From a virus: 37,525 nt of DNA. Below are positions 1 through 37,525 of the stretch, piece by piece. Made by a program: the position numbers and the translations under genes. Location: the IMG/VR virus record IMGVR_UViG_3300025809_000050, positions 1 to 37,525 of that record, one strand, 5' to 3'. Position 1 is the first letter of the stretch, and every line of letters begins with the position of its first letter. Below the pieces are notes generated by a model that ran no database searches, was not told the origin of the DNA, and was given only the letters and a program-made list of their open reading frames with translations.

Positions 1-62
1 CAAGTAAAAATGATATAAAACAAGTGATAATACAAATATACCCGGCTCGGGAAGAGCAATAA
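1..62 (+). CDS. 3' end of an upstream gene (partial, tentative)
   Basis: The third forward frame is open from the window edge and ends at a TAA at 60-62, giving a C-terminal tail that reads about SKNDIKQVIIQIYPAREEQ. The other two forward frames stop within the first 18 bases. The next gene starts 27 bases downstream, which matches the tight packing elsewhere. With under 20 residues no family can be named, and an untranslated stretch is also possible. Confidence 0.3.
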   Translation, partial: SKNDIKQVIIQIYPAREEQ

Positions 63-89
63 CCAAATGTTAACTTAAAACCAAAACCA

Positions 90-380
90 ATGACATTTTA
101 TTACCAGACTCACACGTGGAGTAGTCAACCACAACCGGATGAAAAAACTTTAGAATTATGGAACCATGTATCAGAAAAGAAAAACTGGCGTATAGTTCAA
201 TTACCTAATGGATTTTATCAAACCGAATACCTTGATCCTAAAAAAGAAGATTGTTGGATCGATGTAACGAGACGTGAAACAATAGAAGGAGCTGAACAAG
301 CAATTGATTCTTCTGTTGAACATTATAAGAAAAAATTATCTTATATGCACGGACCACAAGTCGTTAAAACCTTTAAGTAA
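90..380 (+). CDS. Small hypothetical phage protein (96 aa)
   Basis: I do not recognise this gene. It encodes a soluble 96-residue protein rich in Trp, Tyr, Lys and Glu, with no signal peptide or membrane segment. The N-terminal half looks like short beta strands (a Phe-Tyr-Tyr-Gln start and a GFYQTEYLD stretch around residue 40-50). The C-terminal half, from about residue 62, looks helical and charged. The ATG at 90 is the first start after the upstream stop and sits in an A-rich leader (aaaaccaATG). It lies 28 bases upstream of groEL on the same strand and is probably co-transcribed with it. No function is proposed. Confidence 0.7.
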   Translation: MTFYYQTHTWSSQPQPDEKTLELWNHVSEKKNWRIVQLPNGFYQTEYLDPKKEDCWIDVTRRETIEGAEQAIDSSVEHYKKKLSYMHGPQVVKTFK

Positions 381-408
381 AATAAATTTAATCTAATCTA
401 ATCAAATT

Positions 409-1971
409 ATGTCAGACGCAATAGTCAAAAATCTTAGTTTTGGAAACGAAGCTAAAAACAAAGTATTTAAAGGAATAGAACAACTCACAAAAGCTGTTAG
501 CTCCACACTTGGAGCTAGCGGTAAATGTGTAATAATGGAAGATGTAAATGGTAATCCAATTATAACAAAAGATGGTGTTACTGTTGCTAATTCAATTATT
601 TTAATGGATTCTGTCGAAAACATGGGAGCAACATTACTAAAAGAAGCTGCTAGAAAAACTGTTAAAGAAGCAGGTGACGGAACAACAACAGCTACTGTAT
701 TAGCACATTCTATATTAAACAAATCTTATGGTTTAAAATTAAACACAAGTAATAGAGATTTAAAAAAAGGAATAAATAGTGGTGTAGAAAAAGTTATAAA
801 ATATTTAGAAGATCAAAGTATATCTGTTAAAGGTAATATGATAGATCAAATTGCTACTATATCAACAAATAATGACAAAGACCTAGGAAAACTTATTAGT
901 TATGCTTTTAAAGAAGTAGGAGAAACAGGTGTTGTTATAATGGAACCAGGAGAAAGCGGTATAACAGAAGTAGACATAGTAGAAGGTGTAGAATATTCAA
1001 AAGGTTATTCACACCAAAGCTTTGTTACTAATAAAGAAAAAAATACTGCAGAACTAGAAAACACACAGGTGTTAATAATAGAATCAAGAGTAGAATCTAT
1101 TAGACAAATACAACCAGTTCTAGAATATGTTATAAAAAATAATAAACCTTTATTAATAATTGGAGAAGTAGAACCTGGTGTTTTATCTGCTTTAGTTATG
1201 AATAAAATGAAAGGCAATATAAAAATTAACGTTATAGATGCTCCAGCATATGGTTTAAAAAGAAAAGAAATACTAAATGATATATCTTTATTGACTAAAG
1301 CTAAAATTATAAATGAAGACTTAGGTGATGATTTAAATTCTATTAAAATAGATTACTTAGGCCAGTGTCAAAAAGTTGTATCAACAGCAGATCAAACTAT
1401 AATTCAAATTGAAGAAACTTCAAAAGAAATTGAAGACATTATTAAGCAAATAAAGAAAGATTTAAAAAAGAAAAACAAAGCTCACGTGACAATAGGTTTA
1501 GAAATGAGACTAGCTAGACTATCAGCTAAAGTTGCTATTGTAAAAGTGGGTGCAAATTCTGATATTGAATTAAAAGAAAAACAAGATAGAGTTGAAGACG
1601 CTATCTGTGCTACGAAAGCCGCAATAAAAGAAGGTATAGTTCCTGGAGGTGGTATTGCATTATTAGATGCGGCTTGCTCTATAAAAGCAGATAACAAAGG
1701 TGAAGAAATTTTGTTAGAAGCTATTAAAGCTCCTTTTAAGACCATTCTTAGCAACGCAAGTATTGATTCTGCTAAGCTAAAAGAAAAAAGAAAAATTGGA
1801 ACAGGACTAAATGTGGTTACAGGAAATATGGTAAACATGGTTGAGTCAGGAATTATAGATCCTTTACTAGTGACAAAAAGCGCACTAATAAATGCGGCTT
1901 CTGTAGCTATTACAATACTATCTACTGATTGTGTAATTAATAATATGAGAATAGATGAAAGCAATAGGTAG
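409..1971 (+). CDS. groEL: Phage-encoded chaperonin GroEL
   Basis: This is a type I (Hsp60) chaperonin of 520 residues against about 548 in E. coli. It should assemble rings that fold proteins in the host cytoplasm using ATP. The nucleotide-site signature GDGTTTATVLA lies at residues 89-99, the catalytic Asp of the VEDAICATKAA block is at 397, and GIVPGGGIAL follows. A TLG block is at 33-35, ITKDG at 52-56 and IIDPLLVTKSAL near the C-terminus. Apical-domain sequence (VEYSKGYSHQSF, then KPLLIIGEVEPGVL) is present. Odd points are that the usual TLGPKG reads TLGASG, the usual NAA near the nucleotide base reads NVV, and the protein ends without the GGM-rich tail. The stop lies inside the next gene, a GroES, so the pair is a real chaperonin operon in the reverse of the usual groES-groEL order. 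Divergence and context mark it as a phage gene. Its substrates, probably capsid or tail proteins, are inferred. Confidence 0.97.
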   Translation: MSDAIVKNLSFGNEAKNKVFKGIEQLTKAVSSTLGASGKCVIMEDVNGNPIITKDGVTVANSIILMDSVENMGATLLKEAARKTVKEAGDGTTTATVLAHSILNKSYGLKLNTSNRDLKKGINSGVEKVIKYLEDQSISVKGNMIDQIATISTNNDKDLGKLISYAFKEVGETGVVIMEPGESGITEVDIVEGVEYSKGYSHQSFVTNKEKNTAELENTQVLIIESRVESIRQIQPVLEYVIKNNKPLLIIGEVEPGVLSALVMNKMKGNIKINVIDAPAYGLKRKEILNDISLLTKAKIINEDLGDDLNSIKIDYLGQCQKVVSTADQTIIQIEETSKEIEDIIKQIKKDLKKKNKAHVTIGLEMRLARLSAKVAIVKVGANSDIELKEKQDRVEDAICATKAAIKEGIVPGGGIALLDAACSIKADNKGEEILLEAIKAPFKTILSNASIDSAKLKEKRKIGTGLNVVTGNMVNMVESGIIDPLLVTKSALINAASVAITILSTDCVINNMRIDESNR

Positions 1972-2215
1972 AAACTTAATAATCCAAAAAATAAAAGAAG
2001 GTACTACTGAAACAGAAGGTGGTTTACTTTTAGCTGAACTTCATAGAGATGACATTAGATATATAAAAGCTAGTGTTATTGACGCAGGTGGAGAAGTAGC
2101 AGGAATAAAAAAACAAGATGTTATATTTTATGATAGGCACGCTGGTCACAAAATAGATATTGACAATGAGATATATCACGTCATTAAATCTCAAGACGTG
2201 GTTGTTGTTTTATGA
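1955..2215 (+). CDS. groES: Phage co-chaperonin GroES
   Basis: This 86-residue GroES-like co-chaperonin (about 97 in E. coli) should cap the phage or host GroEL ring. The mobile loop is visible at about residues 15-28, ending in GGLLL at 22-26 where E. coli has GGIVL; these hydrophobic residues contact GroEL in the family. The barrel signature follows: ASVIDAGGEV, then IKKQDVIFYDRHAG, then an IDNEIYHVIKSQDVV ending. The Gly-Asp of the usual VGDxVxF turn is replaced by Gln-Asp. The ATG lies 17 bases inside the 3' end of groEL, so translation is likely coupled. Its own last bases overlap the next start as ATGA. The roof loop looks shortened, which would account for the reduced length. Confidence 0.9.
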   Translation: MKAIGRNLIIQKIKEGTTETEGGLLLAELHRDDIRYIKASVIDAGGEVAGIKKQDVIFYDRHAGHKIDIDNEIYHVIKSQDVVVVL

Positions 2216-2664
2216 AAAAGCTAGAAGCAAGTGACTTAAAAAATCTAAACTTGCTAAAACATTACCGTATAATACGCAAATGGGCTTGTAAAAACAACAA
2301 CTTAAGAGAAGCAGATTTAGAGTTATTAATTTATTTAGATTGTATAGATTTATTTACAAAAAAAGACTTTGAATTAGGCGTGTATTCTTATAGTTGGGAT
2401 AATAGAAGATGGAGTAGATTAATAAAAAATGATTGGGTAAAAGTATGGAGGCATAGAAATAGAACTACTCAAAAATATAATATATACAAAGTTAGTTTTA
2501 AATGTAAACAACTTATAAATAGAATATATAGAATAATGTTAGGAGAAGAGCAATTACCTACTAGCACTAGAAGAAATAAAATAATAAAAGGAAACTCGTA
2601 TACAGATAAAGTTTTAACTAAAGCTATATACGCGGTGAATAAAGATAATAATTTAAAAAATTAA
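2212..2664 (+). CDS. Putative winged-helix (MarR-like) DNA-binding protein
   Basis: This 150-residue basic protein starts at an ATGA overlap with the groES stop, so it is probably translated from the chaperonin mRNA. The segment from about residue 35 to 100 has the look of a winged helix-turn-helix. A helix with READLELLIYLDCIDLFTK is followed by a second helical stretch with a Trp-Asp-Asn-Arg-Arg turn, and then a strand-like wing with several Arg (WVKVWRHRNRTTQKY). The C-terminal part is helical and Lys/Arg-rich. Similar proteins occur, as I recall, near capsid genes of Bacteroidota phages. It could regulate late genes or bind packaged DNA. The fold assignment comes from reading the sequence, and the role is inference. 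Confidence 0.5.
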   Translation: MKKLEASDLKNLNLLKHYRIIRKWACKNNNLREADLELLIYLDCIDLFTKKDFELGVYSYSWDNRRWSRLIKNDWVKVWRHRNRTTQKYNIYKVSFKCKQLINRIYRIMLGEEQLPTSTRRNKIIKGNSYTDKVLTKAIYAVNKDNNLKN

Positions 2665-2666
2665 TT

Positions 2667-2888
2667 ATGCACGATAACAAATACGATCCATCAATGGAAA
2701 AATTAAAGCCAGGTACTAAAGTAGGCGTGGTAGGTGAATCTCATATATGGGATGGGCCATTAGATCAATCTGGTAGACCTCATGGTATGGGATCAAGCTC
2801 AGGAATAACAGGAATGCAAATATTAAAAGCTCCAGTACCTTTTAAAGGAATTAATGCTGTTTTATGTGCACAAGGTAACGAATATTAA
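2667..2888 (+). CDS. Small hypothetical protein (73 aa)
   Basis: This is an unrecognised 73-residue protein. It is rich in Gly, Pro, Met and Ser, with a central glycine-rich turn region (residues 30-47) and no membrane segment or charged coiled coil. The start follows the previous stop by two bases in a ttaattATG context typical of this phage. It heads a run of small genes that end in likely virion proteins, so it may be a minor structural or assembly protein, but nothing in the sequence proves that. Confidence 0.6.
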   Translation: MHDNKYDPSMEKLKPGTKVGVVGESHIWDGPLDQSGRPHGMGSSSGITGMQILKAPVPFKGINAVLCAQGNEY

Positions 2889-2898
2889 AAAATAACAA

Positions 2899-3255
2899 AT
2901 GGGATCATTTAAAACACAAGACTCAATAATAAGTCAAGCAATGCCTTTAACCGCAGCTATGGTAGCTAGTATAGATGTTAGACCAGCTTGGCTATTTGAA
3001 AACCAAAGCGGAACACTAGGTACTAACCTAAATTCATCTGTAATATATTGTGGTGTAATGCCAGCTGACGCTTCAATAAGTGTAATACTACCAGGTGTAG
3101 TAGCTGCTAATCCAGGTGGAGGAGCACCAATTGCTGGACAAGCAATAACCTTTAAAGGTTTACAGTCTGGATCAATACTTCCAGTAGCAGTAGATTACGT
3201 TACAGCTGTTTCTGGTACTAATATAACTGTTGCTGATTTTATAGTAGGTAAATAA
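2899..3255 (+). CDS. Probable small virion (decoration-like) protein
   Basis: This 118-residue protein has few charges and many Ala, Gly, Val, Ser and Thr residues. The pattern of short beta strands and turns (for instance SSVIYCGVMPADASISVILPG in the middle and DYVTAVSGTNITVADFIVGK at the end) suits a beta-sandwich capsid decoration or head-surface protein. It has no lysine between the N-terminal region and the repeatedly hydrophobic core, and no signal peptide. The gene sits ten bases after its neighbour with an A-rich leader. A second protein of similar composition is encoded at 3655. A virion role is inferred from composition and location only. Confidence 0.5.
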   Translation: MGSFKTQDSIISQAMPLTAAMVASIDVRPAWLFENQSGTLGTNLNSSVIYCGVMPADASISVILPGVVAANPGGGAPIAGQAITFKGLQSGSILPVAVDYVTAVSGTNITVADFIVGK

Positions 3256-3263
3256 AAATAAAT

Positions 3264-3590
3264 ATGGAAACAAAAAAAGGACATACAGGCGGATATACAG
3301 GTAATTATCACAGACACACTAAAGTAACTGCTGGTAATTTTGACGCTACTAGAAAAGACGACGAAGCTCACATGCAATATTTAAAAGAAGATATTGACTA
3401 TGATAATAAACATGGTCATAGTGATTCAAGCATGACAGCTGACGAAAAACATATATCAAAAATAGCTGGCGATCTTAAATATGATGAAAAACATCACGGA
3501 CCTGGAAAAATGCTAGGGGATAGAAATAACAATGGTGTTATGGAAGGCTGGGAGAAAGCTATTAAAAATAAAATTGAAAAAAATTCATAA
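3264..3590 (+). CDS. Small His-rich hypothetical protein with an EF-hand-like loop
   Basis: This 108-residue, strongly hydrophilic protein is rich in His, Lys, Asp and Gly. Residues 86-97 read DRNNNGVMEGWE. That fits the 12-residue EF-hand or dockerin-type calcium loop: acidic or amide residues at loop positions 1, 3 and 5, Gly at 6, a hydrophobic residue at 8 and Glu at 12. Only one such loop is visible, and the helix in front is short and broken by GPG. Multiple His pairs (HRH, KHGHSD, EKHH) could also bind metal. The GPGK stretch recalls the GPG repeats of the 4653 gene product. The start is in an aaataaatATG context. Function unknown. Confidence 0.6.
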   Translation: METKKGHTGGYTGNYHRHTKVTAGNFDATRKDDEAHMQYLKEDIDYDNKHGHSDSSMTADEKHISKIAGDLKYDEKHHGPGKMLGDRNNNGVMEGWEKAIKNKIEKNS

Positions 3591-3616
3591 ACAGTAGGGA
3601 ACTGTAAAACCCAAGT

Positions 3617-3654
3617 CAAACAAAAACAACAACAAAAACAAAAACAAAAACAAA
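3617..3654 (+). repeat. CAAAAA/CAA tandem-repeat leader before the 157-aa gene
   Basis: The 38 bases before the ATG at 3655 consist only of C and A, built from CAAA, CAAAAA, CAA, CAA and three further CAAAAA units. The tract has no T or G, so the leader should be unstructured. It has no Shine-Dalgarno sequence. In Bacteroidota-type translation an A-rich unstructured leader is favourable, so this may drive high expression. It is preceded by a weak 5-bp hairpin (ACAGT-AGGGA-ACTGT, 3591-3605). Confidence 0.75.
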
Positions 3655-4128
3655 ATGGCAAAATTTATTAAATTTAACATTCAAAACAGTGGTAATGGCT
3701 TAGATGCTACATCAGGGTTTAGATATGTAAACGTAGAAGACATTGAAAGCGTAACTGATGTAATCGGTGGCGGACCTGGATATGCAGTACAAATAGTATT
3801 AAAAGGTTTAGCAGGAGTAACTGCTGCTGCAGCGCAAGTTAGTGATGCAGGTCAAACACTTGGAACAATAGGTGGTAGAGTACTTACTTTATTAGTACAA
3901 ACTTCTTTATCAATTGCTGCAGGTGCTAACACTGCTGATCCAGCTGCAATCACAGTAGCAGGTAACATGCCTAGTCAAGCTATATTAAAAGCTATGTCAG
4001 CTAACCCAGGTGGTGTTGCTGCTTCAGCTCAATTAGGTAGAGACGGAGCAGGTTTAGCTGCAAATGCTCAAATGTATTGGAACTCATTCGCGATTGCAAA
4101 TGACGTTACTTTACCAGCTGCATCATAA
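3655..4128 (+). CDS. Probable abundant virion protein (157 aa)
   Basis: This 157-residue protein is rich in Ala and Gly and poor in charge. It starts with a compact domain (residues 1-50 contain NVEDIESVTDVIGGGPGY), followed by a long Ala/Gly/Thr-rich region with beta-strand and turn character and a C-terminal strand ending in VTLPAAS. No signal peptide or membrane helix is seen. The all-A/C leader in front and the position among small genes before the terminase suggest an abundant capsid or decoration protein. It resembles the 2899 product in composition rather than clearly in sequence. No specific family can be named. Confidence 0.55.
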   Translation: MAKFIKFNIQNSGNGLDATSGFRYVNVEDIESVTDVIGGGPGYAVQIVLKGLAGVTAAAAQVSDAGQTLGTIGGRVLTLLVQTSLSIAAGANTADPAAITVAGNMPSQAILKAMSANPGGVAASAQLGRDGAGLAANAQMYWNSFAIANDVTLPAAS

Positions 4129-4142
4129 TTAAAAACTAATTC

Positions 4143-4298
4143 ATGAGATCTAGAGGTTTAGGTGACGACATAGAGAAGTTTACAAAAGCTTCTGGTATCA
4201 AAAAATTAGTTGATAATGTATCAAAAGGTTTAAACATTCCCTGCGGCTGCTCAGGTCGTAGGGATGCTTTAAACAAAGTATTTCCTTATAAAAAATAA
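4143..4298 (+). CDS. 51-aa phage protein with a CGC cysteine motif
   Basis: This short frame fills the gap between its neighbours. The ATG at 4143 opens 51 codons ending in TAA at 4296-4298, one base before the next ATG. The product is basic. An N-terminal helix (DDIEKFTKASGIKKLVDNV) is followed by NIPCGCSGRRDALNKVFPYKK. The Cys-Gly-Cys plus Arg-Arg-x-Ala-Leu-Asn ending is, as I recall, a recurrent motif in small phage proteins of similar clusters, which supports it as a real gene. The two cysteines could bind a metal in a dimer. No function is known to me. Confidence 0.7.
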   Translation: MRSRGLGDDIEKFTKASGIKKLVDNVSKGLNIPCGCSGRRDALNKVFPYKK

Positions 4299-4299
4299 T

Positions 4300-4647
4300 A
4301 TGGCTTTTAAAATAAATTCACCTTTTAATTTAGACCTTTTAAGCACTTCAATGTTTGAAAGAGACATGGGTGATGATCCAGTTTACGCTAGAACGCTTAA
4401 ATCAGGATCTATTGTTTTTAATGAAGACGAGAAAGATCCTTATAAAAAGTTACAAACTCTTACTCATGAAATGGAGCATGTTAATCAATTTAAAAGAGGA
4501 GATTTAGATTACGGAGAAAATGGTGTAGGTAAACAAGTTGTCTGGTGGAAAGGCAAAGAAATAGATTACAAACATATGGCATCCGGTGATCCAACGCAAC
4601 CTTGGGAAATAGAACCTTATAAAAAAGAAATAAAACTTAAAAAATAA
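4300..4647 (+). CDS. Small zinc metallopeptidase-like protein (HExxH)
   Basis: This 115-residue protein contains THEMEHVNQF with the zinc-binding motif H56-E57-x-x-H60 in a helix, preceded by strand-like SGSIVFNEDE. Downstream, PWEIEPY at about 101-107 offers Glu103 or Glu105 as a third ligand, a layout seen in other small phage gluzincin-like proteins. There is no signal peptide and no membrane helix, so it should act in the cytoplasm or inside the virion. The gene starts one base after the 51-aa gene. It could be a prohead or virion-processing protease, or a structural relative that has lost activity. The motif is visible; activity and substrate are inferred. Confidence 0.65.
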   Translation: MAFKINSPFNLDLLSTSMFERDMGDDPVYARTLKSGSIVFNEDEKDPYKKLQTLTHEMEHVNQFKRGDLDYGENGVGKQVVWWKGKEIDYKHMASGDPTQPWEIEPYKKEIKLKK

Positions 4648-4652
4648 TAAAA

Positions 4653-5303
4653 ATGGCAAAAGAAGAAATGGGTGCATACAAAAGAAAAGGTGCAGCTGAA
4701 TCAAAATACTTATCCGAAGACGGAGACGTAATAGATCAAAACAAAAAAACTGCAGGACCAGGTAAAGGTAAAATGCATATGGATAAAAAAGTTAAAGGAC
4801 CAGGTGAGTACGGTGGGAACAAAGGAGACGATTCAAAGTCTAAAAAAGACTATGAAGGACCAGGACGATCAATGGGATATACTCAAAATTTTGGACCAGC
4901 AAGAGTTAATAGTTATGCAAAAGGAGCTGCTAAAGTAAATTCTATAATGGGAAAAGGACCAGCAGAAGGTTTTTTTGATACTGCTAAAAAGGTACTTAGA
5001 ACAGGAACAAGAGCATTAGGAGATATTGGTATGCAAGCTTTAGATATAGTTAGACCTGATCACGGTAGTGATGCTGGTGGGCGTAGAGCTCCAGGTGCAA
5101 CTACTTATGGAGATAAAGTAAGTCAAAAAAGAGATGAAATGGCACATTATCAAAAGTCAAGAGATCTAACAGCTCAAGGTAAAACTTATTTTAATTTGTC
5201 TAGAGCGTTTGATGATGATGGTTCAGGGTCAGGTATATTTAACTCAAAGGTTCCACCACAAACAACAACTGCGAGTAAAAATAAACCAATGTCAAGAGGA
5301 TAA
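4653..5303 (+). CDS. Low-complexity GPG-repeat protein
   Basis: This 216-residue, Lys/Gly-rich, largely disordered protein has GPG at residues 35-37, 49-51 and 69-71, with degenerate Gly-Pro sites near 81 and 102. Each site lies in a basic context such as AGPGKGK or KGPGEYG. A short amphipathic helix (about 107-133, containing FFDTAKKVLRTGTRALGDIG) follows, and the C-terminus is Ser/Asp-rich. There is no signal peptide. The TAA is followed without a gap, in the same frame, by the TTG start of the holin gene. The family is unknown; a linker, DNA-binding or packaged protein are all possible. Confidence 0.6.
   Translation: MAKEEMGAYKRKGAAESKYLSEDGDVIDQNKKTAGPGKGKMHMDKKVKGPGEYGGNKGDDSKSKKDYEGPGRSMGYTQNFGPARVNSYAKGAAKVNSIMGKGPAEGFFDTAKKVLRTGTRALGDIGMQALDIVRPDHGSDAGGRRAPGATTYGDKVSQKRDEMAHYQKSRDLTAQGKTYFNLSRAFDDDGSGSGIFNSKVPPQTTTASKNKPMSRG
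5294..5300 (+). promoter_or_regulatory. Shine-Dalgarno-like site for the TTG-start holin
   Basis: AAGAGGA precedes the TTG at 5304, with four bases between the GG and the start. Such a site is rare in this window, where most starts have only A/T-rich leaders. It may compensate for the weak TTG codon. It also encodes the last residues of the upstream protein, so it could be coincidental. Confidence 0.35.
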
Positions 5304-5759
5304 TTGAGTAAAAAATTCAAAAATACCAAAGTTGGGCAGTTTTTAAGCAAAGCTGCCCCAGGTATTATTGACATTGCAAGCGATGTCTTACCAAGCGCAG
5401 GAGTTTTTGGTTTAGTTAAAAATTTAATAACTAAAGATGAAAATCTACCTACAGAATTTAAAGAAAAAGCATTGATGCTATTAGAACAAGACATGATAGA
5501 AATGCAAGAAGTTTCAAAACGCTGGGAAAGCGACATGAAAAGCGATTCATGGCTTAGTAAAAATACACGACCAATGTGTTTAATATTTTTATCTATAATG
5601 ACTATTTCATTTATATGGGTTGATAGCCATCATGAAATATCTTTTACTGTAGAACAAGAATGGATAGGTTTACTAAAAACATTAGTAACAACAGTTTATG
5701 TAGCTTATTTTGGTTCTCGAGGAGCGGAAAAATTTAAATCTATAGGTAATAATAAATAA
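5304..5759 (+). CDS. Holin, GTA three-helix (GTA_holin_3TM-like) type
   Basis: This 151-residue protein ends in a membrane domain of the type found in gene-transfer-agent and phage holins, which permeabilise the inner membrane for lysis. Visible marks are RWESDMKSDSWLSKNTRP (about 72-89), a first helix MCLIFLSIMTISFIWV, then a second hydrophobic helix (WIGLLKTLVTTVYVAYFGSR) ending in the typical GSRGAEK. The N-terminal 70 residues contain a weaker hydrophobic helix (AAPGIIDIASDVLPSAGVFGLV). The start is TTG, since the first in-frame ATG would remove over 50 residues. It directly abuts the TAA of the upstream gene in the same frame. A lysin was not found in the window. Confidence 0.8.
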   Translation: MSKKFKNTKVGQFLSKAAPGIIDIASDVLPSAGVFGLVKNLITKDENLPTEFKEKALMLLEQDMIEMQEVSKRWESDMKSDSWLSKNTRPMCLIFLSIMTISFIWVDSHHEISFTVEQEWIGLLKTLVTTVYVAYFGSRGAEKFKSIGNNK

Positions 5760-5784
5760 GTAAATAACAATTAAATAAAATTAA

Positions 5785-5970
5785 ATGAAAAAATTAACAT
5801 TATTGTTAGTGGTGACATTATTTTCAATCAACTATTTTGAATTAACTGACTCTACTACAAATCTTTACTTAAACCCAGTTAGTTTTTTGGGTTTAATAAT
5901 AACATTATGGTTCACGCTAGGAACATATAAATTAGCAAAAAAATTAATAACAAAAATTAAATTAAATTAA
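5785..5970 (+). CDS. Small membrane protein next to the holin
   Basis: This 61-residue protein begins MKKLTLLLVVTLFSINYF, a hydrophobic helix like a signal anchor. A second helix (NPVSFLGLIITLWFTLGTYKLA) and a basic tail (KKLITKIKLN) follow, so two membrane spans are likely. It lies 25 bases after the holin with an aaattaaATG leader. The location suggests a lysis role such as a holin partner or antiholin, but no family motif is visible. Confidence 0.6.
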   Translation: MKKLTLLLVVTLFSINYFELTDSTTNLYLNPVSFLGLIITLWFTLGTYKLAKKLITKIKLN

Positions 5971-5973
5971 ATT

Positions 5974-6225
5974 ATGGAAGAAGCAAAAAAAATGATCACA
6001 GAAGAACAGTTAAAAACTGTAAATGATCAACAAGTAAAATTAAATGAGCTACTTAGAACTATAGGTGTTTTAGAGTCTCAAAAACAAGGTGTTCACGCTC
6101 AAGTTTTAGAAGTTTCTAAAGAAATTGACAAAACTAAAAAAGAACTTGAAGAAGAATATGGTCAAGTAAATATTGATCTTAAAGACGGTAGTTATACGGA
6201 CATCAAAAAAGAAGATGACAAATAA
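5974..6225 (+). CDS. Coiled-coil phage protein
   Basis: This 83-residue protein is almost entirely helical with heptad-like spacing of Leu, Ile and Val from about residue 8 to 60 (EEQLKTVNDQQVKLNELL, then a charged KEIDKTKKELEEEYG). It ends in a short GQVNIDLKDGSY strand. I recall similar short coiled-coil proteins ending in YGxxxIxLxDGxY from many marine phages, all of unknown role. The ATG follows the previous stop by three bases. Its last 11 bases overlap the following gene, suggesting coupled translation. Confidence 0.65.
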   Translation: MEEAKKMITEEQLKTVNDQQVKLNELLRTIGVLESQKQGVHAQVLEVSKEIDKTKKELEEEYGQVNIDLKDGSYTDIKKEDDK

Positions 6226-6442
6226 TATTAGAAAAATTAGTATTGGATCAGACTATAAAAATGATGCCATGCATTATTCTGTAGGCCAAGAAGTATATGG
6301 TGGTCATGAAATATCACATATTCTATTTGAAGATTCAGATAATTCTTATAATATACATATAAAGAAAAACAACGAGGTATTGCCATGGAAAAAATTTAAT
6401 TCTAACATGGCTATATCTGTTGAATACGACCTTAAGTATTAA
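6215..6442 (+). CDS. Conserved hypothetical protein (75 aa)
   Basis: I chose the ATG at 6215 (product starting MTNNIRKISIGSDYK). A longer frame would begin at a TTG at 6173 and overlap the upstream gene by 53 bases, against 11 here. The protein is a small beta-rich domain: ISIGSDYKNDAMHYSVGQEVYGG, then strands around HISHILFE and IHIKKNNEVLPWKKF, ending in a strand with VEYDLKY. Similar short proteins with the IRKISIGxDYK start are, as I recall, found in large Bacteroidota phages, with no assigned role. The stop overlaps the next start as TAATG. Confidence 0.65.
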   Translation: MTNNIRKISIGSDYKNDAMHYSVGQEVYGGHEISHILFEDSDNSYNIHIKKNNEVLPWKKFNSNMAISVEYDLKY

Positions 6443-7047
6443 TGAATAGTTTGTATGATTTTATAGTAGAACCACTAGGTGATACTTATGATAATAAAAT
6501 AAAATTAGGCAACGTTGATATAATACTAAATACAAAAATAGAAAGTTATAAGTTTGTTAATAATGTTGCTAAAGTGCTAGCAACACCTTTAGCTTATAAA
6601 ACTTCTATAAAAAAAGGAGATTTAATATTAATACATCATAATGTGTTTAGAACTTTTTATGATATAAAAGGCGTTAAGAAAAAATCAAGATCTTATTTTA
6701 AAGATAATAAATATTTTTGTGCATTAGATCAAATATATTTATACAAAACAAAGGACAAATGGAGCTCTATAAATGATAGATGTTTTATACAGCCTGTAAA
6801 AAGTAATGATAAATTTAAGGTTGAAAAAGAGCAAAGTCTTATTGGTGTATTAAAAATAGGTAATAGCTCATTAGAAGCGCTAGGAATTAACGAGGGAGAT
6901 ACTGTAGGTTATACGCCTAACGGTGAATATGACTTTGTAGTTGATAACAAGCGTTTATATTGTATGAAATCAAATGATATTGTAATTAAGTATGGAAATC
7001 AAAAAAACCAAACAGAGTATAATCCTAGCTGGGCGAGTAGCGGTTGA
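6442..7047 (+). CDS. Tandem GroES-like protein (two co-chaperonin-type barrels)
   Basis: This 201-residue protein appears to contain two GroES-like halves. Half 2 (about 114-186) follows the GroES barrel order closely: LIGVLKIGN, then a GINEGDTVGY turn with Gly-Asp at 152-153, then VVDNKRLYCMKSNDIVI. E. coli GroES has GEVLAVGN, VKVGDIVIF, IDNEEVLIM and SESDILA in the same order. Half 1 (about 7-102) has FIVEPLGD, NVAKVLATPL, then IKKGDLILIHHN with Gly-Asp at 59-60, then a DNKYFCALDQIYLY ending. No obvious GGIVL-type mobile loop is seen in either half, so GroEL binding is uncertain. It starts in a TAATG overlap, and its last 56 bases overlap the following gene. It may be an accessory co-chaperonin for the phage GroEL, or a structural protein built on the same fold. 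Confidence 0.6.
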   Translation: MNSLYDFIVEPLGDTYDNKIKLGNVDIILNTKIESYKFVNNVAKVLATPLAYKTSIKKGDLILIHHNVFRTFYDIKGVKKKSRSYFKDNKYFCALDQIYLYKTKDKWSSINDRCFIQPVKSNDKFKVEKEQSLIGVLKIGNSSLEALGINEGDTVGYTPNGEYDFVVDNKRLYCMKSNDIVIKYGNQKNQTEYNPSWASSG

Positions 7048-7267
7048 AGAATTAATTAAAGTTGCTAAAGAACCTATTGTAGATGGAGAAGATGACATTA
7101 CTGCTGATAGACTTAAAAACGCAGCAGCTACAAAAAAACTATGTATATTCGATGCTTTTGAAATTCTTACTAGAATACAAGAGGAGCAAGACATGCTAGA
7201 TGAAAAGCCTAAAGAAGTTAAAAAAGAAACTACGTTTCGTGGTTTTGCTGAAGGGAGGTCTAAATAA
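6992..7267 (+). CDS. Possible small terminase subunit
   Basis: This 91-residue helical protein sits immediately before terL and overlaps its start by one base (TAATG). The N-terminal half (AGRVAVEELIKVAKE, then DDITADRLKNAAATKKLCIFDAFEILTRI) forms two or three amphipathic helices. The C-terminus is charged and ends GFAEGRSK. It overlaps the tandem GroES-like gene by 56 bases. No later ATG would keep the helical core, so the long overlap is likely real. Position before terL and the small helical make-up fit a TerS, but no clear helix-turn-helix is visible. It could be another packaging accessory. Confidence 0.5.
   Translation: MEIKKTKQSIILAGRVAVEELIKVAKEPIVDGEDDITADRLKNAAATKKLCIFDAFEILTRIQEEQDMLDEKPKEVKKETTFRGFAEGRSK
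7252..7258 (+). promoter_or_regulatory. Shine-Dalgarno-like AGGGAGG before terL
   Basis: AGGGAGG ends eight bases before the terL ATG at 7267. It is the strongest purine box seen before a start in this window, where leaders are otherwise A/T-rich. It encodes Gly-Arg near the end of the upstream protein, so coding constraint is an alternative explanation. Confidence 0.35.
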
Positions 7268-9480
7268 TGTATACGCAAACTCTATATAAAGTACTACCCA
7301 ATCATGTTAAACCTAAAGTTCTTAAACGGATGAATAGGTATAAAAAATGGGAATACGGATATAATGATGATCACGATATGGTTGTTATATCTAAGACTGG
7401 ACAAATTGGAGAGGTTTATGAAATACAAAACCTTAAAATAGCTTTACCTAAACAAAGCAATATTCATAAGTTTGATAGTGACAAATGGGAGCGAAAAGAA
7501 TTACCTAAAGTATTAAAAAAAATAAAAACTGTTTTTGACTGGAGAGAATATCCAGATGATTTTAAAGAAAAATGGTACGACTATATTGACGAAGAATTTA
7601 AAAGACGTGAAGAAGGTTTTTGTTATATAAACAAAGGTAAACCTATATACATTACTGGTACTCATTATATGTATTTACAATGGTCAAAAATTGATGTAGG
7701 TAAACCAGATTTTAGAGAATCAAATAGATTATTTTTTATATTTTGGGCTGCATGTATAGCAGATCATAGATGTTACGGTATGTCATATCTTAAAAACAGA
7801 CGTTCTGGATTTTCATTTATGGCTTCTGGCGAATGCGTTAATATGGCTACTATATCAACTGACGCGAGATTTGGTATACTATCAAAATCAGGTGCTGATG
7901 CTAAAAAAATGTTTACAGACAAAGTAGTACCTATATCGGTTAATTATCCTTTCTTTTTTAAACCCATACAAGATGGTATGGATCGACCTAAAACAGAGTT
8001 AGCCTATAGAGTACCAGCTTCAAAGTTTACAAGAAGAAGTATTGTATCTACTGAAAAAAACGAAGAGTTAGCAGGTCTTGATACAACTATTGATTGGAAA
8101 AACACTGGAGACAATGCTTATGACGGTGAAAAATTAAAACTACTAGTACATGATGAAAGTGGTAAGTGGGAAAGACCTAATAATATATTAAACAACTGGA
8201 GAGTTACTAAAACTACACTTAGGTTAGGTAGTAAAATTATTGGCAAATGCATGATGGGATCAACGTCAAATGCCTTAGACAAAGGAGGAGCTAATTTTAA
8301 AAAACTATACTATGATTCAGATGTTACAAAAAGAAACTCCAACGGACAGACTCGTTCAGGACTCTATTCTTTGTTCATACCTATGGAATGGAACTACGAA
8401 GGATACATTGATTCTTATGGCATACCTGTATTCAACACGCCAAAAATACCTGCCAAAGATCCACATGGAACAGAAATAAAAATAGGTGTAATAGAATACT
8501 GGCAAAACGAAGTTGATGGTTTAAAAGGTGATCAAGATGGTTTAAATGAATTTTATCGTCAATTTCCTAGAACCGAAGAACATGCGTTTAGAGATGAAGC
8601 AAAATCATCATTGTTTAATTTAACTAAAATCTACGAGCAAATAGATTGGAACGCAGATTTAAAATTTAATAATAACATAACGCAAGGTAATTTCCAATGG
8701 ACAAATGGTGTTAAAGATACTAACGTTATATTTGTGCCAAATAAAAGTGGTAGATTTTTTATTTCTTGGATACCTTCAGTCATATTACAAAACAAACTTA
8801 TAATTAAACAAGGTAAAAAATATCCTGGTAATGAACACATGGGTGCTTTTGGTTGTGATAGTTATGATATATCAGGCACAGTAGACGGTAGAGGTTCTAA
8901 CGGATCTTTACATGGTTTAACTAAATTTTCAATGGAAAATCACCCTGCTAATCACTTTTTTTTAGAATATATATCAAGGCCTCAAACAGCTGAAATATTT
9001 TTTGAAGATGTTTTAATGGCTTGTATATTTTATGGCATGCCTTTATTGTGTGAAAATAATAAACCTAGACTTTTGTATCATTTTAAAAGAAGAGGTTACA
9101 GAGGTTATTCAATGAATAGACCTGATAAAATATATAATAAACTATCTGTTACAGAAAGAGAAATAGGTGGTATACCTAACTCTAGCGAAGATATTAAACA
9201 AGCTCACGCAGCGGCTATAGAATCTTATATAGATGAGCACATTGGCTTAAAACCTGATGGCAATTATGGAGACATGTGTTTTCAAAGAACATTAGAGGAT
9301 TGGGCTAAATTTAATATAAATAACAGAACAACCCATGATGCTTCTATAAGCTCTGGTTTAGCTATAATGGCTTGTAACAAAAATAAATATAGACCTAATC
9401 CCATTGTTGAAAGAAAAGTTTATGACTTGGGTATTAAAAAGTTTAACAATAAAGGATCAATGTCAAAAATAATTGAATAA
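7267..9480 (+). CDS. terL: Terminase large subunit
   Basis: This is the 737-residue ATPase-nuclease motor that cuts and packages phage DNA into the prohead. An N-terminal region typical of crAss-like and flavobacterial terminases (GKPIYITGTHYMYLQWSKID, near 127-146) leads to a Walker A-like KNRRSGFS at 176-183. The Walker B LKLLVHDES has D296 and E297, and a GSTSNALDKGG coupling motif follows. The C-terminal nuclease begins with GAFGCDSYD, where D531 and D534 are candidate metal ligands; a later NNRTTHDASISSGLA block holds another conserved Asp. The gene is about 200 residues longer than T4- or lambda-type enzymes, mostly in the N-terminal extension. The portal ATG follows the stop with no gap. 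Confidence 0.93.
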   Translation: MYTQTLYKVLPNHVKPKVLKRMNRYKKWEYGYNDDHDMVVISKTGQIGEVYEIQNLKIALPKQSNIHKFDSDKWERKELPKVLKKIKTVFDWREYPDDFKEKWYDYIDEEFKRREEGFCYINKGKPIYITGTHYMYLQWSKIDVGKPDFRESNRLFFIFWAACIADHRCYGMSYLKNRRSGFSFMASGECVNMATISTDARFGILSKSGADAKKMFTDKVVPISVNYPFFFKPIQDGMDRPKTELAYRVPASKFTRRSIVSTEKNEELAGLDTTIDWKNTGDNAYDGEKLKLLVHDESGKWERPNNILNNWRVTKTTLRLGSKIIGKCMMGSTSNALDKGGANFKKLYYDSDVTKRNSNGQTRSGLYSLFIPMEWNYEGYIDSYGIPVFNTPKIPAKDPHGTEIKIGVIEYWQNEVDGLKGDQDGLNEFYRQFPRTEEHAFRDEAKSSLFNLTKIYEQIDWNADLKFNNNITQGNFQWTNGVKDTNVIFVPNKSGRFFISWIPSVILQNKLIIKQGKKYPGNEHMGAFGCDSYDISGTVDGRGSNGSLHGLTKFSMENHPANHFFLEYISRPQTAEIFFEDVLMACIFYGMPLLCENNKPRLLYHFKRRGYRGYSMNRPDKIYNKLSVTEREIGGIPNSSEDIKQAHAAAIESYIDEHIGLKPDGNYGDMCFQRTLEDWAKFNINNRTTHDASISSGLAIMACNKNKYRPNPIVERKVYDLGIKKFNNKGSMSKIIE

Positions 9481-11874
9481 ATGAATATATATACTAATTC
9501 TAATAGCGCCTTTCCTAGTCAGGTAGTACCAGCAGCGGAAAAGTCTTCTTGGGAATATGGATCACAAGTTGCTTCAGCTATTGAAACAGAGTGGTTTAAT
9601 CAAGGTAGAACAAACGGTAATAGATTTGTTACAAGTTGGAATAATTACCATAACTTAAGGCTATATGCTAGAGGTGAGCAATCTGTACAAAAATATAAAG
9701 ATGAATTATCTATTAATGGTGATTTGTCTTATCTTAATTTAGACTGGAAACCAGTTCCTGTTATTTCTAAATTTGTAGACATAGTGGTTAATGGTATATC
9801 AAATAAAAATTTTGATATAAAAGCTTTTTCTCAAGACCCATATTCAATAAAGAAAAGAACTGACTACGCTACTAATTTAGCAAAAGATATGTATGCTAAA
9901 GAAATGTTGGCTCAAGCTGAAAGTCAATTAGGCACAAGTTTTCAAAACTCTAACGTTCCATTAAATAAATTACCTGAAACTGAAGAAGAGTTAGAATTAC
10001 ACATGCAACTTAGTTACAAGCAAGCTATAGAAATAGCAGAAGAAGAAGCTATAACAAGTACTTTAGCTAGAAACAAATGGCAATTAACAAAACGTAGAAT
10101 AAATCATGATTTAGTTGTTTGCGGTATTGCAGCTACAAAAACATCGTTTAACAAAGCAAACGGTATAGTTGTAGACTACGTAGACCCGGCGCATATGATA
10201 TATTCATATACAGAAGATCCTAATTTTCAAGATATATATTACGTAGGTGAAGTTAAATCTTTAACTATACCAGAACTTAAAAAAGAATTTCCAAATATAC
10301 CACCAGACGAATTACAACGTATTCAAGAAATGCCTGGTAATAGACAGTATATAACTGGTTGGGGTAATTATGATAATAACACAGTTCAGGTAATGTATTT
10401 TGAATATAAAACATATCATGATCAAGTTTTTAAATTAAAACAAACTGATAATGGATTAGAAAAAATAATTCAAAAAACAGATATGTTTAATCCACCGGAA
10501 GCGGACACGTTTAAAAAAGTTTCAAGAAGTATTGAGGTTTTATATACGGGAGTTAAAGTTTTAGGAACAAGTACAATGTTAAAATGGGAAGTGTCTGAAA
10601 ACATGACTAGACCTATGGCAGACACAACTAAAGTAGAAATGAATTATGCTATTTGTGCACCAAGAATGTATAAAGGTAGAATAGAATCTATAGTAAGTAA
10701 AATTACTGGTTTTGCAGACATGATACAGTTAACTCATTTAAAAATGCAACAAGTATTAGCAAGACTAGTTCCAGATGGTGTATTCTTAGACATGGATGGT
10801 TTAGCTGAGGTTGATTTAGGTAATGGCACAAACTATAATCCAGCAGAAGCATTAAACATGTATTTTCAAACTGGTAGTATTGTTGGTAGATCATTAACGC
10901 AAGATGGAGAATTAAACAGAGGCAAGATACCTATTCAAGAATTATCTTCATCATCAGGTGGTGCTAAATTACAAAGTCTTATACAAACGTATCAATATTA
11001 TTTACAAATGATACGTGACGTAACCGGGCTTAATGAAGCTAGAGATGGTAGTTTACCAGATAAAGATGCTTTAGTAGGCTTAGCTAAAATGGCCGCTAAT
11101 CAATCTAATATAGCTACTAAACACATTAATCAAGCTAGTTTGTATTTAGCTCTTAGAATATGCGAAAATATATCTTTAAAAATAGTAGATGTATTAAGTT
11201 TCCCACTTACACACTCAGCTTTATTACAAAGTATATCAGCGTACAATGCTAAAACGTTGACTGAAATAAGTAATTTAAATCTTCATGATTTTGGTATATA
11301 TTTAGAATTAGAACCTGAAGAAGAAGAACAACAAATGCTAGAGCAAAATATACAAATTGCTTTACAAGGAGGTGGAATTGATTTAGAAGACGCTATAGAC
11401 ATACGCCAAATAAAAAACATTAAATTAGCTAATCAACTTTTAAAGCAAAAACGTAAAAAGAAAATAAAAAGAGATCAAGCTCAACAACAACAAGTTATAG
11501 CTGCTCAAGGGCAGGCTCAAACTAAAACTGCACAAGAAGTTGCATTAGCGGAAACTCAAAAACAACAAGCTTTAACAGAGCAAAAACTCAACATAGAGCA
11601 AGCTAAATCTCAATTTGAATTACAAAGAATGCAAACAGAGATGCAAATAAAATCTCAATTATTAGCTCAAGAATTTGAATACAATAAACAATTAGCTCAA
11701 ATGAAAATAGGGCAACAAGATAATAAAGAGCAACAAATAGAAGATCGTAAAGATAAAAGAGTTAAATTACAAGGAACTCAACAAAGTCAATTAATAAACC
11801 AAAGACAAAACGATTCAGGTCCAGTAGATTTTGAAACTACAGGAGAAGATTTTTCTCAATTTGGACTTGACTAA
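9481..11874 (+). CDS. Portal protein
   Basis: This 797-residue protein follows terL directly, as is usual for a portal, the dodecameric ring through which DNA enters and leaves the head. The N-terminal wing/stem region (residues ~15-130: ETEWFNQGRTNGNRFVTSWN, KPVPVISKFVDIVVNGIS) resembles portals of crAss-like podoviruses. The middle contains the stem-crown region (MQQVLARLVPDGVFLDMDG, then YLQMIRDVTGLNEARDGS). From about residue 655 it becomes a long Gln/Lys/Glu-rich coiled coil (QQQQVIAAQGQAQTKTAQE onward), a plausible barrel extension inside the head. The acidic C-terminus ends FSQFGLD. There is no signal peptide or membrane helix. Confidence 0.9.
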   Translation: MNIYTNSNSAFPSQVVPAAEKSSWEYGSQVASAIETEWFNQGRTNGNRFVTSWNNYHNLRLYARGEQSVQKYKDELSINGDLSYLNLDWKPVPVISKFVDIVVNGISNKNFDIKAFSQDPYSIKKRTDYATNLAKDMYAKEMLAQAESQLGTSFQNSNVPLNKLPETEEELELHMQLSYKQAIEIAEEEAITSTLARNKWQLTKRRINHDLVVCGIAATKTSFNKANGIVVDYVDPAHMIYSYTEDPNFQDIYYVGEVKSLTIPELKKEFPNIPPDELQRIQEMPGNRQYITGWGNYDNNTVQVMYFEYKTYHDQVFKLKQTDNGLEKIIQKTDMFNPPEADTFKKVSRSIEVLYTGVKVLGTSTMLKWEVSENMTRPMADTTKVEMNYAICAPRMYKGRIESIVSKITGFADMIQLTHLKMQQVLARLVPDGVFLDMDGLAEVDLGNGTNYNPAEALNMYFQTGSIVGRSLTQDGELNRGKIPIQELSSSSGGAKLQSLIQTYQYYLQMIRDVTGLNEARDGSLPDKDALVGLAKMAANQSNIATKHINQASLYLALRICENISLKIVDVLSFPLTHSALLQSISAYNAKTLTEISNLNLHDFGIYLELEPEEEEQQMLEQNIQIALQGGGIDLEDAIDIRQIKNIKLANQLLKQKRKKKIKRDQAQQQQVIAAQGQAQTKTAQEVALAETQKQQALTEQKLNIEQAKSQFELQRMQTEMQIKSQLLAQEFEYNKQLAQMKIGQQDNKEQQIEDRKDKRVKLQGTQQSQLINQRQNDSGPVDFETTGEDFSQFGLD

Positions 11875-11898
11875 TTAATAATTATATAATATCATATC

Positions 11899-13119
11899 AT
11901 GTCAGAAACAACAAATGAACCTGTTAAACAGGAAGGTGACTTTAAAATAAAGTCAAAAAAGAAAACACCTAAAAACTTAGGTAAAGCTAGTATTAACAAC
12001 GTAACAAAAGTTGATTTATCTAAACCAGAAGCAACAGGAGAAATAATTCCAGAAGTTGTAAAAGTTGATATACCAACGCTTAAAACAGAAGACAATGCCA
12101 TTCGTATCGGAGAAACAGAGGAGATGGTTGTGGGCGAACAAACCGGAGATAGCGCTAAAGTGGACGAACAAGTACCAGAGCCCGTCAAAATTTCTGAAGA
12201 AGCTTCACCAATCCAAGAAGTAACAAAAGAAGAAGTTAAACAAGTAACAAAAGAAATTAAAGAAGCGGTTAGAGATGAAAAAGTTCTAGGTAAACAATTG
12301 CCTGAAAACATTGAAAAGCTAGTTTCTTTTATGGAAGAAACAGGTGGAACAGTGCAAGACTACGTTTCGCTAAATAAAGATTATACATCTTTAAGTCCAA
12401 CACAAGTACTTAAAGAATATTATACAAAAACAAAACCACACCTGGATCAAGAAGAAATTAATTTTCTAATGGAAGATAATTTTACTTTTGATGAAGACGT
12501 GGATGAAGCAAGGGAAATTCGTAAGAAAAAACTTGCTTTTAAAGAAGAGGTTGCAAATGCTAAAAACTTTTTAGAAAGTTCTAAGAGTAAATATTACGAC
12601 GATATCAAGTTGAGACCGGGCGTAACTCAAGAACAACAAGAAGCAGTAAGCTTTTATGACCGCTACAAACAGCAGCAAGAAATTGCTACAAAATTACATG
12701 GTGATTTTAGAGACAATACTAAAAAATTATTTAACGATGAATTCAAAGGTTTTGATTTTAACGTTGGTGAAAAGAAATTTAGATATGGAATAAAAGATCC
12801 TAGTAAAGTTGGTGAAAATCAAACAGATGTACAAAACTTTGTTGGAAAATATTCCAATGACAAAGGTGAAATTGTAGATCCAGCTGGTTATCATAAAGCT
12901 ATGTACGCTGCTATGAATGCTGATAAAATCGCTCATCATTTTTACGAGCAAGGAAAGGCTGATGGTGTTAAAGACATCATTGCTTCTTCCAAAAACCCAT
13001 CACAAGACGGACCTAGGCAAGTTGCCGATGGAAATGTTTTTATAAACGGATTAAAAGTAAAAGCTATTAGTGGATTAGATTCAACAAAATTGAAAATAAA
13101 AACAAGAAAATTTAACTAA
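11899..13119 (+). CDS. Probable scaffolding protein
   Basis: This 406-residue, highly charged protein is encoded between portal and capsid, the usual place for a scaffold that shapes the prohead. The first ~140 residues are disordered, with a Lys-rich patch (KIKSKKKTPKNLGK) followed by an acidic Glu/Val/Pro-rich stretch. Residues ~150-300 are helical and rich in Glu and Lys (EEINFLMEDNFTFDEDVDEA, REIRKKKLAFKEEVANAKNF). The C-terminal part holds a smaller domain (KDPSKVGENQTDVQNFV onward) and ends in a basic tail (STKLKIKTRKFN) that could bind the capsid protein. The call rests on composition and position, and no protease domain is visible. Confidence 0.65.
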   Translation: MSETTNEPVKQEGDFKIKSKKKTPKNLGKASINNVTKVDLSKPEATGEIIPEVVKVDIPTLKTEDNAIRIGETEEMVVGEQTGDSAKVDEQVPEPVKISEEASPIQEVTKEEVKQVTKEIKEAVRDEKVLGKQLPENIEKLVSFMEETGGTVQDYVSLNKDYTSLSPTQVLKEYYTKTKPHLDQEEINFLMEDNFTFDEDVDEAREIRKKKLAFKEEVANAKNFLESSKSKYYDDIKLRPGVTQEQQEAVSFYDRYKQQQEIATKLHGDFRDNTKKLFNDEFKGFDFNVGEKKFRYGIKDPSKVGENQTDVQNFVGKYSNDKGEIVDPAGYHKAMYAAMNADKIAHHFYEQGKADGVKDIIASSKNPSQDGPRQVADGNVFINGLKVKAISGLDSTKLKIKTRKFN

Positions 13120-13133
13120 AAAAAACAAAAATT

Positions 13134-14630
13134 ATGGCTTTAAGTCCTCAGTTTGGGAGTATTATCCCATCTCAGTCACAACAAGCATTATCATCTAACT
13201 ATTTAAACTTTGCTGGTGCAAATGGTGTGAATTTTTCACAACAATATTTACCAGAGCTTTATGAGCAAGAAGTAGAGAGATATGGTAACAGAACGTTATC
13301 AGGTTTCTTAAGAATGGTTGGCGCTGAAATGCCAATGACATCTGATCAAGTAATCTGGTCAGAACAAGAAAGATTACACATATCATACAACAACTGCGTC
13401 GTAGCAGGTGCTGGTGGTGCTGCTGCAACAATTACAATTCCTGTAACTGCTGCTAACGCTGCTGTACCAATTTTAAACGTTGTTTCTCCTTTATCAACAA
13501 TAGTTGTAATGGATAACTTCGGTAACGAAGCAAAATGTTTAGTTACTGCTTCTGATACTCGCGCCGCTGGTGGTGGTGGTAACCCAGGACAGTTAACCGT
13601 TGAAGTATATCAAGGAGCTAATTTAGCTGCTAACGGTATTGCTAACGGAAACCCTGTTAAAATATTTGTATACGGTTCTGATTTCCAAAAAGGATCAAGT
13701 ACTACAAATGCTGCAGTTGGAGCAAACGCTTCTACTGGTGCAGGTAACTTGTTAAACCCTATGGTAACTGTAGATCCTGCATTTACTACATTTACAAATT
13801 CTCCTATTATAATTAGAAGCCAATACACTGTAAACGGTTCTGACACTGCTCAGATCGGTTGGGTAGAAGTTTCTACTGAAGATGGAACTGGAGGTTATTT
13901 ATGGTATCTAAAAGCTGAGTCTGAAACAAGACTTAGATTTGAAGATTACTTAGAAATGGCAATGGTTGAAGGTGAATTAAATGCTGGCGCTGGTGCAGTT
14001 CCTGCACAAAACGGTGGTACAGAAGGTTTATTTGCTGCTATTTCAAATGGTGGTAACGTGCAAGTAGGCTTTACGGCTGCTGCTGGTTTAGACGCTTTTG
14101 ATTCAATACTTAAAAACCTAGATACTCAAGGAGCTATCGAAGAAAATATGTTATTCTTAAACAGAAGCACTGCTTTAGATTTTGATGATATGTTAGCTTC
14201 TATCTCTGGAGGTTTTGCAGGTGGTACTGCTTTTGGTTTATTTGAAAACTCAGAAGAAATGGCTTTAAATCTTGGTTTCTCAGGATTTAGAAGAGGTTCT
14301 TATGATTTTTACAAAACAGATTGGAAATACTTAAATGATGCTTCTACAAGAGGAGCGTTAGTTGGACCTGCTTCTATTGAAGGAGTATTAGTTCCTGCAG
14401 GTACTTCTACTGTTTATGACCAAATTTTAGGTACAAACATTAGACGTCCATTCTTACACGTAAGATATAGAGCTTCACAAGCAGATGACAGAAGAATGAA
14501 ATCATGGCTAACAGGTTCTGTTGGTGGTGCATTTACTTCTTCATTAGATGCAATGGAAGTAAACTTCTTATCTGAAAGATGTTTAGTAACACAAGCTAGA
14601 AACAACTTTGTATTATTCAGAGGAATCTAG
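13134..14630 (+). CDS. Major capsid protein
   Basis: This 498-residue protein has the layout of the HK97-fold capsid proteins of crAss-like and flavobacterial podoviruses. An N-terminal arm (NGVNFSQQYLPELYEQEVER) is followed by a beta insert rich in Ala, Gly and Thr (about 90-215), which may form a surface domain. The well-conserved block at about 240-282 reads IGWVEVSTEDGTGGYLWYLK and then SETRLRFEDYLEMAMVEGE. A helix region (AGLDAFDSILKNLDTQGAIE) and a C-terminal strand region (EVNFLSERCLVTQARNNFVL) follow. No N-terminal cleavage signal is evident. The leader is A-rich (aaaacaaaaattATG), and a strong hairpin follows the stop, which suits an abundant message. Confidence 0.9.
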   Translation: MALSPQFGSIIPSQSQQALSSNYLNFAGANGVNFSQQYLPELYEQEVERYGNRTLSGFLRMVGAEMPMTSDQVIWSEQERLHISYNNCVVAGAGGAAATITIPVTAANAAVPILNVVSPLSTIVVMDNFGNEAKCLVTASDTRAAGGGGNPGQLTVEVYQGANLAANGIANGNPVKIFVYGSDFQKGSSTTNAAVGANASTGAGNLLNPMVTVDPAFTTFTNSPIIIRSQYTVNGSDTAQIGWVEVSTEDGTGGYLWYLKAESETRLRFEDYLEMAMVEGELNAGAGAVPAQNGGTEGLFAAISNGGNVQVGFTAAAGLDAFDSILKNLDTQGAIEENMLFLNRSTALDFDDMLASISGGFAGGTAFGLFENSEEMALNLGFSGFRRGSYDFYKTDWKYLNDASTRGALVGPASIEGVLVPAGTSTVYDQILGTNIRRPFLHVRYRASQADDRRMKSWLTGSVGGAFTSSLDAMEVNFLSERCLVTQARNNFVLFRGI

Positions 14631-14646
14631 TATATTAATGTAATTC

Positions 14647-14673
14647 TTACCCTCGTTATAATTACGGGGGTAA
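14647..14673 (+). terminator. Hairpin terminator after the capsid gene
   Basis: TTACCCTCGT (14647-14656) pairs with ACGGGGGTAA (14664-14673) across a 7-base TATAATT loop. This gives ten pairs including one T-G wobble, and the GC-rich core stands out in AT-rich DNA. The following sequence is A/T-rich (ttattacctttatt) but not a pure T run. A full or partial terminator, or an mRNA-stabilising 3' end for the capsid message, are both plausible. Confidence 0.65.
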
Positions 14674-14706
14674 TTATTACCTTTATTAATCTTATTATAT
14701 TATATT

Positions 14707-15471
14707 ATGAAAAAACAAAAAACGTCTCAATCTGAAGGTTGGGAAATAAAAGATAGACACTACTTTTTAGTAGGAAACAAATCTCCATTAACTTTAACAA
14801 TACCTAGTAAACACACTAGAAAACATCCATTATTATATTTTGATGAAAGTATAGGGTCTCAAAGAGAATTAAGGTATGCTACAAATCAACAATCTGCTTT
14901 TGTAGATGAGCAAAAAGGAGAATCAACTATGGGTCACATAACTTTTAAAGATGGTGTGCTTATGGTAAAAAAAGAAAATCAAACATTACAAAAATTGTTA
15001 TCTATATATCATCCACTAAGTGGCCATTTATTTAGAGAACATGACAACGTAGCTGTAGCTCAAGATGAGTTATATGATTTAGAATTGGAAATACATGCTT
15101 TAAATGCAGCTCAGCAAATGGATATAGAACAAGCTGAAGCTATACTAAGAGTAGAACTTGGATCACAAGTAAACACAATGGCCTCTAAAGAAATAAAAAG
15201 AGACTTGTTACTATTTGCAAGAAAAAATCCTCAATTATTTATTGACTTAGCTAATGATGAAAATGTTATATTAAGAAATTTTGGAATTAGAGCAGTTGAG
15301 TTAGGTATAATAACGCTATCTCCAGACCAAAGAACTTTCTTATGGGCTAGTAATAAAAAGAAACTTGTAACAGTTCCTTTTGACCAAAACCCATACTCTG
15401 AATTCGCAGCTTTTTTAAAGACTGACGAAGGCGTAGAAGTTTATAAGTCTATCGAGAAAAAACTCAAATAA
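14707..15471 (+). CDS. Conserved capsid-adjacent protein (254 aa)
   Basis: This 254-residue protein is of a type often encoded just after the capsid gene in Bacteroidota phages, as I recall, with no settled function. The N-terminal half is beta-rich (HYFLVGNKSPLTLTIPSKHT, then a RELRYATNQQSAFVDEQKGE block), followed by HITFKDGVLMVKKENQTLQK. The middle is helical (DLELEIHALNAAQQMDIEQA). The C-terminal part (KEIKRDLLLFARKNPQLFID, NDENVILRNFGIRAVELGII, PFDQNPYSEFAAFLKTDEG) looks like a second compact helical domain. There is no signal peptide. Hairpins flank it on both sides, so it may be expressed at a level different from the capsid gene. A head-completion or internal head role is possible. 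Confidence 0.7.
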   Translation: MKKQKTSQSEGWEIKDRHYFLVGNKSPLTLTIPSKHTRKHPLLYFDESIGSQRELRYATNQQSAFVDEQKGESTMGHITFKDGVLMVKKENQTLQKLLSIYHPLSGHLFREHDNVAVAQDELYDLELEIHALNAAQQMDIEQAEAILRVELGSQVNTMASKEIKRDLLLFARKNPQLFIDLANDENVILRNFGIRAVELGIITLSPDQRTFLWASNKKKLVTVPFDQNPYSEFAAFLKTDEGVEVYKSIEKKLK

Positions 15472-15481
15472 CATGTAATAT

Positions 15482-15515
15482 TAATATAGGGCTCGTTTAC
15501 TCGGGCCCAATATTA
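15482..15515 (+). terminator. GC-rich hairpin between head and tail genes
   Basis: GGGCTCG (15489-15495) pairs with CGGGCCC (15502-15508) around a TTTACT loop, with one T-G wobble. Beyond an A-A mismatch, six more A/T pairs extend the stem to 15482 and 15515. There is no T run after it. It could be a terminator, a processing site or a leader structure for the following gene. It resembles the hairpin after the capsid gene in having a CTCGT-containing left arm and a wobble pair. Confidence 0.6.
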
Positions 15516-15531
15516 TAATAAACAAATTAAA

Positions 15532-16497
15532 ATGGCAATAAACGTAGATCAGGTTTACAAAACCGTCTTATTAATAATAAATAAAGAGCAAAGAGGTTAT
15601 CTTACTCCTGACGAGTTTAATAAAATAGCAACACAAGTTCAACTAGAAACTATTGATGACTATTTTCAAACTATTAATCAACAAATGCGTGTGCCACAAA
15701 ATGATAGCGAATATGGAAATCGTTATAAAAACGTACAAGAAAAGCTAGACGCTTTTAAAAAAATAGGTCTTTGTACATTTAATGCCGCAACTGGAACTAC
15801 TCCAGCTTATTTTGATATACCAACATCTTCAAATGTATCAAGCGGATTTCAAACATTTAACACGTCAACAACAGCGACAGGTTATCCTTTAACTACAATA
15901 ACACAGGCGCAAGTTCAAAACGCAACTACAGTTGTTACTATAGAAACACCTACTGGCGCAGCGGCTATACCCTACGCAGCGGCTAAATGGAATATTACCG
16001 GAGGTATATTTAACGCTGATGCATCAACAACACCAGCAACTCCTATTGGAGCCGGTAGTAAAATAAACATAAACTTATTCCCTAATGATTTTTATAAATT
16101 AGGAACTATATTATATAGAGACGACAGAGAAGTTGAACAAGTTCAAAGAAATGAATTAGCTATGCTTAACATGTCTCCTATAAGTAAACCTACTGAACAT
16201 TTTCCAGTTTGTTTTTATGAGCAAAACAGAATAACTATATATCCACAAACTATAACTAATCAAGTTCAAGTGACTTATATTAGAAAACCTGCAGATGTAA
16301 TGTGGAATTTTTCTTCTACAACTGGTTATTACGTTTGGGATCCAGCTAGCTCAGTTGATTTTGAATTAGATATAACAGAGCAAACTAATGTTATAATAAA
16401 AATATTACTATACGCTGGAGTTGTAATTAAAGATCCGCAAATAGTTCAAGCTGCATCTCAAGAAATAGCTATGGAAAATCAAAACGAAAGAAATTAA
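15532..16497 (+). CDS. Virion connector/neck protein (321 aa)
   Basis: This 321-residue protein opens the tail-assembly block. The N-terminus (MAINVDQVYKTVLLIINKEQ, then GYLTPDEFNKIATQVQLE) is a block I associate with structural proteins of crAss-like and flavobacterial podoviruses. A beta-rich insert rich in Ala and Thr (about 80-185) is followed by a more conserved segment (LYRDDREVEQVQRNELAMLN, then YEQNRITIYPQTITNQVQVT) and a helical C-terminus (ELDITEQTNVIIKILLYAGV). It probably forms one of the rings between portal and tail tube. The position after the capsid genes and before the tail tube supports this; the exact ring is not determined. Confidence 0.65.
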   Translation: MAINVDQVYKTVLLIINKEQRGYLTPDEFNKIATQVQLETIDDYFQTINQQMRVPQNDSEYGNRYKNVQEKLDAFKKIGLCTFNAATGTTPAYFDIPTSSNVSSGFQTFNTSTTATGYPLTTITQAQVQNATTVVTIETPTGAAAIPYAAAKWNITGGIFNADASTTPATPIGAGSKININLFPNDFYKLGTILYRDDREVEQVQRNELAMLNMSPISKPTEHFPVCFYEQNRITIYPQTITNQVQVTYIRKPADVMWNFSSTTGYYVWDPASSVDFELDITEQTNVIIKILLYAGVVIKDPQIVQAASQEIAMENQNERN

Positions 16498-16503
16498 TAA
16501 GAT

Positions 16504-17769
16504 ATGGCAATACAACCACCAAGTAATGGATTAGTAACTGAAAATGCTCAACAATATTTTCAAGGCTCTCAAGGATTTAGAGCTGCCGCAGCCGGTGGTG
16601 GTCAAACATTTCTAACTGATTTTGATACTGATCTTGTATTAGGAAGTTCTACAAGTTGGAATCCTACAGACATAAACTATTCTTTAAATAATTTTAAGGT
16701 ATATACAAGTCCTACAGGAGCAGCGGGAACTTGGTCAGAGTGGATAACACAACTAGAGGTTACTAACGGTAAAACTATAACTTTAACAGCAGCGCCGGTA
16801 GCTAACGCGTACGTGGTTGTTCAGTTAAAAATACTTGATGGTGGTAAATATGGTAGCACTGAAGCTGATAAAGCTTATGGCCAAACAGTAGAAGACAACT
16901 ATGGAAGTTATCAATATGTTACATTAAATGATGTTGTAAGTAATTTTTTAGTAGGTTACGTAGGACAATATAAACTTTTACAAGACGCTAAAAGAAGTGA
17001 TATAATATTTTTTACTAAAAGAGCAATGCAAGAGTTTAGCTATGATACATTAAAAAGTATTAAATCTGCAGAACTTACAGTGCCAGCTAGCTTAACATTA
17101 GTGCTACCTCAAGACATGGTTAATTATGTTAAAATGTCTTTTATAGATGAGTTAGGAGTTAAAAGACCTATATATCCAGCAAATAATTTAACAATAAGTC
17201 CTTACTACACACAGGCTCAAGATTCAGCAGGTATACCTACTCAAGATAATTTTGGTAATGATTTAGAAGGAACTTCTATTACACAAGAAAGATGGCATAC
17301 TGCTAATGATAGTTTTATTAATGGTAATTTTGCAAATGATTTTACTAATGATATGTGGGCATATAACTGGGGAGAACTAGGAGGATTTATTGGTGGTGCT
17401 TATGGTCAAATGTATGGTATGGAAGGTCAGTACGCACAAACAAATGGTTGGTTTAACATGAACGAAAGAGAAGGTAAAGTTTCTTTTTCAAGTAATTTAG
17501 TAGATAGACTAATAGTGCTAGAATACATATCTGATGGTTTAGCATATGATTTAGATAGTAGAATACCAAAACTTGCTGAAGAAGCAGTATACGCATACGT
17601 GTTACACGCTTTAATATCAGTTAGAATAAATCAGCCTGAGTACGTTGTAAAAAGATTACAAAAAGAAAAAAGTGCTAAGTTAAGAAACGCAAAGATAAGA
17701 TTATCTAACATTAAACTTGATGAAATAGTTCAAGTAATGAGAGGTAAATCTAAATGGATAAAAAATTAA
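16504..17769 (+). CDS. Tail tube/stabilisation protein (T7 gp11 / P22 gp4-like)
   Basis: This 421-residue protein joins the head to the tail. An N-terminal beta domain (about 30-115: WNPTDINYSLNNFKVYTS, GKTITLTAAPVANAYVVVQL) is followed by the adaptor core (NDVVSNFLVGYVGQYKLLQD, RSDIIFFTKRAMQEFSYDTL, LPQDMVNYVKMSFIDELGVK). The pattern of an RA-QEFSYD helix and a LPQDxVNYVK strand is what I recall from the tail stabilisation proteins of crAss-like phages. The C-terminus is helical (LAEEAVYAYVLHALISVRIN) and ends in a basic tail. Six bases separate it from its neighbours on both sides. The family is inferred from remembered motifs. Confidence 0.75.
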   Translation: MAIQPPSNGLVTENAQQYFQGSQGFRAAAAGGGQTFLTDFDTDLVLGSSTSWNPTDINYSLNNFKVYTSPTGAAGTWSEWITQLEVTNGKTITLTAAPVANAYVVVQLKILDGGKYGSTEADKAYGQTVEDNYGSYQYVTLNDVVSNFLVGYVGQYKLLQDAKRSDIIFFTKRAMQEFSYDTLKSIKSAELTVPASLTLVLPQDMVNYVKMSFIDELGVKRPIYPANNLTISPYYTQAQDSAGIPTQDNFGNDLEGTSITQERWHTANDSFINGNFANDFTNDMWAYNWGELGGFIGGAYGQMYGMEGQYAQTNGWFNMNEREGKVSFSSNLVDRLIVLEYISDGLAYDLDSRIPKLAEEAVYAYVLHALISVRINQPEYVVKRLQKEKSAKLRNAKIRLSNIKLDEIVQVMRGKSKWIKN

Positions 17770-17774
17770 ATTAA

Positions 17775-20700
17775 ATGGCAGAGTCTAAAAACAGTTTCAT
17801 ACAATCTAAAATGAACAAAGACTTGGACGAAAGATTAATTCCAAGTAACGTTTACAGAGACGCTTTAAACGTAGCGGTATCTAGGTCAGAAGGTGGTGAT
17901 GTAGGTTCGTTAGAATCCATATTAGGTAACAAAGAAATATACAATGGAGGAACTCATGCTGATTTAGAAATTATTGGAAAAATTGTAGATGAAGTAAATT
18001 CTGTAATTTATTTTTTTAAAACAAATTATACTCAAACTGCAGATGTTTTACCTGGCGATGCTACTGCTTGGATAATGACTATAGAAAGATTTAGTATTGC
18101 TTCTGGATCTTCAAGTATATTAGTTCAAGGTAATTTTTTAAATTTTTCTACACAAAACTATATATATGGTGTTAACTTAGTTGAAGATCTTTTATTTTGG
18201 ACTGATAATAGAAACGCACCTAGAAAAATAAACATAACACAATCTTTAGGGTATTACACTAATGAAGACCAAATATCTGTTTGTAAGTTTTCACCTTATA
18301 AAGCCGCTGAACTAATAAATTTAAGATCTACTTTAACTACTAGCGCGGCTACACATCCTTCTACAATGACTGACGCTGAGGATTTACCTACTGTTTTAAT
18401 TGGTGTTAATGAAATTAGTTCAGTAAATCTAGCGGTAACTAGATATAGAAATGGGGATATTATAGAAAACGCTACAACAAATTCAGCTTGGGCTCTAGCA
18501 AACACAAATCAAACAGGAGCATGGTGCTACTATAATAACGATTTAGGTAACGGTGTTACGTATGGTGTTTTGTATAATAAATGGGCGGTTTTAGATCCTA
18601 GAGGTTTAGCACCTGTTGGATATACTGTATTATCAAAAGCGCAATGGACATCAAGTTTAACATCTGTGTCAAGCACAAGCGCAACACCTTTTGTTGGCGC
18701 GGGTGTTGTTTTAAAATCAGAAGAGTTATGGGAAACGTCAGCAACCGCAAATCAAGGTCAAAATACTAAAGGTTTTAATTCTTTACCAGCTGGAGAAAGA
18801 GTAGCATCAGGTACTTTTTTCCAAGAAATAACACAAACAACTAGCTATTGGACTAGTGATGCTGGTGATGATAGTTTTGTTCAAATGGTTTATAATTCTC
18901 CTAACGCTACAATAGAAGCAGCACCAGGTTCAAATCCAAAATTAGCAGGTAGATCAGTTAGATGTGTTAAAAACGCTAACTATAATGGCTGGAATGGAGA
19001 CCCTGAGTACTTAAAAGATAAATTTGTTAAATTTAGTTATAGATTTAAATTTGATGACAATGAATATTCAACAGCAGCTCCTTTTAGCCAAGATGTATTT
19101 ATACCCCAACAACAAGGTCAATTTGTAAACGATAATGAAAATCAAGCATTTATAACTACTGTTGTAGAATTTATGCAAAATTCTATTAACAATGCTGTAT
19201 TAAACATTGAGCTACCTACAATTGATATTTTTAATGAATATAAAATAAAAGGAATTGACATATTATTTAAAGAGTCTGATGCTCAGGCTTATTCAGTAAT
19301 AGAAAGCGTTGTTGTAGATCAAGCCTTTGTAGATAATTTAAACAACACAAATATTTATCAATACGCTTATCAATCAACTTTACCAATAAAAACTTTAACT
19401 TTAGATCAAACCACTAGAGTTTTTGATAAAGTACCTGTTAGAGCATTGGCTCAAGAAACTAGTGGTAATAGAGTGATGTATAGTAATTTTGCGCAAGGAA
19501 ATGGAGCGCCTATAGGTTTAAATTACTTTATAGATACTACTGAAAAAACTATACAGGAATATATACAATATCCACAACATTCAATAAAAGAAAACAGAAA
19601 CTACCAAGTAGGTTTAGTTTTAGCAGATAAATACGGAAGACAAACTGATATAATATTATCTAACTATGATGATCTTAAAGACGCTTTAGGAAACCCTGTG
19701 CCTGGTTCTAACGTGTTTTTAAATTATAAAGCGTTATCTTTTGCTGACGATATAAGAGATTGGATGGGAGATAATTTAAGATTAAATTTTAATTCTCCAG
19801 GTATACCTGAAGCAGCTGATTCTCCAAATGTAAATGCAGGTTATCCAGGCGTGTATGCTTTAGGAAATTATTACACAGTAAACATAACAACTGCACCAAT
19901 AGCTGCGTTACCTTATTTTTGGGATTATAGTAATCAGGTTATAGTTGCTACTACTACAAATCTAACAATGCTATTTACAAATATTGTTTTTGTAGATACT
20001 TCGCCAGCTGTTAATACTTACGAGCTTTATAAAAACACAGGATCAGGTTGGATAAAATTAACTAAAACAGTAGACTATTCTATAAGCGACGCAACAGGAG
20101 ATGATGACGTTACTGTTACATTTACAACTGGGGCTAGACCTGTTATTGGTGAGGCTTACAAGTTTACATTAAGATACACTGCTGAAAACTATAATAAATA
20201 CCAGTTAGGTAATGTAACTGCAAGTGCAAATCCTTTATTTCCTAATTTTGCTACTACTTATCAAGATTACTTTGCTATTGGTAAAGAGTTAAGAGGTTTG
20301 TATTGTGACTATACTAAAATAGAGGCTGTTACACCTATGTTTAATCCTGTTAGAGCTCTTTCATTTTTTACAAAAAAACAAATTGCTGACAGTTATTTAT
20401 TTGATAACAGCGGAACTACTAATCCTACTAGAACAGAAAAAACCTTAACAGCAGATACTACATTTGCTACTTATGATATAAACCCTAAAGGTTTCTATAG
20501 TTATAAAATAGGTATAAAACAATTGCAACAAGATTATTATAATGTATACTTACCTGGGTTTGTAAATGGATATCCTATAAATGATAATGATTTAGAGCGT
20601 GGTGAAACAGCATTTACAACACTAATATCTGATAATATAAATAAAATACCTAGAAACTTAGAAGACGTAGGTCCTTTACAAGATCAATTCACTAGTGATG

Positions 20701-22727
20701 AAAAAATATGGCCTAGAGTTATAAATACATTGCAAGTAGAAGACACTGGCACTACGCCTACTAGCTATGTTTATAATAGACAGTTTTACCCTTCATCAAG
20801 TCCTGATACTGCAGATTTAATTGGCACTGTTAAAGATGTTTTTCCTGAGGTTGTTTTTAGCGTTCCTCCAGCAGCGCCTACAAATAGTGAATACAATACT
20901 TTTACATTGTATGATCCTGAAACAAAACCTTATATTGCTCAATTTTCTACTCAATCCGCACTAGGTGTTAAAGAAGAAGATTTTACAGCCCCAGGAGCTG
21001 GAACAAGTAATGTTCCTTATCCAGCGGGTATGTCCTTAGCTGTTTGTGAAACAACACCTGTTGTAGTTCCGTTTGAAATATTTTACGAATCATCAACTAG
21101 TGATTTAATATCAGACTTAAACAATGCTATACAAGGTGAAAATACTGAAATAAACGGCATGACTACTCCTGTAGTAGATTTTGAAGAAAACAATCCTTCA
21201 GGTTCGTACATAACTTCTAATATTTTTCCAACTATTAATGGCACTCCTTACACCGGAGCAACAGGTAATTTAATATCAGTATTTAATTATCCACCAGATG
21301 CTAGCTTTACAGGTCCTGCTTCTAGTCCTAACACAACAAACTTTGCAGCTAGTGGCGCTAATCAAAGATTTTCATTTGATTCTTTAGCAACTGGTAGTAT
21401 AGCTATTAAAACAACAGATACGTTTTATGCTGGAGCAAATGGAGTAGGTACTGATTCAGGTGATCAACTAGGTAGTAGTTATGCTGGCAGATTTTTATGC
21501 ACTATAGCTTGGACAGATGGCGGTACAGTAATTAATCAAACTTTAACTTTAGAATTAGTTAATAATAGTCCTGTAATTTATACTACTGGAGTAGTTCAAA
21601 CCTCTTTTAATTCTAATACTTCTTTTATATTTGGAGCACAAGGAGTTATTGGTGGCGTAGGTGTGCAAAATGTTTCGCCTACAGCCATAAACGGAAGCGC
21701 AAGAAATACAAATAATTTAACTTTTGGAAATTGGGGGCAATATACTTTAGGTACTAGTCGTGGTGGAGCTAATCAATGCTGGAGTATTGTTTCATTAATA
21801 GAAACTTTAAATGGAGTAGCTACAACATATACTAATTCTTCTGATATTAATGATCGTTTTACTATACCTTTAACTGCTTTAACAGGTGTAAGTGGCGCTG
21901 CTAATAGAGCTTGTGGGTTTAACATGAAAGTAACTAACAACAATACACATCCTTTAGTCGCTGGTACAACATATGATTTTGTATTTAGAAATGCAGACAC
22001 TTCTGGTTTAACAGTAGATACAAACTTTAGTTTTACAGTACCTCAAAATAGTTATTCTGGATCAGTGGTTAGTACCGCTTATACTTCAGGCGTTGGAAAT
22101 GGTTCATCATTGTCTACATCTTTAGTAGGCACTTCTGCAGCACCATTACCATCATGGACAGGTCAGTTACAAAACTGGAGAAGCAGTGATTTAGTTTATT
22201 TGTGGGTAAGATTAAAAACATTTGGACCTACAGATCAAGCGTTTCAGGTAAAAGTAAATAACATAAATTCTAGCATCGCTAGACAAGGAGAGTTTCCTTC
22301 TACTCCAACTAATTCAAGCCCAAGTGTTACTGTAACTTTAGGCTCACAAAGTGGCCCTGGAGCAACTGAAACTTTTACAGCTACTAATCAATCTTTAGCT
22401 GCTTTTAATGCAACTACCACACAAATAGGTAATCAAATATGTCCTGGTATGGTAAACAGTAGCACAACACCTGCTTATGACTTTAGACAATGTGCTTTAG
22501 TTAATTTACAATTAGAAATAACACAAGCTCCTTACGCTAACCCAACTGGTGGTCAAACATGGGAGGCAGAACTAATGTATAGTCTTGCGGCTGGCGCTGG
22601 ATCAACAAAATATTCATTACCTTACGTAGCAGGTACTATACCTCCTTTTTATAGTAATGCATCAGGAGGATCACAAGGTTCGCAAATAGCTCCAACATTT
22701 ACACCTATACCAACAGGACCAAATTAA
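17775..22727 (+). CDS. Large tail (muzzle-like) protein with a FISUMP insert
   Basis: This 1650-residue tail protein begins NSFIQSKMNKDLDERLIPSN with NVYRDALNVAVSRSEGGDVG, a block I recall from muzzle/stabilisation proteins of crAss-like phages. Residues about 246-403 form a FISUMP-type domain: WCYYNND, YGVLYNKWAVLDPRGLAP, KAQW, GFNSLPAGERV, YWTSD, GRSVRCVKN. The core resumes with FVKFSYRFKFDDNEYSTAAP and ENRNYQVGLVLADKYGRQTD. A typical FEIFYESSTSDLISDLN block lies near 1100-1116. The last ~530 residues are Ser/Thr/Gly/Asn-rich beta repeats and probably face outward. The protein should form the distal tail and contact the host. The expected downstream part of the muzzle (ending in the next gene) appears to be a separate polypeptide. 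Confidence 0.8.
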   Translation: MAESKNSFIQSKMNKDLDERLIPSNVYRDALNVAVSRSEGGDVGSLESILGNKEIYNGGTHADLEIIGKIVDEVNSVIYFFKTNYTQTADVLPGDATAWIMTIERFSIASGSSSILVQGNFLNFSTQNYIYGVNLVEDLLFWTDNRNAPRKINITQSLGYYTNEDQISVCKFSPYKAAELINLRSTLTTSAATHPSTMTDAEDLPTVLIGVNEISSVNLAVTRYRNGDIIENATTNSAWALANTNQTGAWCYYNNDLGNGVTYGVLYNKWAVLDPRGLAPVGYTVLSKAQWTSSLTSVSSTSATPFVGAGVVLKSEELWETSATANQGQNTKGFNSLPAGERVASGTFFQEITQTTSYWTSDAGDDSFVQMVYNSPNATIEAAPGSNPKLAGRSVRCVKNANYNGWNGDPEYLKDKFVKFSYRFKFDDNEYSTAAPFSQDVFIPQQQGQFVNDNENQAFITTVVEFMQNSINNAVLNIELPTIDIFNEYKIKGIDILFKESDAQAYSVIESVVVDQAFVDNLNNTNIYQYAYQSTLPIKTLTLDQTTRVFDKVPVRALAQETSGNRVMYSNFAQGNGAPIGLNYFIDTTEKTIQEYIQYPQHSIKENRNYQVGLVLADKYGRQTDIILSNYDDLKDALGNPVPGSNVFLNYKALSFADDIRDWMGDNLRLNFNSPGIPEAADSPNVNAGYPGVYALGNYYTVNITTAPIAALPYFWDYSNQVIVATTTNLTMLFTNIVFVDTSPAVNTYELYKNTGSGWIKLTKTVDYSISDATGDDDVTVTFTTGARPVIGEAYKFTLRYTAENYNKYQLGNVTASANPLFPNFATTYQDYFAIGKELRGLYCDYTKIEAVTPMFNPVRALSFFTKKQIADSYLFDNSGTTNPTRTEKTLTADTTFATYDINPKGFYSYKIGIKQLQQDYYNVYLPGFVNGYPINDNDLERGETAFTTLISDNINKIPRNLEDVGPLQDQFTSDEKIWPRVINTLQVEDTGTTPTSYVYNRQFYPSSSPDTADLIGTVKDVFPEVVFSVPPAAPTNSEYNTFTLYDPETKPYIAQFSTQSALGVKEEDFTAPGAGTSNVPYPAGMSLAVCETTPVVVPFEIFYESSTSDLISDLNNAIQGENTEINGMTTPVVDFEENNPSGSYITSNIFPTINGTPYTGATGNLISVFNYPPDASFTGPASSPNTTNFAASGANQRFSFDSLATGSIAIKTTDTFYAGANGVGTDSGDQLGSSYAGRFLCTIAWTDGGTVINQTLTLELVNNSPVIYTTGVVQTSFNSNTSFIFGAQGVIGGVGVQNVSPTAINGSARNTNNLTFGNWGQYTLGTSRGGANQCWSIVSLIETLNGVATTYTNSSDINDRFTIPLTALTGVSGAANRACGFNMKVTNNNTHPLVAGTTYDFVFRNADTSGLTVDTNFSFTVPQNSYSGSVVSTAYTSGVGNGSSLSTSLVGTSAAPLPSWTGQLQNWRSSDLVYLWVRLKTFGPTDQAFQVKVNNINSSIARQGEFPSTPTNSSPSVTVTLGSQSGPGATETFTATNQSLAAFNATTTQIGNQICPGMVNSSTTPAYDFRQCALVNLQLEITQAPYANPTGGQTWEAELMYSLAAGAGSTKYSLPYVAGTIPPFYSNASGGSQGSQIAPTFTPIPTGPN
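18515..18980 (+). other. FISUMP-type domain inside the tail protein
   Basis: The stretch encodes the ordered marks of the Fibrobacter succinogenes major paralogous domain: a WCYYNND start, YGVLYNKWAV, DPRGLAPVGYTV, KAQW, a LKSEELW turn, GFNSLPAGERVASGTF, YWTSD and a GRSVRCVKN end. This domain is common in surface lipoproteins of Bacteroidota. Its presence in a phage tail protein suggests acquisition for host-surface contact. Confidence 0.8.
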
Positions 22728-22759
22728 AAAAACAAAAAAACAAGTAATAATAAGTAAGT

Positions 22760-24031
22760 ATGGCTGCAATAATTCCTATAAAATACTATAACACGTACGT
22801 TTTGAAAAAAATAGCTCCTGTAACTACTGATGATTATGATTGGTTTGTAGAAGAGTCTAGGATAAGAGGTGGGTATAACAACGTTCAAACAGGTTTATCT
22901 CCTCGTGCTTTTTTAAAATCAGAAAATAACGCTAGTGAAACTTTAGGTAATTCTATTATTTACTCTGGTGTTATAAATTCTAGAACTGGCATAAATCAAA
23001 CTAATCAATTTCCTTCTGGAGAAGATATTACAAGAACTGTTGACCCATCAAAAGGTAGCATACAAAAACTATACGCTGAAGATACTAATTTAATTATATT
23101 TCAAGAGCGTAAAGTAAACAGAGCCCTTATAGATAAAGACGCTATATACACGCAAGAAGGTCAACCAGTACAAACAGCTTCTAACGTTGTAATTGGCGCT
23201 ATTATTGCTTATGCAGGAGAATTTGGTATAAGTCAAAATCCAGAAAGCTTTGCTGTGTATGGATATAGAAAATATTTTACAGATAAAGACAAAGGATCTG
23301 TACTTAGATTATCACAAGATGGTCTTACTGAAATATCTAATTATGGAATGTATGACTTTTTTAGAGATCAGTTTTTAGATTTAGATAGTGGAAAAGCTGT
23401 TGGAGGCTGGGATATACATAACAAATGTTATACGTTAGCTTTAAATCCTGCTTCTACAAACTTTGCATCTCAAACTTTAAGTTTTGACGAAGGTGTTAAA
23501 GGTTGGACGAGTAGATATAGTTATACACCTACAAATATGTTTAGCGTGCAAAATAATTTCTTTTCTACAAACAGTGGTAATATATATCAACATTATTCAA
23601 CCGCCGTAAATAGAGCTAATTTTTATGGTGTCCAATATATATCAAGTGTAGAAACTATATTTAACACAAACCCTTCTTTAGTAAAAAGTTTTAAAACTAT
23701 AAATTATGAAGGCGCTGGAAATTGGACAATGGCTAAATTAAATACAAACGAAGATAGAGCCAATGTAATTACTCCTTTTGTAATGCCTACAACTTTAGCT
23801 CAAATGCAAACAGGTTTACTTAAAAATGAATTTAAACAAAAAGAAGACAAATACTTTGCTAATTTAATAAACGCTTCTGCGTTTGAACAAGGCGAGGTTG
23901 TGTATGGTAAATCTATATCAGGAGTTAAAGGGTTTTTTGCTACAGTAGAGATGACAGCAACAAATACAGCTACGTCAGGTACTAATGAATTATTTGCAGT
24001 ATCTTTAGAATATAACGAATCATCATATTAA
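22760..24031 (+). CDS. Second tail (muzzle C-terminal-like) protein
   Basis: This 423-residue protein lies 32 bases after the large tail gene. It contains LYAEDTNLIIFQERKVNRAL, then QNPESFAVYGYRKYFTDKDK and GSVLRLSQDGLTEISNYGMY. In crAss-like muzzle proteins I recall these blocks near the C-terminal end of one long chain. Here they are a separate gene, so the muzzle is probably built from two polypeptides. The C-terminal third is helical and charged, then beta-rich (FFATVEMTATNTATSGTNEL). There is no signal peptide. The leader is A-rich with no Shine-Dalgarno site. It could equally be a tail tubular B-like protein of T7 type, since it sits just before a gp13-like gene. Confidence 0.75.
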   Translation: MAAIIPIKYYNTYVLKKIAPVTTDDYDWFVEESRIRGGYNNVQTGLSPRAFLKSENNASETLGNSIIYSGVINSRTGINQTNQFPSGEDITRTVDPSKGSIQKLYAEDTNLIIFQERKVNRALIDKDAIYTQEGQPVQTASNVVIGAIIAYAGEFGISQNPESFAVYGYRKYFTDKDKGSVLRLSQDGLTEISNYGMYDFFRDQFLDLDSGKAVGGWDIHNKCYTLALNPASTNFASQTLSFDEGVKGWTSRYSYTPTNMFSVQNNFFSTNSGNIYQHYSTAVNRANFYGVQYISSVETIFNTNPSLVKSFKTINYEGAGNWTMAKLNTNEDRANVITPFVMPTTLAQMQTGLLKNEFKQKEDKYFANLINASAFEQGEVVYGKSISGVKGFFATVEMTATNTATSGTNELFAVSLEYNESSY

Positions 24032-24036
24032 ATTAA

Positions 24037-24438
24037 ATGAAATTAAGAAAATTAACAGACCAAGACTGGGATACACTGTGTAAATGGTGGGATGCTTGGC
24101 CTAAATGGGTTAACCCACCTAAAAGCTTTTTACCAGATAATGGAAAAGGAGGTTTTATGGTAGAAAAAGACAACAAACCAATATGCGCAGGTTTTATTTA
24201 TTTAACTAACTCTGACGCAGTATTATTAGAGTGGATAGTATCAGATCCTAACTATAGAGAAAGTGATAGAAAACAAGCTCTAGAGCTCTTAATAACAGGA
24301 GCAGAAGAAGCATGTAAAATTATAGGTAAAAAACATATGTTTAGTATAGGTAGAAATAAACATTTAATAAATACGCATGAAAAATTAGGGTGGACTGTTG
24401 ATACTAGTCCGTCTCATGAATTAATAAAAAATATATAA
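24037..24438 (+). CDS. T7 gp13-like GNAT-fold internal virion protein
   Basis: This 133-residue protein reads as a small GNAT (N-acetyltransferase-like) fold. An N-terminal strand-helix (LRKLTDQDWDTLCKWWDAW) is followed by strands GGFMVEKDNKPICAGFIYL and AVLLEWIVSDPNYRE. A long helix (QALELLITGAEEACKIIG) leads to the last strand and helix (MFSIGRNKHLINTHEKLGWT). The N-x-H-LI..H..LGW ending parallels the end of T7 gp13 (VGNTSHIRFLKTIG). T7 gp13 lies in the same place, between tail tube and gp14, and is needed for internal core assembly. The acetyl-CoA loop (Q/RxxGxG/A) is not clear, so catalysis is doubtful. A true acetyltransferase acting on the host is an alternative. Confidence 0.75.
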   Translation: MKLRKLTDQDWDTLCKWWDAWPKWVNPPKSFLPDNGKGGFMVEKDNKPICAGFIYLTNSDAVLLEWIVSDPNYRESDRKQALELLITGAEEACKIIGKKHMFSIGRNKHLINTHEKLGWTVDTSPSHELIKNI

Positions 24439-24439
24439 A

Positions 24440-25192
24440 ATGGGAGTAATGACAGCAGTCGCTGCAGCCGGTGTAATATCAGGAGCTGTAACAGCAGGTG
24501 GGGCAAAAAGGCAAGCTAAAAACGCAGCAAACGCGGCTAGGCTAGCTAGAAACGAAATGAATGCTATTAAAAACGCAAGACAAGCTATAACAAACCCTTA
24601 CGCGGGCGTGACTAATCTTTCTAACTTAGGTAAAGACTTAAGTGGTATGATGAGTAATCCATATAGTAATTTAGGTGTAGCAACTCAAGCTGCTGAAATA
24701 AAAATAGAACAATCTAATTTAGCTTTGTCAAACGCTTTAGACACTTTAGCAACTACTGGTGCTAGTGCTGGTGGCGCCACGGCTTTAGCTCAAGCAGCTT
24801 TAGCTAGTAAAAAAGGCGTAGCAGCTAGCATAGAAGCTCAAGAAGCACAAAACCAAAAACTAAGAGCTCAAGGTGAACAACAACTAGAACAAGTAAGAAT
24901 GAGTGAAGCTCAAAGATTACAAGGTTTACAAATATCAGAAGGTCAAAGAGTACAAGCAGCAACCGCGGCTGGTGAACAATACATGATGGGGTTAAGAGAG
25001 CAAAGAACTAATAGTGACTTAAACAGAGCTGCTGGTCAAGAGCAAAACGCATTACAACAACAATATGCTTCGGAAGCAGCCGCAACATCAGCATGGGGCG
25101 GAGCTATATCTGGAGCTGTATCAGGTATTACAAGTATTGGTTTAGCTAATATGGAAAACGACTTAACATTTTTTGGCAAAACGCCAGGATAA
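24440..25192 (+). CDS. Internal virion protein, T7 gp14-like
   Basis: This 250-residue Ala/Gln-rich protein has a hydrophobic Ala/Gly/Val N-terminus (VAAAGVISGAVTAGG), a long amphipathic helical middle (residues ~25-200) with many Ala, Glu and Gln, and a second small-residue hydrophobic segment near the C-terminus (GGAISGAVSGITSIGLANM). This is the architecture of T7 gp14-like internal virion proteins, which are ejected first and form a channel across the outer membrane. Its place between a gp13-like gene and two larger proteins matches T7 gene order. The start may be MGVM at 24440 or the in-frame ATG at 24449. The assignment is structural and positional, not by sequence identity. Confidence 0.7.
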   Translation: MGVMTAVAAAGVISGAVTAGGAKRQAKNAANAARLARNEMNAIKNARQAITNPYAGVTNLSNLGKDLSGMMSNPYSNLGVATQAAEIKIEQSNLALSNALDTLATTGASAGGATALAQAALASKKGVAASIEAQEAQNQKLRAQGEQQLEQVRMSEAQRLQGLQISEGQRVQAATAAGEQYMMGLREQRTNSDLNRAAGQEQNALQQQYASEAAATSAWGGAISGAVSGITSIGLANMENDLTFFGKTPG

Positions 25193-25204
25193 AATTAAAA
25201 AAAT

Positions 25205-26899
25205 ATGGGAGCATACGATAATCCAAAAATGATAAACGATCCACGAGCAGCTGCTGCAGCTAACGTAGGAATGATGATCGGTAATACACTAGCTAATATT
25301 GGGAAACAATACTACGCTATGAGAGCTAATCAAGCAAAAAAAGTTGAAAAAATAGAAGAGTTTAATCAAAAAACTAGAAACTCTATTGCAATTAACAATG
25401 AAAATAGAGTTGTTAAATTTGGAGAAAAAATAAGAGAGCAAAATATAACAACCGACATGTGGGAAAGTGAAATGGCTTATCAAAGACAATTATTTGATGG
25501 TATAGGTGAGCAAGGAGACAAAGACTACGTAATGGGTGCTACTGAGGCTAATTTTTTATTATTAACAAATAAAAATATTACTAGAGATGAAAAAAAGCTT
25601 TACAATGAAATAAAAAATAAAGCAACTGATAATATTTCAAAAGTTCAAGGAACTGTAGAAACAGTAGGTTCTGAAATTGAAGTAATAAAAAATTATTACG
25701 AGAACGGAAACAATAACGATAATCTTGTTTGGAGAGGTTTTTTAGATGGTGATAAAATAGCAAGTCAATTTACTGGTCAAGCTTTAATAAGCAAACCAGT
25801 TCCAGGAGTTGAAACAAGTTATAAAAGAGACGGAAGTGGTCATGTTTTTACTCACACTGTTAGTAAAAATAATGATTTGTTAAAAGATATGGATTTAACA
25901 TCTAGTGATTTAGACGATATTGTAATTACTGAATCTGGTGATAATTATATTATAACACAAACTGTTGGTCAAGATTTTGATATTCTTACACCTGTAGCTG
26001 CTGAAACAGATGGAGAAAAAGCTGGTCAAGACTCTGGAGTTTTAAACAAAGATAATAATATAATAGCAGAAATACCTTTTAAATTTAGTCAAGTTAACAG
26101 AATTCAAACAGATGACAAAGGGAATAGACAAGATAATACTTCTATAATAGGTACTACTAGTAGTTTTTTTCCTCAAGGTTTTGTCGAAGATCAAGTTTCA
26201 ATGATAGCCAACTCAAAAGCAAGTGCAATTTCTAAGCAATCTAACGAGCAAATATCAGCTTATTTACAAAAAAGACATAAAGTTTTAATAAAAAATGAGT
26301 ATCCAGATTTTTTTGATTTAAAGAAAACAACTAAACAAGAACAAATTGACATTATCAAATCTTACGAAGCGCAGCAAATTATTCAAGACATAAGAGGAAC
26401 TGATAATAATTACAAACCTAGAAAAATTACAGACTCTGAAATAGATCAGTTGTATACTGCAAAAGACGAGGGATCGCCACAACTTGCTTATTTACCAAAA
26501 AGAGATAGCGAAGAATTTAAACAATGGAAACAAGAAATGCATTACTTTAAAGATGCTGAATCTAAACAAGGCACGTATTCAGCTGCTAATTTTAGTGATT
26601 GGGAGTTATATGATAAAAAATGGATTTTAGATCCTAATTATGGTAAAAACAATACTGAGTTTTATATACCTACCGCAGATCTACAAGATGATGAAAGCAA
26701 CAATATATCAGGAGCTGCAATAATTCAGAGTAATCCAGATCTTACAGAGAAAACTAGGATTGTTCAAACTGGTAAAAACGCGTGGATATTACAAAAAATG
26801 TTTAATGTTAGTGGTAACATTGTATATAGAGATGTACCTGGATCAAAACCTAGACCAAAAGAATTTTTTAAATCATATTTAGGACTTAAAACAAATTAA
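25205..26899 (+). CDS. Internal virion protein in the gp15 position
   Basis: This 564-residue soluble protein has an Ala-rich N-terminal helix (DPRAAAAANVGMMIGNTLAN) followed by a long charged helical region (KKVEKIEEFNQKTRNSIAIN). The middle (about 150-350) is a beta-rich domain with repeated Asp/Thr/Ser segments, and the C-terminal third is mixed, with aromatic clusters (FSDWELYDKKWILDPNYGKN). No catalytic motif is visible. It occupies the gp15 position in the T7-like order gp13-gp14-gp15-gp16 and is preceded by an aaaatATG leader. A role in the ejected internal core is inferred from position, and a tail structural role is not excluded. Confidence 0.6.
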   Translation: MGAYDNPKMINDPRAAAAANVGMMIGNTLANIGKQYYAMRANQAKKVEKIEEFNQKTRNSIAINNENRVVKFGEKIREQNITTDMWESEMAYQRQLFDGIGEQGDKDYVMGATEANFLLLTNKNITRDEKKLYNEIKNKATDNISKVQGTVETVGSEIEVIKNYYENGNNNDNLVWRGFLDGDKIASQFTGQALISKPVPGVETSYKRDGSGHVFTHTVSKNNDLLKDMDLTSSDLDDIVITESGDNYIITQTVGQDFDILTPVAAETDGEKAGQDSGVLNKDNNIIAEIPFKFSQVNRIQTDDKGNRQDNTSIIGTTSSFFPQGFVEDQVSMIANSKASAISKQSNEQISAYLQKRHKVLIKNEYPDFFDLKKTTKQEQIDIIKSYEAQQIIQDIRGTDNNYKPRKITDSEIDQLYTAKDEGSPQLAYLPKRDSEEFKQWKQEMHYFKDAESKQGTYSAANFSDWELYDKKWILDPNYGKNNTEFYIPTADLQDDESNNISGAAIIQSNPDLTEKTRIVQTGKNAWILQKMFNVSGNIVYRDVPGSKPRPKEFFKSYLGLKTN

Positions 26900-26902
26900 A
26901 TT

Positions 26903-29900
26903 ATGCCATACATACAACTAAGTGACCCAGATTTTCCTTTATCGGAAATGGATCTACAATTATTAGCGTCTCAACAAGAGCCTCCAGTTACAGTAGAAAA
27001 ATATATAGAAGAAAACAATATACAGTTTGTGGAAGGAGAAGAATTTGATAACAACGGTGTTGTTAAAAAAATAGAAGACATAGATAAAGAAGTTGACATT
27101 ATAGAAAATTTTCAACCGGGTGCTGCACAACCAAGTGCAACTGCAGTACCGACAAATCCGACTGCACTCGAGAATATAAATACGGAATTACTTGCGGAAG
27201 ATATTTCATTGGATTCTGTTATTCAAGATCAAAGACCTTTAGACTATGTAGATGTAGATGAAGCACAAGCTGAGTATGATGAGTTAGAAAAACAATATCC
27301 TAATCTAATGGATAGACGAAAGTGGTGGGGAGGAATAAATGACGATGTTTATATGGATGGTTATGCTGAAAGAGAAGCCGCTAGAGTTAAACTTGAAAAA
27401 GCTAATACTGCGTTAAGAAATAGTACTATAAATGTTAATATACCAGAAACTTTTATAGGTGATAATATAGAAAATATTCAAAAAGCTTTTGAAAATCCTA
27501 TAACTGGATTTGGTGATGTAGCTACTTTTCAGTCTAATGAAAATAAAGTTGGTGCACAAAATGAAAGCGTTTTAACAGCAACCTTAAACAATGGTGATGT
27601 TTTAGAATTACCTATGAATTACGAGTCTTTTTTTAGAGGTAGCGATAAACAAAAAAGAATTTTTGAGCAAAATTATCAAAAACTAAAAGATTATCAATTG
27701 TCTTTAATAAAAGCTAATGATATAGTTGATGTTGTTACAAATATTATTGATCCATCTCAGGTATCTTCATTAGTAGAAAGTGTTGATGAAGGTAATTTAT
27801 CTTTAACAGCTTTAAACAAACAATTAAAAGCTATTAACTACGAGGTAAAACCTATTTATGATAATGACAAAAGAATATTAGGGATTACAGATGATGATAC
27901 TGAATTAGAAAAACAACAAAAACAAATTGGAGCGGCTGTTAATAATGGTGAAAATAAAATTATAGGTTATCAACTACTAAAAAACGGTAGACCTTTTAAT
28001 CTTTTAAGCACGGCTAAGTTTGACAACACAACTCAATCATTTAATCCATTAGTTGAAAAAGAATCATTTAATTTAGACGCTGTTCAGACGTATCTTAGAA
28101 ATAATTTAACTACAGAAGAAACTAATATTGTAAAAGAAAGTCTAGTTAACACTTATAATGACTGGGTTCAAATACAGCAAGCTAAAAAAGTTGAACTTGA
28201 AAAGAAAATATCAAAAGACAATAATGCAGAAGTTGTTAGGCAATACATAAAAGATAAGACATTTGCTAAAAAAGTATCTGGATACTTAAAGTTATTAAAC
28301 CAAAGCAATAGCGAAGTTAATTTTAGTGAAGAAGAAATACTTCATATAGAAGCATATTTTAACAAAAGAACAAACTATGCTAACGATAAAGTTTTTAGAG
28401 ATAAAACATTACAATTAAATTCAAAGTACGTAAATCAATTAGAGTTTGTTCTTGATACAAGTCATTTAGAGCTAGCTACAAGCAACCCGTACGCTACAGT
28501 TGAAGAGAATTTAGCTTATTACTCTAATAAAGAAGGTTTAAAATATCCAGGTTTAATTGAAAAACTTCAAGCTTTAGACATAAAAGGTTTGGTTAAAAAC
28601 AGCCTAGTAGGTTCTGATGGTAATGGTGGTCTTAGAAGATCAATAATTGACAAAAGGTTTGATACTATGCATGGGTCTGCTATTAAAGAAATAGGTGACG
28701 ATGAGCAAACTATTATAGACACTGGAATGTTGTTAAGTAAAACTGAAAACGCTTTACAAGATAAATCATTAGTTTATAAAGCACAAAAATTAAAAGTAGC
28801 TTCAGAACTTTTAGAGAAAATTCCTAAGCTTGGAATAGTAGCTGTTGATGAAAAAGTAAAAAATATCAAAGGCATAGAGTATAACTTTCAAAATATAGAA
28901 GGACAAGGATCGTTTTATTCAATATCAGCTTCTGCAGATTTAAGTGATGAAGATCAAGCAAAATTTGATGAAGCTAGAGCAATGTTATTTAAAATTCAAA
29001 ATACATTGATAAATTTGCAAGAAGACAAAAAAGAAACAATAGATAATTTTAAAAACCAAATAGTAAATTTAAAATATAAAGAAACTCTTAACGAAAGTGA
29101 AAAAAACGAAAGAACTAAAGTTGAAATAAATTCTTTGCTTTCTACTATTAATGATGATACAGGAAAACAATACACATTAAAAGAAGCAACTGATTATATT
29201 AAAAAAAGAGATTCACAACAAATCAACATGTACGATGCTTTTGCTAAAGAGTATGGTACAGCTGAATTAATGGCTAAAGATTTTGGTGATGCCACATATG
29301 GTATTTTTCTTGCGCTACCAACATTAACTGGTTCACAATGGGCTATAGACGAGCAAGTAAGATTAAACCAAAAAAACGAAGTCTATATGACGATGGGTGA
29401 ATTAGGTGACGGATCAGGTAATAAAGGTTTGTTTGCTTTAAGAACTTTATCTCAACAGTTTCCTAATATTTTAATGGCCATAGGAACTGGATCTGTAGGT
29501 AATGCTTTGAAGCTTAGTGACGCAATGGTAAAAACTACTATTGCAACTACATTTGGAGTTACTTCAGGCGCAGATACTTACAGAAGACTAACAGTGCAAA
29601 CAGATTTAGTTGATCAAGCTAAGAAGCAACAGGTTTGGTTAAAAGGAGCTTATAAAGAAGGTTTGATAGATCAAAGCACTTACGCTAACGGCATGGCTGA
29701 TGCAGCGCAAACCATTGCTTTTAATAACATGAGTGATACTCAAATATTAGGAGCTTCTTTTATGACAGGTGTAGTAGAAGGTACTGTAACAAGATATATA
29801 GGTTCTGCTAATAATACTGTTAAAATACTTAAAGACGTTAGAGGTTACCCAACTATAAGCCAAACAGCATTAGCTAATAAAAACACTTTACTAGGTAAAT

Positions 29901-32900
29901 ATGGCTTATATGGAATGGAGTATGGTAAAAGAGTTGGAGGTGAACTTATTGAAGAATCTACTATATTGTTAGGTACTCAAGGTTTATCTGAGTTTGCTAT
30001 ATTAGATAGAGATTTTAATTTAGATCAATTAGATGACGTGTGGTTTTCTACTTTGTTAACAGCAGGTTTTTCTAATGGACCTAGTTTAGCTTACTCGGCT
30101 GTTGTAAATGTTAGTGTTTCGCAAGAAATGAAAAAACAAGCTAGCGAGCAATATAACAAAATTAAAATACTTAGAGAGTCTTTATTAAATGAAAATTTAA
30201 ACGATAGCGAAGTAAAAGCTATAAACAATGAAATACAAGAGCGAACTGAAGGTTTAGGTGAAATGAACGGTGAAGCTGCTGTTGATGCTCAAGCGTTAGG
30301 TGGTGACAAATTAAAAAAATTATTTCATTTTAAGCAAATAAAAGATGGTTTGTTAAGAAGAGCTGGTGTTGATGCTAACACAGACCCAAGTAAAATTAAT
30401 TACATTTTAGGTCAATACAAAAGAAGAAAACTTACAAGTGATGAAAAAAGTAATTTTGAAACAGAGTTAAGCTCAATTGAAAGCTCAATTAATGAAATTA
30501 GAAACAGTGACAAAAATTACGAGTCTGTAAAAGATATGCTTAATGACAATGATCCAACTTTTGGTATGTACGCTGCAACTGAAAAAAGATTAAAACAAAA
30601 TCCTACAGACCAATGGAAAAGAGCTAAAACTCCAAGACAAAAAATTGCTGCAGTTATTTCTTATTTAAACAGCGAAGTAACAAGTGAAAATACTGAAAAA
30701 GCTAGAAAAGACCCTAAGGTAGAAGAAAAATGGCAAGAGCAAGTTAAGATTTACACGTTGATGGGAATGCCAGTTCCTGATAAAGAAAAATGGTTGATAA
30801 ACGAAGGTAGATTATTGGGCAGACAAACTACTACAGCAATAACAGTTGCAACTGAATCATCACAAGCGGCAGATATTCTTAATGAAAAATCTTTAAATGA
30901 TTTAACTTTAATTCAAAAACCAGAAGGTTCGGATCTTTTAGTTGAACTAGAGTCAATGTATAAAAACAAAGAAATCACTGTTGTAGAATATGAAAATTTA
31001 AAAAATGAATTAAAAGCAAACCCTACGTCTGAAGGTTTTATTGTTAATAATAAATTTATTATAAACGCGGTTGGTGATATAAAAGAAAGAATTAAAGCAA
31101 ATGATTATAGAGCTTCAATAGTAGTTTTACATGAAATAAACCATGCACAAGATGATAGGTTTTTTGGAAACACTACAGATGGTTTATCCGCAAGAGGCAA
31201 AGACTATGCTGAAAATTTCAGAAAAGCTTTATTAGAATCCAGTAATGTAGATTTAAAAAGCATAGGCGATCAAGCTAGTAGTATTGTAAAACAATTATAT
31301 AATGAATTTAATAAAGACGGTACAATTAATGACACGTATCTTGACGAGTGGACAAAAGAAGCTCAGTCTCTTTTATTTGCTTTTGAAGGAGACTTACAAT
31401 TAGAAACTGCTGAACAAAGTTTTGGCACTTTAGATAATATTATAGACAAAGTTTTTGGTGGATCAAGGTATAATATAAACACTCCACAAAAAGCGCTAGC
31501 TTACGCTTTGGGTAGTAACGCTGCTGCTAGACAAGGAAAAATGAGTGAGTTTGTTAAAAGAGGTATAGAACTACAAAACAAAGGAGCTATAGTTGAAAAC
31601 CTAAGCACTAAAGCATCTAGAAGTTTAAACACTTTACAGACTATTAATAATAAAAATGCTAACGTAGAAAACTTTAAACCTATAACACAAGAGCAATTTG
31701 ATTCAACAATAAGTAAGGTTGCTAGTAGAACTTGGAGTAGATTTGGTAGACCTATACCTGAAAATATAAGAGAAAAATTTATTGGTAGTTTAAATGATAG
31801 AACTGGTAGAAAAAAATGGATAGCAGATGCTGAACAAATATTAAATACTATAGCTTTAAATTTTGACGCATCTAAAGCTACTTTTGGTAGTTACATAGCT
31901 AACACAGGTATGCAGCGAGCTAATTCATGGGCTAAAAATGAGTTTGGAATACCAAGTGTTTCACAAGGAACTAGAGTAGGTATTGAAAGCGAGCAAGTGC
32001 AAAGCAAAGCAGACGCAACTACTGATCTTAAATCAAGAGCAAAAAAAGAAAGCAAAGAGTCTATACCTTCTATAAAAGAAAATATTAAATTTAAAGACAA
32101 AAAATCTTTAGATAATAAAATTTTAAAAGGCGTAGCAAAAGAAGTTAAATATAAGTTACCTAAAATATCAGATAACAAAACGTTTAAAAGTAAGTCAAAC
32201 TTAATTCAAGCTATAACTAAAGGCTTGTTAACAACTACTGTCGATGGTAAAAACTTATATGCTCAAGTTATAGACGAAATGGGTGGTAGAAATAAAACTT
32301 TACCTACATACGAACAGTTTTTAAATGAAAACTATGAAACATTACTTTCTTCTGGTGGCTTAACTACTACGTATTTACTAAAAGCTTTTCCTCAAGCTGT
32401 TCAAAAATATGTCAACGGTATGGGTTGGGTTAATTATGATACTTGGAAAGGAAGAACAAAAGGCACAAAAGAAGGTCAAGTTGATTTTTATAGAACAGGA
32501 GATGGACCTTATCAAGGATCTACGTCTGGTATGCAAAAAACAAGACGTGTACCTAATATTAAAAACGTTATACCATTATCTCAGTTTAAAGGAAAATATA
32601 TTGACGGTATAAATAACAAAGTTAAAGTTGCTCCTACAGAAGCTTTAGCAAAACAACTACTTCAGGAAATTGGTATACAAACTTTTGCTGCAGAAATTAA
32701 TAAAGAAACTAGTTCTATAAAAGATACATTTGTTGAAAGACAACAATTACTAAATCAATTAGCTAATGTTTATAATTTAGAAGCTGAAGTAACTTTAGAA
32801 ACAGAAAGAAGAGGCATTAAAAACAGCTTAGCTTTGTTAGAGCCTAGTAAATTTGATTTATGGGAATCTAAGAAACAAACATTTTTTGATGAAATATTAA

Positions 32901-35900
32901 AAGCTAAAGATTACAAATCTAAAACTATATTAAATATTCACAAAGGAGTATATGGAACTGAGTTTGAAAACGAACATAAAGATATTGCATTACAGTTTAG
33001 CAAACTTTTAATACCTGTTGATAAAGCTGATGGAATAGTATTTAAAACAAACGATGAATTTGTTAACTATTTAGAAGACATAGTTCTTGCTGGTGATGTT
33101 AATCAAACTATAGTGCAATTTACAGGAGCTTCTATAGTGAACAGTGATGGCGTAACTGTACCTTATAGAATTTCTGAAATGACAAGAGACTTAAACTCTG
33201 TCAGTGAAGCTAGAGATTTTGTATCTAAAGTTTTTGTGCCTAAACTTATAAAATCTTTTGGAAAAGAAAAAGCGCTAGATATGTTAGTTGCCTACGCTGG
33301 AACTACTTTTAGTCAAGGCCAAACAAAATTTGGTTCTTTTGAATTTAAAAACGGAGGCTTACAAAGACACAATGACGCTAGTAATAGAACAGGTTTATTT
33401 GGCAAGCAAGATGTGGATATATTACAAAACTTAATCCAGCCTAATTTTAAAAATGTTAAAAGCATAGCTAATCAAACAATAACTTTTAACGATGGCACTA
33501 AGTCTAGAAAAATTGAAATAAACAGATCTGCAGACGTTCAACAATCTATGTTAGGTGATAAATTTAAATGGAACGAGTCTAAGACGGACGCTGCAATAGC
33601 GAAAGATTTTACAAAAAGTTTAATGGAATCTTTACCTAGCAAAGGCACTAATGATAATTTAACAGCTTTAATACTAGCTACTATAAATTCTAGTAGCAAT
33701 AGCGCTTTAAGGTTAGCTGCTCCTGTTTGGGGTAAATCTGCTACAATGCCGTACGATAAAATAAAAAGGCCTAGACTTGCTACAGCTAAAGATGTTAAAG
33801 ATAAAAAAGCTAAAAAAATTGGTGATAAAATGTACACCAAAAAAGGAAATTTAATGATGGAATCAAACTATAGGTTTGAGCACGCTGTTCCTGCTAGAGT
33901 TGTTTTATGGTATTTATATGATTCTTACGTAAATAAAAATAAGTCAATAGATTTAGATTTATTGTTTGATGATTATAGAGTTACTATTATACCTATAACA
34001 GAAATGGATGACGTTATAACTAAAACAGGATTTAGTTCTATAATGTTAGCTAGTTATAAACCAGGAGATCAAACATGGTGGAAAAGATATTTTAATAGAT
34101 TTACAAAAGGTAAAATACCTTACGCTTTAGAATCTTATGAAACTGGAGATAAAATTGGAGAAGACTTTCAAGCATATTATGATTCTAAAAACCCTGTTGT
34201 TTTTAAACCTAATTCTGGTGAACAAGTATTAAAAGACAACAACGCTAATGAGGCTATGAAAAAAGCTAGAAGCGCTAAATATTCTAAGAAAATTAAAAAA
34301 ATTAGAGTATTTGATTTTGATGACACGTTGGCAAAAAGCAATTCTAAAGTGTTATATACTATGCCTGATGGAACTAAAGGTAAGCTTTCAGCCACTGAAT
34401 TTGCAAGAGACGCGGCTAAAATGGAAAGACAAGGTGTTGAATGGAATTTTGAAGAATTTAACAAAGTTGTTGAGGGTAGAAAAGGACCTTTGTTTAATGT
34501 TGCTAAAACAATACAAGATCAAAGAGGTTCAGAAGATATATTTGTATTAACAGCTAGACCACAAGAAGCGGCCATACCTATACAGGAATTTTTAGCATCT
34601 ATTGGTTTAAATATACCATTAGCAAACATAACAGGTTTAGAAAACGGTAATCCTAAAGCAAAAGCAGACTGGATGGTTAATAAGTTTGCTGAAGGATATA
34701 ATGATTTTTATTTTACTGATGATGCTACAAAAAATGTAAAAGCAGTTAAAGAAGTATTAGATGTTTTAGACGTTAAATCTAAAGTACAAATAGCAAGAGC
34801 TAAGTTCTCTCAAAAACTAGACACAGAGTTTAATTTAATGCTAGAGCAAAATAAAGGTATTGATGCAAATAAAAGATATTCTCAAGTTGTAGCTCAAAGA
34901 CTAGGTAAAAACAAAAAACGTTGGAACTTTTTTATACCTCCATCAGCTGATGATTTTAGAGGTTTAACTATGTATATGTTTTCTGGCAAAGGTAAAAAAG
35001 GTGAAGCAGATATGGAATGGTTTAATAAAGCATTAATCAAACCTTACACACAAGGTGTTAATGCTATAGAAAAAGCAAGACAACAAGTGTCTAACGATTT
35101 TGCTGGATTAGTTAAAGGTTTTCCAAAAATTAAAAAATTATTAAGATCAAAAATAACAGATCAACAATATACTTATGATGAAGCAATTAGAGTATATTTA
35201 TGGGAAAAAGCAGGTTTTACAATTCCAGGTTTATCTAAAAGAGATCAAAACATGTTATCTAAAACTGTAAGAGAAGATGCTAATTTATCTTCTTTTGCAG
35301 AAGGTGTTTTAGCTGTTTCAAAAAAAGAAACATACGTTGAACCTTCAGAATTTTGGAGCGGAGGCACTATACTAAGTGATTTAAATAGTTTAACTACAAA
35401 AATAAATAGAAAAGAATTTATAGCAGAGTTTATTGAAAATGTAGATATTATTTTTAATGAAGATAATTTAAGAAAAATTGAAGCTAACTATGGCACTAGA
35501 GTTCGAGAGGCGCTTGTGGATTCTATTTATAGAATGAAAACTGGCGAAAACAAAACTTCTAAATCAAAAGACTCAGCTATTGTAAATAAATGGAATAATT
35601 GGGTTAATAACTCAATAGGCGCTATAATGTTTTTTAATAGAAAATCTGCACTGTTACAGTTAATATCAAATGTTAACTTTATAAATTGGTCAGATAATAA
35701 TCCTGCTATGGCTGCAGCAGCGTTTGCTAATCAACCGCAGTACTGGAAAGATGTTGTTAGATTATTTAATTCAGATAAACTAAAACAGCGTAGAGCTGGT
35801 TTAAAAAGTGACGTTAATGAGGCTGAGATTGCAGCAGCTGTTAAAGGTTCAAAAAACAAAATGCAAACCGCTATAAGTATATTATTAAAATATGGTTTTA

Positions 35901-37012
35901 CCCCTACTCAAATAGCAGATAGTCTTGCTATATCTACAGGTGGTGCAACTTTTTATAGAAATAGAATCAATACTTACAAAAAACAAGGTCTTACAGACGT
36001 TGAGGCTGAACAAAAAGCGTTTATTGATTTTAGTGAAGTTTCTGATGAATCTCAACAGTCTGCAGATCCTATGTTAATATCAAGTCAACAAGCTGGTGTT
36101 TTAGGTAGATTAATTTTAGCCTTTCAAAACACGCCAATGCAATATACTAGGCTTATGAAAAAAGCTGGTTTAGATTTAATAAACGGCAGAGGTGACGCAA
36201 AAACTAATATATCAAAAATAGTATATTACGGTTTTATTCAAAACTTAATATTTTCTACATTGCAAAACGCTTTGTTTGCAATGATACCAGGATTTAACGA
36301 AGACGATGAAGAAACTGAAGAAACTATGTCTGCACAACTTGATAGGAAAAAAACTAGAATAGCTAACGGTATGATTGATACTATACTTAGAGGTTCTGGC
36401 GTTGCTGGAGCGGCTATATCTACAATAAAAAATGCCTATATGAAATATATATCAGAAGAAGAAAAAGGATTTCTGGCAGATCATACTTATACTATATTAG
36501 AACTTGCTAATTTATCACCACCAATTGGGTCTAAGCTTAGAAAAGTATATAGTGGTATACAAACCAGTAAAAAGAAAAAAGATGTTATAGCAGAAAGAGG
36601 TTTTGATGTTACTATTGACGGCAAATTCAATTTAGGAGCTTCATACGAAGTTACAGGTGATCTTGTTTCAGGTGTTTTTAACTTACCTGTTGATAGATTA
36701 GTTGCAGAGATAAACGCTTTAACAGAAGCTTTAGATGATAGAAATACTAAGTGGCAAAGATTAGCTTTAGCTATGGGTTATAGAACTTGGGATGTTAATG
36801 CAAAAAACGAAGAGCATGATAGAATAAAGTCAGAAGGCAAAGCTAGAAGAAAAATAGAAGGTATAGAAAAAGGTAAAAAAACTAGAGCTGAAAACAAAAG
36901 AATAAAAGATTCAATATATAATTCTTTATCTCCAGCAGAAAAAGATAAGATAATGTTTGAAAAACTTGACGCAAATATAGAAAAAATGTTTAAAAAATTA
37001 GATGAAATTTAA
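26903..37012 (+). CDS. Giant 3369-aa multi-domain virion protein (gp16 position; HExxH and HAD domains)
   Basis: This is one intact frame of over 10 kb. The N-terminal ~120 residues are acidic and disordered, followed by a helical region to about 800. A Gly/Ala-rich hydrophobic stretch at about 830-1070 (FPNILMAIGTGSVGNALKL and similar) could enter a membrane. VVLHEINHAQD carries a zinc-protease motif, H1410-E-x-x-H1414. A helical domain near 1650-1680 reads NFDASKATFGSYIANTGMQR. A complete HAD phosphatase set follows: D2471-F-D2473-D-T, VLTARP with T2550, a Lys in NPKAKADW, and FTDDATKN with D2606/D2607. The C-terminal block (about 2900-3135) has SALLQLISNVNFINW, LAFQNTPMQYTRLM and a hydrophobic NLIFSTLQNALFAMIPG. 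Position after gp13/14/15-like genes suggests an ejected core protein. It is about 2.5 times the T7 gp16 length. No lytic transglycosylase or RNA polymerase motif was seen. Confidence 0.85.
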   Translation: MPYIQLSDPDFPLSEMDLQLLASQQEPPVTVEKYIEENNIQFVEGEEFDNNGVVKKIEDIDKEVDIIENFQPGAAQPSATAVPTNPTALENINTELLAEDISLDSVIQDQRPLDYVDVDEAQAEYDELEKQYPNLMDRRKWWGGINDDVYMDGYAEREAARVKLEKANTALRNSTINVNIPETFIGDNIENIQKAFENPITGFGDVATFQSNENKVGAQNESVLTATLNNGDVLELPMNYESFFRGSDKQKRIFEQNYQKLKDYQLSLIKANDIVDVVTNIIDPSQVSSLVESVDEGNLSLTALNKQLKAINYEVKPIYDNDKRILGITDDDTELEKQQKQIGAAVNNGENKIIGYQLLKNGRPFNLLSTAKFDNTTQSFNPLVEKESFNLDAVQTYLRNNLTTEETNIVKESLVNTYNDWVQIQQAKKVELEKKISKDNNAEVVRQYIKDKTFAKKVSGYLKLLNQSNSEVNFSEEEILHIEAYFNKRTNYANDKVFRDKTLQLNSKYVNQLEFVLDTSHLELATSNPYATVEENLAYYSNKEGLKYPGLIEKLQALDIKGLVKNSLVGSDGNGGLRRSIIDKRFDTMHGSAIKEIGDDEQTIIDTGMLLSKTENALQDKSLVYKAQKLKVASELLEKIPKLGIVAVDEKVKNIKGIEYNFQNIEGQGSFYSISASADLSDEDQAKFDEARAMLFKIQNTLINLQEDKKETIDNFKNQIVNLKYKETLNESEKNERTKVEINSLLSTINDDTGKQYTLKEATDYIKKRDSQQINMYDAFAKEYGTAELMAKDFGDATYGIFLALPTLTGSQWAIDEQVRLNQKNEVYMTMGELGDGSGNKGLFALRTLSQQFPNILMAIGTGSVGNALKLSDAMVKTTIATTFGVTSGADTYRRLTVQTDLVDQAKKQQVWLKGAYKEGLIDQSTYANGMADAAQTIAFNNMSDTQILGASFMTGVVEGTVTRYIGSANNTVKILKDVRGYPTISQTALANKNTLLGKYGLYGMEYGKRVGGELIEESTILLGTQGLSEFAILDRDFNLDQLDDVWFSTLLTAGFSNGPSLAYSAVVNVSVSQEMKKQASEQYNKIKILRESLLNENLNDSEVKAINNEIQERTEGLGEMNGEAAVDAQALGGDKLKKLFHFKQIKDGLLRRAGVDANTDPSKINYILGQYKRRKLTSDEKSNFETELSSIESSINEIRNSDKNYESVKDMLNDNDPTFGMYAATEKRLKQNPTDQWKRAKTPRQKIAAVISYLNSEVTSENTEKARKDPKVEEKWQEQVKIYTLMGMPVPDKEKWLINEGRLLGRQTTTAITVATESSQAADILNEKSLNDLTLIQKPEGSDLLVELESMYKNKEITVVEYENLKNELKANPTSEGFIVNNKFIINAVGDIKERIKANDYRASIVVLHEINHAQDDRFFGNTTDGLSARGKDYAENFRKALLESSNVDLKSIGDQASSIVKQLYNEFNKDGTINDTYLDEWTKEAQSLLFAFEGDLQLETAEQSFGTLDNIIDKVFGGSRYNINTPQKALAYALGSNAAARQGKMSEFVKRGIELQNKGAIVENLSTKASRSLNTLQTINNKNANVENFKPITQEQFDSTISKVASRTWSRFGRPIPENIREKFIGSLNDRTGRKKWIADAEQILNTIALNFDASKATFGSYIANTGMQRANSWAKNEFGIPSVSQGTRVGIESEQVQSKADATTDLKSRAKKESKESIPSIKENIKFKDKKSLDNKILKGVAKEVKYKLPKISDNKTFKSKSNLIQAITKGLLTTTVDGKNLYAQVIDEMGGRNKTLPTYEQFLNENYETLLSSGGLTTTYLLKAFPQAVQKYVNGMGWVNYDTWKGRTKGTKEGQVDFYRTGDGPYQGSTSGMQKTRRVPNIKNVIPLSQFKGKYIDGINNKVKVAPTEALAKQLLQEIGIQTFAAEINKETSSIKDTFVERQQLLNQLANVYNLEAEVTLETERRGIKNSLALLEPSKFDLWESKKQTFFDEILKAKDYKSKTILNIHKGVYGTEFENEHKDIALQFSKLLIPVDKADGIVFKTNDEFVNYLEDIVLAGDVNQTIVQFTGASIVNSDGVTVPYRISEMTRDLNSVSEARDFVSKVFVPKLIKSFGKEKALDMLVAYAGTTFSQGQTKFGSFEFKNGGLQRHNDASNRTGLFGKQDVDILQNLIQPNFKNVKSIANQTITFNDGTKSRKIEINRSADVQQSMLGDKFKWNESKTDAAIAKDFTKSLMESLPSKGTNDNLTALILATINSSSNSALRLAAPVWGKSATMPYDKIKRPRLATAKDVKDKKAKKIGDKMYTKKGNLMMESNYRFEHAVPARVVLWYLYDSYVNKNKSIDLDLLFDDYRVTIIPITEMDDVITKTGFSSIMLASYKPGDQTWWKRYFNRFTKGKIPYALESYETGDKIGEDFQAYYDSKNPVVFKPNSGEQVLKDNNANEAMKKARSAKYSKKIKKIRVFDFDDTLAKSNSKVLYTMPDGTKGKLSATEFARDAAKMERQGVEWNFEEFNKVVEGRKGPLFNVAKTIQDQRGSEDIFVLTARPQEAAIPIQEFLASIGLNIPLANITGLENGNPKAKADWMVNKFAEGYNDFYFTDDATKNVKAVKEVLDVLDVKSKVQIARAKFSQKLDTEFNLMLEQNKGIDANKRYSQVVAQRLGKNKKRWNFFIPPSADDFRGLTMYMFSGKGKKGEADMEWFNKALIKPYTQGVNAIEKARQQVSNDFAGLVKGFPKIKKLLRSKITDQQYTYDEAIRVYLWEKAGFTIPGLSKRDQNMLSKTVREDANLSSFAEGVLAVSKKETYVEPSEFWSGGTILSDLNSLTTKINRKEFIAEFIENVDIIFNEDNLRKIEANYGTRVREALVDSIYRMKTGENKTSKSKDSAIVNKWNNWVNNSIGAIMFFNRKSALLQLISNVNFINWSDNNPAMAAAAFANQPQYWKDVVRLFNSDKLKQRRAGLKSDVNEAEIAAAVKGSKNKMQTAISILLKYGFTPTQIADSLAISTGGATFYRNRINTYKKQGLTDVEAEQKAFIDFSEVSDESQQSADPMLISSQQAGVLGRLILAFQNTPMQYTRLMKKAGLDLINGRGDAKTNISKIVYYGFIQNLIFSTLQNALFAMIPGFNEDDEETEETMSAQLDRKKTRIANGMIDTILRGSGVAGAAISTIKNAYMKYISEEEKGFLADHTYTILELANLSPPIGSKLRKVYSGIQTSKKKKDVIAERGFDVTIDGKFNLGASYEVTGDLVSGVFNLPVDRLVAEINALTEALDDRNTKWQRLALAMGYRTWDVNAKNEEHDRIKSEGKARRKIEGIEKGKKTRAENKRIKDSIYNSLSPAEKDKIMFEKLDANIEKMFKKLDEI
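31106..31180 (+). other. HExxH zinc-protease motif within the giant protein
   Basis: These codons encode ASIVVLHEINHAQDDRFFGN, with the motif at residues 1410-1414 and a hydrophobic strand just before it, as in gluzincin and metzincin peptidases. A third ligand cannot be assigned with confidence. Many large phage polyvalent proteins carry such a domain, perhaps for self-processing or cleavage of host targets after entry. Confidence 0.6.
34298..34770 (+). other. HAD-family phosphatase domain within the giant protein
   Basis: All four HAD motifs appear in order in about 150 residues: DFDDTLA (motif I, nucleophile D2471 and acid D2473), VLTARP (motif II, T2550), NPKAKADW (motif III Lys) and FTDDATKN (motif IV, D2606/D2607). 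The cap region between motifs I and II is short and charged. Likely substrates are phosphomonoesters such as nucleotide or polynucleotide ends; this is inference. Confidence 0.8.
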
Positions 37013-37023
37013 CACTACAAAAA

Positions 37024-37293
37024 ATGGGATTAGATAATGCTGCTTATGAAAAGCAAAATAAAAAAATGAGGTCAAAGTATAAAAAAGAAACCGGCAAAAC
37101 TTTAGGATCTAGACAAACCACAGGTACTGGAAAACGTAGAGTATCTTTTGCTTGTAGATTTGCAGGTATGGCTGGAGCTATGAAAGATTCTAAAGGTGAA
37201 CCAACTAAAAAAGCAATAGCTTTAAAAAAATGGGGATTTGGTAGTGTAGCTTCTGCTAGAGCCTTTTGTACAAAACATAAAGAAAAAAAATAA
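37024..37293 (+). CDS. Small basic conserved phage protein (89 aa)
   Basis: This 89-residue, strongly basic protein (many Lys and Arg) has a compact conserved core: RRVSFACRFAGMAGAMKDSKG followed by AIALKKWGFGSVASARAFC. Two cysteines bracket the core (in SFACRF and RAFCTK). I recall the same SFACRFAGMxGxMKD and WGFxSVAxAxxFC pattern in short proteins of cyanophages and other marine phages, with no assigned function. It follows the giant gene by 11 bases and overlaps the next start as TAATG. Nucleic-acid binding is a guess from charge. Confidence 0.7.
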   Translation: MGLDNAAYEKQNKKMRSKYKKETGKTLGSRQTTGTGKRRVSFACRFAGMAGAMKDSKGEPTKKAIALKKWGFGSVASARAFCTKHKEKK

Positions 37294-37525
37294 TGGAAGA
37301 GTTATCAGACAAGTCACAAGTAAAACTTGACATAAAAACATTAATAGGTATAATAGCAGGTATTGTATCTATAGCGGGTATATGGTTTGACTTAACAGCT
37401 AAGATAAGCACCATAGACAGTCAACTAGTTAGACTAGAATACAATCAAACACTAAACGATGAGTTTAGAATAAAATGGCCCAGAGGCGAAATGGGCGCTT
37501 TGCCAGATGACGCTAAGCAGGATTT
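37293..37525 (+). CDS. Membrane-anchored protein, cut by the window end
   Basis: An ATG in a TAATG overlap with the previous stop opens a frame that stays open to the last base (77 codons seen). The product has a short charged N-terminus (MEELSDKSQVKLDIKTL), one hydrophobic helix (LIGIIAGIVSIAGIWFDL), then a soluble segment (KISTIDSQLVRLEYNQTLND) and FRIKWPRGEMGALPDDAKQD. A single N-terminal anchor followed by a hydrophilic region could be a spanin-like lysis protein or another small membrane protein. The C-terminus lies outside the window. Confidence 0.65.
   Translation, partial: MEELSDKSQVKLDIKTLIGIIAGIVSIAGIWFDLTAKISTIDSQLVRLEYNQTLNDEFRIKWPRGEMGALPDDAKQD

Follow-up and report, generated by a model that had tools for sequence, protein, structure and literature searches.

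A giant cysteine-free protein in a Bacteroidota-type podovirus fragment carries a conserved zincin-like domain and an exchangeable enzyme slot

We have analyzed a linear viral fragment of metagenomic origin (IMG/VR record IMGVR_UViG_3300025809_000050), the whole 37,525 bases of which are referred to here as the window. Its terminase and portal have matches in phages of Flavobacterium, Cellulophaga, Maribacter and Tenacibaculum, and the host is a marine Bacteroidota-type bacterium. Toward the 3' end, genes are ordered tail, crassvirus-type muzzle domain, GNAT-like protein, 250-aa protein, 564-aa protein and a giant protein (Table 1). The muzzle domain occurs here in a virus whose terminase and portal resemble those of flavobacterial podoviruses, and the succession of muzzle, two ejection-type proteins and giant parallels gp44-gp47 of crAss001. 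Elsewhere, the window encodes GroEL with an adjoining GroES and a second GroES-like protein (409-2215 and 6442-7047), a 115-aa protein with an HEMEH motif of its own (LQTLTHEMEHVNQF; 4300-4647) and without a Pfam match, and a tail protein of 1650 aa (17775-22727) with a Fib_succ_major domain at residues 218-399 (E 1e-21).

The two proteins immediately upstream of the giant show weak to moderate similarity to gp99/gp100 of Cellulophaga phage phi38:1 and to gp072 of Tenacibaculum phage Gundel_1; E-values for these, as for the N1, N4 and MPTase-PolyVal/LPD38 comparisons below, come from very small sets and are to be weighed with the controls. A preliminary description of this DNA had placed them in a T7-like internal core module. 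Their position is right for such a module, but homology to T7 gp14/gp15 was undetectable in PHROG and profile searches, and neither protein matched a PHROG.

Table 1. Positions of the giant protein, its domains and motifs, and the genes 5' of it in the window
Feature	Position	Strand	Evidence
Tail protein with crassvirus muzzle C-terminal domain, 5' of ejection module	22760..24031	+	Pfam crAss_MUZ_C 2.3e-13
Small ejection-type protein, gp14-like position, 250 aa, 0 Cys	24440..25192	+	Gundel_1 gp072 9e-11, phi38:1 gp99 2e-5
Mid-size ejection-type protein, gp15-like position, 564 aa, 0 Cys	25205..26899	+	phi38:1 gp100 3e-5
Giant ejection-type protein, 3369 aa, 0 Cys	26903..37012	+	Frame; relatives in same gene order
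N1 domain, aa 775-1150, Gly/Ala-rich, helical	29225..30352	+	hmmsearch; also in giants of flavobacterial podoviruses
Zinc-peptidase (gluzincin/zincin-like) domain, aa ~1300-1580	30800..31642	+	AF2 model; 59/59 conservation
HEINH motif, aa 1410-1414	31130..31144	+	Sequence; 59/59 conservation
E1482, predicted third zinc ligand	31346..31348	+	59/59 invariant; A6 invariant column E713
HAD phosphatase domain (predicted), aa ~2455-2640, optional payload	34265..34822	+	DUF2608, PHROG 415, AF2 strands, motifs
HAD motif I, D2471-F-D2473	34313..34321	+	Sequence, alignment
HAD motif IV, D2606-D2607	34718..34723	+	Alignment
C-terminal all-helical block, aa 2640-3369, family hallmark	34820..37009	+	536 IMG/VR stretches; all-alpha AF2 model

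The giant is encoded, as had been described, by a single uninterrupted frame with an ATG start and no internal stop. An assembly or gene-fusion artefact would fit the linear, metagenomic nature of the window, but the same continuous architecture occurs on independent contigs, where two relatives share 83% (L003) and 51% (L002) identity with the giant over nearly its full length. Because relatives carry this architecture, the artefact reading is already refuted and we give it practically no credence. The two halves of the giant had no tblastn match among phage records at 1e-5, and a first scan for relatives returned six loci. The C-terminal block was then found in 536 related viral-contig stretches in IMG/VR, 80 of which formed the studied sample. 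Full-length giants among them are mostly about 2200 to 3400 aa long, and the gene order around them is the same in relatives and isolates. They share a chassis composed of the N1 domain, the zinc-peptidase domain and the helical C-terminus of ~730 aa. Relatives located on genome contigs belong to Bacteroidetes, Sphingobacteriales and Flavobacteriaceae MAGs and to one Aliivibrio MAG, a placement that may be a binning error. Two contigs binned as Aliivibrio (L191 and L193) encode relatives in which an HAD motif and a P-loop occur together.

The N1 domain links the giant to isolated phages. In hmmsearch against a small set it matched phi38:1 gp101 (4e-33), Flavobacterium phage elemo gp18 (3e-30), Gundel_1 gp074 (2.9e-30), phi19:3 gp129 (1.6e-23) and Panino (1.8e-15). 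Most N1-sharing proteins (phi38:1, phi19:3, elemo 6-9C, Gundel_1) are labelled virion or structural, these labels being database annotations. Similarity of N1 to the N-terminal domain of the N4 virion RNA polymerase (vRNAP) is weak (hhalign probability 45%, P 2e-4), and the N1 signal in crassvirus gp45 is very weak. The hydrophobic blocks previously thought able to cross membranes did not hold up, the highest 19-residue Kyte-Doolittle mean being 1.29, below the usual rule of thumb of ~1.6. N1, rich in Gly and Ala, could nevertheless interact with lipid.

The HEINH motif noted at residue 1410 is present, and HExxH is expected by chance only 0.003 times per 3369 aa of this composition. The motif occurs in 60 of 62 non-redundant giants, the exceptions being L085, which is short, and L075, in which, alone among near-full-length relatives, the zinc motif has degenerated (EEIGH, aa ~910). 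In all 59 aligned non-redundant motif-bearing relatives, H1410, E1411, H1414 and E1482 are identical, and few other positions are fixed. Two multi-domain AF2 models were made, neither of them extending over residues 1740-2180; HExxH and E1482 fall in a zincin topology, one of the points on which the preliminary description had said that its claims would turn. The zincin region consists of a three-strand sheet, the HExxH helix (model residues 633-652) and then the E1482 helix (708-729), with local pLDDT roughly 70-90 and an overall value of 69. This topology is that of the polyvalent-protein peptidases described by Iyer et al. (PMC5512222). With HExxH and a glutamate in the following helix, the domain is predicted to be a zincin-like (gluzincin) fold with proteolytic activity. 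Compared with a profile of the N4-like C1 domain, it gave an hhalign probability of 85%, against at most 1.2% for unrelated domain pairs and at most 0.6% for reversed or shuffled controls; single-sequence comparison with N4 gave no signal, so that the similarity required a family profile. Peptidase family M91 (Pfam PF14891) was rejected at 18.3 bits against a curated cut-off of 25, as was MPTase-PolyVal (hhalign 3.5%, no sequence match).

The complete HAD motif set reported at residues 2471-2607 was likewise recovered, with D2471-F-D2473-D-T (motif I), T2550 (II), K2585/K2587 (III) and D2606-D2607 (IV). In the alignment, 34 of 34 rows with HAD keep D2471, D2473, T2550, K2587, D2606 and D2607. 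When excised, the domain matched Pfam DUF2608 over the cut-off (E 1.4e-6) and PHROG 415 (E 3.4e-7). D2471, T2550 and D2606/7 lie at or just past strands 287-292, 367-371 and 422-426 of the model (pLDDT about 75-89), and with motifs I-IV at the ends of these Rossmann-type strands the domain is modeled as a member of the HAD superfamily with predicted phosphatase activity. The previously noted combination of zinc protease and HAD does exist in this protein; across the family, what stays constant is the zinc peptidase, with HAD as an optional payload.

HAD usually begins about 160 residues ahead of the C-terminal block. Among 69 non-redundant relatives, the slot that it occupies contains HAD in 39, a kinase alone in nine and neither motif in 21. 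The kinases are of P-loop type (AAA_33 / Zeta_toxin, with E as low as about 3e-15). In three relatives, another domain is nested inside HAD, between motif I and the remainder: a kinase in L032 and ART-PolyVal-like inserts in L065 and L074, the latter two below the cut-off (E 0.005 and 0.014). L074 and L071 are near neighbors on the C-terminal tree and the insert is the difference between them; in all, this tree requires at least 10 payload changes. The HADs match PHROG 415 and the kinases PHROG 505, both of which are named 'polynucleotide kinase', and the similarity of the kinases to zeta toxin is about as strong as their polynucleotide kinase match. Neither a payload of HAD phosphatase type nor an HAD with a nested kinase or ART was found in Iyer et al. 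(PMC5512222), where the word 'phosphatase' does not occur, and no description of payload exchange or of HAD-nested inserts was found in the literature searched.

Cysteine is depleted throughout the module. The giant has none in 3369 aa, where 18.9 are expected (P 6e-9), and together with its two upstream neighbors it has none in 4183 aa (expected 23.4, P 7e-11). Sixty-four non-redundant giants contain 25 Cys in 180,405 aa. Their neighbors at positions -1 and -2 have 4 Cys in 29,153 aa and 0 in 14,668 aa, respectively, and genes at -3, -4 and downstream have 0.39, 0.72 and 0.92% Cys. Cysteine is also lacking in T7 gp15/gp16, P22 gp7/gp20/gp16 and N4 gp50/51/52; T7 gp14 has one, N4-like vRNAPs have 19 in 220,475 aa and crAss001 gp45-50 have seven in 7478 aa. 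The absence of Cys from N4-like vRNAPs has been published (PMC4837373, PMC3915230), and passage through the tail was offered as the reason (PMC3915230). Its absence from the giant is counted here as evidence for ejection. Known for N4-like polymerases, the rule appears broader here and offers a simple sequence test for proteins that pass the phage tail. The few relatives with Cys have it mostly in pairs or clusters (L095 aa 2178-2236; L078/L080 aa 10-336), which are possibly small metal sites.

Among known systems, the giant appears to resemble a phage polyvalent protein in its working and N4 vRNAP in its plan. Like polyvalent proteins (PMC5512222), it is a very long multidomain chain with an HEXXH zincin-like peptidase, a glutamate in the following helix and exchangeable enzymes; zeta-type kinases and ART domains are among the payloads of that class. 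The trait by which the class is recognized, several unrelated enzyme domains per chain, is seen in the zincin and HAD here and in the kinase and ART-like domains of relatives. Fold searches gave matches at E 1e-7 to 1e-4 to viral proteins labelled ART-PolyVal, MuF or 'large polyvalent protein associated', and further to the Gundel_1 structural protein, and the C-terminal block had fold-level matches to large polyvalent proteins. Unlike polyvalent proteins, the giant had no Pfam match to MPTase-PolyVal, LPD38 or another recognized polyvalent domain model. LPD38 was rejected for the C-terminal block (hhalign 0.1%), a weak comparison because the LPD38 set contained false coiled-coil matches. A PDB sequence search with three alignments gave no meaningful match. 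Foldseek of the two models against PDB gave helical decoys and nothing at E <= 0.001, with HAD folds (class C acid phosphatase 2i34, PH1952) and the Nir2 C-terminal domain among the weak entries.

N4 vRNAP (gp50, Schitoviridae; PMC12633501) is likewise a Cys-free protein of ~3500 aa and the largest of three ejection proteins, with an N-terminal lipid-binding domain, an HExxH-bearing C1 domain and a large helical C-terminus. It differs in that no polymerase was found in the giant, which has HAD, kinase or ART payloads in its family and a C-terminal block unrelated by profile; N4 C2 was rejected for this block at an hhalign probability of 0.4%. T7 gp16 is also the third and largest ejection protein of its module and has 0 Cys, but it is 1318 aa long with an annotated endolysin domain, and the giant had no significant profile match to T7 gp15/gp16. 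The giants of Pervagoviridae, Pachyviridae and Elemovirus (phi38:1 gp101, phi19:3 gp129, Gundel_1 gp074, elemo gp18) share the module order, N1 and the lack of Cys, and elemo gp18 and Gundel_1 gp074 also have HExxH. They differ in having no HAD and in the C-terminal block, which is partial in Gundel_1 and undetected in the others. Gundel_1 gp074, from an isolate (L194:10109-17557), combines N1, HExxH at 1337, the partial block and 0 Cys, and has a possible GNAT domain at 896-966. The crassvirus cargo proteins gp45-gp50 (PMC10172136) also lie 3' of the muzzle gene, are Cys-poor and are thought to be extruded partly unfolded; unlike the giant, three are RNA-polymerase-associated proteins.

We consider it probable that the giant is at once a polyvalent protein and the third member of a podovirus module for DNA ejection, and that it is ejected from the virion and follows the plan of N4 vRNAP, with changeable enzymes in place of the polymerase. 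The earlier proposal of an injected multi-enzyme protein at the gp16 place keeps its position, the N1-sharing structural proteins, the Cys absence, the N4 C1 similarity, the fold matches and the payload slot in its favor, and loses its membrane segments and T7 homology. In the order of events that we infer, the giant would be packaged in the head and threaded unfolded through the tail behind the gp14- and gp15-position proteins, and would refold at or inside the inner membrane. N1 probably anchors it at the inner-membrane end of the channel, as proposed for the N-terminal domain of N4 vRNAP; in the N4 model, this lipid-binding domain sits at the inner membrane and the remainder refolds in the cytoplasm (PMC12633501). 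The zinc peptidase would cut its own chain and so release the payload that lies downstream, or it would cut a host protein; the payload, here the HAD phosphatase, would then act early in infection on a phosphorylated substrate in the cytoplasm. Self-processing is uncertain because N4 vRNAP is packaged uncleaved (PMC5512222).

A related reading makes the zinc peptidase a head-maturation or self-processing protease that acts before or during packaging, so that fragments alone are injected. DdrB of phage P1 is cleaved before packaging with its MPTase as the proposed agent (PMC5512222), and the protease of the giant is located upstream of the payload; on the other hand, N4 vRNAP has a related zincin and is packaged intact (PMC5512222). 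The reading overlaps with the ejected polyvalent protein and differs mainly in timing, and we regard it as somewhat unlikely. If the giant were purely a structural internal-core or channel protein, its zincin and HAD folds would be non-catalytic relic scaffolds. Ejection proteins such as T7 gp16 are mainly channel parts, the accessible part of the N4 report gives only a motif for the zincin-like C1 (PMC12633501), and the EEIGH of L075 replaces HExxH. The four zinc-site residues are nevertheless invariant where few other positions are, the HAD catalytic residues are equally fixed, and the same slot holds kinases with intact P-loops, which makes a relic scaffold quite improbable. An N4-type virion RNA polymerase diverged past recognition would account for the similar size, gene position and Cys absence and for an order of N1 then HExxH that aligns with N4. 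Against it, sequence searches for T7-like single-subunit RNA polymerase gave no family match in the giant or in the middle regions of its relatives, profile comparison shows no similarity between the C-terminal block and N4 C2, and the slot is occupied by HAD, kinase or ART, so that we hold it to be very unlikely.

The proposed layout, an ejection chassis with a constant protease plus an enzyme that changes, would give a large family of virus proteins from the environment, mainly from aquatic sites and for the most part undescribed, an architecture that can be tested. It bears on what podoviruses do ahead of the expression of their first gene. T4-type polynucleotide kinase-phosphatase has an HAD phosphatase and a P-loop kinase as partner modules. 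Both modules likewise occur in the present family, but here HAD or kinase is usually alone and fused into a giant. More speculatively, one Cys-free chassis, made up of a membrane-end domain, the zinc protease and the helical tail, might be a general delivery vehicle. Its slot ahead of the C-terminal block would be reloaded with different enzymes for the cytoplasm (HAD phosphatase, P-loop kinase or ART), which its own protease would set free once inside the host. The versions with HAD and with kinase could be complementary halves of a polynucleotide end-healing system that reverses RNA or DNA cuts by host defences in the first minutes, a proposal we think unlikely as it stands. A Glu-His pair at aa 2326-2327 (33878-33883), in a mixed alpha/beta stretch ahead of HAD, is kept in at least 30 of 34 HAD-bearing relatives and could be another enzyme site.
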